Shown here in pieces: positions 1 through 64,000 of a stretch of DNA of 64,000 bases. A program made the translations under genes and the position numbers. The notes below the pieces were generated by a model, which was not told the origin of the DNA, searched no databases, and saw only the letters and a program-made list of their open reading frames with translations. The number at the start of each line of letters is the position of its first letter. The stretch's first letter is position 1. This stretch comes from Morinoia aosen (taxonomy: Eukaryota; Arthropoda; Malacostraca; Amphipoda; Talitridae), in NCBI GenBank assembly GCA_030386875.1, contig CM059556.1, positions 40,154,964-40,218,963 on the forward strand, read 5' to 3'.

Positions 1-304
1 GCGCTCCCAGGGGGAATATGTGAGGGCCCGAGCTAAAGTTAGGTAGGCTTCCTTTTTGTTGTAATAAAATAGGTTTTTGCTTTGTTACGGACCATCTTTT
101 TTCGGTTCACTGCTGTCCTGTTTTTCAGCACCTACTACTTTCTTTTTCAACTTTTTTCTTGTTTCATGAACTTCTTTCTTAGCTTACTGTTTCTGTGCAC
201 CTTGTGCATAGATTCCGCGTACCCTCAACTCCATACTAAATGGTGCCTTCTTCTTTCCTCTCTTGGAACATCTTTGCCGTGGTTAAGGGAGGCTAAAACT
301 TTCT

Positions 305-336
<32 letters not shown>
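1..336 (+). mobile_element. Short retroposon (SINE-like) copy 1, cut by the window start
   Basis: This is a member of the abundant ~360-bp family seen throughout the window. It lacks about the first 45 bp of the consensus because the window begins inside it, at the GCGCTCCCAGGGGG segment. It ends in a run of TAA triplets. An 89-residue reading frame runs through it, but the same frame recurs in other copies only because the repeat is conserved. I see no protein function. Confidence 0.85.
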
Positions 337-534
337 TGTGAATTGCTTTAAATGAATTGAATATTAATATTTCAAGAAACTCTGTGTAATGATAATTATA
401 ATTTCAAATGAGATAAGATAAGCAAAATCGCAAGAATTGAAATTTGACAGAGATCCACATGTTTTGAAAATCATTTTAGCAAGGCCCTCTCAGTATACGG
501 AGCGAGTCACATTTCTTGCTTAACCCATTCTCAA
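337..534. other. Intervening sequence, nothing recognised
   Basis: This is AT-rich sequence between a retroposon tail and a minisatellite. I see no gene, RNA or transposon end. Confidence 0.5.
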
Positions 535-1085
535 GTGTAGCCAATATTGTATCCTCGTTCTACAGTTCAGCCAATATCATTTCCTCATTCTACAGTTCAG
601 CCAATATCATTTCCTCGTTCTACAGTTCAGCCAATATCATTTCCTCGTTCTACAGTTCAGCCAATATCATTTCCTCGTTCTACAGTTCAGCAAATATCAT
701 TTCCTCGTTCTACAGTTCAGCCAATATCATTTCCTCGTTCTACAGTTCAGCCAATATCATTTCCTCGTTCTACAGTTCAGCCAATATCATTTCCTCGTTC
801 TACAGTTCAGCCAATATCATTTCCTCGTTCTACAGTTCAGCCAATATCATTTCCTCGTTCTACAGTTCAGCCAATATCATTTCCTCGTTCTACAGTTCAG
901 CCAATATCATTTCTTCGTTCTACATGCAGTGCAGCCAATACCATTTCCTCATTCTATGTTGCAGCCAATATCATTTCCTCGTTCTACAGAGTGGCCAATA
1001 TCATTTCCTCGTTCTACATGCAGTGCAGCCAATACCATTTCCTCGTTCTACATGCAGTGCAGCCAATACCATTTCCGTATTCGTT
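535..1085. repeat. 30-bp minisatellite
   Basis: About 18 tandem units of 30 bp carry the core CCAATATCATTTCCTCGTTC followed by TACAGTTCAG. Units 2 to 13 are almost identical. The last units are diverged and gain a TGCAG insertion. Because 30 is divisible by three, several frames stay open across it, giving long meaningless reading frames with repeated NIISSFYSSA. Confidence 0.95.
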
Positions 1086-1230
1086 CAACCTTCATGAATA
1101 TACACTGCACAAATTACCATTAACTAGAATGATGAGTCGCACGTAAGACCGTGAGCTGGGTAGGCCTACCCCACAAAGAATGATTCACAGCCTATCAAGA
1201 CGCACAAGATAGTGATGACTTGGTGGGACT

Positions 1231-2128
1231 TCCTCTTTGTTCCGATTTGTGTCGTCATTGTTCCGATTGACGTCTCCTGTGTTCCGATTGACGTTTCCTG
1301 TGTTCCGATTGACGTCTCCTGTGTTCCGCTTGACGTCTCCTTTGTTCCGATTGACGTCTCCTTTGTTCCGATTGACGTCTCCTTTGTTCCGATTGACGTC
1401 TCCTTTGTTCCGATTGACGTCTCCTTTGTTCCGATTGACGTCTCCTTTGTTCCGATTGACGTCTCCTTTGTTACGCTTGACGTCTCCTTTGTTCCGCTTG
1501 ACGTCTCCTTTGTTCCGCTTGACGTCTCCTTTGTTCCGCTTGACGTCTCCTTTGTTCCGCTTGACGTCTCCTTTGTTCCGCTTGTCGTCTCCTTTGTTCC
1601 GATTGACGTCTCCTTTGTTCCGCTTGACGTCTCCTTTGTTCCGATTGACGTCTCCTTTGTTCCGATTGACGTCTCCTTTGTTCCGCTTGACGTCTCCTTT
1701 GTTCCGCTTGACGTCTCCTTTGTTCCGCTTGACGTCTCCTTTGTTCCGCTTGACGTCTCCTTTGTTCCGCTTGACGTCTCCTTTGTTCCGATTGACGTCT
1801 CCTTTGTTCCGCTTGACGTCTCCTTTGTTCCGCTTGACGTCTCCTTTGTTCCGCTTGACGTCTCCTTTGTTCCGCTTGACGTCTCCTTTGTTCCGCTTGA
1901 CGTCTCCTTTGTTCCGATTGACGTCTCCTTTGTTCCGCTTGACGTCTCCTTTGTTCCGATTGACGTCTCCTTTGTTCCGATTGACGTCTCCTTTGTTCCG
2001 ATTGACGTCTCCTTTGTTCCGATTGACGTCTCCTTTGTTCCGATTGACGTCTCCTTTGTTCCGATTGACGTCTCCTTTGTTCCGATTGACGTCTCGTTTG
2101 TTCCGATTGACGTCTCGTTTGTTCCGAT
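1231..2128. repeat. 21-bp minisatellite, left part (TGACGTC units)
   Basis: About 42 units of 21 bp have the core TTTGTTCCG, then (A/C)TTGACGTCTCC. Each unit holds a GACGTC palindrome. A/C variation at one site alternates in blocks. The array stops exactly at the left end of the LTR retrotransposon and resumes on its far side. All frames are open because 21 is a multiple of three. The apparent proteins (repeats of GTKETS(I/S) or FVP(I/L)DVS) are not believable genes. Confidence 0.95.
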
Positions 2129-2968
2129 TGTTATATTCTTCTTTTCTTTAGAATCCAAATTCTAGGGTTTTCAAATTTTTACGTCTTTTCAAGTCTAATC
2201 TTCAAATCAAAGGAGTTTTTTTCCGAAAGAAAACACGTCTCTTTCAATGTGGCCACATCGTTTTACTTGTTATAATGAAAGATGTACACAAAACATGACA
2301 ATGGGGTAGATGAGACTAGCAAATATTAGAACAATTGCTACGAGGGTCTTACGCAACTTTTGGGTACGCAGCGACGTCGGGGTATGATGATAAGATCTCG
2401 AATTGTACGTTAAAGTCTTTTACGTGAAGATTAATAAGATTAACACAGAGTCAGGGACTAATACGGTGTGCCTACCGTATTCAAGTTAACAAATTAAAGA
2501 AAGCGGCACCGAGAGATCTTTAAGCGACGGAGTTTCGCTCTATAGTGATGATGCCCTAGCCCTCGTCGTACCCTTTAAGTAGACTCGCGCCGTGACCGTT
2601 ACTTCTGGAGCACGCAGCAAAATGCCGCAGCTGAATACCCCTGTCGTCGCTTAGGCCCAGCCGCACTCTCGGGTAGTGCCCGCCGTTGCCATCTGCTGTT
2701 GCCGTCCGCTGCTACGCTGGTGCCATGCTGGTGCCATGCTGGTGCCATGCTGTTGCCACGCTGCCACGCTGGCCCTGGGAGCGCAGGCGTTGCCTCTTTT
2801 TTTTGTAACGGTCGAGCCCTCGCTGGGTAAGCATCGACATCTGGCGCGTTGTATAATGCTGAGCTTTGAGATTTCCTGATAGCAGAGTTCGGTGTAAGCT
2901 CTCACGTCCAACCGCCTTTTACTCTTTTTTGTGGTGAAAACTTAACGGTTCGTACACGGGACACAACA
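2129..2968 (-). repeat. 3' LTR of the gypsy-type element
   Basis: This 840-bp LTR begins TGTTATATTC and ends GGGACACAACA on the plus strand. It is nearly identical to the copy at 9864-11079 once the nested retroposon is removed from that copy. A GC-rich section at about 2640-2800 contains a short run of TGGTGCCATGC repeats. Confidence 0.93.
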
Positions 2969-2990
2969 GAATCCCCCCAACCTATATTAA
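2969..2990 (-). other. Purine-rich tract next to the 3' LTR
   Basis: On the coding strand, GGTTGGGGGGATTC sits directly before the LTR start TGTTGTG. This position and composition match the polypurine tract that primes plus-strand synthesis in LTR elements. Confidence 0.6.
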
Positions 2991-3234
2991 TCAGCATCCT
3001 CCTGGATGTAAAATGGAAGTTTCCGTCTACTGAAGTCACGCATCTGAGATTCGTACTTCATTGCAGGGGCGAAATTAGACAAGCCTCGAGATTTGTGCTT
3101 CTGACGCACTTCTGAATCGAAGATCCTGAACAAGCGATAGCTTACTGTAGTCGTCGGGACGTCCTATTCCAGTTCACCATCGAAGACCTTCTCTCTTGGC
3201 TAATGACGTTCTATCAGAGGCCTTCTGAAGACGT

Positions 3235-3804
3235 TCAAAGGGGTAAAAACCATCCTAATGAAATGTCGAATATGCATTCGATCAGTCTATACTCGACCTC
3301 CTGCGTGTAGTTACTACGGACATATTGCTGTCCAACGGTATCTTCTTTATTTTTTCTTCGCCGTTGTTGAATCCGTGTCTGGCGAAAATATAGATGTTCA
3401 GGGGAAAGTCCAGTCCTTTGTACGAGTGGGTGTACTGTTGCTGCAGATGGGAAGCTGGGTCCGCCTATTGCGTCTGTACAGCTGGGGTCGAGGCATGCCA
3501 GGACAGCTGAGGCGAGCCCTTTAATAGCAAGGTCGTCGCTGACGGCGCGTAGTAGAAACAGCTGGTATGGAGAGCGGTGTTGCCATAGCGTTGGTAGTGT
3601 ACTGTGCGCCTGCACACTGCCCCTGGGTCGCCGCACTGCTGCGCTGTCGAGCGGTGTGTGTGAGTGCTGTGCGCCTGCACACAACTTCCCAGCCGCGGCG
3701 CAGCTGCGGTGGAGAGAGGAGGGTGTGTGCTGCCGCTGCTCAGACCCCAGTCGGCCCAGCATTGCTGTAATCAATCGTTCCACGTTAATCTCAGGCTTTG
3801 ACAA
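3235..3804 (-). CDS. Open frame of unknown function between pol and 3' LTR
   Basis: This is a 189-residue frame in the position where some gypsy-type elements carry an extra gene. I see no signal peptide, transmembrane anchor or envelope motif. The composition is mixed, with a basic stretch (QQRRRKNKE) near residue 145. It may be an accessory frame or a chance opening in a GC-rich segment. There is no family match I can support. Confidence 0.35.
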   Translation of the reverse strand: MSKPEINVERLITAMLGRLGSEQRQHTPSSLHRSCAAAGKLCAGAQHSHTPLDSAAVRRPRGSVQAHSTLPTLWQHRSPYQLFLLRAVSDDLAIKGLASAVLACLDPSCTDAIGGPSFPSAATVHPLVQRTGLSPEHLYFRQTRIQQRRRKNKEDTVGQQYVRSNYTQEVEYRLIECIFDISLGWFLPL

Positions 3805-4498
3805 ATTTTTCTCTCGGATTCCTTTGACTTATCGTAATCAATTGTGTCCATCTACTCATCCCATCTTACCCTTTGTCATTTACAGCCCGGTGTACCATCC
3901 TTCGATAGCATTTTAACTAGAATCTAACGCAATAGGTTCTAAGAAATCCATTTAGAGAATATTATAACTAACGCAAAATAAAATAAATGCAAGGTAAATG
4001 AAATTTATGAGAGATCAAAGTAATCTAACGCAATAAGCTCAAAGAAATCCGTTAGAGAACACAAAATGCATGGTAAATGAAGTTAATGAGAAATACATAA
4101 TATGACATTCCATATCTCGGATAATTAGTGGGCTGTAAAGGAAAGTTCCTACGTATTAGCACGCATTCCTGGGGAAGAGCTATGAAAAGACATACGAACG
4201 GGTTACAAATTTGACATCAAGTAAAATTTTTATCTGATTAGTGAGCATCATCAAGGTAAATACATAAATTGATTTATAAATCGACATTAATCATGTAATA
4301 CATCCTATCTGCATTTCGCTGGAGAAATCATTTAAATTTAAGTCGAAGCACTTATCCTAAAATTGGAATATGAAAGAAACGTTAAACACAAGGGAAATGG
4401 TTAGAAAACATTCTTAATATTAAACATAGTACATCTTTAGAATGAAAAGGAGCAATCATCATCGAAGTTTTTGGGACGTCCTTGCGAGACACAAATAA
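3805..4498. other. AT-rich untranslated part of the retrotransposon
   Basis: This non-coding segment lies between the pol end and the 189-residue frame. It carries a short duplicated motif around TCTAACGCAATA (about 3925 and 4023). No other feature is seen. Confidence 0.5.
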
Positions 4499-7400
4499 TC
4501 ATACATAGTTTGGGCGTCTCGTCCGATTCCTCAGAGAATATCTAGGAATCATTCCTTCATTTCTCTGGCTTGTGCTCGGCACTGTAGGAATGTCGTTCGT
4601 CTCTGCCCCTTGCAGTTCGTCCTTTTCTTCGTCGTTGTTGAAAGGGAAGGCCATGGCGTCGTCAAGATAAGCACGTTTCACACGGTTCAGGTGCACCTTC
4701 TGCTCTTTTCTGTCTGAGTAAAGGCCTTTGATAGTGATGTTATTTCCATGTCTAGAAGTGACTCTATACGGGCCTCTGAACCTCGATGGGAAGGCTCTGT
4801 CCTCGACACGCCCTCCTTCATTCCTCAACATAATAAGGTCCCCAGCTTGGACATCACATTCTTTGGCCGTTCGATTGTAGATCTTCGCCGCAGCTTGCCT
4901 GGCCGCCTCAGAGTTCTTTCTAACAGCAGCAAATGCTTTGGACAGTCGGAGCGAAACTTCTGTTGAATACTCTTGGTCACATGCGTAATTTATGGGCTGC
5001 TCCTTGAAGATGTCGTGGTAAGGAAGGTTAGCATCTCTACCGTAGAACAAGAAGAACGGCGTGTCTTTAATCGCAGTTTGATATGAAGTATTTACCGCGA
5101 GAGTCGCAAAGGCGACGCTCTCGTCCCAGCTAAATTTATCTTCCGCGGCCAGGTGAGAAATTGCAGTTTTCAAGATGCCATTGAGTCTCTCACAGCATCC
5201 ATTTGCCATCGGGTGGTAAGCAGTAGTCGTTTGTGATCTCGCTTTAAGATTCTTGCAGACGTCCTGGAATAACCTATTGGTAAATTCGCTGCCTCTGTCA
5301 CTGACGATCGTATTTGGAGCTGAGAACTTTCCGACGTATTGGACAAAAGCTCTGGTGACAGTATCAGCAGACTTATTTGTAAGGGGGTAAGCATCGACAT
5401 ATCTTGTGAAATGATCCACGATTGTCAGGAGATATTTATTGCCAGCATAACTAACAGGAAGTTCAACAAGGTCAACTGCAACTCTTTCAAGGGGATATGA
5501 AATTTCAGGGAATTTACCTAAGGGAACTTTAAATTGACCTTGCCATCTTGTTCGTTGGCAAGCTAGACATTTCTTTACATAGTCTTTGACGTCACGAATC
5601 TGATTAATCCAGAAGAATTTATCTCTGGCACGTTCAAGAGTTCTCAGGAAACCCATATGAGCGGACAAATCGTTGTCATGGCTCAGCTTTAAAGCTACCT
5701 TAACTAAAGACTTAGGAATGACTATTTGTACATTACTTCTACCGTTTCTGCGTTTCTTTCTCGACAATCTACACAGGACATTGTTCTCATCAATAAAATA
5801 TTCGTCAATGTTTGAAATCTTAGTATCACCCAAGTCATTGCCAGTTAACAAGTTTCTTACACCAGACCAAAGTGAGTCCTTTTCTTGCTCTGAAACAACA
5901 TCATCCAGGCTCAATTGCTTTGCCTCGACGGCAACACTCTTATCACGTTCACTGTACACGGGTGGAGGGCACACGTCGTCGACGGGAACATCTGTCGCAT
6001 TATTATTAGAACAAGGCTTAATTCTAGAAGGAACATCAGCATTAATTTTAGGATCATTCTTATTACTACAGTTGGACTCAGCAGTGTCAACGATAGCGTT
6101 GACGATTCTTTCGGATCTAGACAAATAGTCGGGCAAATGGTGTTGTGCTCCCGGCTTGTACCGAACAGAGAAATTATATTCCTGGAGAAGCAGAGCCCAT
6201 CTTGAAATACGGTGGTTACCTGTTTTATTAGCAAAAATGAACGTTAAGGGACGGTGATCTGTTACTACGACAAATTCATTTAAGTACAGGTACGCATCAT
6301 AATGTTTGATTGAATCGTGGATAGCAAGAGCTTCGAGTTCTGTTGCAGAGTACTTAAGTTCATTTCCTTTTAATTTACGACTATAGTATGCTACTGGCAG
6401 CTCAATGCCGTCATGCATCTGAAGTAATGCTCCACCAATTGCAATGCCCGAGGCATCAGTGTGCAACACAAACTCTCTCTGAAAGTCAGGAAATTTAAGT
6501 ATAGGCGCAGACACAAGTTTATCTTTCAAGTCATCGAAAGCTCGCTGATGGACGTCAGTCCACTTAAATACATTCGCCTTTTTTGTAAGCTCGGTTAGAG
6601 GTGCCGCGATATGAGCATAATTTTTAATGAACTTTCTAAAGAATCCGGTAGAGCCTAAGAATCTCTTCACCTCTTTAACACTCCTAGGTCTCAAAGCATC
6701 CGCTAAAGCTCGCACTTTGTCAGGTCTGGGAGTTAGTCCCTCTGAACTGACTTTGATTCCAAGAAAGGTCACGCTACTCGCAGCAAATTGGCATTTTTTG
6801 AGACTTAGTTTGAAACCTGAAGCAGCCGTTTGAAGCAGCGCCTTATCCAAATGTTCGACATGAGTCTCGAAATTTTTAGAGTAAATAATGATGTCGTCAA
6901 CATAACAGAACAGAAATTTTGAAATGAATGGAGAAAAAGCTATATTAACTGCTCTTTGAAGTGCAGCCGCAGATGTGATAAGACCTTGGGGTGAACGGCA
7001 ATACCTATAACTACCTGTCGGTGTTTTGAAAGCGGTAATATCTCTGCTCTCTGGGGACAGTTCAATCTGATGGTAAGAACTTCTCATATCTAAAGTGGTG
7101 AACAAGTTTGAGCCCTTTAGAGATTCCAAGGTGTCTGTCATATTCGGAATAGGGAAAGAGTCTTTCCTACAAATCTTATTGATAAGTCGGAAGTCAACTA
7201 CGATCCGATGTGAACCATCACTTTTACGTACAGCTAAGATTGGGGAAGACCAAGGCGAAAAACTTGGTTCAATAACTTTTTGCCTGAGCATCTCCTGGAC
7301 ATGCTCTTCAACCAATTGTTTTGTAGCGTGGGGAACTCGATACTGCGGGGTATTTATGGGGGAGTGTCCCTGAACATCTAATCTATGCACAGCATTTCGC

Positions 7401-8401
7401 GCATGACCGATCTCGTCTCCAACCGCGAACGCATTCCTATGATTGTTAATCAAATTTACAAGGGTCGTTCTCTGATCTAAGTTCAAATGGGACAGGTCGA
7501 CATTGTCAATCATTTCATTGAAATCGGGCTCCCGACGTCTCTCTGTGTCATGTATGAGCCTGCTATTCCTAGCCTCGGTTTGTCTATCCTGGTCAGTCTG
7601 GCACTGAGCTGACTCGCTCGCTTGCCCACCGTCCCTGTGCACTACTGCTGCCACCGCATCATAGGCCTTGCGTTGCGGCTGTGCTCGAGCATCACTTTCG
7701 CTTTCGTCTGAGCCATGCTCCGGCTCTTCAATAGCAACATCCAAGGTAGCACAAATTTTATTTCTATGCACAAGAACATTCTTATCATTATAATTTACAA
7801 AAACTACAGGCACGGTACCATCACGGACAGTGGCTAACGTGCGAGGCACTGCTATTCCTTTGCACGTAACGCTCTGTTTTAGAACGACTGTTTTTCCATT
7901 CATGTGCTTGGGAACTCTCAAATAGGAGTGACACAACGTGCCTCCCTCAATAGTCAGATCATGTGACATTCTCGCGACACTGAATGATGCATCCTCAGAT
8001 TGTTTCACAAAATTTACTGAATTAGAAGCAGCAATTGATTGAAATGGGTAAATTTTATCATTAATTCTCACGTGACCTTTCTCATGCTGACTGTATTTTA
8101 TTTCAATACCGAATCTCTTAAGGAAATCTCGGCCTATCAAGACAGCTCCGGGGAAGTAAGAATCTTCCACAATAATAGCGGAATGGCGATACTCAACATC
8201 ACCTAGTTTAAATTTCACGTCAATCGTACCTCGAGTGTGGAGATTATCTCCATTAACAGAACAAAGAACTTTAGTGCATCGTTTAATTCGGGGTGGAGTT
8301 TGGAATAATTTGCTGATTACACAAGATTTCACAAGAGTCACGGAAGAGCCCGAATCAACGAAAGTGGAGCATTTTTTCTGTTCAATATTTAGCAAAATCA
8401 C
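4499..8401 (-). CDS. pol: Gypsy-type Pol polyprotein (protease, RT, RNase H, integrase)
   Basis: The frame has about 1,300 residues and is whole. Visible in order: an aspartic protease with FVDSGSSVTL near residue 15; a reverse transcriptase with VDFRLIN and the catalytic YVDDIIIYS near 500; RNase H with LHTDASGIAIGGALL near 645; an integrase zinc-finger region ending in KKCLACQRTRW; the integrase core with VDLVELP, DRGSEF and CERLNG; and a C-terminal GPYRVTSRHGN module (GPY/F type). No chromodomain is seen. The product copies the element's RNA into DNA and inserts it. The frame begins at a GTG overlapping the gag stop by four bases, so expression probably depends on the bypass typical of gag-pol pairs. 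Codons look uniform along the frame. Confidence 0.93.
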   Translation of the reverse strand: MILLNIEQKKCSTFVDSGSSVTLVKSCVISKLFQTPPRIKRCTKVLCSVNGDNLHTRGTIDVKFKLGDVEYRHSAIIVEDSYFPGAVLIGRDFLKRFGIEIKYSQHEKGHVRINDKIYPFQSIAASNSVNFVKQSEDASFSVARMSHDLTIEGGTLCHSYLRVPKHMNGKTVVLKQSVTCKGIAVPRTLATVRDGTVPVVFVNYNDKNVLVHRNKICATLDVAIEEPEHGSDESESDARAQPQRKAYDAVAAVVHRDGGQASESAQCQTDQDRQTEARNSRLIHDTERRREPDFNEMIDNVDLSHLNLDQRTTLVNLINNHRNAFAVGDEIGHARNAVHRLDVQGHSPINTPQYRVPHATKQLVEEHVQEMLRQKVIEPSFSPWSSPILAVRKSDGSHRIVVDFRLINKICRKDSFPIPNMTDTLESLKGSNLFTTLDMRSSYHQIELSPESRDITAFKTPTGSYRYCRSPQGLITSAAALQRAVNIAFSPFISKFLFCYVDDIIIYSKNFETHVEHLDKALLQTAASGFKLSLKKCQFAASSVTFLGIKVSSEGLTPRPDKVRALADALRPRSVKEVKRFLGSTGFFRKFIKNYAHIAAPLTELTKKANVFKWTDVHQRAFDDLKDKLVSAPILKFPDFQREFVLHTDASGIAIGGALLQMHDGIELPVAYYSRKLKGNELKYSATELEALAIHDSIKHYDAYLYLNEFVVVTDHRPLTFIFANKTGNHRISRWALLLQEYNFSVRYKPGAQHHLPDYLSRSERIVNAIVDTAESNCSNKNDPKINADVPSRIKPCSNNNATDVPVDDVCPPPVYSERDKSVAVEAKQLSLDDVVSEQEKDSLWSGVRNLLTGNDLGDTKISNIDEYFIDENNVLCRLSRKKRRNGRSNVQIVIPKSLVKVALKLSHDNDLSAHMGFLRTLERARDKFFWINQIRDVKDYVKKCLACQRTRWQGQFKVPLGKFPEISYPLERVAVDLVELPVSYAGNKYLLTIVDHFTRYVDAYPLTNKSADTVTRAFVQYVGKFSAPNTIVSDRGSEFTNRLFQDVCKNLKARSQTTTAYHPMANGCCERLNGILKTAISHLAAEDKFSWDESVAFATLAVNTSYQTAIKDTPFFLFYGRDANLPYHDIFKEQPINYACDQEYSTEVSLRLSKAFAAVRKNSEAARQAAAKIYNRTAKECDVQAGDLIMLRNEGGRVEDRAFPSRFRGPYRVTSRHGNNITIKGLYSDRKEQKVHLNRVKRAYLDDAMAFPFNNDEEKDELQGAETNDIPTVPSTSQRNEGMIPRYSLRNRTRRPNYV

Positions 8402-9255
8402 GGGGGAAAAGCTTTTCGGTTGCCGTGGAAGTTTTTTGACTTTACTGCGGCGATGTCACCATTCTGACTCGGATGGCCATTGAATTTGCGTTGATAATTA
8501 TTAAACGGGCGAGCATTTTTGTGTGAAGCACTTTGCCATTTGAATGGATTTTTGGGCTGGTACGCTCGCTTTTGCGGTGAATTGTATTGGTACTTCTCAA
8601 CCACCACATCACTTTCGTGAATTCGCCTCTTCCGGCTCAACATAGTTCTTTCTTCGATCAAAGACTCCTCAATTGACCTCGCTTTGTCTAGGAGTTTTGT
8701 CACACTCTCAGGATCAAAATCATGAGATAATTTTTCACTGATCTTGGGATTCATATTTTTAATGATAGTAGGAATGAGTATCTTTTGTGCTTTGCTATCC
8801 TCGTAGTGCCATTCTGGACCGAACACGTCCTTCCAGCTAGCAAGAACGCGAGTTGCGAAGGCATTCACTGTCTCATCATTCTCTTGATGCAAATTAAATA
8901 GAATTTTGTGGACTGTCTTTCGGTAATTCATGGCTCCCTTGTAAACAGAAACAAGCCAAGTCTTGACATCTTCCAGTGTGATCAATTGGTCGGACTTGAG
9001 AACATAAGAATCCCAAGCCTTCCCAGTAAGAGCATTTTTCAAATAACGACATTGCAAGTCTTTATCATTAGTGTAGATGTCAACTCTGGTCTGAAAGTGT
9101 TTTAAAAATGATGTTACACAGCCTTCACCATTAAATTTAGGCAGTTCAATTGCGTGATTTAAAGTGACAAAACTACTTTGATTGTTCTCATCATTGTTAC
9201 TTTGATTACTTTCATTATCGTCCCCAGCCATGGTTTCAACTGATAATTGGGGCAA
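8398..9255 (-). CDS. gag: Gypsy-type Gag protein
   Basis: The 285-residue frame lies just upstream of pol and overlaps it by four bases. It has an acidic, Asn-rich start; a central capsid-like helical region (for example LPKFNGEG near 39 and VYKGAMNYRKTVHKIL near 105, as in retrotransposon gag domains); and a basic, Asn/Gln-rich tail (from KRAYQPKNPFKW). No CCHC zinc knuckle is visible, so RNA binding would rest on the basic tail. The predicted start is the ATG at 9255; a second ATG eight codons on is possible. It forms the element's intracellular particle (family knowledge). Confidence 0.85.
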   Translation of the reverse strand: MPQLSVETMAGDDNESNQSNNDENNQSSFVTLNHAIELPKFNGEGCVTSFLKHFQTRVDIYTNDKDLQCRYLKNALTGKAWDSYVLKSDQLITLEDVKTWLVSVYKGAMNYRKTVHKILFNLHQENDETVNAFATRVLASWKDVFGPEWHYEDSKAQKILIPTIIKNMNPKISEKLSHDFDPESVTKLLDKARSIEESLIEERTMLSRKRRIHESDVVVEKYQYNSPQKRAYQPKNPFKWQSASHKNARPFNNYQRKFNGHPSQNGDIAAVKSKNFHGNRKAFPP

Positions 9256-9842
9256 AATTGGCGAAGCAAAATAGATTCACAATGAACACTGATAGCAATT
9301 TTAGAGTTTCAAATTAGAAGTTTAAGTGCAATATTTCGTACAATATGTTTCCAAATACACAGACATAATTGAGTTTTTTTGCACAATAAGTTTCCAAATG
9401 CACAGAAATAAATGAATCGTCAATAACATCAACAACAGTAATAGAAAATAGGGTCATAATGGGGATAAAATGGGGTTTTGAATAGGCACAATAATCATAT
9501 TAGAAAGGTAAATGGGTTAAATTACGCAATGGGAATGAGACAATAAATGGGTAAAGCATCAAAATAGTAAATATGGTACAAATTCACACGAAAATTTTCA
9601 GAAATAAATCGATACACTGACACAAAGTGCAAATAATGATAATAAATCACATGGGAAATACACAAGTAAATTAATACAATGACATAAATTATGTGAATAG
9701 AATAGGTACAATGATGAATAAACTTCCTAATGAACAATTATTTGGCCAGTTACGTTAAACATCTAATAATTTTTTTTTTGAATAGGTAGCGTGGAAACAG
9801 CGGTCTCTTGCGGAGATGTTAAGTTTTAATGGGTTATGATCC
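9256..9842. other. Leader region of the retrotransposon
   Basis: This AT-rich untranslated leader lies between the primer-binding region and gag on the minus strand. No gene or embedded element is seen. Confidence 0.55.
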
Positions 9843-9860
9843 CACACTCGCTGCCTACCA
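9843..9860 (-). other. Probable tRNA primer-binding site
   Basis: Three bases after the 5' LTR end (…TATAACA), the coding strand reads TGGTAGGCAGCGAGTG. TGG is the complement of a tRNA CCA end, and the spacing is typical of LTR elements. The matching tRNA was not identified. Confidence 0.65.
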
Positions 9861-9863
9861 TTT

Positions 9864-11079
9864 TGTTATATTCTTCTTTTCTTTAGAATCCAAATTCTAG
9901 GGTTTTCAAATTTTTACGTCTTTTCAAGTCTAATCTTCAAATCAAAGGGGTTTTTTTCCGAAAGAAACCCCTCAGGGGGATACAGATATTGTATCTATGG
10001 GAATTAGCGCTCCCAGGGGAAAAATGTGAGGGCCCGAGCTGAGAGTTAGGTAGGCCTTCTTTTTGTTGAAATAAAATGTTTTTTGTTATGTTAAGGACCA
10101 CCTTTTTTCGGTTCACTACTGTCCTGTTTTTCAGCACCTCTGACTTTCTTCTTCATCTTTTATCTTATTTCATGAACTTCTTTCCCATCTTACTTTTTCT
10201 ATGCCCTTTCTGCATAGATTCCTCATTTTCTTATCTCCATACTAAATGGTGCCTTCCTCCTTCCTCTCTTCGATACGCTCTATTTTTGCAGCGGTTAGGG
10301 AGGCTTAAACTAACTTATAATCTAATCTAATCTTCCGAAAGAAAACACGTCTCTTTCAATGTGGCCACATCGTTTTACTTGTTATAATGAAAGATGTACA
10401 CAAAACATGACAATGGGGTAGATGAGACTAGCAAATATTAGAACAATTGCTACGAGGGTCTTACGCAACTTTTGGGTACGCAGCGACGTCGGGGTATGAT
10501 GATAAGATCTCGAATTGTACGTTAAAGTCTTTTACGTGAAGATTAATAAGATTAACACAGAGTCAGGGACTAATACGGTGTGCCTACCGTATTCAAGTTA
10601 CAAATTAAAGAAAGCGGCACCGAGAGATCTTTAAGCGACGGAGTTTCGCTCTATAGTGATGATGCCCTAGCCCTCGTCGTACCCTTTAAGTAGACTCGCG
10701 CCGTGACCGTTACTTCTGGAGCACGCAGCAAAATGCCGCAGCTGAATACCCCTGTCGTCGCTTAGGCCCAGCCGCACTCTCGGGTAGTGCCCGCCGTTGC
10801 CATCTGCTGTTGCCGTCCGCTGCTACGCTGGTGCCATGCTGGTGCCATGCTGGTGCCATGCTGTTGCCACGCTGCCACGCTGGCCCTGGGAGCGCAGGCG
10901 TTGCCTCTTTTTTTTGTAACGGTCGAGCCCTCGCTGGGTAAGCATCGACATCTGGCGCGTTGTATAATGCTGAGCTTTGAGATTTCCTGATAGCAGAGTT
11001 CGGTGTAAGCTCTCACGTCCAACCGCCTTTTACTCTTTTTTGTGGTGAAAACTTAACGGTTCGTACACGGGACACAACA
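9864..11079 (-). repeat. 5' LTR of the gypsy-type element, with a nested retroposon
   Basis: This has the same sequence as 2129-2968 apart from a 365-bp retroposon plus its 12-bp target duplication. Without those it is about 839 bp. Confidence 0.93.
9968..10332 (+). mobile_element. Short retroposon copy 2, inside the LTR
   Basis: This is a full-length copy starting at CCCCTCAGGGGG and ending in TAATCTAATC. It is flanked by the 12-bp duplication TTCCGAAAGAAA (9956-9967 and 10333-10344), which is single in the other LTR. It inserted after the retrotransposon and so dates recent activity of the family. Confidence 0.95.
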
Positions 11080-11224
11080 CGATTGACGTCTCGTTTGTTC
11101 CGATTGACGTCTCGTTTGTTCCGATTGACGTCTCGTTTGTTCCGATTGACGTCTCGTTTGTTCCGATTGACGTCTCGTTTGTTCCGATTGACCTCTCGTT
11201 TGTTCCGATTGACGTCTCGTTTGA
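11080..11224. repeat. 21-bp minisatellite, right part (TGACGTC units)
   Basis: About seven units of the same 21-bp type as 1231-2128, mostly with the CTCG variant that also ends the left block. With the retrotransposon removed the two blocks join in register at the CGAT target. Confidence 0.93.
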
Positions 11225-12119
11225 CCTTCGCCTTTGTTCCGATTTCCTTCGCCTTTGTTCCGATTTCCTTCGCCTTTGTTCCGATTTCCTTCGCCTTTGT
11301 TCCGATTTCCTTCGCCTTTGTTCCGATTTCCTTCGCCTTTGTTCCGATTTCCTTCGCCTTTGTTCCGATTTCCTTCGCCTTTGTTCCGATTTTCTTCGCC
11401 TTTGTTCCGATTTTCTTCGCCTTTGTTCCGATTTTCTTCGCCTTTGTTCCGATTTTCTTCGCCTTTGTTCCGATTTTCTTCGCCTTTGTTCCGATTTCCT
11501 TCGCCTTTGTTCCGATTTTCTTCGCCTTTGTTCCGATTTTCTTCGCCTTTGTTCCGATTTTCTTCGCCTTTGTTCCGATTTTCTTCGCCTTTGTTCCGAT
11601 TTCCTTCGCCTTTGTTCCGATTTCCTTCGCCTTTGTTCCGATTTCCTTCGCCTTTGTTCCGATTTCCTTCGCCTTTGTTCCGATTTCCTTCGCCTTTGTT
11701 CCGATTTCCTTCGCCTTTGTTCCGATTTCCTTCGCCTTTGTTCCGATTTCCTTCGCCTTTGTTCCGATTTCCTTCGCCTTTGTTCCGATTTCCTTCGCCT
11801 TTGTTCCGATTTCCTTCGCCTTTGTTCCGATTTCCTTCGCCTTTGTTCCGATTTCCTTCGCCTTTGTTCCGATTTCCTTCGCCTTTGTTCCGATTTCCTT
11901 CGCCTTTGTTCCGATTTCCTTCGCCTTTGTTCCGATTTCCTTCGCCTTTGTTCCGATTTCCTTCGCCTTTGTTCCGATTTCCTTCGCCTTTGTTCCGATT
12001 TCCTTCGCCTTTGTTCCGATTTCCTTCGCCTTTGTTCCGATTTCCTTCGCCTTTGTTCCGATTTCCTTCGCCTTTGTTCCGATTTCCTTCGCCTTTGTTC
12101 CGATTTCCTTCGCCTTTGC
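11225..12119. repeat. 21-bp minisatellite, TTCGCC variant
   Basis: About 42 units of 21 bp, TTTGTTCCGATT followed by TCCTTCGCC (or TTCTTCGCC). They share the first 12 bases with the TGACGTC units but have a different second half. The switch between types is abrupt at about 11225. The apparent reading frames (RRRKSEQ or NKGEGNR repeats) come from the 21-bp period. Confidence 0.95.
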
Positions 12120-12325
12120 TGCAATGGGAGTCAGCTCTCTGGTAAAAACGTGACAAGCGCAGGACGTTCAGTTCCGCTGCGACAATGTTTGAGTGATGAG
12201 CCAGTGTGTCACTTCCAATGTCATACTGATACTGTATTGAGCTCACCTTCAGATTTTATGGTTTTATGCTCGACTATGGCATTGTCTGTATAAAAGACTC
12301 TATATGGTGTATTCCCGGTCATCTG

Positions 12326-12745
12326 CATGACAATCCTGGCCTTGTCAATCAAGGAGGCCTACCTGACAATCATTCTATTGCCAATAAAGGAAGCCTACCT
12401 GACAATCCTGGCCTTGCCAATCAAGGAGGCCTACCTGACAATCTTGGTATTGCCAATCAAGGAGGCCTACCTGACAATCTTGGTATTGTCAATCAAGGAG
12501 GCCTACCTGACAATCTTGGTATTGCCAATCAAGGAGGCCTACTTAACAATCATGGCCTTGCCAATCAAGAAGGCCTACCTGACAATCGTATTTCCAATCA
12601 AGGAGGCCTACTTGATAATTATGGTATTGCCAATCAAGGAGGCGCCTAACAATCATAGCCCTGCCAATCAAGGTGGCTTGCGTTACAATCACGGCTTTGG
12701 CAATTATGGTGGTCTACGAGACGATCATGGCCTGACGAATCGACG
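12326..12745. repeat. 36-bp minisatellite
   Basis: About 10 to 11 units of 36 bp have the cores CCAATCAAGGAGGCCTACCT and GACAATC(T/C)TGG. In one frame this reads as a 12-residue repeat with LPDN and ANQGG, open for 127 residues. The last units decay. There is no promoter, splice site or homology I can support, so I treat it as a repeat. Confidence 0.9.
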
Positions 12746-12765
12746 TTTAGAACCCTTAGTGGGAT

Positions 12766-13480
12766 CTGTGTGGATTAATGCTCCCAAGGGAAAAGCGTGA
12801 AGTCCCGAGCTGAATGTTAGGTTGGCTTTCCTTTTATTGAATTATGATTGTTTTTTGTTTTACTACGGACCATCTTTTTTCTGATTCACTGATATCCTTG
12901 TTTGCTGTATCTCCATTCCTTTCTTCGTTTTTTTATGTCGTTTCATGAACTTTTTCAATCATGCTGTTTCTTTGCACAGGGTGCGTGGATTCTACATTCT
13001 CCTAATTCTATCCTAAATAGTTCCTTCCTCCCTTAGCAAAGCTCTATTCTTAACTCTCAGAACCCCCCTCAGGGGGATACAACTATTGTATTTATGGGAA
13101 TTAGCGCTCCCAGGGAAACCATGTGAGAGCCCGAGCTAAAGGTTAGGTAGGCTTCCTTTTTGTTGTAATAAAATAGGTTTTGTTTTATTACGGACCTTTT
13201 TTTTTCGGTTCACTGCTGTCCTGTTTTTCAGCACCTACTACTTTCTTCTTCAACTTTTTTCTTGTTTCATGAACTTCTTTCCTAGCTTACTGTTTCTGTG
13301 CACTTTGTGTATAGATTCCGCGTTCCCTCAACTCCATACTTAATGGTGCCTTCCTCTTTCCTCTCTTGGAACATCTTTGTCGTGGTTAAGGGAGGCTAAA
13401 ACTTTCTTATATAATAATAATAATAACTCTCAGAACCTTACGGTTAAGGAGGCTTGACGTAGCTGATATTCTAATCGTTT
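12766..13480 (+). mobile_element. Short retroposon copy 3 (older), interrupted by copy 4
   Basis: This diverged copy runs from TGCTCCCAAGGG to a GATATTCTAATC tail, split by a younger copy at 13065-13423. The 3' part resumes after the duplicated TAACTCTCAGAACC. Confidence 0.8.
13065..13423 (+). mobile_element. Short retroposon copy 4, nested in copy 3
   Basis: This is a full-length copy from CCCCTCAGGGGGATAC to a TAA tail. A 14-bp target duplication, TAACTCTCAGAACC, lies at 13051-13064 and 13424-13437. Confidence 0.93.
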
Positions 13481-13805
13481 AAATCTTGCACGCCGTGCTC
13501 CGGGAGATGAGGAGTTATCTCCCAAAATAAATATTTTGTGCACACTTTTCCCTATGTCAAGCTGACTTACCGCTCGCTAATTTGGCATCATTCCTCACAA
13601 CTTTGTGCATCGTTGACAGGCAGAAAAACAAACCTTGACGGGTTGTTTTTACTCGCTGCCGCAGATAGGGTTGTGCCGGCACATTCTCACGTAATCTCTT
13701 TCATAGCGCGATAGTGAAGTGCTGCTGCTTCTGCTTATCGCAGCGACTGCTACTGGGACTTGTTCGTACGAGCTGTGTGTACAATGCGTATTGAGCTCTA
13801 ATACA
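13481..13805. other. Intergenic sequence, nothing recognised
   Basis: No gene or repeat boundary is seen here. A 69-residue minus frame at its right end is not supported by anything else. Confidence 0.4.
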
Positions 13806-14366
13806 CGCGTGTAAATGCTGAGCTCATACATGCTGAATAAATGGTGGACTGCGCTCATACATGCTGAATAAAGGGTGGACTGCGCTCATACATGCTGAAT
13901 AAATGGTGGACTGCGCTCATACATGCTGAATAAATGGTGGACTGCGCTCATACATGCTGAATAAATGGTGGACTGCGCTCATACATGCTGAATAAATGGT
14001 GGACTGCGCTCATACATGCTGAATAAATGGTGGACTGCGCTCATACATGCTGAATAAATGGTGGACTGCGCTCATACATGCTGTATAAATAGTGGACTGT
14101 GCTCATACATGCTTTACAAATGGTGGACAGCGCTCATACATGCTGTATAAATGGTAGACAGCGCTCATACATGCTGTATAAATGGTGGACAGCGCTCATA
14201 CATTCTGTATAAATGGTGGACAGCGCTCATACATTCTGTGTGAATGGTGAACAGCGCTCATACATTCTGTATGAATGGTGAACAGCGCTCATACATGCTG
14301 TATGAATGGTGGACAGCGCTCATACATGCTGTATGAATGGTGGACAGCGCTCATACATGCTGTATA
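13806..14366. repeat. 31-bp minisatellite with AATAAA in each early unit
   Basis: About 18 units of 31 bp have the core CTCATACATGCTGAATAAAT followed by GGTGGACTG. The first units carry AATAAA and later ones TATAAA or TATGAA, a gradient along the array. A retroposon interrupts or ends it at 14367. Confidence 0.95.
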
Positions 14367-14721
14367 CCCCTCAGGGGGATACAACTATTGTATCTATGGG
14401 AATTAGCGCTCCCAGGGGGATTATGTGAAGGCCCGAGCTAAAGGGTAAATAGGCTCTCTCTTTGTTGAAATAGAATAGGCTTTTGTTTTGCTACGGTCCA
14501 TCTTTTTTCCGTTCTCTGCTGTCCTGTTTTTCAGCACCTACTATTTTTTTCTTCAACTTTTATCTCGTTTCAAGAACTAATTTTTCAACTCACTGTTTCT
14601 GTGCAACTAGGGCATGAATTCAGCGTTCTTTAACTCCATACTAAATGGTATCTTCCTCCTCCTTTTCATAGGAAATGACTTTGTTTCAGGTAGGGAAGCT
14701 TAAACTACTATGTAATCTAAT
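14367..14721 (+). mobile_element. Short retroposon copy 5
   Basis: This copy runs from CCCCTCAGGGGG to TAATCTAATC and is inserted at the edge of the 31-bp minisatellite. The target duplication is short or unclear (CTGTA-like). Confidence 0.88.
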
Positions 14722-14807
14722 CTGTAATTTTTCCTGGAATTGTCATTGACGTCTTTTCCAATTATGTTGAAGGACTATTGTATCAGCCCGTATGAGAACT
14801 AAGTGTT

Positions 14808-15040
14808 CCTTAACACTTTGACTGCGGCAACTAAATATTAAGTTCAACACCAAACTCACATTTAAAGTCAATTGTAGTAAACTATTTTATATATACCAAA
14901 CATGAACTGGATCGTGCCTTCATTTAGCTTTGATTAAGTATTTATGAAAATTGAGTTTGCGACTACTGGTCGGTCAGCAGCGTAATGAAAATTACCTCCG
15001 TGTACCACCAGTGGCGCACGTTGCAGTCTAAGTTTTAAGG
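14808..15040 (+). mobile_element. Non-autonomous inverted-repeat element, family M1, copy A
   Basis: The element begins CCTTAACACTTTGACTGC and ends in the inverse GCAGTCTAAGTTTTAAGG. It shares the internal motif TTGAGTTTGCGACTACTGG(T/C) and CACC(A/G)GTGG with copies at 33541, 45594 and 49177. It is probably a MITE; no coding capacity. Confidence 0.7.
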
Positions 15041-15345
15041 AATGTACAGATTTCAGAGCTCGTCGTGTTGAACTGTTGATGTTTAGGGCATCGGCACTTT
15101 GCAGGAGATTGGACTGCAGTGGTTGTGAGAATTTATTTTCGACTTCAGATTGATAATTTATTTTGGTTTCTGGTCCTGATTTGGTGGGAGTGGTAGAAGT
15201 GCTGTGTTGATGATTTGCTGCTCGAGAGGAGCAACTTTTAGTTTTGTATTCCATTTCTCACCTCTTTTGTGCATGATTGGGCATGAAGCAATCCTCGCTG
15301 GACAAAGCGTGATATTCGGAACACTTGAGTGGGACTCTCAGTAGT

Positions 15346-15470
15346 AGGACTATTGGTCATTTAACACCATTCACCTTATTCAATTAGTGGTTGGATAATT
15401 GATCATTTAACACCATTCAACTTCTTCAATTAGTGGTTGATCTATTAGTCATTTAACACCATTCCCTTTA
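15346..15470. repeat. Short tandem duplication, ~57-bp unit
   Basis: Just over two units contain GGTCATTTAACACCATTCA and TTCAATTAGTGGTTG. Confidence 0.8.
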
Positions 15471-15739
15471 CTTAATAAAAAATGGATCAACTGCAAAATA
15501 TCGCAGATGTCGCTATCGTCTAGACAACCAGACATAGTTTGGGTAACGAAGTCACCCGACTGGGCGCAGAGATTTGGCCAGTAAACTGCAACAATGACTA
15601 TACTCCGAGGTTCGATACGGTCCCATGACTAGCTATCCACTGTGATCCGTGTTGTGTATCAGCGGATGCCAAGTTGCTGGGATGCCAAGCAAGCGGTCAT
15701 TTCGCCAATAAAGTTCAGGGCCTCACGGATGTTGTAGAT

Positions 15740-15925
15740 CAGGGGTTCCCAACCTTTTTTTCGCCCCGCACCCGTGAAGAAATTTCATTCGAACCTCGCA
15801 CCCCCTGAAATAAAAATACCAATATTTATCCAATATCCCATTATTCACCTGGACTTTTCTCCCACCCCCTGGAATATCGTCTAGCACCTACAGGGGGTGC
15901 GAACATCCCAGGTTGGGAACATCTG
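15740..15925 (+). mobile_element. hAT-type MITE (CAGGGGTTCCCAACC ends)
   Basis: The ends CAGGGGTTCCCAACC and GGTTGGGAACATCTG form inverted repeats of the sort common in hAT elements. The flanks TTGTAGAT and TTCTACAT agree at six of eight positions, as an aged 8-bp target duplication would. The element is 186 bp and non-coding. Confidence 0.85.
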
Positions 15926-16317
15926 TTCTACATAATCACGTACCTAAACGTCTAACTAACCGAAACATTTACACGGAACGCTCTTCGTCTTCTGTAATCG
16001 GTGGGCGATTGTACCTTCACAAATTCCCTCTTTTCTTGAAATTGCAAGTTCATCCAACCGTTCGCTACTTTCGCTGCCAAAGCCCAAACGAATTAAGCCA
16101 TTTTAAGGCAGGTCGGGAGGTCTTGCTTCTCATGGTACCGTCCGAGTAACGCGGCTCGGGCGATCAGGCCGGAATTCCGCGATGTTTTGTTGAATTTCTT
16201 CAGTTTGGTCTATTGTTGTGTGGGCCCGAGCGTGCTTTGGGGGGCATGACTTGCAGGTCGTCCTCGAGTTGATAATCTGTTTCACGGTGTCTCGGGTATC
16301 ATTAAACCGGTGTCCTC
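15926..16317. other. Intergenic sequence, nothing recognised
   Basis: A 78-residue plus frame crosses it but has no supporting signal. Confidence 0.4.
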
Positions 16318-16660
16318 TACTTGATCATTCAAAGTCCTCAAGCGGAGTTCTTCGCTTTCATAACTGAAAGTGAAGTGGGGTTCTTCGGCATGAAAATTGA
16401 AAGGTTGTCAAGTGAAGTTCTTCGACTTGATAATTGAAAGTTCTCAAGTGGTGGTTTTAGATTTGATGATTAAAGGTTTCGCATATCTTGGGATGGTCTT
16501 CGTCTTCATGTTAAAAGGTTGTCATGTGGTGATTTTAGACTCAATTGTGAGGTTTCTAGTGGTGTTTATAAATTTGATACCTAAAGGTGGCCAAGTGGTA
16601 TTTCTCCTCTTAAAAAATAAACAGTTGTGGTGTTCTTCGACTTGGAACTTGAACTTTTGC
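16318..16660. repeat. Degenerate ~45-bp tandem repeat
   Basis: Six to seven imperfect units share GATAATTGAAAG, TTGTCAAGTG and GTTCTTCGACTT. Confidence 0.75.
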
Positions 16661-16924
16661 TGCGCAAAATATTACCCATATTAAACGAGAATAATTTCAA
16701 TGTAACTATAAAGCAAAACGTCATTTTCATCTCAGGAAACAGTGTCACGCAGGGTGAGCTTCCCAAAGTTGGTAATGTTTATTTGCCATAATTCGAGGAG
16801 AAAATTTTGGATCAGTGTTGAAAGTGAGTTTTGCACGGATAGGTTAATTAAGGTATAGAGGTGTACCTCATTTGTCTTAACGTTAATGAAGAGTCGTTAG
16901 TCGATGTTCTCAATCGTTATTGAG

Positions 16925-17222
16925 CGTTGGTCATCTAGTGAACAATCTAATACTTGAAAAATTTATAAGAGTCATTTGATATTTTATTTTTCCAATATGG
17001 TCTTCTAGTAAACAACCTAATATTTGAAAAAATCTATAAGAGTAATTTAATATTTTATTTTTCCAGTATGGTCTTCTGGTAATCAACCTAATATTTGAAA
17101 AATTTTAAGAGTAATTTAATAGTTTATTTTTCCAATATGGTCTTCTAGTAAACAACCTAACATTTGAAAAATTTTAAGAGTAATTTAATATTTATCAATC
17201 CAATATGGTAATAATCTAACAT
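16925..17222. repeat. ~68-bp tandem repeat
   Basis: Four to five AT-rich units contain GGTCTTCTAGTAAACAACCT and AAGAGTAATTTAATA. Confidence 0.88.
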
Positions 17223-17624
17223 TCATTGTGCAGTCTCGTACTGTTAACATACCTAGAGTAACGCTACGGATTTATGATAACTTGAAAGTGATGGCCGACA
17301 GTGTCGGGGCCTTTGTAACTGCCTAAATTACATTCCAGCAAATATTTTTACCTTTATACATGTTGTTTTTAGCTTTTTCTAAATATGCCAATCTTTTTAT
17401 TTCTGAACCTTATTCATATTAATGGAAGTTTGAGCATAGTTACAAGCTATTCAAACTATGGCACGTTTATATCCGAACTCTCTACGCTTAAAATATAAGT
17501 CTCTCTCGACGTACCTGTCTGCGGCGCATATGGCCTCCTTCTCTGCTAACATATACACTAACTCCACATACAAACAAACTGCTATGTGCGACTTACACAC
17601 AACAAGACCATTGAGCGACTTCTG

Positions 17625-17960
17625 AATGTACACGTGTGTGCATCTCGTACCTATTACGTGTGCGTAGTACAGGTATTGACATCAACCGTGTGCTTGCACA
17701 TGTGTTAACATCAAGTTTACGTGTGCACATGACACAGGTACGTAAAGCGTATGTGTACACAAGCACATGACACAAGTGTTAATATCGAGTATATGTGTAC
17801 ACATAACACAAGTGTCAACATTATATGTATGTGTACGTATAATACAAGTGTCAAAATTATGTGTATGTGTGCGCATAATACAAGTTTCAACTTTATGTGT
17901 ACGTGTGACACAAGTGTTATCAATTGTATGTGTACACATGACACATGAAGTGTACGTGTC
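17625..17960. repeat. ~50-bp tandem repeat of alternating purine-pyrimidine
   Basis: Six to seven units have GTATGTGTACACAT and GACACAAGTGT. The alternating GT/AC/AT content could favour Z-DNA. A run of about 14 G follows at 17970. Confidence 0.85.
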
Positions 17961-18207
17961 ACTTAATAAGGGGGGGGGGGGGGGCGGGTCAGTGTCAGGG
18001 CCAAACTGACTTAGCAAAAGCGTCTCTGACATCATGCTCATTGAAGCTGCTCTGCAGCGTGTAAGCTAATATTTTGATGGAATTTTTTGGCTTTGATGTT
18101 CTGTTATAGTGCTTTACAGAGAGTGTGAGGTAGGCAGTGGGTTTAGGTTGGTTAGGTTAGCCTGTCCTAAGTTGTGGCGCCCTCAGGGGCAGGGTTGCGG
18201 AGTCGGT

Positions 18208-18480
18208 GGAATAAATTTGCGACTCCGACTCCGACTCCGACTCCTCCTTTCCAGAATTTGGCGACTCCGACTCCGACTCCGACTCCACCTTTTCAGAATT
18301 TGGCGACTCCGACTCCGACTCCGACTCCACCTTTTCAGAATTTGGCGACTCCGACTCCGACTCCGACTCCACCTTTTCAGAATTTGGCGACTCCGACTCC
18401 GACTCCGACTCCATTTCTCCAGAATTTGGCGACTCCAACACCGACTCCGCCTATTCAAATTTTGTGACTCCAACTTCACC
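18208..18480. repeat. Left subterminal GACTCC array of the hAT-like element
   Basis: About seven units of 36 bp, TTTTCAGAATTTGG followed by CGACTCCGACTCCGACTCC, decay toward the inside. A 126-residue frame arises from the period and is not a gene. Confidence 0.9.
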
Positions 18481-19144
18481 TATTCATAATTTATAAGATG
18501 AATATTTTATTTCTTAACTAGTGTACTCAGACCGTAAAAAATGACAAGATTCAATACCTTTCTTCAACAAATTTTCGTTTGAGTGGAGTTTCCATGCTTT
18601 CAGCTTATTCCAAAGGTAACTTAATTTTCTTATAAGAGTAATAAACACTCAGAACACGGCATTTTTGAGCCGCAAGAGAAGTAGTTATAGCCATTCGTGC
18701 CGTATCCAAGATACAGAAATTCAGCATTACTGAAAGCAACTGCGAACTTGTGTATGTATATTGTAATATGCAATACAGTACATTGCAATACAGTATATTG
18801 TAGTATACAATACAGCATATTTCAATATGCAATACCCCGCCGAACTTGGTATTCACGATACAAACTTGAGTATATAAGGCTCTGGATTGCTCTAATTGTG
18901 ATGAAAGTGACTTATTACAGAGCTATTGCACAACGAAAATGAGTGTATTAATTGACCGTGAACTGGAACCAAGACCGCCAGTGCTATTTTTTTCCTATCA
19001 ATTATTCTTAACAGCGTGACACAAAACGTATAAATAAACACACGACACTCATTCTTAGTAGTAAACAGTTGCAGGTGTTGAAACCTGTGCATATGTTCAT
19101 TATATTCATTATTAGCAAACGACTTTTAAATTGACTACAGATTG

Positions 19145-19440
19145 TTAATAATCAAGATACTAGTGTACATGATTGGTCAAAAATGACGGGATCCAATGGT
19201 ATCGTTTTAAAAAAATCTCAAGATAAAAATGGCAAACACATATATCCATTGAAATAGTACCCGCGGTTAAAATACAGTATTCTCGTACTTGTGCACTGGT
19301 AAAACTCGTATCACAGATACGGTCATTAAGCATCTTTAAAAACGTCACAAACGTACACAACAACCAAGCAAATTGTATAACATAATACCTACCTGAATTG
19401 TAATTCAAATTATTGTAAAAAATTTGCCATACCTTTTAAG
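19145..19440 (-). mobile_element. Dispersed repeat family M2, copy 1
   Basis: On the minus strand this matches 46560-46800 and 21850-22075. Shared motifs include GATACGAGTTT, GTGCACAAGTA, AGAATA and CATTTTTGAC. The type is unknown and it has no coding content. Confidence 0.6.
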
Positions 19441-19674
19441 CATTTAAATGCCTTTGAAATTTAAATGCGATGAGTCGCATTTTCTTGACAGTTGATTCGA
19501 TTTTCACGCAATGTTTTTTACTTATAAACATAAGTGAGCAGATGCCAGGTTTTTCATATTTCGATGGTATTTATGATACTGTCCAAGCAAGCAGATTCCC
19601 ATTGTAATGAGATAGGGGAAATTACACACGAGAACATATACTTATCATTGACGGACACCTGGCTTTATTTTATA

Positions 19675-20448
19675 CCGGGTGTCCTATAAAAATGTCCCCG
19701 ATTTTTAATTAATTATATCTTAGCCTTAAATTAACATATTTTAATTGCCTTTTTTCACAATGTTGTAAATTTTGTTTCCTTTTCGAATAATTTAAATTTT
19801 TGAAAACCGGTTGAATAACCACTGTACAATGTCCAATTTACTGAAACGAGCAGAAAAATTAATTGTTAAGAGGAAAAGTTTTTGAAACAATATTGATATT
19901 CTTCCTTATTTTGTAGTTTCCATAAAACTGAACTCACAAAAATTTTAAGGAGTAACAAATCATTACCTTATATAACGTTTAAATGAATGAGGTAATTTCA
20001 GTATCCAACGACATACCCTCCATTTCTCTCAAGGCAAGTATTACTTCTAGCCACCATTGAACGAAGAGTTTTACCCATTATTCCACCGTTTTTTATCAGT
20101 CCATGAAACACTATTATTGAGAACACTTGAAACTTGAAACCTCTCAGAGGGTTTAAATACTTAGTTGTATGTACGATACATCGTTATGAAATTATTCTTA
20201 ACAGTAGGTATTGAGGAATGAAGAAGAACACCAGTGTTGTTTTTAAAACTTTCCCTTTGAACAATTTTTCTACCCCTTTCAGTAAATCGATCATCTTAAA
20301 GTTTATTCAACTGATTTTCAAAAACTTAAACTATTTCGAAAGGAAACAAAATTGACTAAATTGTAAATAAAAGACAATAAAAATATGTTAATTTAAAGCG
20401 GAGATATTATCAATTAAAAAGTCCGGGACATTTTTGTGGGACACCCGG
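19675..20448. mobile_element. Foldback Tc1/mariner-like MITE, 774 bp
   Basis: It is bounded by TA on both sides, with ends CCGGGTGTCC(T/C)A(T/C)AAAAATG inverted relative to each other. The inverted repeats run inward for about 240 bp on each side, including TTTACTGAAA and TTTGTTTCCTTTTCGAA. A spacer of about 290 bp lies between, so the transcript could fold into a long imperfect hairpin. No transposase frame is seen. Confidence 0.85.
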
Positions 20449-20632
20449 TATAGTATTGATTGTTCTTATACAATAAATGGTCAAGTGTCTCCTTTGAACA
20501 ACTTAATAAATAGGTTTAGCTATTTCGTGAGCGTAATTTCTCCTATGTTAATACAATGGAGTTTTAGGATTTAAAACTTAAAAGCAACTGCTCGAACATT
20601 TATTTCAAATACAGAAGAACTTCAAGGGAACA

Positions 20633-21004
20633 CCCCTCAGGGGGATACAATTATTGTATCTATGGGAACTAGCGCTCCCAGGGGGACAATGTGAGAGCCC
20701 GAGCTAAAGGTTAGGTAGGCTTTCTTTTGTTAAAATAGAATAGGTTTTGTTGTGTTACGGACCATCTTTTTTTCGGTTCACTGCTGTCCTGTTTTTCACC
20801 GCCTACCACTTTCTTCTTTAACTTTTTCTTGTTTCATGAACTTCTTTCTTAACTTTCTGTTTCTGTGCCCTTTCTGCATAGATTCCACGTTCCCTTAACT
20901 CCATACTAAATGGTGCCTTCTTCCTTCCTCTCTTTACATCTCATTGTTGAGGATAGGGAGGCTTAAACTAACTAATAAACTAAACTAATAAACTAATAAA
21001 CTAA
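20633..21004 (+). mobile_element. Short retroposon copy 6, inside the hAT-like element
   Basis: This is a full-length copy with a tail of repeated CTAATAAA. A 15-bp duplication, AACTTCAAGGGAACA, lies at 20618-20632 and 21005-21019. Confidence 0.94.
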
Positions 21005-21849
21005 AACTTCAAGGGAACAACAGCAAGTCGTCTCCCGTTTCTCCTGCGCAAAAAGAGAAACCGTACCCAAGTTAGGCATATCTTGAGGATTCCAACAGTA
21101 CGCTCAGCAGCGTCCTCTGTAATATTTTTATTATTAAATTCCTTTAAACTAGAGACCGAAGATCTTCTTTAACGTAAGGTTAGTTTTTAAAACGATACTC
21201 GCTAAAAATAGAAGACACCCAATGGACGCGGCCGGTCATCAGTACGGTACTCCGGTAGGAAGTTTTAGTGGCGTTCTGAGTAGATAGAAACAGAGTTTTA
21301 AGATGTCTGGTCGCCGACTAGCTGAATATCGTATCTTATTGTAAGATTGCATATAGCACTAAGGTTTTAACAATTAATTGACAATTAATTACCTTGAATA
21401 GTAAGTGCCTATTCAAGACGCTGCAAAAGCCGGGTCGAGGAGTTCAAGTCGCAGAAAGAGACTACTTTTTACGCAAGAGAAATAAGTTAGAGGTACCAGA
21501 CCCACTTTTATTAAAAGGACGACATGCTGCCCAAGCAGAGCAAGCTCAAAGATAATTTAACGAGTGAACGCCAAAGCGTAACAAGTAATATTAATTGAAG
21601 CTATTTAAGGTTAATGCAGGTCTGCTAGAAGCGCAAACATGCTTAATTATAGAAAGTTAAATTCAAACACAAAAATTGAAAAGAAAAGATGCAGCTGCAA
21701 AACAAAAAACAACGAACAAAAAGATCTCATTTCATCAGTTTCAAATTTTTGTCTGTGAACTAAGAGAGGCCAACTGAAGAAAACTTTTTCTTCCACAAAG
21801 CCGCCATCAGAAATACGGAAAATATTCAACAGGAAATTTCATTGAACAA

Positions 21850-22075
21850 ACAAAATTGGCTGTCCGTCTTTGTTGGTTGATCTGTCTCCCTTTCACGCTC
21901 CTAAAGATACTTAACTACTGTACCTGTGATGCGAGTTTCACCGGTGCACAAGTATTAGAATATTTTAATCGCAGGTGCTATTAGGATGGAAATATTTCTT
22001 TATGGTCCACATCTGGAAGATTTCTATACAGACAATATCGAATCCCGTCATTTGACGAGTCGTGTACACAATTAT
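21850..22075 (+). mobile_element. Dispersed repeat family M2, copy 2
   Basis: This shares CCCTTTCACGCTCCTAAAG, GATGCGAGTTTCACC and GAATCCCGTCATTTGACG with the copies near 19145 and 46560. Confidence 0.6.
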
Positions 22076-22080
22076 GTATA

Positions 22081-22704
22081 CTGAGTGTTTCAGAACACGA
22101 GGTACAAAATTGCACATCAAGTAGAAAATGGCCAAATAAACACTTTTTGTCCTATGAAATTCTCCCCCGAAAAATCGGCGTTGGGAGGTATTGGGTGTTT
22201 ATTGTTTTTAAGGTTGAAATTTAATGGCACAATTACTCGCGATATTGATTCTGAATTTACTTTACAAAATTGTTCAAAATGTGTTCCCCCTACATCTATG
22301 CACTTTTCGAATGTTGGCCTTAACGGCTGCCGAATATTAGGAAACACGTCTGGCATTTAAGGTATCTCACCTGCAGTCACTGCAATTCTGGCCACAAGAT
22401 CTTCCTCAGACTCAATGTATGTAGCATAGACAAGGCTCTTCACGTGCCCCAAAAAATTGAAATCGAGTGGAGTCATGTCAGGAGATCTAGGAGGTCTTGC
22501 AACTAGCACATTTCGCCCGATCAACGTAAATTCAAAATAAATATTGCGAGTAGTTTATTCATTAAATTTCACCCTTTAAAACAATAAACTGCTAACTCAA
22601 TGTCTCTTTCTTCGGAAAATTTTATAGAAGGAAAAGTTTTTATTTGGATATCTTCTAGTTGGTGTGCAATTTTTTGCCTCTTATTCTGAATCTGAAACAC
22701 CCTG
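22081..22704 (-). mobile_element. Mariner-like transposon, internally deleted
   Basis: The element is flanked by TA, with ends CTGAGTGTTTCAG and CTGAAACACCCTG. The inverted repeats extend about 190 bp inward, matching at AAAATTGCACA and GAAATTTAATG. Between them, on the minus strand, a remnant of a transposase C-terminus can be read, with SEEDLVARIAVTAGEIP, then MPDVFPNIRQPLRPTFEKCI and VGGTHFEQF. This is the pattern of the last part of Tc1/mariner-type transposases of the kind that end in a histidine-rich helix. The N-terminal and most catalytic sequence is missing. It is a non-autonomous deletion derivative. Confidence 0.85.
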
Positions 22705-23269
22705 TATATTACTGACAAGTGTTTTCTGAGTAGGTAATGTATGCATTTTCTACACTGAGAAGCATAGATATGTATCAACAGTTTTTATTACTAAGTATGC
22801 ACTAATTCAGTGAAATCATAATAGTTAATTCAATGACTAAAAAAGTATAAACAGACAAAGGAAATAAAGCACTCGTGCAAAAATTATCTCTATATTTGTA
22901 TGCCGAACAAGCCATGCATTTCAATTTTGAGTGTAAGTTTGTTTACGCATTCCTAGATGTGCGTGCTATGTTGCGCGATGTTCTTTACAAATTATTTCGA
23001 GACTATCTTTTTCTCAATACTTGATTGTCATTTACGGTGTTGTTTCAATCTAGTACGGTGTAGCGTTTTTTTTTGTATTTTTCCTACTTCGATGATCTTA
23101 TAAATAATTCGAAAAATACTAAAGAATTCTTCGAAACTGCCAAGTTCTTAGTTGAAATTATCGAAGTAGGAAAAAGGCAAGAAGCGCTGTACCGGAATCT
23201 CTTGGAATATAAAATATCCAAGAGATAATATTTCTCATTTCTCATTCAACTACCCTTGACAGAGTTAAG

Positions 23270-23705
23270 CTATTAGCACGACCCGTATGGTTTGTCTATT
23301 AGTACGCCTCGTATATTTTTTCTATTAATATGCCTCGTATGGTCTATCTATCTGTACACCTATGATAGTATTGTCTAATATTACATCTCGTATAGTTTGT
23401 CTATTATTATGCCTCGTACGGCTTATCTATTTGTACACCTCGTATGGTTTGTCAATTAGTATTCCTCGTATGGAACTTTGTTAGACTATTAGCACACCAC
23501 GTGTGGTTTGTCTATTATAGTACGCCTCGTATATTATGTCTAATAATATGCCTCGTATGGTCTACCTATTTGTACACCTCTGATAGTTTATCTATTAGCA
23601 CACCTCATATAGGTTGTCGATTATTATGCCTCGTATGGCTTATCTATTTTTACACCTCGGATGGTTTGTCAATTAATACTCCTCGTATGGATCTTTTGTT
23701 TTAGG
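23270..23705. repeat. ~32-bp degenerate minisatellite
   Basis: About 13 units share GCCTCGTATGGTTTGTCTAT and TAGTAC. The unit spacing and sequence are loose compared with the intronic arrays. Confidence 0.85.
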
Positions 23706-24844
23706 ACGTCTTATGTTAAGGAACTTTTAAAAGCCAATATGTTGGCATATGTATCTCATGTGGCAACTTGGAAATAAACGTTTTTTTTTTGTTTGTTTGA
23801 CTATGCTTCAAATCCCCAAAATTATGTATACGTGTAGATAAGGTAGGCCAGATTTGCACACTGCCTTTTCTTCTCTGTACCTACACTATGCAGGGTAACA
23901 ATGCAGAAAAGGTGTCATATTATTGCTCAACTCTATGTTACATTTCGGATATATATAATAAGCAAAAGTTGTTCTGCTTTCATCGCAGGGTTCTGATGTT
24001 TTCGGAACGTTTTTTTACGAATAAAAGTCACTTCTAGCTTCTTTGCGTGTAATATGATACTATCTCTTATTTTCGTGTAACTTTTTACTTTGTATTGGAC
24101 ACTTTGTTATTTTAATAAACGCCCTGGTTCTTCTCATTTCGTGTTTTTTGGAGCAATTTGAAACGGTTCCAGCAAGAGAATTTGTACTATCGCATAAATG
24201 CAAAAACCATTGCAGCTGAGATAGTGCATTGTTTTCAGTTACAATGTGTGTGTGACTGTAAGTGAAGTTTTTGCTGGTGTGTGTAATTATTTTCAGTGCA
24301 GCTAGTCATTAGCAATGAATCATAACCTAAAGACTAGAAATGTTTATGATCATTATCAATCAATGCATCATATTGAGCATACAAAGTTACCACTTTTTAT
24401 GTGAGTACAATGTATTGCATCAGCTGAAATGTTCTACAAGTAACTTGCAACACATTTGATACTATTTTCCAGTTCCTATGTATTAATTGAATGAAAAATG
24501 AACAAAACAGAAATATACAGAATGAATATGCGATGCTTTCAATTACTATTCAAATTCCTGCTTTTAACTACAAAATATACATCAATGCTGGGTACAAAAA
24601 TTATATTTCGCACTCGTAGGTTTCTCATATATATCTGTGCAAACCCTCAATGACTAGATAACATAACGGTATTAGGTGATAGGAATAAATACGCTGTTTC
24701 AAACTTAGAACAAAACAATCAACAAAAACATTGCGTATTTTTTAGATTTTTCAGCAAAGCATTCTAACTCTGTTTTGGTTTACTTTTAGTTTTAAAGAAT
24801 TATAAATAATTTTTAGCAAAAATTAGAATCGAAGACACCAAAAA
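23706..24844. other. AT-rich interior of the hAT-like element
   Basis: No gene, RNA or further repeat was recognised. Confidence 0.45.
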
Positions 24845-25068
24845 AAAGAGCGACTCCAACCACGACTCTACCACATCCGAATGAACGACTCCGACTCCGA
24901 CTCCACAACATTCGGAAAAGCGACTCCGACTCCGACTCCATCACACTTCAGAGTAGCGACTCCGACTCCGACTCCACCACACTTCAGAGAAGCGACTCCG
25001 ACTCCGACTCCACCCTAAAACATGCGACTCCGGCGACTCCGACTCCCGACTCCGACTCCGACTCCGCA
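24845..25068. repeat. Right subterminal GACTCC array of the hAT-like element
   Basis: About five units of CGACTCCGACTCCGACTCC are separated by CACTTCAGAG(A/T)AG-like spacers. They lie in the same orientation as the left array although the terminal repeats are inverted. Confidence 0.9.
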
Positions 25069-25082
25069 ACCCTGCTCAGGGG

Positions 25083-25340
25083 GATGCTGTCGGGTTACCT
25101 CAGCTATACATAGGTAGGCCTTCGGGACTTCTGTCTTTCGTGCCCACTTTACTTCTTTTAGCTTTCAAGCCTTCTTCGCTATTTCTTCTTTGTTTTTTCG
25201 TCCTTTTTCTTCCTAACTTGTTTTTACGCGGAGGGTATCTTGCGTGGAAACACATTGTGCAAATATTCCCTATTTTGTAGAGTTCATGCTAAATGGTCTC
25301 TTTTCTTCTGTCATGAGATCGTCTTTGCAAGTAACGAGTC
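25083..25340 (+). mobile_element. Divergent relative of the short retroposon
   Basis: GATGCTGTCGGG, ATAGGTAGGCCTTC and GTTCATGCTAAATGGTCTC follow the order of motifs in the retroposon family at low identity. Its 5' part probably lies at about 18120-18189, separated by the hAT-like insertion. Confidence 0.5.
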
Positions 25341-25771
25341 TGTTGTTGTATATCTAGGGTTTAGTTTGCTATAAAATGTACGGGAATAAAGTTTACTTGT
25401 TACTATTAATTATAATGTTTAAGTGTTAACATCAATTTAAATGTTCAAATGTTAGTGTTGAATATTAACATAGACTTTAATGTATAAAATATAAATGATA
25501 CAATTTGTAGAACAATTATAACAGCAGTAATTTTGTGTGGCAGTAGTGCACCAATTATTATTTATGGGACTAATAAGTGCAGAGCGATAATTGCATTGAA
25601 GAACTCCTAATATGTTGGGTATTTCCCGTGACCATGTATGTACGTGCCCTGGTCAAAGATGAAAACATATCGAGCGGATGCTGCCGTGATAAAGAAAAAG
25701 AAAAACGAAAAAAATTTTTTGTCGTGAAACTTCATGTCGTATGAGAATGAAGCTCATACGTGATATTTTTC

Positions 25772-26092
25772 AGAATTATCTCTCCCAGGAGGAAAAATGT
25801 GAGCTCCCGAGCTGAGAATTAGGTTGGTTTTCTTTATTTTGAAATCAACTGTTTTTGTTTTGTCAAGGACCATCTTTCTTTGGTTCACTTCTGTCCTGTT
25901 TTTCCACCTACTACTTTCTTCTTTAACTTTATCTTGTTTCATGAACATCTTTCTCATCTTACTGTTTCTATGTACCTTGTGCATAGATTCCACGTTCCCT
26001 TCAACTCCATACTAAATGGTGCTTTCATTCTTCTTCTCATTAAAACGTCTTTGTTGCTGTTAGGAAGGCTTAATCTAATATCTTATGTAATC
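25772..26092 (+). mobile_element. Short retroposon copy 7 (older), upstream of the kinase gene
   Basis: It runs from TCTCTCCCAGGAGG to a TAATCTAATATC tail and is clearly diverged. It ends about 180 bp before the predicted kinase start codon. Confidence 0.8.
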
Positions 26093-26271
26093 ATTATATA
26101 TTTCTGTTTTCGTTTCTCTACAGATCTCGATCAAGGTAAACATTTCAATTCTGCAGAATCTTCTGATAGACCCAGAGCAGTGAAGCAACACAGTTTGTAG
26201 AATCTCTCGCGTATAATTACTTGCATAAAACCTCAAGTGGACAATTTGCTGTTCTTAGCTCCGTTAACATC

Positions 26272-29200
26272 ATGCCTTCCTATGGAGAAGAAGCGTACTG
26301 CGAGGACGGCACTCCGAGTGAGTATATTTGCATCATGTAGTCAGTCATTAAAATTATGCAATTATCAGTAATTATCAATTATGCAATTATCAATAATTAT
26401 CAATTATCAATAATTATCAATAATTATCAATTATCAATAATTTTCAATAGTTATCAATTATCAATTATCAATAATTATCAATAATCAATTTATGCAATTA
26501 TCAATAATTATCAATTATGCAATTATCAATAATTATCAATATTCATTAATAATAAATTATGCAAATATCAATAACAGTAATTTAAAATGTTAATTCGATT
26601 TATGTTTTTGTGTAATTAGGAAAATCCAGTGAGTTATTCTGTTTGCTAAGTGATTATGTAAGAGTTTCAGTTACTTGCATCGAAATTCACGTAGCTTTCA
26701 TGATTGCACGAGATTGTAGATTGATTTTCAAACGTCCACCATAAGTTTTATTTCGTTATGAAACCTCATGAATTTTATTTCGTAAGCATTTCGAAATGTG
26801 GTTACGATGAAATTGAGTAATACTTTGCTACGCTTCGCAAATTTATACTGCAGTGTATGTAATAGTAATATTGATGGCTCCTTTTATTATCTTCTTATTA
26901 GTTATTACAAAAATAAAATGCCTTCTGTGTTTGCACCTCCAAACTTTGCTTCTTTGTTTCATTTGAAGCAATTAAAGAGACAATTTGAAAGAAGTAACGA
27001 AATAAAAGGAAAAACAGTTCACTTCCATTATAGTTGATGCACAAAATGTTTAACATGGGTTTTTAAAATGTCTCAACGTTGAAATCCTTAGCTGGTAAAA
27101 CACACATAGGTGTTATAACAGCGATCCCGATAGTTAAAAAAAAACAAAAAATTCAACTTTGTTCATTTTTAATAAAGATGGTACAAAACAATAATTGTTT
27201 TTTAAAACACTTAAAATAAACAACCCTCAAGATCCTTAGTTGGTCATATAACTAAAATAAAAAATGTCAAATTTACTATATTCGTGCCCCCAGTCCCGCT
27301 GTGCGAAGACTTTCATCCCAGCAAGGACGAGTACATCGTGGAAGCCCTCCTACAGCACTCACGTGAGTCGTGACGACCAGCCCCCGTAGACTTGTGATAT
27401 CTAATGGTATAATCACTCTATTGGATCTAATGGTCTGATGATCTAATGTGAGGTATAATGGTGAGACCTAAAGGTCATTGGCGGTATCATTAATGCTGTG
27501 TTCCCTCGAGTCATCTTAGACTGCTCGTTCTTGTTCACCATTTCTTCGACATAAAGGTATTCTTTATATTTAAATTAAGCTATACGCACTATACTTGGGG
27601 TAATTTTGAAGCGTTTCATCCTATCTTTGAGGCAGCAAAGATTTTGCCACGCATGTAATTTTTGAGTTAATTATCTTTCCTGCGAATTTTCGAGAGATTT
27701 CTTGCACCTCTCGCTAGATGTACGATCGATCCACTGCAAGTTGTGCACTGTAACGCTAGGTGCGTTGTGATTGAATGATGCTTTTGGTCTCGTATTCTAT
27801 GTAGTAATGTTGTCAATGCTATAGGTCTCGTATTTTACTAATGTTATTGGTCTCGTAATGTTATCAACATTATACCGCAGGATCTTTAACCAAACACGAC
27901 AATCACATTATATAGCTTACTTTTTTTAACTCAGGGGATATGGCTCATGTTTTTTAATTCAGGCTATATAGGTCACCTTTCTAGCATGTGCACGCATTCA
28001 CTCCTGGCCTACTCGACGGTATACCGACGTGTTGAGTTCCGCGGGTCGTGTTGCCGTGTAACGTTTTGGTTATAAAGAACTAGAACTGTCTTGTTCTTAT
28101 CATGTTTTCAATATGAAGAAGTATAACTTCAAAGTTTTGTTGCATTCGAAAAACCCAAGGGTTCTTGACTTCAAATATTAATAAAGTGGGTTATGGTATT
28201 CGATTATGTGCCGTTTAAGTCGGTCAAATGTCAACTTAGTTGATACAGTAGTTTAAAATTGCGTACTGTCTTCCGTGCATTATTATTTAAGTGTGGAAGC
28301 TTAAGCAATAAGCTAGCAACGTTGGCCAGATCTTAATGTAAAATTTACTTGACATGAATTCGTGTTGCTGAGCTTTAAACTCTACGTATTTCATGATACT
28401 GACAAAAGCGTATATAAAGCTAATAATTTTTACATCATGGCCAAATTTTGTATTTAGTCCTTATTATGATTCAATTATAATTTGTAAAGTTATCCTTCAT
28501 TTGTAGGTATGTTTTTATGTGTAATAAACATTTAAAAATACTCACTCCACTGAAATTGTCATTATATTTTCGAAAACGCAATTTAAAAAAAACGAAGTTT
28601 TCCTACGCTGAGGCATACCAAACTCATCCGAATATACGTGTGATTGCATGAGGGATTTGAATCCCATTTTTCCCTCTTTTGTCTCACTTTTAAGTACATC
28701 TTCTGGAAAACTACCGCCTGGTGGCTTCCTGCTGCAACAAGTGTTGATACAACCAGCACTCGGCTGCAAGGCAACGATTGATCACGATCATTTGTTGCCA
28801 CAGGGTCGAGCCGAGTGGTCGTCAGTCGCAGGAGAGGCTTTGGCGATCGCTTATTCACCATCAAAGTCACTCCCAAGTACAGAGGCAAGAGGAAGGTCGA
28901 CCGCTCCAGGTAACGGAAATTAATTACCTCTAAATTTTAATGCAAAAAATTGGCCATATAAGTTGCTGCATCTTGTCATGTAATTGTCAATTTCATTCAA
29001 TTGCTATCAAATATAATTGATTTGTTCGTATATATATACATAATTTCGGTTACTGTTCGACGTATCTTAGCTCATTTTGTAACTGAACATTTAAAACAAC
29101 CACCTGGTTTCCCTTTCAACCACCCGCTGTAAAAAAATGGAATTTCCGAAGAATGTATCATAATTGACGAAAATCAGTTTAAAAAGACATAATTTTGAGG

Positions 29201-32200
29201 ATCAATGCAAAGGCTCGCTTGTGGTTTCACTCGGTAGAGCTGAGTTATGAAAAACCGTGAATTATTAATGAGAAAAAAGATGCCACACTATTCCCAAACT
29301 TATCTCACCCTACACGAATATTTCATACTTGAAGTATAGCCATATAAAAGCGTCACTTATACATTCAGTCATTGATGTTGGCAATTTTTCAGTCAACAAT
29401 CTTCTGTGAAGGCTCACTTGTATATTTAGTTGCAGATGTTGAAGTTTTCTCAATAAAAATAGTAATCTCCTATTATTGTAAATAGTATCCCTATTGTTCC
29501 TACATAGACTCGCTTTAATTTTATGCATAAATAATTTTTTTCAGAGAGTTGGAGACCTATCAGCTGGTAGAGGGCTGCAATTTTCTCCTGAACCAAAGAC
29601 ACTTCTTTGAGACAAACCTCTTCTGCTACAATGTTACAGGTACTGACTCCGTGAAGTATAATCTCTCCTTCTAAAAAAAAAAAATTCCCCTCAGGGGGGT
29701 ACAACTATTGTATCTATGGGAATTAGCGCTCCCAGGGGGACAATGTGAGGGCCCGAGCTAAAGGTTAGGTAGGCTTTCTTTTTTTTTTGTTAAAATAACA
29801 TAGGCTTTTGTTTTGTTACGGACCATCTTTTTTCGGTTCACTGCTGTCCTGTATTTTCAGCACCTAGTACTTTCGTCTTCAACTTTGATCTTGTTTCATG
29901 AACTTCTTTCTCATCTCTGTGCCCTTTCTGCATAGATTCCACGTCCCCTTAACTCCATACTAAATGTGCCTTCTTCCTTCCTCTCTTTGGATCTCATTTG
30001 TTGAGGATAGGGAGGCTTAAACTAACTAATAATCTAATCTAATCTAAAAAAATTTTCAAGTTGGATTCATAATTATGCGTGAAAATAATTATAAATAGTT
30101 TTAATGTGTATAATTTCGTCTTTCGAACTGTGTTTTTGTGTTAGGAAGACACCGAAATGAAACAAATGGAAATGAACTTTGAATAAAATAGTATTTACTT
30201 TACAGGTATTGAATTTACAGTGACTCACAGAACAAGCAGTCAAAACAACAAACAAAAAAAGTAAATAATATAGGCAAGTGACGAAAAAATTAACCAAACA
30301 AAAAAGAAAAAAAAATCAACTAAGCCACCGGACAAACTTACGAGCAAGCAACCACGCAAACCAACTAAAGAGCAACCAAACAAACCAACGAACAAGCAAG
30401 CCACAATCCTAAAAAACTAATAACATATAATTTGAAAAGTATTTTCGAACGAACATCGTATAATTTTAAAAGGATTTTACGAACGACATCGTATAATTTT
30501 AAAAGGATTTTACGAACGGACATCGTATTATTTGAAAAGGATTTTACAAACGATCCAACACCTGCAAGAATAATCGATGAAATTTTCGCCCGCTGTGCAG
30601 ACTATTGCCCCGGCTTCTCCCTGAAGAGGCTGGTGGAGAGCCACGCTCCTCAGTGCCTCAGTGATGACGCCGTCAAATTCTACGCCGCTGAGCTGCTGCT
30701 CGCCATCTCTACTCTGCACGAGGTAGTTAGTGGCACTCTGAACGGTGTAAATAGTATTAGTAATTAGGGTTTATTTGTAATTAGTGTCTGAGTAGTTAGT
30801 ATTTATTTGCAATTAGTGTTGGAGTGGTTAGTATTTATTGTAATAAGTGCTTGAGTAGATAGTATATATTGTAATTAGTATTTGAGTAGATAGTATTTAT
30901 TGTAATTAGTGTTTAAGTAGATAGTATTTATTGTAATTAGTGTTTGAGTAGTTAGTATTTGAGTAGTTAGTATTTGAGTAGTTAGTATTTATGATTGGTT
31001 ATAGTATTTATTTGTACTTAATCTATCATTGTAAAAGTGAACATCAAATTCCATGGTCTCAAAGTATGTATCTCAGATAGCTATGACTATTGCACATATG
31101 GTGATTGACCCGAAGAATGTGTTGCTGAGGGACAAAAATGTTACATTAAAATTCTGTTAGCTATATTTGATTCTCATTTCAAATGAATTTTCATTTCAAA
31201 TGAAATTTCATTTCAAATGAATTCTTATTTCAAATGAATTTTCATTTCAAATGAATTTTCATTTCAAATGAATTTTCATTTCAAATGAATTTTCGTTTCA
31301 AATGAATTTTCGTTTCAAATGAATTTTCGTTTCAAATGAATTTTCGTTTCAAATGAATTTTCATTTCAAATGAATTTTCATTTCAAATGAATTTTCATTT
31401 CAAATGAATTTTCATTTCAAATGAATTTTCATTTCAAATGAATTTTCATTTCAAATGAAATTTCGTTTCAAATGAATTTTCGTTTCAAATGAATTTTCGT
31501 TTCAAATGAATTTTCGTTTCAAATGAATTTTCATTTCAAATGAATTTTCGTTTCAAATGAATTTTCGTTTCAAATGAATTTTCGTTTCAAATGAATTTTC
31601 GTTTCAAATGAATTTTCATTTCAAATGAATTTTCATTTCAAATGAATTTTCATTTCAAATGAATTTTCATTTCAAATGAATTTTCATTTCAAATGAATTT
31701 TCATTTCAAATGAATTTTCGTTTCAAATGAATTTTCGTTTCAAATGAATTTTCGTTTCAAATGAATTTTCGTTTCAAATGAATTTTCATTTCAAATGAAT
31801 TTTCATTTCAAATGAATTTTCATTTCAAATGAATTTTCATTTCAAATGAATTTTCATTTCAAATGAATTTTCATTTCAAATGAATTTTCATTTCAAATGA
31901 ATTTTCATTTCAAATGAATTTTCATTTCAAATGAATTTTCATTTCAAATGAATTTTCATTTCAAATGAATTTTCATTTCAAATGAATTTTCATTTCAAAT
32001 GAATTTTCATTTCAAATGAATTTTCATTTCAAATGAATTTTCGTTTCAAATGAATTTTCGTTTCAAATGAATTTTCGTTTCAAATGAATTTTCGTTTCAA
32101 ATGAATTTTCATTTCAAATGAATTTTCATTTCAAATGAATTTTCATTTCAAATGAATTTTCATTTCAAATGAATTTTCATTTCAAATGAATTTTCATTTC

Positions 32201-35200
32201 AAATGAATTTTCATTTCAAATGAATTTTCATTTCAAATGAATTTTCATTTCAAATGAATTTTCATTTCAAATGAATTTTCATTTCAAATGAATTTTCATT
32301 TCAAATGAATTTTCATTTCAAATGAATTTTCATTTCAAATGAATTTTCATTTCAAATGAATTTTCATTTCAAATGAATTTTCATTTCAAATGAATTTTCA
32401 TTTCAAATGAATTTTCATTTCAAATGAATTTTCATTTCAAATGAATTTTCATTTCAAATGAATTTTCATTTCAAATGAATTTTTATTTCAAATGAATTTT
32501 TATTTCAAATTAATTTTCATTTCAAATTAATTCATTTCAAATTAATTTTCATTTCAAATTAATTTTCATTTCAAATTAATTTTCATTTCAAATTAATTTT
32601 CATTTCAAATAAATCCTCCTTTCAAATAAATCCTCCTTTCAAATAAATCCTCCTTTCAAATAAATCATTTGCAATGGCAGAAAGGCGTCATACACCGGGA
32701 CATCAAGCCGAACAACGTGGTGCTCGACGGCGAGGGTCACGTGGTCCTCATAGACTTCGACGCCGTGGAGTTCCCCTCGAGGGAGGCGCGCCAGCAGACG
32801 CTCATCAAGGGCACCCTGCGCTACATCGCTCCTGAGGTCTACGAGCGGCTGCCCTACGATCACGTGCGCGTCTTTGAGTATATCTTCTATTTTACTAATT
32901 TTGTAATTTAACACTTGAAAAGATCACGAAGATGTTGTTGTGGGAAATTTTTTCAGCAACACTTCAATATAACCTTCTTTCGTCAAGCAATAAATGCAGT
33001 TGTTAATTTTTTATTATTATCGAACGATGCGTTAACGGGATTATTTGAATGATTTTACCAATAGTCGGAGTTTTCTTTCACAATTTCCTTAGAATTTAAG
33101 AGTTTATTACCAGAATTTAAAAGTTTTGATTTATTCATCGAAGACTTGAACTTTTATCACTATCGCTACAAGTCATAATTTATCTTGTTACCGCTTGACT
33201 TATTTTGCTTATCGCTGTGAATTTAAATTTTTCTTGTAATCAGTGTCGATTAAGATTGTTCATCATATTTATCTAAATAAACAGGATAGCACTTCTCCTC
33301 CTGGGATTCCTCTCTTTGGAACACCTCTGTTGCTGTTAGGAAGGCTCAACCTTACCAAACCGTTCTACAAATTTTTCAGTTGTTTCAAATTCTGCCGCAA
33401 TACCGCTGTATCTAATTTCCAGTACTTAGACTAATACGTGAAAAAAAGTCATGAACTAAATATGATCAACCAATCGTGGTCAAACCTCACGGTCAGTATG
33501 CCATTTCTAATGCCTGGCCTGCCTGTTAGAGAAATGTGGTTTAACATACTTTGACCGCGGTGGGTTAAGCTGCAGTTCAACATTCAACTCAAATACAAAG
33601 TTGATTGCAGAAAGCATTCGTGAAAAAGCTAACCTTGGCTGCACCGTGCCTTCATTTAGTTTTGATGAAGTATTCATGGAAATTGAGTTTTTGATTACCC
33701 ATCGGTCTGCAGCGTTATAAATGATCCCTCCGTGGCCACCGGTGGCCAACGTTGCGGTCAAAGTGTTAGCGTTAAACAGTTTGGTTTGGGTCTAGTGGGT
33801 AAGGATTAACTCGAAATCTAATCATATTCCCCCTGGCAGGCGGTGGACTGGTGGTCGTACGGAATAACTCTCTACTACCTCGCTACAGGCAACTTCGCGT
33901 TCGCACCCTACACCACCGACGTCTCCTACATAAAGTTGTGAGTCGCCTCTCTGTCTTGCTTCTTTCTGCAATAGTATTGTTTGAAAACAGCTCCTATGAT
34001 AATCTGATCAATTTTTTTTTGTCGGTGGCTTTCTATTTTTTTCAGTTTTATGTCAAAATTATTGTAGATTCTTTAACGCACTAAACTATTTCAGTTTCAT
34101 TCCCACGCGTAACTTTTCCGTTAATTTAGTGCCTCCATTCAAATGTTGTCCGTTTAGGCTCTTTCACTTCTATTCCCGAGTGTTGCGTCTATAACCTCAA
34201 TTTTAAGATTTTTTTCTCTCACTGAATATATTTTTAACTGGCCAAAAAGTGCTGATAATTTTTGGATCCTTCGGATTTTTTGCTCCTAAAAGGAAGATGT
34301 GAGACCCAGAGCTGAAAATTAGGTAGGTCATCATTTCGTTTATCTAAGCAAATTGTTTTTTCTTGTTACGGCCATTTATTTTTGGTTTACTATTGTCCTT
34401 CCAAATACTTACTACTTTCTTCAACTTTTTGTTTCACAAAATTCTTTCGACCTTTCTGTTTCTATGCGCAGGGTGTTTCCACACCCTACGCATAGGAAGG
34501 AAACACCTCTGTGAGTGTTCAGTTACCATCAAGACCTTGAAATTTAATTCGTTTTGGACATTTCAGACATCTGTAAAATCTGTAGATGCGAGTATACAGT
34601 TCCTGCAAAAATTTTGAAGGACTCGCTTCACAGTCTAACTTTTTCGCCGCCAACATGCATGTTTTTCGCCGCCTAAGCGATTTAACCGATTAAATCGCTT
34701 AGGCGGCGAAAAACATTCATGCAGGCAGCGGAAAACTTAGACTGGGTTTGAGTCGCGTGTTACCACGAAGAAGCATTATAGATGAGACTCGAAAAAACTA
34801 TTTCTGAACTCTAATTTTTGAATAAACCAACAGATAAAATATTGACATCCGTTGTGCGGCAGGTCAGTGTGCTGCGACGTGCCGCAGCTGCGGGGCGCGA
34901 CAGGCTCGCTGCTGCAGCTGCTCATGGAGCTCCTGCACAAGGACCCGCGCCAGCGACTGGGCAGCGAGGGCGCAAAGGACATCCAGGCGCATCCTTACTT
35001 TGAGGTGTGTGTGTGTGTTTTCATGATGTCCTTTACCGAGTCAGATATTAGCTGTTCAATGGTATTTCTTCATATAAAATGCTTTCCACAGGTTCTCCAA
35101 GAATCGACCTGTTGGATTTGTAATGAAATGCTGTCAATTGCTTTTTAACGTTTCGTCTGTTTAATGTTAAGGAATCATATTAATCCTTTTTGCTGTAGCT

Positions 35201-35898
35201 GTCTATTTTTTCGCGTTTTCGATGGAAAGTTTTTCGTTTACCTTTCGGACCGACGTTTGCGGTACTCTCTGATGTTCGTTAAGGTTCAGACTTCTATCGG
35301 TTATCTATATCAATCAGTATATTCAAGCTAAACGACGACGTTAGTTTTACTTATTACAGATCATTTTATGATTATTGTTATTGGCATCAGATATTATTCA
35401 CCAGATAAATTTAGAAAATATTTAAAATTCGTTTCCAAATTTTCCTTTTTTGTTAAAAGCAGCCGATCTTCAACCATCTCTTAACTCATTTCATTGAAAA
35501 AATCCTAGGACGTCTGTCAATTTAACGGATTATTTTGAATTAATGTGAAACGTTTATTAAGTTGATATTAACAACATTAATGTGATCCGTACCATCTGTG
35601 TGCAGGGGTCGGTATTTACCACACTAATGTTGTGACCCTAGAAGTCGCTGAACTTGTTCGGGACCACAGGTAGCTATACTCTAGTTTGACCATTGTACTA
35701 GACTTAAGAGACGTTCTACTTCTGTATCACCTGTGGTAAATAAATTGTGAAATTGTTTAAATTGTTTAAATGTGACTGGTATAATCTGTGCAGGGTGTAG
35801 ACTGGGCGAAGATGGCGGCCAAGGAATGCCTGCCCCCCATCAGCCCCCCCGACCACTACGGAGCGGAGTATGGTGCCCTGCCATCCTTAGAGGACTAG
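26272..35898 (+). CDS. AGC-like serine/threonine protein kinase, nine exons
   Basis: Exons: 26272-26317, 27294-27362, 28804-28909, 29545-29639, 30601-30722, 32681-32863, 33840-33937, 34863-35004, 35794-35898. All introns are GT-AG and all phases agree (966 nt, 321 residues). Seen in order: a short N-terminus; FTIKV with the likely ATP lysine at 59; a possible helix-C glutamate near 75-77; HRDIKPNN at 151-158; DFD (not DFG) at 171-173; GTLRYIAPE at 190-198; DWWSYG at 210-215; and HKDPRQRLG followed by HPYFEGVDW, as in the lobe end of AGC kinases of the RSK/S6K/MSK kind. The glycine loop is reduced to RGFG and strand 2 seems shortened by about nine residues. The protein stops soon after the lobe, with no hydrophobic-motif tail. 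HRD, the Asn and the metal-binding Asp are kept, so activity is possible but unproven. The substrate is unknown. An S6K-like or lineage-specific kinase is my inference. The ATG is the only one upstream in the first exon. Confidence 0.87.
26350..26590. repeat. AT-rich tandem repeat in kinase intron 1
   Basis: Irregular units of AATTATCAATAATTATCAAT with ATGC interruptions start about 30 bp after the first splice donor. Confidence 0.88.
29687..30044 (+). mobile_element. Short retroposon copy 8, in kinase intron 4
   Basis: This is a full-length copy from CCCCTCAGGGGGG to TAATCTAATCTAATC. The flanking duplication includes TAAAAAAA and ATT. It begins 47 bp after the exon 4 donor, in the same orientation as the gene. 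Confidence 0.9.
30719..31015. repeat. Degenerate ~30-bp tandem repeat starting at kinase exon 5 donor
   Basis: The exon end and donor read GAG|GTAGTTAGTG. The following units repeat GAGTAGTTAGTATTTATTG and TAATTAGTGTTT about nine times. The repeat therefore looks seeded at the 5' splice site. Confidence 0.8.
31172..32668. repeat. 17-bp palindromic minisatellite in kinase intron 5
   Basis: About 80 to 85 units of 17 bp, TTTTCATTTCAAATGAA. Each unit contains a perfect 7-bp inverted repeat, TTCATTT/AAATGAA, around one C. Blocks with TTCG instead of TTCA alternate in groups of about four. The last units drift to TTTCAAATTAA and TCCTCCTTTCAAATAAA, ending 12 bp before exon 6. Confidence 0.96.
33541..33768 (+). 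mobile_element. M1 inverted-repeat element, copy B, in kinase intron 6
   Basis: It begins TTAACATACTTTGACCGCGG and ends GCGGTCAAAGTGTTA. It contains CCTTCATTTAGTTTTGATGA and CCACCGGTGGCC, shared with other M1 copies. Confidence 0.75.
34283..34500 (+). mobile_element. Short retroposon copy 9 (old, truncated), kinase intron 7
   Basis: TGCTCCTAAAAGGAAGATGT, GCTGAAAATTAGGTAGG and TTACTATTGTCCT follow the family order. The 3' third is missing. Confidence 0.7.
34631..34744. mobile_element. 114-bp palindromic MITE
   Basis: CAGTCTAACTTTTTCGCCGCC is inverted at the other end. The middle TTTTTCGCCGCCTAAGCGAT is inverted again around TTTAACCGATTAAA, so nearly the whole element is one hairpin. A related copy lies at 40685. 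Family unknown. Confidence 0.8.
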
Positions 35899-36326
35899 TC
35901 CCCAGAGTCTGGGACGTGGACTCTACATTCCTAGGCTTAGCTATCATTCACATTGATCATCTGAATCACACAGGTTCATGGCACCTCGCCTGCAACTCTC
36001 ATTTTCATCTTTAGTTTCTGTGACTTTAGTGGTAAGGTCAACGGTTATTTTTTTGTGTTGTAGTTTGTTTACTTTCGCCGTAACGCGGTGCTGTTTTGAG
36101 GTGCCATTTTTATGCCCCTACATTACGGTGCTTTAATACGGTGCTGTACTGTTTACATGTATTGGAGATTGTAACTCGATCTTAATGTGGCATTATCGCA
36201 TTTGGGGCATTTTTTATTCATCTTCTAGGGCAAAAGATCTATAATATTTTCTTAAATCGAAGTCGACGGCTGTGATGGACTACGTGACGTCAAAAATTGG
36301 TTTTGTCACTTTTGCTAAAAAATATG

Positions 36327-36332
36327 AATAAA
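36327..36332 (+). terminator. Possible polyadenylation signal of the kinase gene
   Basis: AATAAA lies about 430 bp after the kinase stop codon. No cDNA evidence is available, and other AT-rich candidates exist downstream. Confidence 0.35.
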
Positions 36333-37671
36333 TTTTCATATGCGAGTGTTGCCGCTGTATTACTTTCTTATGGACTTTACTTTTTCACTTTTTTGCTAGA
36401 GTTAAGAAATTAACCGTAATGTGAGTCATACCTTGTGTTAATATACATAGTTGATAATTTATAAGCTTATTAATACATACTTTCCTGAACGCTGAAATTA
36501 TGAAAAACCCCGTTCAGTTTATATCAAAACTAAAGTGGATTTCAGAACTGAACTTCTGATGAATGAATAGGGAAGAATAATTCACACAGCTCATGTTGAA
36601 TAGTTCAATAAGATAGTCTAATTAGTTCCAAGTTTAGCTCGTGTAGTCTGAAGTTCATTTTAGCGTCCCCTTTGTTATTTGTTGTATTTAAACGTTACTT
36701 GACTTTACTGTTGCTCATGCGAGATGTAATGAAGTCCTGCAGGATACGTCACGTATTTGTGTTAGTCACCATTTTTTCATTCCTGTTTGAAGGATTTTTT
36801 ATAAATAACGAGTCCTTCTTAAGAGCTTATTTCATATTAAGTATGAGCTCTTACCAGAGCGCTAAGTTCATTTGAAAAGGGCTAAGTCTCAAGTCGAGAG
36901 CGCCGAGTATTTGAAAAAGACAAGTCTTTGCTTCGAAACGCTGAGTTCTTACGTGAAAAGGATGAGTTGCTACTTAATGAGCACAAATAACGTGTGCTTT
37001 TCCTATACGTCGAAGAAAGCTGCTGATGTTACTAGGTGAACATTGGCCGTAATGTGCTTCTAGTTTGTCTTCAGAGCAGGACTCATGAGCTGCTGCTGCA
37101 GCTGCTGTACGGCAGTCTACTTTTATTTCCCCACTGACAGCTATTTTCGTCGTGTACGGTCTTATTGACGTCACTCGGTAGATGTTTAGTAACGAGTAAT
37201 AGCGAGAAAAAGGACGTTTTAGAGAATCATTTGTTTTAGTTCCTGCTAAAAATTTGTCTTGATACGTCCTGATGAACAAAAATAGAAGTTGAGTTTTCGT
37301 CGATTATTGTTCAAGGTTTTCATTGAAGTTCTGTTCATATTTCGTGTGAAAATTGATACGCTCTGCAGAGACGAAGTGTAAGAAAAATTTTAAGTCATTT
37401 CATATTTTTACGTTAACAAGTTGCGAGCGCGTTATTTGCGTCACCTTTTGCTTTAAATTTGAATTAAGATTATTATTATTATGCATTGTATGGCTAGTCC
37501 ATTTCCTTCAGATCGATACTGGTATCAGAATGTGTACATGTACATTGAGGACATTCCTAGCGACTCACAGCAGAATCAGCAAAGCTTGTAGCGCGAATCT
37601 GTGGTGGGTTCGACTTCAAACGTTAGGCAAGCTCATTCTACTCATTTTTTTTCGTTGTTGTGACCGGCGTA
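36333..37671. other. Intergenic sequence after the kinase gene
   Basis: No gene or recognisable transposon is seen. Short frames on both strands lack support. Confidence 0.45.
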
Positions 37672-37714
37672 CAAACGAAGTGCACTCGACTTCAAGCCGA
37701 GTGCACTTCGTTTG
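37672..37714. repeat. Perfect 17-bp inverted repeat (hairpin)
   Basis: The arms CAAACGAAGTGCACTCG (37672-37688) and CGAGTGCACTTCGTTTG (37698-37714) are exact complements around a 9-base loop. No T run follows. It could be a tiny foldback remnant. The stem is too short for a typical microRNA precursor. Confidence 0.9.
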
Positions 37715-37802
37715 CACTCAAAGGCCGTCTACTTTTTTTCCGGCTCTAGCATGTTGTGACTGTATTGTCATGCAGGCTTAGTCGGGGCCATTTCTTCTTT
37801 TC

Positions 37803-38166
37803 CCCCTCAGGGGGATACAACTATTGTATCTACGGGAATTAGCGCTCCCAGGGGAACCATGTGAGGGCCCGAGCTAAAGGTTAGGTAGGCTTCCTTTTTG
37901 TTGTAATAAAATAGGTTTTTGTTTTGTTACGGACCATCTTTTTTCGGTTCACTGCTGTTCTGTTTTTCAGCACCTACTACTTTCTTCTTCAACTTTTTTC
38001 TTGTTTCATGAACTTCTTTCCTAGCTTACTGTTTCTGTGCACCTTGTGCATAGATTCCGCGTTCCCTCAACTCCATACTAAATGGTGCCTTCCTCTTTCC
38101 TCTCTTGGAACATCTTTGTCGTGGTTAAGGGAGGCTAAAACTTTCTTATATAATAATAATAATAAT
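37803..38166 (+). mobile_element. Short retroposon copy 10
   Basis: This is a full-length copy with a TAA tail, flanked by a 12-13 bp duplication containing TTCTTCTTTTCC. Confidence 0.93.
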
Positions 38167-39623
38167 TTTCTTCTTTTCCATGTTATTCTCGTGAAGGGAG
38201 GCCTGTGCACCAAGCAAGCGATTTCTGGTACGAGTGGCATGGCTTCTGCTTCTTTGTTGTTTTCAATTCAGTTTTCATCCTTGCGAGATACTTGCGTTCA
38301 TTTCGGCTGTGGGCAGATTGTGACGAAGAAATGTGAAATTTTACACCTGTAGTCACGGGAATTAGACCTCCACTGAATAGTACTGCGATGGTCGTTGTCC
38401 TAAGGGGCTAAAACCCAAATATTGGTAGCAATAAAGGACAGGAAAAGAGTTTGAGATTCGATATATTTAGGAATCGGAGTGCTCTTTGATTTATCTGTTG
38501 CCCAAAAATGTCATTGCACTTTATTGGTGTTTGTAGACGTCGTTCTGAAGCATTGAACTATTACGTCAAATTTTCTGTGAGTTAAGCACGTCACTTCCAT
38601 ACAAATTACATTTTAAGCCTCTTAACGATTTTAAACTATAATTATTTGCTCAGAGTAATGTATTTTTTCAATGTTGTTTCACGTGCATGTTGCTGTGAAA
38701 CATTTTCTCGATGTTGCTGTGTGCATGTTAGATGTTAGACACGTGCATCCCGATAATCTGCATGGCTTAAGTGGTAAAATTATCCGAATTTTGACATATC
38801 ACTGAATGAGTAGTTTTGCGTCTCATGGACAGGGTATTAGAGTGAGTGCTTGGTGAGTGAATTCGAGAACGAGTGTGTATCGAAAAGATGTGCTGGAAGA
38901 ATAAACCCAGCTTATTTATAGTACCTACAATGTTATGCAAGCATGATCAACGTCATTGGATTAAAACATAAAATTTTCTTAGCAGTAAGAATTCTAAAAT
39001 GAAAACGTTCCAAGCACATTAAGATAGATTGTTGGCGCGAAGGATTGTTGACGGAATGTTCAGAAGGATTGTTGTTGAATGTTCAGAAATTAGATGTAAT
39101 GGGAATGAATACAATTTTATTTCTACGGAAAAAGCTTCTAGAAACAGCGCGTAGGAATAATCGATTGAACTTTGTGATCATATACAAGCGGGTCCGGGAC
39201 AAGTTTTTCATTATGAACGGCTGACTTTCGAATTTAAGTTAGAAATTATCTTTCGAAGGTACTTTTCACAAAATTAATGCATCTTTTCAGCAATCATTAC
39301 GAAACTTTTCGATCATAAATTGAATGGGTTACCTCTACCTGTAAATTCATTTAAGAAAACTTTTGTTCGGTCTTGTTACAGCAATTCTGGTTGTGCTGGG
39401 ATCGACCTTGAAGTAGATTTAAGTTATCTTTAGTCTGTGATCATTGCTTCAACTTGTTATCGTTGCATAGAAGAGCGAATTTGCATATGTTTTATCGTTA
39501 GGAATTTATACTTACCTCATTATTACCAATTTTTCATTTGTGAGCTCGAATTCTTAGGATACTTGATGACGGTGCTACATCCCACACAGATAGTTGAACT
39601 TTCGCCTGCATCTCAATCTTGGC
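38167..39623. other. Intergenic sequence, nothing recognised
   Basis: I see no gene, array or transposon end in this mostly AT-rich stretch. Confidence 0.45.
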
Positions 39624-39880
39624 GTGTTTTGTTACGGACCACATTTTTTTCGGTTTACTGCTATCCTGCATTTCAGCTCCCACTACTTTCTCTTCACCTT
39701 TTATCTTGTTCCATAAACTTCTTTCTTGGTTCATTAAGTTTTCTCGTAACTTACTGTTTCTAGCGTGGGAGCATATCTTATGCATAGATTCTCGTCTCCT
39801 AACCCTTCTACTAAATGGTGCCTCCCTTCTTTTTGGAAGACTGTTGTGGTTAGAAGGGCTTAAGCTATTCATTTTCGCCT
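39624..39880 (+). mobile_element. Short retroposon copy 11 (old, 5' part missing)
   Basis: It starts at TTTTGTTACGGACCAC and runs through TTTACTGCTATCCTG, CTACTAAATGGTGCC and TTAGAAGGGCTTAAGC. It carries a small internal insertion near 39720. Confidence 0.75.
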
Positions 39881-40684
39881 TGATATGGTTATTAGTTTTA
39901 TTTCGATTTTTTCAAGCTCAATAATAAAATGTATTGAGGTAAAAAAGTGAAATAAAACCAATGTTGAGGCAATTGAGGATACTAAGTCAATATCCTCGAA
40001 ATTTCTCATCTTTACGTATTTCACTTTGTCCGCAGCTTATCTACTTACGTATTTTCTTGTTGGGCATATTTTGAAGTGTCTGTCCCTAACTGCGTCGTTC
40101 GTAGCAACGAAGATGAAATTCCAATGGCCTGTTTATGTTTGCATGAACACGCAACATGTCAATTCAGGAAGCCTGTTTGGCCGATTTGCTGAAATAAATT
40201 TTAATGCCAACTCTGGCAACGCGCGACTAATCTAAGGGTAGAACTTCTGTCCATTCCCATAGGAAAACTATACATTGATGGTTCGGTGATGCGGAAGGAA
40301 TTGTGCTACATTATGTGTATCATATTGAAGAGACGGAATTTATAGAATTGTAGTTCTGCTCTTCTTCCAACGTACGATTAAATATTGTTTTCTAAAGTGT
40401 ACTACTTCTTCCTTCACAATTAGCCTTTTCTCATGATGAGAGAGCGTCAAGCTGTTACTGAATTTTGGGAACAATGACGAGAATTTTATATCCAGATTCA
40501 GGATAACATACACATTTGAAATAAGATTTGAATGCAAGATAATCAGAACAGTTATGAAATGAACTACAAAATCAAATGGAAATATTTGGTTCGAGCACAT
40601 CGAAACGGTTAAAAGTTTAAGATGTACATCTGCTCTACTCTCTTGAGGATAATAGCAGACCAATCAAACTTTATCGCTGGAGCA
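39881..40684. other. Intergenic sequence, nothing recognised
   Basis: Short frames on both strands have no supporting signals. Confidence 0.4.
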
Positions 40685-40775
40685 AGCATGTTTTTCGCCG
40701 CTTACGGATTTAATTACTCGGGCGGCGAAAACATGCAGGCGGCGACAAAGTTACACTGGGATAGATCCCACGCTA
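40685..40775. mobile_element. Second copy of the palindromic MITE
   Basis: CATGTTTTTCGCCGC, GGGCGGCGAAAACATGCAGG and AAGTTACACTGGG match the right half and centre of 34631-34744. The left end is truncated. Confidence 0.65.
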
Positions 40776-41256
40776 TATCATTCTGAATTGTATGTGTACT
40801 GCAGGGATATGAGCAGCGTCAGAGTTGATTGAAAGTGCCTCGTCACCGCACCGAAATTGTATCAACACAACCGATGGGCACAAAATATTAAACCACAATA
40901 CAGAGATATATGCAATATTGAAGACATTCAAAACGTTCTGAAAACTGAAATAAATTTCTTCAAAGAGGGTAAGAAAAAATTAAATGCCTCTTCATATATA
41001 TCAATCTACGCATCTAGTATGTCTAATTCATAAACCCTCTGCACTACTGAAACTACAAACACTTTTTAACTTAATAAATAAAAAAAACTCAACAATTGAG
41101 ATGAACTTTCACGTATTTATATTGCAGTAGTGTAAATGTGAATCTGTGCAAATTTATTGCAGTAACTTATCACCTCAGATTGTTTTGGTCATACGAAGAT
41201 TTCCAAGTTCCATGCTGTAGCTGCTGTCTTAGGCTAGTTAGTAAGGACAAATTCCA
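40776..41256. other. Intergenic sequence, nothing recognised
   Basis: This is AT-rich sequence with no supported feature. Confidence 0.4.
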
Positions 41257-41385
41257 ATAAATCACTAGCAATGAATAAAGCCAACAAATCACTAGCAATT
41301 CATAAATCCCACAAATCACTAGCAATGAATAAATCCAACAAATTACAAGCAATGCATAAATCCCATAAATCACTGGCATGTCGCA
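41257..41385. repeat. 27-bp tandem repeat
   Basis: About five units have AAATCACTAGCAATGAATAAA followed by a variable CC(A/C)AC. Confidence 0.9.
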
Positions 41386-41810
41386 GGAACAAAGATTGCA
41401 TGACGTGTACACATGGAAGTTACAACGACAGAGCGAGAATAATAATTAAATAGTAACAATTTTCAGTGAAAACAATCGTGCAGTAAAATAAATAAGTATT
41501 TGTGGTCTAACTAAACGTATAATAATTTATTTGGTACTTAATTCTACAACAATTATTCGTTAATACTAGCTATCCTAGCGCGTGAAGGGAATAATACTAG
41601 ATATCCTAGCGCGTGAAGGGAATGATGAATAGAAGTTGCGAGCTATTCGACCATAAGATCCAAAGCGTGCTTTTCTCGTTCAATAAAAGTTATGAATAAC
41701 CGCTTAGACATCAACGAACGTCAACTAAGACAGACCGACTTTGGTCAAGTTGCAGTGCTCCGGAGGGGAGCAGGCCATTTCGGCTGACCATAGAGCTCTG
41801 TACGCTACAA

Positions 41811-41990
41811 TTTCATTATTATTATTACTATTACTATTACTACTATTATTATTTTGAAAGCGAAACTGATTATACGTTTGTTTTTCGTTTGCTCGTCAAC
41901 AACTAGCGCCACGCTACAATATTATTACTATTATTATTATTTTGAAAGCGAAACTGATGTTTGTTTTTCGATTGCTCATCATCAACTAGG
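41811..41990. repeat. TTA/CTA microsatellite and ~110-bp direct duplication
   Basis: A TTATTACTATTACTA run leads into ATTTTGAAAGCGAAACTGAT, and the same arrangement repeats about 80-90 bp later. Confidence 0.8.
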
Positions 41991-42140
41991 GATCTTTACG
42001 CGATATTTTAAAAAAAACAATGATGTTTTTTGTATCATCTTTATAGTAAATAAACTTTTTCTTTCTTTCTTTCTTTCGTGAGCCACGTATTTAATTTCAG
42101 GATCTCAAAATAAGCAAGCACACTCCCTGCGACAACCGAG

Positions 42141-42300
42141 GAGGGATGCTCATGAAAGAACAGTTGAAGAAGAACGTCAGAGGTGCTGAGAAACAGGACT
42201 GCAGTGAACCGAAAAAAGATGGTCCTTAACATAACAAAAAAAAAAAAATTTTAATTTCAACAAAAAGAATGCCTACCTAACTCTCAATACCTTAATGCAA
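42141..42300 (-). mobile_element. Short retroposon copy 12 (fragment)
   Basis: On the minus strand this runs from near the GGTTAGGTAGG region through CGGTTCACTGCAGTCCTG. Both the 5' hairpins and the 3' third are missing. Confidence 0.8.
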
Positions 42301-42914
42301 TAATGTTCATTATTACGAACTAGAAAACGAAACTTTTAGGCTTCTTTCCCGGCGATTATAGTTAGTGTCTTCAATTGAATGTCGATTTATTCATTCACTA
42401 CCTCTAACATCTTAATATAAAACCCACATATCCCATTGCTATAGGGTAAATTTACACATCTTTACAATTAAATATCACTACACTGCATATCTCTTGGTCT
42501 TAATTGCACAAACCTAAAAGTATACACGATTACAATACATCAGATTATCTTGATCAACTTCCATCATTTATAATGAAAGCTCAACTACCCTTTTTGTTTG
42601 AAATCTTCTCCCAGACGTTATTTATTCTTTTTATTCGCTAATTTTTCGCTCAAATATACTACATACAAGCCCACGACCTTCCAAGCTAGAACTCAATTTT
42701 GAGCTGCGACTGGATATAAGCCAGCTACGAGTACGACTGTAGTGCCACATTCAGTGAGAAACTCGACGTCAGTTATGTACTTTGAACCCTCAGATTTTTT
42801 TATATTAAATACGTGCTGGAATCGCAACGAAAGGCTGTCACTTACGTCCTTATTCATACCCGGTGGAAGACATTACTCATCTCAAACACACTCACTTCCT
42901 CTCTGACTTCTATT
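42301..42914. other. Intergenic sequence, nothing recognised
   Basis: No gene, array or transposon end is seen. Confidence 0.4.
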
Positions 42915-43215
42915 AAACCGCGGGTAATTTTCAAAGGGTTGCAAAGTAATATTTCTACCAGGAACCACATCTCTAAAAGAAGTCAATCAAGTACTCAGCA
43001 TTGGTATTTTTCTGGGCACTTTTTCCCCCAGAAACCGTCCCTCTATAAGAAGGCTACTACATATTTTGGATTGGTATTTCATAAACCATTTTCCTCAGGA
43101 ACCGTTTCTTCAAAAGAAGACAACCACGGGTTTGGTATAGGTATTTTTTCGGGCACATTTTCTCCCAGGAACCGTCTTCCTAAAAGAAGGCAGGAACACA
43201 CTTCAGTCGGACCAA
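42915..43215. repeat. ~70-bp degenerate tandem repeat
   Basis: About four units contain CAGGAACCGT, AAAAGAAGGC and TTGGTATTTTTCTGGGCAC. Confidence 0.8.
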
Positions 43216-43962
43216 GCTAAAGCCCTTGTATTGGATTTTGCAGTGCACTGCATTGCTTTTTCTTGTAAACTGATAACGCGAAATTACGATGTGTTTTCAC
43301 ACAACACGCAACTAGTCATTCAGAGGACATACACATCCCTAATAGTAATCAAAAATCGTAAGCATGAATCTGTGAGTCAGAATAGCTACTCTTGAATCGC
43401 GAAAACAAGATAATAATATTGATGAAAAAAATGCACGGTAAAATAAAAAGACGATTCCAGCTCGGACATATTGAGCACATAGTTGAACATGCTACAGAGA
43501 TGAAACTAAGAGACAGAAAAGTTGATATTAATGAGCACGATCATATCAGTCACGATTGAATAATAATCGGAGCAATTATATGTAGTGTAACTACACATAG
43601 TGATGCGAATAAGAAAACAATTGAACGTGAATGAAAACGCAAAATATCAACACACGGTTCAATACGAGTCAAAATAATACAGCCAAAATAAACACTGCAA
43701 CCAAGATCGAACACCTACAAAAGTATTGGAGACAGCGTCGCTAACTCTATAAGAACAAAAAATTTTCGTCATGCGATGGATTGTGCAACCGCGCGGGTCT
43801 AACTCGCTGGAACGAATTCAAAAATTCCCTTAAACTGCGTGGTCCGAGTCAAATGCCTACTCTCACAAAGCAGAAATTTTCTTTTACTTTATCGAGAAAA
43901 CTTTTTCAATCATGACAAGTCCCGCTCACATCCAGTCCTCGTTCCTCTCAAATCCAGTCCCC
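43216..43962. other. 3' flank of the CLIP4-like gene
   Basis: This AT-rich stretch should contain the 3' UTR on the minus strand. I cannot place a convincing polyadenylation signal. Confidence 0.4.
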
Positions 43963-46900
43963 TCACATCCAGTCCCCTTCGTCGCCGTCGTCCGGCCTGA
44001 CGACGAAGGCCCCGTTGATGCCCCTGACGGTGACGGAGGCGGGCCGCACCATGACGCCGTGCTGCGGGCGGCAGGTGAAGTAGCGCCGCCCCAGCACCGC
44101 CCCGTCGTGCCGGCCCTGCGCCTGCCGCAGCTCCAGCCCCAGCCACGTCCCAAGCTCGAAGTCAACCGGCCCGATGTACTTCACTGTGCCTGCGGCGGTG
44201 GGGACTGTATCAGTGGGAGCTGTATCAAGGGGAGGGGCTGTATCAGTGGGGAGGGGCTGTATCAGTGGGGAGGGGCTGTATCAGTGGGGAGGGGCTGTAT
44301 CAGTGGGGAGGGCTGTATCAGTGGGGAGGGCTGTATCAGTGGGAAGGGCTGTATCAGTAGGGGGGGGGCTGTATCAGTAGGGGGGGGCTGTATCAGTGGG
44401 GGGGGGGGCTGTATCAGTGGGGGGGGGCTGTATCAGTGGGGGGGGCTGTATCAGTGGGGGGGGCTGTATCAGTGGGGGGAGCTGTATCAGTGGGGGGGGG
44501 GCTGTATCAGGGGGGAGGGCTGTATCAGGGGGGAGGGGGCTGTATCAGTGGAGTGGAAAGAAAAAGAAAAAAAAGGAAAGGCTGTGGGGGGAGAGGCTGT
44601 ACTGTACCAGTGGAGGGAGAGGCTGTATCAGCGGGGGAATTGACTGCATCAGTGGGGAAGGAAGGGGGGGGGGGGGGTCGAGGAAGAGAGAACTGCAACA
44701 ATGAAAGAATCGATCACTCAGGAAGCACATATGTCAAAAATGTTAGACACTGTCATTCTACTCCTGCTCAATTTTTTAGAAAATGAGAGCATGCCAGAGG
44801 CGATTCGAAATCCGAACGTTAATGAAACGCAACTACTCTATTTAATAATGGAGCTATTGGGGCACTCCGTGACTGTTGAAGTTGTACACTCACCAATGTC
44901 ACCAGAAGACGGTACAACGACGTGACTACTGAAGTTGTACACTCACCAATGGCGCCAGAAGACGGTACAACGAGGTGACCATTGAAGTTGTACACTCACC
45001 AATGCCACCAGAAGACGGTACAACGACGTGACTACTGAAGTTGTACACTCACCAATGGCGCCAGAAGACGGTACAACGACGTGACTATTGAAGTTGTACA
45101 CTCACCAATGCCACCAGAAGACGGTACAACGACGTAACTATTGAAGTTGTACACTCACCAATGCCGCCAGAAGACGGTACAACGTCGTGACTATTGAAGT
45201 TGTACACTCACCAATGCCACCAGAAGACGGTACGACGACGTGACTATTGAAGTTGTACACTCGCCAATGCCGCCAGAAGACGGTACAACGAAGTGACCAT
45301 TGAAGTTGTACACTCACCAATGCTGCCCTTGTAGAAGACGTTGCAGCCGACATCGACCCACTGGTTGTCGAAGGTTTCCCTGCCGTAGTACTGCGGGTTG
45401 TAGCGCATCGACGGCTTGCTCTCTATGTTCTCGTGCCACCGCGGCTCCTTGGCTTCTTCTTCCTTCTGTTTCTGCAGCTCCTCCTGGCGCAGGCGTGACG
45501 ACACGTACCTTGTGTAGGGTTAGATGGCGTGAGTTATAGTTCGAGTCCCCAAAATAAAGGTGTTTCAAAGAGAGGAAGGTAAGGTTACATTATGTGTTAA
45601 CACGCTGGTCGCGATGTGAGCCGCCGGTGCACATGGGAGTTTTCATAATGCTTCTGCCCGACCAGTAGTCACAAATTCAATTTTTATAAGCGCTTAAAAC
45701 TAAATATTTAGTTAAATGTTTGCTGTTGTCAAAATTGCTCCCATCAATTGACTTTAAAATTGACTTGAATGTTGAATTGTAGTTCAACCCACCGTTGTCA
45801 GCGTGTCATGGTTGAAGCTGAAATAAAAATCTTTCCTTATTCTGTTTTTGCATTTTTGTGTTGGGAAAACGCTCGATGGTATCATAAGCCATATAAAAAA
45901 AGTGTGATTCAAAATCCCAAATTTGAGGTCATGATGTCCTTTAGTGATCAGCACGGTAGAAAAAAAACAAGGTAGGGTCTCTTTTTTTTCGTCGACCGTG
46001 CGGCAATGCTGACGTCATGACAACGGGCCAATAGCAGCGCTCGTATTGCATCTGGCAACACTGATAGCAATGGGGACATAGCGTTTTATTGGCTAGCCGA
46101 ACAAGAGGTGTATTTTCTGTCATAGAGATGACTCTACCTTGTTTCCTCTACCGTGGTGATCAGGCAGGGTGATCAGTTCAAGTGATGGAAATACGGACAG
46201 ATAACTTGCACTAAACTACATGCCGTTTAACGTAAGATAAATCTTTAGAATTTTGAGATAATTTTCAAAATTGCTCGTCATGATATTGGTAATCAGTGTA
46301 CCACTGATTCACTCCTCCTCCCATGAGTAGAAATGATACAAAAAATTTTCAATTAGGCCCTATTTAAAAAATTCTCGCAATTTAGTATCAGAGATCTGAT
46401 TTTTGTGGCTCACCCTGCTAAAATGACACGAAAATGATCGAATTATTCACGGAGTTCTTGCCATTTAATATAAAATTATTATTAAATAATTAAACGTCTG
46501 GCGTCTCTTTAAATTTAAAAACAAATAAACATTTTTTCAAGGGCGAAATTTCACCTGTGTTACTACAATGGGAATCTCCCTGAACACGTTAAATTGGTTG
46601 GTCGGTTTCTTTTTCACGCTCTTAAAGGATGCTTAATGACCGTATCTGTGATACGAGTTTCGCAAGTGCACAAGTACAAGAATATTTTAATGGCTAGTAC
46701 CTTTACGATGGATATATTTGTTTGTCATCCGTATCTGAAAGATTTATTTAAAGAAACTATCGAATCCTGTCATTTTTGACGGGTCGTATATACTAGTATA
46801 AAGTAAAATCACAAATCTAATACAATAAAACGGTCACCTGGCAGAGAAGGACTTGTTGAGGTGGTTCATGGAAGTGTTGGGGGGATAGAGCGCCCTGCTG

Positions 46901-49900
46901 CAGGTGAGGTCAGGCAAGAGGATGGGCAGAGCTACGCTGGCACGACCATCACTGGACTCGCTCATGTACTGCAGCCACGACGTGTACAAGTTGCTCTTCT
47001 TCTCAGCTACTTTGTCTACTTCCAGAGCGGATGAATTCTTGGGAACTTGCGGAGGCTTCTTCTTTGAGGCGGTCTGGGCCGATGAAGAGTTATGCCGCGG
47101 GTGCTGTTCCGGCACTTTACGGTTCGTTTGTTGGTGCGATGAAGAGATCAAGTTTTCTTTCCCTGGAGATCTAACCTTCTTGGGAGAGCTGCTTCTTTTA
47201 AGGCCAAGAACGTCATTTTTGACGGTCTTTGAAGATTTCCAGTCTTTTGCAGGGCGGTTACAAGCTTTCTGTTTGTATCCCATATCATGCGGGGATTCCA
47301 TTTGAGAAATATCGTCTGGTCCTGAAGAAGTTGAATCGACTCGTGCAGAGTATCTCATTTTCGTGGCACTTTCGTAAAGGTTCTGGGTCGAGCGACTGGG
47401 CCGGTTATAGATAAGTCCTGGTAAACGGTACTGGTCCAAACCATCTCCATCTTTTATCCTGGAAAAGAATGATTAGATTGAGGTATAACTGGCGTTTTAT
47501 ACGGTTAAAAATTAGTAAAAAACTGAATTCCTTTCATCCAAATAGCATAGATTAATTATAAACAGATGCTATGTGTATTTTAATAGATTGTGTCAAGGAA
47601 CAAAAAGAATTGATGGACGGGAAAAACAAATGTTTGACTACTCACTTGGCTACCCTAGAAGCAGCAGCGAACACGCCGTGTTTAGGACGACTGTGGAAGT
47701 AGACCGTGCCGTTGACTGTGCCGTCTGTGCTGCCAATGGCCTCGTCAAGTTCGACGCCCACCCAAAATCCTGAAGCGAATGCTACGTTCCCGACGAATCT
47801 CACAATCCCATGGGCTACCCATCGGTGCATTTGAAAAGCAGGGTCTTGGTCCGAATATTTCTCGACGGATTCGCTTGAGTGAGAAAATGATCTTCCATAA
47901 CGAGTCTGATCGTTACGCTCGGCATAGTTTACATCGTAAGTCGAACCGCCGTGTCTCTGAGAACCATTGGATCCACCGCGACTTATTTCAAGAGAAGAAC
48001 CTCCATGTTGCTGTTGTCTCCTGGAGCTAGCAGGAAAACCACTGGACCCACCACGGTTGACCTCAAAAGAAGAACCGCCATGTGACTTCCTTCGCCTTCG
48101 TCTCGAGTTGCTGAACAGAGACGTGAGGGACGCCATGCCAGGCTGGCCTGGAGTCACTCGCAGGTCCACCAGCACTCTTTCGCCCACAGAAATTTTGCGG
48201 GTGTCGTCACTGATGTCTGTTGTCGGTAGAGATAAATGTGGATGAAAATTGTTGCTCGCTAGCGCGAAGTCGGGAACATTGGTGAAGAACGATGATGAAT
48301 ATTGAACTGGCAATTAACAGAATTGATAACTCAAAACAATATTTTGAATGAAAATTTAACGAATTTATCACTTGAAACAAAATTTAAATGGGAACTAACG
48401 AAAATTGAACCAGCAATGAACAGAATTGTTAGCTGAAAACAATATTTTAAATTGCAATTTACAGATTTTATAACTTGAAACAAAACTTAAAATGTTAACT
48501 AATGAAAATTAAACTGGTAATTAGCAGAATTTATATTTGAAATGAAATTTGAAATGCTTACTAAAGGAAATTAAAGTGGTAATTAAAAGAATTTATAACT
48601 TGAAAGTCTCGTAACGAGTGGTCAACCTCACCATCAGCTAGGGACCTCACATCCACCTATAGAGACAGTTGCATCCTCCCAAGAGGAAATATCCGCTCCA
48701 CCTCACCTAACGCCACTCGGGATCCAATCCCACTCACCTAACGCCACTCGCGATCCAATCCCACTCACCTAACGCCACTCGCGATCCAATCCCACTCACC
48801 TAACGCCTCTCGCGATCCAATCCCACTCACCTAACGCCACTCGGGATCCAATTCTCGAAACGTCGACTTTGCCACGGTTGACTCGCGCCGGCGGCAGCGA
48901 CAGAGACCGATGACCTGCTTTGTCCCTGTGGCCATCCTCGGTGGATGAAGAGTCCCGGGACGGACGGTCCTGTGTCCGGGACGGGCCAACGGACCGTTCA
49001 CGGGCCGGGACCGCCCGTCTGACGGGCCCACGGCCCCGGGACACGTTCGGGATTTTGGTGAGCCGCAGTACGGGCACGAACAGGCCTGGGGTTATTTTAC
49101 ACGTTAACTGCGATATTTTACACGTTAACTGCGATAGGTGAGTTTAATGTTAAATTCAGAGATCAAATTCAGAGAGAACACTATCACTTTGATCCCATCG
49201 TGAGCCACCGGTAGCCACTGAGGGGATTTTCATAATGCTGCCGACCGACCAGTAGTCTCAAACTCAACTTTCGTAAATACTTAATTCAAGCTAAATGAAG
49301 GTACAAATCAGTTAATGTTTGCGATTTTCAAAATTGCAAACTTGAATTGACTTTCAATTTGAGTTGAACATTAAACTTAAGTTTAACCAATTGCTGTCAA
49401 AGTGTTAAATAGATTGTGCTTTCATTTAGTTTCCATTTAGTATTGATGAAAATTGCGTTTGTGACTGCTAGCTGGTCTGTCAGCAGCACAATAAAAATCC
49501 CTTCAGTGACCACCGGTGGGTCGCATCGCAGTCAAAAAGTGTTGAGGGTTGATGAAATACAATAAATAAATTAGATCAAGCCTCCTTAACAGTTACGAAG
49601 GCATTACAAAGAGAAGGAGGAAGGAGCCATTTAGGATGGACTTAAGGCGAGGTGAAACAAGACATAAGTTGAAGAAGATTAGATTAAATTATTAGTTAGT
49701 TTAACCCGCGCACGGTCGCGCATCCCTCAGAAAAGTAGTCAATTTACCCGCGTTACTCTGCCGTTCCCTGTTCACTTACCGTAATAGGCAGAGATGTAAA
49801 AATATGAAGTAATGAGTAAAAAATGTTGCTTTACACTTTGATGTTGTCAGATTTTTGATAACTTGAACCGTTTCTTTGTAATATGGAGTCAAACTCCGTC

Positions 49901-52900
49901 GATTTTTGCACAACATTGCTTCAAAGAGATCAATGGCCATTTTTGTGTTTTGGAAACAATGTAATGTTTTTCACTGCTATTTTATGCAGAAAATCCTTCC
50001 AAACCTGCTGATGTTTTTATTTTTCCTCTACAACAATTAGAAAAAAAGTTATGACCATTCATGTCTACTAGGTGTTATCCATTCTTCGTTTTAGTTCCTA
50101 CATAAATGCATGTTTGCATGTCTGGTTATATTACTGTAAGTATAGTGTTTCGAAACTTGTAATTTTCACACAATATGAATAAAATACTGCTCTACACGCT
50201 ACTGACTTCAGATTTGTCTTATTTGCCATTTTTACGAAATAAGGCGAAATAAGGCCCTGAGTAGTTTCGCTGGTAACTGAGGCTGCCACTGACTGTTCGC
50301 ACGCACACCCTCTCACGGTCGCCTCATTTACCACACTGACTGTGCTTACCCCTCCCAACTTCCAAGTGGTTGGAGCTCTGCCTTAACCCCCACAATGTGG
50401 GGGTTTCTGGCTCCAGCTGTGTAGCACTCGCTGAGACGATCATTTTGGTGTATAACAACTTGGGGTTATGCCTTACGTCTGGCAACCAGTGAGCCTGGTA
50501 AATGAGGCGACCAGTTACAGTGCGCGGGTTAAGCCTCCCTATCCGCAACAAAGGCGATCCAAAAAGAGAAAGGAAGAAGGCACCATTTAGTATGGACTTA
50601 AAGGGAACGTGGAATCTATGCAGAAGAGGCATAGAAACAGTAAGATAAGAATGAAGTTCATGAAACAAGATCAAAGTTGAAGAAGACAGTAGTAAGTGCT
50701 GAAAAAACAGGACAGCAGTGAACCGAAAAAAGATGGTCCGTAACAAAACAAAAACCTATTCAATTTTAACAGAAAAAACGCTTACCTAACCTTCAGCTCA
50801 GGCCCTCACATTGTCCCCCTGGGAGCGCTAATTCCCATAGATACAATGGTTGTATCCCCCTGAGGGGTTATGAAATATAAAATGATTTTATTTATCGCTA
50901 GCACGTTTTAATTGATTTTAAAACATGAAATGATTTTATCGTTTATAATTAACACATTTTAATTGATTATATAATACATAAAACGATTTTATCGTTTATA
51001 ATCAGTAAATTTTGTTAACAAAACGCGGAGCTCTCACCGCAGTTGGCAGCACAGCGGAAGTACACGACCCCCCGAACGGTGCCGTTGTGGCGCCCTCCGT
51101 TGGGGGTCTCCAGCTCCACCCCCGCCCACAGCCCCACCGCGAACTCCGTTGTGCCCGCGTACCTGCGCAAATCGCCTCAACTAAGCCGTGTTTTTCTTGG
51201 TGACAGTTTTGACTTACGCTGAGTGACTTTTTATCAGTTCTGACACGCGGTGAGTGGGATGGGCCTGCACAAAAGTTTGACTTCTATTCAATTACCGATA
51301 ACGGACAGGCGGTAGGAGTATTGTTAAATATCCAACCTTCAATGCATAACACATCGCTGTATCAATTTATGGATTTTAAAACATTCAGAATTTCAATTTT
51401 TATTCCAAAGCTTGTTGCTCACTGAAGTAGGGGGGCCATTCACGACGACAAATTAAGAAAAATGACAACATTACACACGGTCACGTTTAATTTCAATTTT
51501 TATCAACCATTTTTCCGCGCACATTTGAATGAGTTTTAAATATCTTTAGATAATAATGGAACGAAGTCGTCCGACATTCAACTCCATACAATGATCACTG
51601 ATACATTTCTTTTTCATTAGTTAAATCGACACAAATAAAATGCAAAGAATTGCTCAGGAATTTCCAATTAATGGAGTTCGGATTGCCAATTTCTAATTAG
51701 TGGAGTTCAGTTTACCAATTTTCAATGAGTGGAGTTCAGTTTACCAATTTTCAATGAGTGGAGTTCAGTTTACCAATTTTCAATGAGTGGAGTTCGGAGC
51801 ACCAATTCCCAATTAGTGGAGTTCGGAGCACCAATTCCCAATTAGTGGAGTTCGGAGTACCAATTCCCAATTAGTGGAGTTCGGAGTACCAATTCCCAAT
51901 TAGTGGAGTTCGGAGTACCAATTCCCAATTAGTGGAGTTCGGCGTACCAGTTCCCAATTAGTGGAGTTCGGAGCACAAATTCCCAATTAGTGGAGTTCGG
52001 AGCACAAATTCCCAATTAGTGGAGTTCGGAGCACAAATTCCCAATTAGTGGAGTTCGGAGCACAAATTCCCAATTAGTGGAGTTCGGAGCACAAATTCCC
52101 AATTAGTGGAGTTCGGAGCACAAATTCCCAATTAGTGGAGTTCGGAGCACAAATTCCCAATTAGTGGAGTTCGGAGCACAAATTCCCAATTAGTGGAGTT
52201 CGGAGCACAAATTCCCAATTAGTGGAGTTCGGAGCACAAATTCCCAATTAGTGGAGTTCGGAGCACAAAGTCCCAATTAGTGGAGTTCGGAGCACAAATT
52301 CCCAATTAGTGGAGTTCGGAGCACAAATTCCCAATTAGTGGAGTTCGGAGCACAAATTCCCAATTAGTGGAGTTCGGATTTTTGTAGCCTCCATATAAAA
52401 CATCTCTCGCCTTCTTTTCCAGAGGTTTTCCATAAAATCAATTGCAAAGGGTTTTCATATTTAATATTCCACACAGTTTGTTCAGTTTTACGCAGTTTTT
52501 TTCACCTCAGTATCTACTATACCCCCAAGGCATGTTCTCACCCAAGTACTGTCAATTCCCTACAAACTTTACTCCTCCAATGCGCACTTTTTTCGAAGAA
52601 CTTCTGACTGCAAAGCTCAGTAATTCTCAACGACTTTTCACACTTTATTTATCCAAGTTTAAGTAATTTATAAATTTAATTCCTCTGAAAATTGAGTTTG
52701 TAAATTTTTTTCCTGTAGGAAATAAATTTATAAATTCATATCCAAATTTTTATGATTAATAAATTTATTTCCTATTTTTCTCAAATAATAAAATTATTTC
52801 CCATGAAAACTATATATACTTATTCATTTCCTACGGGAACAAAATTCATAAATTTATTACCCCTGAAAATTAAATTTACAAATTGCTTCACCATGGGAAC

Positions 52901-55900
52901 TAAATATTTAAATTTATTTCCTATAGGACAAAAATTTACAAATTGATTTCCTATAGGACCAAAATTTACAAATTTATTTCCTATAGGACCTAAATTTACA
53001 AATTTATTTTCTATAGGACCTAAATTTACAAATTTATTTCCTATAGGACCTAAATTTACAAATTTATTTCCTATAGGACCTAAATTTACAAATTTATTTC
53101 CTATAGGACCTAAATTTACAAATTTATTTCCTATAAAACCTAAATTTACAAATTTATTTCCTATAGGACCTAAATTTACAAATTTATTTCCTATAGGACC
53201 TAAATTTACAAATTTAATTCCTATAAAACCTAAATTTACAAATTTATTTCCTATAGGACCTAAATTTACAAATTTATTTCCTATAGGACCTAAATTTACA
53301 AATTTATTTCCTGTAAAACCTAAATTTACAAATTTATTTCCTATAGGATCTAAATTTACAAATTTATTCCCATAAGACCAAAATTTACAAATTGATTTCC
53401 TATAGGAATAACATTCAATAATTCATTTCCAATGGGAACTGTCTACTCATATTACCACTCTCCCCCCACCCCTCATCCCCACCTCCGCAACTCACCTGAG
53501 CACACCCGTCAGAGCTCCGTTGACGAGGACGCGATCCCCGAGCTTGAGGCCCATAGCCAAGAGGACAGCCTTCCCCCCTCCCCCTGGGGAGTAGGTCTTG
53601 AGGGCCTCAGGTCCCCTGCAGGAGGCGGTGCTCCCGTTGGGGACATCCCTGAGGAGGTGGAGGAGGTCCTCGATGGTGGCCTGGACATCCGGGACTTGAC
53701 TGTACTGCTCCGAGGCCGGCACACAGTCTGGGGGGGGGATTATCTGAGGGGTCTGTCTGAGGAGGCTATTTCTTTGGATATGTTGGTACGGAGGGTACTT
53801 GCGTGGACTCCTAGATGATATCATAATCTCACCAGCAGGCCCAACGATCTCACCAGTAGACCCCACAGAATAATCTCACCAGTAGACCCCACAGAATAAT
53901 CTCACCAGCTGACCTGACCCCACAATCTCACCAGTAGATCCAACACAGTAATCTCACCAGCAGACCCCACAATCTCACCAGTAGACCCCACAATCTCATC
54001 AGCTAACCCCACACAGTACTCTCACCAGCAAACCCCACAATCTCACCCGCAGGGGTCCTGCCCCTGGCGTCGCGCCCCCGGGGGTCGGCCCCGTGCCTCA
54101 GCAGGGAGCGCGCGGCCCCCACGCAGAGGTTGGCGGCCGCCATGTGCAGCGGCGCTCCTCCGTCGTACTCGTGGCTGGGGTCGTCCGGGGGTACGCCTGG
54201 GAGGGTTGGTGGAGTGGGAACCAGACGGAGTGGGATCAAATGGGAGTGAAAATTGCCTCAAATGAGAGTACAAATTGCATCAAATGAGAGTACAAATTGC
54301 CTCAAATGAGAGTACAAATTGCCTCAAATGAGAGTGAAAATTGCCTCAAATGAGAGTACAAATTGCATCAAATGAGAGTACAAATTAAATCAAATGAGAG
54401 TATAAATTGCCTCAAATGAGAGTACAAATTGCCTCAAATGAGAGTACAAATTAAATCAAATGAGAGTATAAATTGCCTCAAATGAGAGTACAAATTGCCT
54501 CAAATGAGAGTACAAATTGCCTCAAATGAGAGTACAAATTGCCTCAAATGAGAGTACGAATTGCATCAAATGGGAGTGAAAATTGCCCCTAATGAGAGTA
54601 CAAATTGCCTCAAATGAGAGTACAAATTGCATCAAATGAGAGTACAAATTAAATCAAATGAGAGTATAAATTGCCTCAAATGAGAGTACAAATTGCCTCA
54701 AATGAGAGTACAAATTCCCTCAAATGAGAGTACAAATTGCATCAAATGAGAGTACAAATTGCATCAAATGAGAGTACAAATTGCCTCAAATGAGAGTACA
54801 AATTCCCTCAAATGAGAGTACAAATTGCATCAAATGAGAGTACAAATTGCATCAAATGAGAGTACAAATTGAAATTGCCCCTAATGAGAGTACAAATTGC
54901 CTCAAATGAGAGTACAAATTCCCTCAAATGAGAGTACAAATTGCATCAAATGAGAGTACAAATTGCATCAAATGAGAGTACAAATTAAATCAAATGAGAG
55001 TATAAATTGCCTCAAATGAGAGTACAAATTGCATCAAATGAGAGTACAAATTAAATCAAATGAGAGTATAAATTGCATCAAATGAGAGTACAAATTGCCT
55101 CAAATGAGAGTACAAATTAAATCAAATGAGAGTATAAATTGCCTCAAATGAGAGTACAAATTGCCTCAAATGAGAGTACAAATTGCCTCAAATGAGAGTA
55201 CAAATTGCATCAAATGAGAGTACAAATTAAATCAAATGAGAGTATAAATTGCCTCAAATGAGAGTACAAATTGCCTCAAATAAGAGTACAAATTGCCTCA
55301 AATGAGAGTACGAATTGCCTCAAATGAGAGTACAAATTGCCTCAAATGAGAGTACAAATTGCCTCAAATGAGAGTACAAATTGCCTCAAATGAGAGTACA
55401 AATTGCCTCAAATGAGAGTACAAATTGCATCAAATGAGAGTACAAATTGCCTCAAATGAGAGTACAAATTGCATCAAATGAGAGTACAAATTGCATCAAA
55501 TGAGAGTACAAATTGCTTCAAATGAGAGTACAAATTGCATCAAATGAGAGTACAAATTGCCTCAAATGAGAGTACAAATTGCATCAAATGAGAGTACAAA
55601 TTGCATCAAATGAGAGTACAAATTGCCTCAAATGAGAGTACAAATTGCCTCAAATGAGAGTACAAATTGCCTCAAATGAGAGTACAAATTGCATCAAATG
55701 AGAGTACAAATTGCCTCAAATGAGAGTACAAATTGCCTCAAATGAGAGTACAAATTGCTTCAAATGAGAGTACAAATTGCATCAAATGAGAGTACAAATT
55801 GCCTCAAATGAGAGTACAAATTGCATCAAATGAGAGTACAAATTGCCTCAAATGAGAGTACAAATTGCCTCAAATGAGAGTACAAATTGCCTCAAATGAG

Positions 55901-58900
55901 AGTACAAATTGCATCAAATGAGAGTACAAATTGCCTCAAATGAGAGTACAAATTGCCTCAAATGAGAGTACAAATTGCATCAAATGAGAGTACAAATTGC
56001 CTCAAATGAGAGTACAAATTGCCTCAAATGAGAGTACAAATTGCTTCAAATGAGAGTACAAATTGCATCAAATGAGAGTACAAATTGCCTCAAATGAGAG
56101 TACAAATTGCCTCAAATGAGAGTACAAATTGCATCAAATGAGAGTAAAATTGCCTCAAATGAGAGTACAAATTGCATCAAATGAGAGTACAAATTGCCTC
56201 AAATGAGAGTACAAATTGCATCAAATGAGAGTAAAATTGCTTCAAATGAGAGTACAAATTGCATCAAATGAGAGTACAAATTGCCTCAAATGAGAGTACA
56301 AATTGCCTCAAATGAGAGTACAAATTGCATCAAATGAGAGTAAAATTGCCTCAAATGAGAGTACAAATTGCATCAAATGAGAGTACAAATTGCATCAAAT
56401 GAGAGTACAAATTGCATCAAATGAGAGTACAAATTGCATCAAATGAGAGTACAAATTGCATTAATTAGTGGGAATTGTATAGGACAGAAGAATGAACCAC
56501 AACACACATCAATCTATAAAGGGTATCTTAGGTATCAATCTATAAGCAAATTTAACTTCAAAGTCTAACTCATATGTGTATTTGAAGCAGGCATCATGAA
56601 ATATTATATCAATGTAAAATTGTACCTTCAGGGTCCTCCATGAGAAGGTCAATCACGAGAGGAACATCGAAGAAAGCAGCGTAGTGCAGGGCGGTCATGT
56701 GGGTCCACTTGCAGCGCTGGTGTGGGTCCGCCCCGCCCCGCAGCAGCTCCTCCACCACCTGCACAGGGTGTTGGTCAACTCACCCGCCTCTAGCTTCCTG
56801 GGCCACACTACTCATGTAAGGAACGGAGTTACAGAATGTACAAAAAAGAATTAGAGAGTAGTAGTGCATGTAAGAGAATTAGAAGTAATGTACGAAAGAG
56901 CATTAGAGCAGTTATGTACGAAAGAGAATTAGAGCAGTTATGTAAGCAAGAGAATTAGAGCAGTTATGTAAGCAAGAGAATTAGAGCAGTTATGTACGAA
57001 AGAGAATTAAAGCAGTTATGTACGAAAGAGAATTAGAGCAGTTATGTACGAAAGAGAATTAGAGCAGTTATGTAAGCAAGAGAATTAGAGCAGTTATGTA
57101 CGAAAGAGAATTAAAGCAGTTATGTACGAAAGAGAATTAAAGCAGTTATGTACGAAAGAGAATTAGAGCAGTTATGTACGAAAGAGAATTAGAGCAGTTA
57201 TGTACGAAAGAGAATTAGAGCAGTTATGTACGAAAGAGAATTAGAGCAGTTATGTACGAAAGAGAATTAGAGCAGTTATGTACGAAAGAGAATTAGAGCA
57301 GTTATGTACGAAAGAGAATTAGAGCAGTTATGTACGAAAGAGAATTAGAGCAGTTATGTACGAAAGAGAATTAGAGCAGTTATGTACGAAAGAGAATTAG
57401 AGCAGTTATGTTCGAAAGAGAATTAGAGCAGTTATGTACGAAAGAGAATTAGAGCAGTTATGTACGAAAGAGAATTAGAGCAGTTATGTACGAAAGAGAA
57501 TTAGAGCAGTTATGTACGAAAGAGAATTAGAGCAGTTATGTACGAAAGAGAATTAGAGCAGTTATGTACGAAAGAGAATTAGAGCAGTTATGTACGAAAG
57601 AGAATTAGAGCAGTTATGTTCGAAAGAGAATTAGAGCAGTTATGTACGAAAGAGAATTAGAGCAGTTATGTACGAAAGAGAATTAGAGCAGTTATGTACG
57701 AAAGAGAATTAGAACAGTTATGTACGAAAGAGTATTGGAAGAAATGTACGAAAGAAAAGTAGAGCAATTTTGCACGAAAAAAAGCATAGAAGTAATATGA
57801 GAAACTGAATTACAGAAGTAATTTAGGAAACTGAACTTTAAAAGTGATTCAAGAAACGGAGCTACAGAAGTGATTCAAGAAACGGAGCTACAGAAGTGAT
57901 TCAAGTAACGGAGCTACAGAAGTGATTCAAGAAACGGAGCTACGAAAGTGATTCAAGAAATGGAGCTACGAAAGTGATTCAAGAAATGGAGCTACGTAAG
58001 TGATTCAAGAAATGGAGCTACGGAAGTATTGTGCAAACAAAATTATGGAGGTGATTTAAGATGCACAAAAAAAAATGTAATGTTGTAACGAACGTATTGG
58101 AATTTTGGCGTGAACTTTGACAACAGCGAATTCGACTGCTGCTTATTCCCTTCTACTTCTACTTTGTGGCCTGTACGTGAATGTCATCTGACGACATAGG
58201 GGAATTAAAGTAAGAACCTAAAAAAGGGTCAATCGGCTCAATTAGTTAACATATTCTATTCTAATTAATTAGGCCGGGCGAATGAAAACGTTCAAATGCA
58301 ATGGTTATTGAGAATTATTATTATTATATAAGAAAGTTTCAGCCTCCCTTAACCACGACAAAGATGTTCCAAGAGAGGAAAGAGGAAGGCACCATTTAGT
58401 ATGGAGTTGAGGGAATGTGGAATCTATGCACAAGGTGCACAGAAACAGTAAGCTAGGAAAGAAGTTCATGAAACAAAAAAAAAGTTGAAGAAGAAAGTAG
58501 TAGGTGCTGAAAAACAGGACAGCAGTGAACCGAAAAAAGATGGTCCGTAACAAAACAAAAACCTATTTTATTACAACAAAAAGGAAGCCTACCTAACCTT
58601 TAGCTCGGGCCCACACATGGTTCCCCTGGGAGCGCTAATTCCCATAGATACAATAGTTGTATCCCCCTGAGGGGTGGTTATTGAGAAACATCGTTTCAAT
58701 TGTTACCATCGTAACAATTTTAACAAATAGCAAGTCAGTACCTACAAGCATCTCAACATCCTTTCAATAGTTTTGGCTACAAACGAAGGATACGTCCAAG
58801 CAACGTCGCCTATTAATTTTGCTGCTGAAAGCGTGTAAGGATCCCTTTTAGTTCAGATAGATTTAGAACTACCATTTCAATTCCGATCTAGATTAGTAAT

Positions 58901-61900
58901 GTTTTCGATGAGCTTGTACCTTTACACAGGGTCTCCGACCCCCAAGGCAAGATCTCACTGAGTACCTCACCTGGACCGCCACACTGGGGTCTCCGACCTT
59001 CCAGCGCAAGATCTCACAAAATACCTCACCTGGACCGCCACACTGGGGTCTCCGACCCCCCAGCGCAGGATCTCACAGAATACCTCACCTGGACCGCCAC
59101 ACTGGGGTCTCCGACCTTCCAGCGCAAGATCTCACAAAATACCTCACCTGGACCGCCACACTGGGGTCTCCGACCCCCCAGCGCAGGATCTCACAGAATA
59201 CCTCACCTGGACCGCCACACTGGGGTCCCCGACCCCCCGAGCACCAGCCTTCACAGCGTAGTGAAGTAAAGTCATGTCCGTGGCTGCGTCTCTGTCGTTG
59301 ATGCCAGCGCCGCCCTTTACTGCCTGAAATTATATCCAGAGTAAATTCTTCAGCTTCAAAACTGCATTTCATCTCTAGAATTAAGGTTTTCGTTAACTTG
59401 GAAGAGAAAACCGGTAACTGAGTATTTACCGGCTCTGTTACAAATGGTGATACTCATGCTGCAGTTATCTGAATTTCTTAGCTGTTAAGTTTACATTTTA
59501 TACACTACCACCAAGGGATGTTTTACATGTTTGTTTATGCACTAGAGCATCTAGTATGAAAACATCACATGTGGATCTAAACTCTTAGGTTCCCAAAAGT
59601 GAATGAACTTTTCCGCATCGAAGATCAAGGGAATCTTTCGGTTCAGTGTCAGCAGCATTATGAGACTCCCCTCAGTGACCACCAGTCGGTCCCTTCGCAG
59701 GAAACGTAATATTTGGCAGAAGAAACCTGCACCCACCAGCCCAACAAGAGGCCCTATGTTCAGCTGCACTCGTGGGTCCCACTGCCGCAGGACTGCAAAC
59801 ACGTGCGCTGCGGACAGATGTCCCTTCTTCAGGAACGCCCAACAGCTGTCGCACTGGATGTTGAACAGAGGGTACCCTTTCCTGACGCATGCATTGCAGG
59901 AGGGCGGGTCCAGGGCTGGGTGTATCACAGGGCGCGCGTTCGGATCCATGAGGGCAACTCCACCTTGGCAAACAAGGAAATAGAAATGAGAATGGATGGG
60001 AATATTTATTCTGCTTATTTGCCAACTGAGTTTCGTTTTCTACTCCGAGGAGGTCAGGAATGAAATTTTTTGGTCCGCTAACTCATCATTTAAACTCAGA
60101 ATAAGACTTTACTACCTGTCTCCATTTTCAATTTTATTTCAACGACTCACTAGCCAAGACTTATTTCAAAAAAGCGTGTCATATAACACACTAAGTTCAA
60201 GTCTCAAAGTCTTGAGTGAAAATCATACCTTTGGCTACTTCCACGGAATCCTCGTAAGTCGAAGCAGCGCATTCTGAAAAGTTATCATGCTCGCCGTCAA
60301 AGTACACGTCTGGTGCTCTATCCTGAACTTGCAATGAAGAATCTGAATACTGAGTTCTGCTGGGATGAGAACCGGTCACAAAAGGTCTGTTACTACATGA
60401 AGGAGCGATATTATCGCCCTTGGAGCATTGGCTGCAGTCTTGGGAGCAGGAGGATGCCAGTTCGTCAGTGGTGCCTCCGATGAGGCGAGTACGTTCGCTT
60501 TGGTAATCTAACTTTTCAGTGCGTACGATACCAAGCAGAGTCTGGTCCTCCGCAGCGAGAGGAATATCCATTTCCGAACAAGACGAATAGCGTACCGGTG
60601 TTGTCTCTTTACCGCCGAGTTCGTCTTCCGAATTGCGTAGTTTTGCTGACGTGGAAGACCTTCTGTGCGACGCTCCGTCTTCATTCGACCTGACATTGGC
60701 AACGAAGCAAATCAGGCGGATAAAATTTATACAATTATACCTTAAATTAGCAAAGAAATAAAATGATCAGCTGGGACGCTAAAATAATATATCTCAAGGG
60801 GAGAAAAGCTTCCTCCCACTAGGTCAGTTATATTGAGCGGTGTGCAAATGGTTAATCCTCAAATTAGAACCAAGAGGCTGAAATAATCAATATTAACAAA
60901 TTTAGCGGAATAAACTGATTGCCTACGGATAAGTATATCAGTGCCTTACGCAAGAGCGCCCTACCTGAGTTCTAACGAGGAAATATAAGTTTACAAACGT
61001 AGTAGTAAAGGAATGAACTTTTCTAAACGGTTACGTGTTTAGAGAAAAACTTATATGGGCGTTTTTTGATCAATTTCTACAAAGCACGCAAAAGATTAGC
61101 CCGTGACGTATTCATTTACACTTTACGTAACTCTAATTAAATAAAATTCTAAAAAAATGCGCGTATCCAGCTTCACGAAGCAAGGAGAAAGGAGAAATGA
61201 TATGTAGATAAAGTGCAACAAGTTATAAATTGAAGTTTCAGACCATTTTTCGGAGTTCGGCTTTGACTTCTTCACAAGACGCCCTTTCATCGTAGCCGAC
61301 CAGTTGCTAATGGGCCCGTCCTGTACTTCTTTTAGAATCAAGGCTGTCGAAGAAGAGCAGGAAGACACCAGTGACGACGACGAAGAGTTCAACGACATGC
61401 TCGATGTTGGTGAAACTGTCGACGGAGAATCGGCTTTGGCTTTAGACCCGCCACCCTCAGATGATTGACCTGATAATATAAGGTTCTTCGATACGCATCT
61501 CTTTTTTGAGATGGATACTGCACTCGCACTCGATGTGACAGGTGTTCCAGTGGCTGTGAGCGGGCAAGATGTATCTGTGTCTGTTGTGTGTTCTTTTAAA
61601 TTCGATATTATGCTAGAGAAATCAGTGCAAGTTTCACTGTACGAGGACAGGCCTGTAGTTTCAGCGACCTTGAAAACTCCACTTGGATTATTAGACCCAT
61701 TTGCCAATTTACCTTGCACCTGAGTCGTAGAGGGCATAGATATTTTCTTTTGAGTAATTTTCCTCGGTGATTTAGACTCAAGTTTAGCCCCGGAGGAATC
61801 TGACGAAACCTTGAATTCCTGGAGTTTGTCAACAACAGATTCTTCTTCGCTTGTTGAAGTAACTTTTCCTAAAGGGACGGAGTCCGCTAGAGTTTTGATG

Positions 61901-63531
61901 CTATCGAGACTAGAGTGACTCGAGTTAACGGAATTGCGCGTGTCATTAGAGAGCAGGTCTTGCTTGGAACGGCAGTTGGCTGTCGAAGTAGGTAAAGTGG
62001 AATCTTTCTTGGCCTTCACATTACTGTACCCGCTCGTTGAACTGGACAGAACGATAGACTTCGCATCGTAGTTGCCCGGAGCGCTAGATATTGTGATGGT
62101 CATCACACCAGACTGCGACACTTGCGTTATTTGCTGTCTCTTCAAATCCTCACTTTTTTTCCCTTTGCCGAGAGCTAAAGTTGCCTTGATGTCGTCCGTG
62201 GACGACCCACTACCATTCGAAGGCGGCTCCGGCGATGCGCCGAAATTTTCAGTCGTGAATATGCCGCTGTCTTGCAGTGATCTACAAAAATAAGACCAGG
62301 ATGAATAGAATGAATTATTTCTCAAGGCGATAAGACAAAATTATGCCTTCATATTGATTGATAATAAATTAATTTAAGCCTCCCTTACCACAACAAAGAT
62401 ATTCAAAGAAAGGAAGGATGAAAGCACTATTTAGTATGGAGCCAAGGGAACGCGGATCTATGCACAAGGTGTGTTCTCGTACTGGATTCCGTGCTCACAG
62501 AAGCTGTAAGGAGTTAAGAAGGAAGGTTAAGAAGCAAGATAAAGGTTAAAAAGTCAGAAGTGCTGAAAAACAGGACAGCAGTGAACCGAAAAATGATGGT
62601 CCTGAACAAAACACGAAACATTTTATTTCAACAAAAAGGAAGGCCCTTGCTCTCAGCTCAGGACCTCACATTGTCCCCCTGGGAGCGCTAATTCCCATAG
62701 ATACGATAGTTACATCACCCGTGCATGTTACTTCAGATGTATGGACAAGTTTTTTGTAACATCTGATTCCTACATATTTTACTGAGAACAAGATCCATCA
62801 CCTTTTGGAACGCAAATATTTTACCGTTTTGATACGAAAAACTGGAGTCCTTTAAGTTGAGTGCAAAGCATGAAGAATCATTCATAGAAGGTAATTTCTA
62901 CTATTTGTTCAGTCAACCAAGAAAATTTTTAAATAAATTCCACAAAGCCTTTTTGATAAGATTACACTGCCACAAAGTTTAAAATAATTTGCTGGAAATA
63001 TCATAAATAAGCTGGAGAATATTCAACAAAACTATTCAGAAAGATTTTACAACACCTTTCACTGTCGCTGGAAGACAAATCTGATTGAGCAGACGAAGGC
63101 TTGGAAGCAGCAGGATTATTCGTGACCAAAGTTTCTGCGGCAACTCCAGGAGAGCCTGACGAAGTAGAAGGCTGCGTCACGTCTTGGCCAGGCATGGTCA
63201 CAGCGTTGTGGTGTCTCAAACTTGAATCCAATGGGAGGTAAGAATTTTTTTGAGCCCTGAAAGTGACTAAACAAGCGTTTGTCTCTATTTCACAAACGGC
63301 TCCTAAAGACAGAAGTTCAGCTGAAGTGGACTGCGGGGAGTGGCTGAGCTTCGTGTCCGAGCACCCTGAGAACACCAGCACAGAGTCGTGCCCGTAACGC
63401 GTATCTGCTGCTACTGAGGCCACTGGATCGAAGTGTCTTGGTTTCTTCGGCACGACTTTAGGAGTGTTGCAGAACTGAGGTGGCGGTGGCGGGAACGATG
63501 GCGACTCTCTAGGGTGTGGAAGGACGCTCAT
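43963..63531 (-). CDS. CLIP4: CLIP3/CLIP4-like CAP-Gly linker protein, fourteen exons
   Basis: Exons (5' to 3'): 63531-63056, 62281-61244, 60689-60229, 59963-59737, 59323-59207, 56758-56626, 54196-54047, 53727-53496, 51162-51038, 49085-48831, 48306-47646, 47458-46838, 45508-45318, 44189-43963. All phases agree (4,914 nt, 1,637 residues). Residues 1-658 are Ser/Thr-rich extension. Next come HVFAVLRQW, typical of CLIP4; ankyrin repeats at about 735-867 (DMTLLHYAV, MTALHYAAFFDVP, APLHMAAANLCVGAA); and CAP-Gly 1 at about 926-1000 (GLKLGDRVLV). CAP-Gly 2 at 1110-1291 is split by an insert, and CAP-Gly 3 lies at about 1549-1618 (YIGPVDFELGTWLGLEL) before a GDWM end. CAP-Gly domains bind tubulin and EB C-termini at microtubule ends (family knowledge). 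The weakest junction is the exon 2 donor (ATG|GTCTGA). A splice acceptor lies 15 bp before the chosen Met, so coding could start further upstream. Confidence 0.9.
44195..44680. repeat. ~19-bp G-rich minisatellite before the last CLIP4-like exon
   Basis: About 20 units of CTGTATCAGTGGGGAGGGG, with G runs up to ten. On the transcribed strand each unit reads as a pyrimidine run, then ACTGATACAG, i.e. a branch-point-like CTGAT with an AG. It begins about 6 bp from the real acceptor. The plus strand could form G-quadruplexes. Confidence 0.93.
44868..45317. repeat. 53-bp minisatellite copying the CLIP4-like exon 13 donor
   Basis: About eight units directly follow the exon end. Each contains, on the minus strand, GGCATTG|GTGAGTGTACAA, nearly the same as the real GCAGCATTG|GTGAGTGTACAA. 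The rest of the unit (CCGTCTTCTGG and GTCACGTCGTTGT on the minus strand) has no exon similarity. Confidence 0.95.
45594..45809 (-). mobile_element. M1 inverted-repeat element, copy C, CLIP4-like intron 12
   Basis: In reverse orientation it has GAGCCGCCGGTG, ATTTTCATAATG, CGACCAGTAGTCAC and an end at GTTGTCAGCGTGTC. Confidence 0.7.
45952..46155. mobile_element. 204-bp MITE with CACGGTAGA ends, CLIP4-like intron 12
   Basis: The ends CACGGTAGA…AACAAGGTAG(G/A)GTC are inverted. A perfect 8-bp duplication, GTGATCAG, flanks it (45944-45951 and 46156-46163). The 8-bp duplication fits hAT or P-type elements. Family not assigned. Confidence 0.88.
46560..46800 (+). mobile_element. Dispersed repeat family M2, copy 3, CLIP4-like intron 12
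   Basis: This shares TTTTTCACGCTCTTAAAGG, TGATACGAGTTTCGCAAG and GAATCCTGTCATTTTTGACG with the other M2 copies. Confidence 0.6.
48695..48860. repeat. 31-bp repeat copying the CLIP4-like exon 10 donor
   Basis: Five units, the last overlapping the exon. Each holds, on the minus strand, GAGTGGCGTTAG|GTGAGTGG. The unit therefore spans the exon-intron border, leaving four extra donors about 31 bp apart downstream. Confidence 0.93.
49177..49546. mobile_element. Two M1 elements in inverted arrangement, CLIP4-like intron 9
   Basis: A reverse copy (49177-49408, ending GCTGTCAAAGTGTTAAAT) is followed by a partial forward copy (to 49546, with GTGACCACCGGTGGGTCGC and GCAGTCAAAAAGTGTT). Confidence 0.68.
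49574..50867 (-). mobile_element. Short retroposon copies 13 and 14, CLIP4-like intron 9
   Basis: A partial copy at 49574-49684 is followed by a full-length copy whose body is 50533-50867 (minus strand, ending CCCCTGAGGGG). Its tail (TTAGATTAAATTATTAGTTAG) is at about 49680-49704. A piggyBac-like MITE at 49705-50528 separates tail from body. Confidence 0.82.
49705..50528. mobile_element. PiggyBac-like MITE, 824 bp, inside a retroposon
   Basis: It is bounded by TTAA on both sides (49701-49704, 50529-50532), with ends CCCGCGCAC and GTGCGCGGG. Both are the piggyBac pattern. An internal inverted pair, GGTCGCCTCATTTACCA and TGGTAAATGAGGCGACC, lies near the right end. No transposase frame. Confidence 0.88.
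51655..52378. repeat. 29-bp minisatellite, CLIP4-like intron 8
   Basis: About 24 units of AATTCCCAATTAGTGGAGTT followed by CGGAGCAC. The right 15 are almost identical and the left ones are more diverged. Confidence 0.95.
52675..53430. repeat. 30-bp minisatellite, CLIP4-like intron 8
   Basis: About 25 units with CCTATAGGACCTAAATTTAC and AAATTTATTT. It begins about 60 bp inside the intron from the exon 8 donor. Confidence 0.95.
53826..54046. repeat. ~21-bp repeat copying the CLIP4-like exon 7 donor
   Basis: On the minus strand the exon ends CCCTGCGG|GTGAGATTGTGGGG, and about ten irregular units of TGCTGGTGAGATTGTGGGGT follow, some with an extra TTACTGTG. They fill two thirds of this short intron. 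Confidence 0.9.
54235..56462. repeat. 22-bp minisatellite, ~100 units, CLIP4-like intron 6
   Basis: The unit is CAAATTGCCTCAAATGAGAG followed by TA. Variants GCAT, GCTT, CCCT and AAAT replace GCCT in blocks, giving a longer-range order. It fills nearly the whole intron, ending about 40 bp before the exon 7 acceptor. Confidence 0.96.
56855..57770. repeat. 26-bp minisatellite, CLIP4-like intron 5
   Basis: About 34 units of GAATTAGAGCAGTTATGTAC followed by GAAAGA, most of them identical. A few carry GTAAGCAA. Confidence 0.96.
57780..58045. repeat. 26-bp minisatellite, second type, CLIP4-like intron 5
   Basis: About nine units of GTGATTCAAGAAACGGAGCT followed by ACAGAA, diverging at both ends. 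Confidence 0.92.
58315..58674 (-). mobile_element. Short retroposon copy 15, CLIP4-like intron 5
   Basis: This is a full-length copy in the gene's own orientation. A 13-bp duplication, TGGTTATTGAGAA, lies at 58302-58314 and 58675-58687. Confidence 0.94.
58925..59206. repeat. 59-bp repeat copying the CLIP4-like exon 5 end and donor
   Basis: About five units directly downstream of exon 5 carry, on the minus strand, CCCCAGTGTGGCGGTCCAG|GTGAGG, i.e. some 20 exon bases plus the donor. Two unit types (CTTCCAGCGCAAG and CCCCCAGCGCAGG) alternate, so the higher-order period is 118 bp. Confidence 0.95.
60690..61243. other. CLIP4-like intron 2
   Basis: This intron is free of tandem arrays. The donor at its 5' side is weak (GTCTGA). 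Confidence 0.5.
62366..62720 (-). mobile_element. Short retroposon copy 16, CLIP4-like intron 1
   Basis: A moderately diverged copy from the CCCATAGATAC region to a TAATTTAAGCC end. It has a small insertion near 62470-62510. Confidence 0.85.
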
Positions 63532-63546
63532 ACTCGATGTACGAAT

Positions 63547-64000
63547 CTGAAAAATGAGTCGTCGTGAAAGAAACGTTACATGATATTTTGTAGGATGTAC
63601 GTACAAGATATGCTAATTCATAGTTATGATAAAAACGTGGGTAAACTTTATACGATATTATGTCGAATGTACGTACAACACATGTTCATTTATATATATA
63701 CAGGACAAAGACGATGCAATATAACGACGATGTGATCAACAAAATTCTTGTCACATGATTGTTGATGGTTTAAAATATCGCAGTCACGAGACGTACGATC
63801 GGATAATTGACCTGGAAGTCACACGTGCCAAATAATTTGGTGACAAAAGCAGTCATTATAGTTTACAATGGCGCTTCGAAATCCAGTGGACAATTTTACA
63901 GGAAGAAACGGCGAAGGACGAGTGTGGCAAATGGCTACGATAAAGTTCCGGTTCTCAATAATTACACTGGTAACCTCAAAGAAAATATATTTATTCATTC
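63547..64000. other. Upstream flank or intron of the CLIP4-like gene
   Basis: TTTTTCAG directly precedes the first identified exon, so this is probably intron and the promoter lies beyond the window. A ~60-bp direct duplication around TGTACGTACAA lies at about 63580-63690. Confidence 0.5.

Follow-up and report, generated by a model that had tools for sequence, protein, structure and literature searches.

Tandem arrays spanning four predicted splice donors of a CLIP3/4-like gene in the amphipod Morinoia aosen resemble lancelet mirages

Tandem arrays that carry copies of splice sites have been described in lancelets as mirages, in the Adh3, globin, PGBD5 and troponin C genes (PMC3087553, PMC3902484). 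These reports give repeat units of 10–72 bp in Adh3 and 150–160 bp in globins, with unit numbers that vary between haplotypes, and state that mirages appear not to disturb regular splicing (PMC3087553). A related process is intron gain through tandem duplication of a proto-splice site, described in Drosophila as the copying in tandem of an AG/GT segment (PMC2891723).

We examined a minus-strand CLIP3/4-like gene of M. aosen, encoding ankyrin and three CAP-Gly domains, within a 64,000-bp stretch of DNA (the window). No homologs of exons 1–3 were found, and a sequence search with the N-terminal 640 residues of the protein gave no match. The donors of exons 5, 7, 10 and 13 were set by reading-frame phase, and an alignment with seven relatives, including four decapods and one mantis shrimp, is gap-free at the junctions of these exons. 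Phase and alignment together fix the junctions and bear out the initial annotation, which had placed donor-including arrays in introns 5, 7, 10 and 13 (Table 1). Use of the first donor at the four arrays is likewise supported by the open frame and by the aligned relatives.

Table 1. Features of the CLIP3/4-like gene and tandem arrays in the window
Feature	Coordinates	Strand	Basis
CLIP3/4-like gene model, 14 exons	43963..63531	-	exons 1–3 on phase alone
Exon 5 (ankyrin part), donor CAG/GTGAGG at 59207/59206	59207..59323	-	phase, alignment with relatives
Exon 7, donor CGG/GTGAGA	54047..54196	-	phase, alignment with relatives
Exon 10, donor TAG/GTGAGT	48831..49085	-	phase, alignment with relatives
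Exon 13, donor TTG/GTGAGT	45318..45508	-	phase, alignment with relatives
Exon 14, coding part and stop (third CAP-Gly), acceptor CCGCAG/GC	43963..44189	-	phase, alignment with relatives
Exon 5 donor-spanning array, 59 bp x 5.3	58929..59238	-	
Exon 7 donor-spanning array, mixed 21/26/47 bp	53823..54052	-	
Exon 10 donor-spanning array, 31 bp x 4.9	48702..48852	-	
Exon 13 donor-spanning array, 53 bp x 8.6	44868..45323	-	
18/19-bp array with CTGATACAG repeats, 11 bp between its end and the exon 14 acceptor	44201..44551	-	
22-bp array covering 92% of intron 6, clear of both splice sites	54236..56459	-	
Array near protein-kinase-like exon donor GAG/GTAGTTAGT (30722/30723)	30755..30992	+	

In all four arrays the repeat unit runs across the exon–intron border. 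Judged by eye, the unit comprises about 33 bp of exon end and 26 bp of intron at exon 5, and about 22 bp of exon end and 9 bp of intron at exon 10, with the exon-derived part amounting to about 7 bp at exon 7 and about 10 bp at exon 13. Each real donor is followed by near copies, as had been described from the first reading: four at exon 5 and seven at exon 13, identical over 11 bases within each array, eight GTGAG copies at exon 7 and four copies at exon 10, giving 23 downstream donor copies (GTRAG in register). One further unit at exon 13 has GC in place of GT. All five exon 5 units also contain an additional GTGAG, weaker and 12 bases farther along, which was left out of the donor count. 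The U1 pairing energy equals that of the first donor in 4/4 copies at exon 5, 3/4 at exon 10 and 7/7 at exon 13, and is weaker in 8/8 at exon 7. Point changes occur among the copies inside each array; donor 9-mers vary less between copies than the remaining unit (2/171 versus 29/559, P = 0.027, in a test that omits the exon 7 array, the copies of which were picked by their donor). The initial annotation had also called the arrays independent events, and they do look separate, because their unit lengths and sequences differ. For the 53-bp array, a genome-wide DNA search that skips very common words matched only the CLIP3/4-like locus and a second copy of the gene, which speaks against the 53-bp unit being a dispersed element.

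These arrays share with lancelet mirages the minisatellite-like tandem copies of intron–exon borders with repeated AG/GT signals. The repeated growth of whole arrays in one gene, which the initial annotation did not recognize as a described phenomenon, therefore already has a name, and the novelty lies in the phylum and in how many arrays a single gene bears, at four of 13 donors, within a minisatellite-dense stretch. The host lies outside the cephalochordate range of mirages, a difference of range and not of structure: a lancelet origin of the window was rejected because its proteins are crustacean, and a myosin ID fragment from the same genome shows 95% identity to Trinorchestia longiramus. 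Unit numbers vary between haplotypes in lancelets; here, one of the four arrays differs by a 21-bp unit between two gene copies, which may be haplotypes or duplicates. Normal splicing is supported by RT-PCR in lancelets and is predicted for the amphipod arrays. Unlike the proto-splice-site duplications of Drosophila, the amphipod copies lie inside introns between conserved coding flanks. Ordinary intronic minisatellites, which surround these arrays, have the same unit scale and instability, but their unit lacks an exon end and donor. Human introns are said to have arisen from tandem arrays with splice-signal-bearing units (Zhuo et al., 2007); units in both cases bear splice signals, but in the human case introns come from arrays, whereas the amphipod arrays sit at pre-existing exon ends. 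Among the matches listed from the open-licence literature, none described arrays across splice donors in a crustacean.

Minisatellites with periods of at least 10 bp occupy 22.5% of the window and 22.2% and 10.9% of its flanks, compared with 0.8, 9.5, 0.4 and 2.4% (about 3%) of four arbitrarily chosen 10-kb stretches and 5.6% of 30 pooled myosin loci. In the ten introns that follow exon 4, arrays take up half (50%) of the total sequence. These introns hold 14 arrays, four of which touch a donor while most lie away from donors, and interior arrays without donor contact equal or exceed the donor-spanning arrays in size.

Whether arrays favor donors was assessed in two ways. The 16-mer test scores a junction-centered 16-mer with at least two near copies (at most three mismatches) within 600 bp; in the CLIP3/4-like gene it flagged 4/10 donors, 0/10 acceptors and 5/600 exon-interior positions (donors versus exon interior, P = 4e-6; donors versus acceptors, P = 0.087). 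The exon 4 donor, placed one base off, was not flagged. Neither were the exon 14 acceptor, near the CTGATACAG array, and the protein-kinase-like donor at 30722/30723, although GTAGTTAGT occurs five times in the window, once at this donor and four times in the neighboring array. Intron interiors scored 281/600 (donors versus intron interiors, P = 0.76), so near copies are roughly as common at these donors as elsewhere in the array-filled introns. When array positions were permuted within the gene, 4/13 donors were hit against 1.0 expected (P = 0.009). The corresponding pooled figure was 6/25 against 1.5 (P = 0.0014), in a pool that includes the CLIP3/4-like gene, the source of the question, takes some myosin intron limits from the ends of profile matches and leaves out the introns of array-poor genes; genes other than the CLIP3/4-like gene gave 2/12 against 0.57 (P = 0.10). 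No acceptor was crossed among the 25 in the pool, and 3/25 lay within 15 bases of an array (2.2 expected). The enrichment of arrays at donors is modest.

Among the genes sampled elsewhere in the genome, donor-spanning arrays occur in two myosins on other chromosomes, clear in one case and diverged in the other, both in stretches picked because arrays or long open frames had been hinted at (array fractions for the myosin and kinesin stretches count periods of at least 8 bp). In the C9 myosin (10.7% array), donor GGAAAA/GTGAG is spanned by an array of 37 bp x 3.9. In the C2 myosin (13.9% array), donor TTCCAG/GT is spanned by one of 62 bp x 26.5, the first copy of which is diverged and was recognized by eye. 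Candidate acceptors flagged at C2 myosin exon 2 were rejected, as the frame-fitting acceptor lies further on. Arrays also begin on the first intron base in kinesin L053 and 2 bases past a candidate donor in myosin locus L033. In five array-poor stretches (the C17 and C8 myosins and the C4, C24 and C9 kinesins; 0–1.2% array) no listed exon end was crossed, and no candidate donor in the 30 myosin loci, which are not 30 independent genes, had at least two near copies. Two kinesin acceptors resemble, by eye, diverged last copies of their arrays, so the donor-only pattern stems in part from the score threshold.

Tandem arrays are difficult to assemble and the lengths of long ones are uncertain, yet it is highly improbable that the assembler invented or inflated those described here. 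The second CLIP3/4-like copy, about 99% identical and placed 2.32 Mb away, holds all four arrays almost letter for letter, with one whole-unit difference, an extra 21-bp donor-bearing unit at exon 7, and point changes separate the copies within an array; this sole second witness does come from the same assembly. Interior arrays show large length changes between the two gene copies, with the 22-bp array of intron 6 having 101 copies in the studied gene and 67 in the second. Selection for donor copies, whether as back-up donors, as a U1-binding ladder or for control via unproductive splicing, would fit the donor strength kept in most copies at exons 5, 10 and 13 and the lower variation of donor 9-mers, but this conservation test is small, omits exon 7 and may reflect homogenized repeats. 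Donor-less interior arrays are equally large or larger, and 22/23 copies, if used, would shift the frame or shorten the protein. The copies would thus provide no back-up for the protein; back-up donors, which the initial annotation had offered as one of two implied explanations, are unlikely, and we regard selection in any of these forms as very unlikely.

Array birth might instead be linked to splice sites, with R-loops, bound U1, G-rich exon edges or AGGT repair starting duplication at transcribed donors, a reading we hold to be doubtful. The permutation excess in the gene and in the pool, the uncrossed acceptors, the confinement of the four donor-spanning arrays of the CLIP3/4-like gene to GTGAG donors (4/7, against 0/6 other donors) and the myosin and kinesin cases speak for it. 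Outside the CLIP3/4-like gene, however, the excess is slight, the C2 and C9 stretches had been selected on hints, the 30 myosin loci yielded no such donor, near copies are equally frequent in intron interiors, and the kinesin acceptors blur the donor-only pattern. With the excess only modest, a splice-site-targeted process is not established. The view of the initial annotation that a local process near AGGT or selection for back-up donors is implied is not supported, given the minisatellite-dense stretch, arrays mostly away from donors and the shifted or shortened protein that 22/23 copies would give. We entertain only tentatively that active transcription and donor recognition promote array birth, making donors hot spots that seed minisatellites from lancelets to amphipods.

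We propose that the arrays are probably mirage-type minisatellites, in which the first duplication chanced to span a border and the copies were tolerated in the intron. Short segments would duplicate, frequently in this stretch to judge from its array density, and then expand, presumably via slippage or unequal exchange. Growth within an exon would break the protein and be lost, whereas growth within an intron would persist. Where the segment takes in the end of an exon with its donor, the donor lying 5'-most would remain on the intact exon and all copies would be intronic. Such a duplication would be tolerated through use of this first donor, still attached to the exon, and would be near neutral if the spliceosome keeps to it. 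Retention of the first donor is expected where long introns flank an exon that serves as the recognition unit. According to one study, at near-equal donor strength long flanking introns favor the upstream donor; the preference is a tendency, amounting to 60% of all near-equal events, and not a rule (PMC9225289). Duplications that span an acceptor would leave the true site downstream of its copies and should be tolerated less often. That the donor-spanning C9 and C2 myosin cases fall in array-bearing stretches fits this dependence on density. Against this explanation stand the short intron 7 (319 bp), where a downstream donor might be preferred, the permutation excess, which goes beyond random placement, and the low donor 9-mer variation, unexpected under pure neutrality.

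The occurrence of this lancelet curiosity in arthropods suggests that it is a general by-product of the growth of minisatellites and not peculiar to lancelets. Each array offers a natural experiment in how cells choose one among many near-identical splice sites: at exon 13, eight donors with identical 11 bases stand in a row, and presumably the first alone leads to the full protein. Donor arrays that change in length may give rise to new splice variants and perhaps also to new introns.

The CLIP3/4-like gene on the minus strand of the window, with 14 modelled exons, harbours all four donor-spanning arrays. Joined, its exons give one open frame of 873 residues, in which ankyrin repeats and three CAP-Gly domains (Pfam CAP_GLY, 211.8 bits, three stretches) are contributed by exons 5 to 14; the best named relatives, among the best 120 of 360, are CLIP3/CLIP4 of decapods and a mantis shrimp. 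Exons 1 to 3 are modelled on phase alone, and a homolog search with them found none. The junctions of exons 5, 7, 10 and 13 are gap-free in an alignment with seven relatives, including four decapods and one mantis shrimp. At each of them both the exon end and the donor lie inside the tandem unit, bearing out the claim of the initial annotation that the unit includes the exon–intron border or donor in introns 5, 7, 10 and 13. From a myosin ID fragment of the same genome (95% identity to Trinorchestia longiramus, then proteins at 74 to 85%, next named species 72%), the source animal is a talitrid amphipod or near relative.

Downstream of the first donors lie 23 extra ones: 4, 8, 4 and 7 at exons 5, 7, 10 and 13, respectively. 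Their pairing energy with the U1 end equals that of the first donor in all four copies at exon 5, three of four at exon 10 and all seven at exon 13, and all eight at exon 7 pair more weakly. If used, 22 of the 23 would shift or shorten the protein, the sole frame-keeping copy being that of exon 7 at +21. Every exon 5 unit also holds, 12 bases further on, a second, weaker GTGAG, outside this count; use of the first of them would likewise preserve the frame. Across three arrays, donor 9-mers have changed less than other parts of the unit (2/171 versus 29/559, P 0.027), which speaks against pure neutrality. All four array donors read GTGAG, as do 7 of the 13 modelled CLIP donors; arrays thus occupy four of seven GTGAG donors and none of six others, in small numbers.

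At least two near copies of the junction 16-mer (up to three mismatches, within 600 bp) accompany 4 of 10 donors and 0 of 10 acceptors of the CLIP gene, against 5 of 600 positions inside exons and 281 of 600 inside introns. With P 4e-6 against exon and P 0.76 against intron interiors, the donors are sharply unlike exons and not unlike the rest of the array-filled introns; against acceptors, P is 0.087. The initial annotation had also suggested comparing arrays at donors with shuffled positions. Under random placement in the CLIP gene, four donors were crossed where 0.8 to 1.4 would be expected (P between 0.004 and 0.03 according to intron set and tolerance). In a pool of 25 introns and 36 arrays from non-blindly chosen genes (CLIP4, the window kinase, one kinesin and two myosins), six donors and no acceptors were crossed, with 1.5 expected for each (donor P 0.0014); at 15-base tolerance these became six donors (2.2 expected, P 0.012) and three acceptors (2.2 expected). 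The other genes alone gave two of 12 donors versus 0.57 expected (P 0.10). Overall, the excess is modest.

Minisatellites make up 22.5% of the window, 22.2% and 10.9% of its flanks, 0.8, 9.5, 0.4 and 2.4% of four other, arbitrarily chosen 10-kb stretches, and 5.6% of 30 myosin loci taken together. Array-filled introns are present in some sampled genes and absent from others; where they occur, splice sites get caught up in arrays. The 30 myosin loci (out of 79 matches listed; eight are exons of one gene on chromosome C1) contained no candidate donor with at least two near copies; at one locus, L033, an array begins two bases after a candidate donor. Four larger myosin stretches, with 22 exons, six of them also among the 30 loci, gave a single flagged case, a 37-bp unit at GGAAAA/GTGAG in the C9 myosin, whose donor is placed by frame and profile match alone. 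A diverged donor-spanning case in the C2 myosin (TTCCAG/GT, 62 bp x 26.5) was recognised by eye. Among four kinesin stretches (126 matches listed), three are 0 to 1.2% array and the fourth, on C11, 43%; there one array starts with the opening base of an intron, and by eye two acceptors resemble diverged last array copies. In the window, the donor of a protein-kinase-like exon and an array about 33 bp downstream both contain GTAGTTAGT, whose five matches in the window all fall within the tabulated interval (0.36 expected). This may be a fifth, weaker donor array; the kinase donor at 30722 was not flagged by the 16-mer near-copy test.

Coordinates of the features (L053, the C11 kinesin stretch)
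Feature	Sequence	Position	Detail
Second CLIP gene copy	G000:C1 (L009-L011)	42518001-42548000	2.32 Mb away
Extra segment of intron 9	Window	49707-50529	~0.8 kb
Minisatellite beside retrotransposon-like stretch	Window	1235-2130 and 11080-11223	Nearly same 21-bp unit, rotated
Matching frames of retrotransposon-like stretch	Window	2579-2827 and 10690-10938	
Possible kinase donor array	Window	30722-30992	
Array at first intron base	L053, reverse strand	7389-7560	
63-bp array	L053, reverse strand	9247-9752	Unit resembles, by eye, 43 bases before next exon's acceptor (TGGGCAG)
16-bp array in kinesin intron	L053, reverse strand	5236-5554	TGTCTATTTCTTTCAG x 20, a ladder of acceptor-like sites
Equal-score kinesin pair (example)	C16	45757691 and 47110390	

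The CLIP gene has a second copy elsewhere on the same chromosome sequence, which may be the other haplotype or a duplication. The two are 99.2% identical over an 8.2 kb piece, 99.0% over 9.0 kb and 96.7% over an array-rich 5.3 kb. At exons 5, 10 and 13 the two gene copies have equal numbers of array units; the exon 7 array has one unit more, donor included, in the second copy (10 versus 9), and the interior arrays of introns 6 and 8 have 101 and 24.8 copies in the window versus 67 and 26.8 in the second copy. Among the kinesin matches listed are equal-score pairs separated by 0.1 to 4 Mb within a chromosome; together with the second CLIP copy, these indicate that the assembly may contain both haplotypes or many recent duplications. 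The intron 9 segment is missing from the second copy, with flanking alignments overlapping by 7 bases, and looks as it might for a mobile-element insertion with target duplication. Elsewhere in the window, 21-bp minisatellites lie either side of a retrotransposon-like stretch, as if the element sat in or beside a 21-bp array.

Repeated array growth at donors, a pattern unfamiliar to the initial annotation, has a precedent in lancelet mirages, tandem minisatellites whose unit spans the exon–intron border. Passages in PMC3087553 and PMC3902484 give unit lengths of 10–72 bp for Adh3 and 150–160 bp for globins, place mirages at 5' and 3' borders with unit number varying between haplotypes, and state that the data suggest regular splicing. 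Judged by these passages, the amphipod arrays are alike in kind and differ in phylum and in their high count in one gene; since lancelet genes carry the same kind of array, the CLIP arrays belong to a known kind, with phylum and per-gene count new. Literature searches of open-licence papers, some directed at crustaceans, listed no crustacean report of donor-spanning arrays.

We propose that tandem growth is common in the CLIP stretch of the genome, and that a duplication taking in exon end and donor would leave the first donor with the intact exon and the other copies in the intron, the first donor probably being the one spliced. According to a passage in PMC9225289, competition between near-equal donors favours the upstream one next to long flanking introns and the downstream one next to short ones; introns 5, 10, 13 and 7 measure 2448, 614, 1128 and 319 bp, respectively. 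Because upstream donors are favoured with long introns and the copies are intronic, most donor-spanning arrays should be nearly silent, and acceptor-spanning arrays should be less silent than donor-spanning ones.
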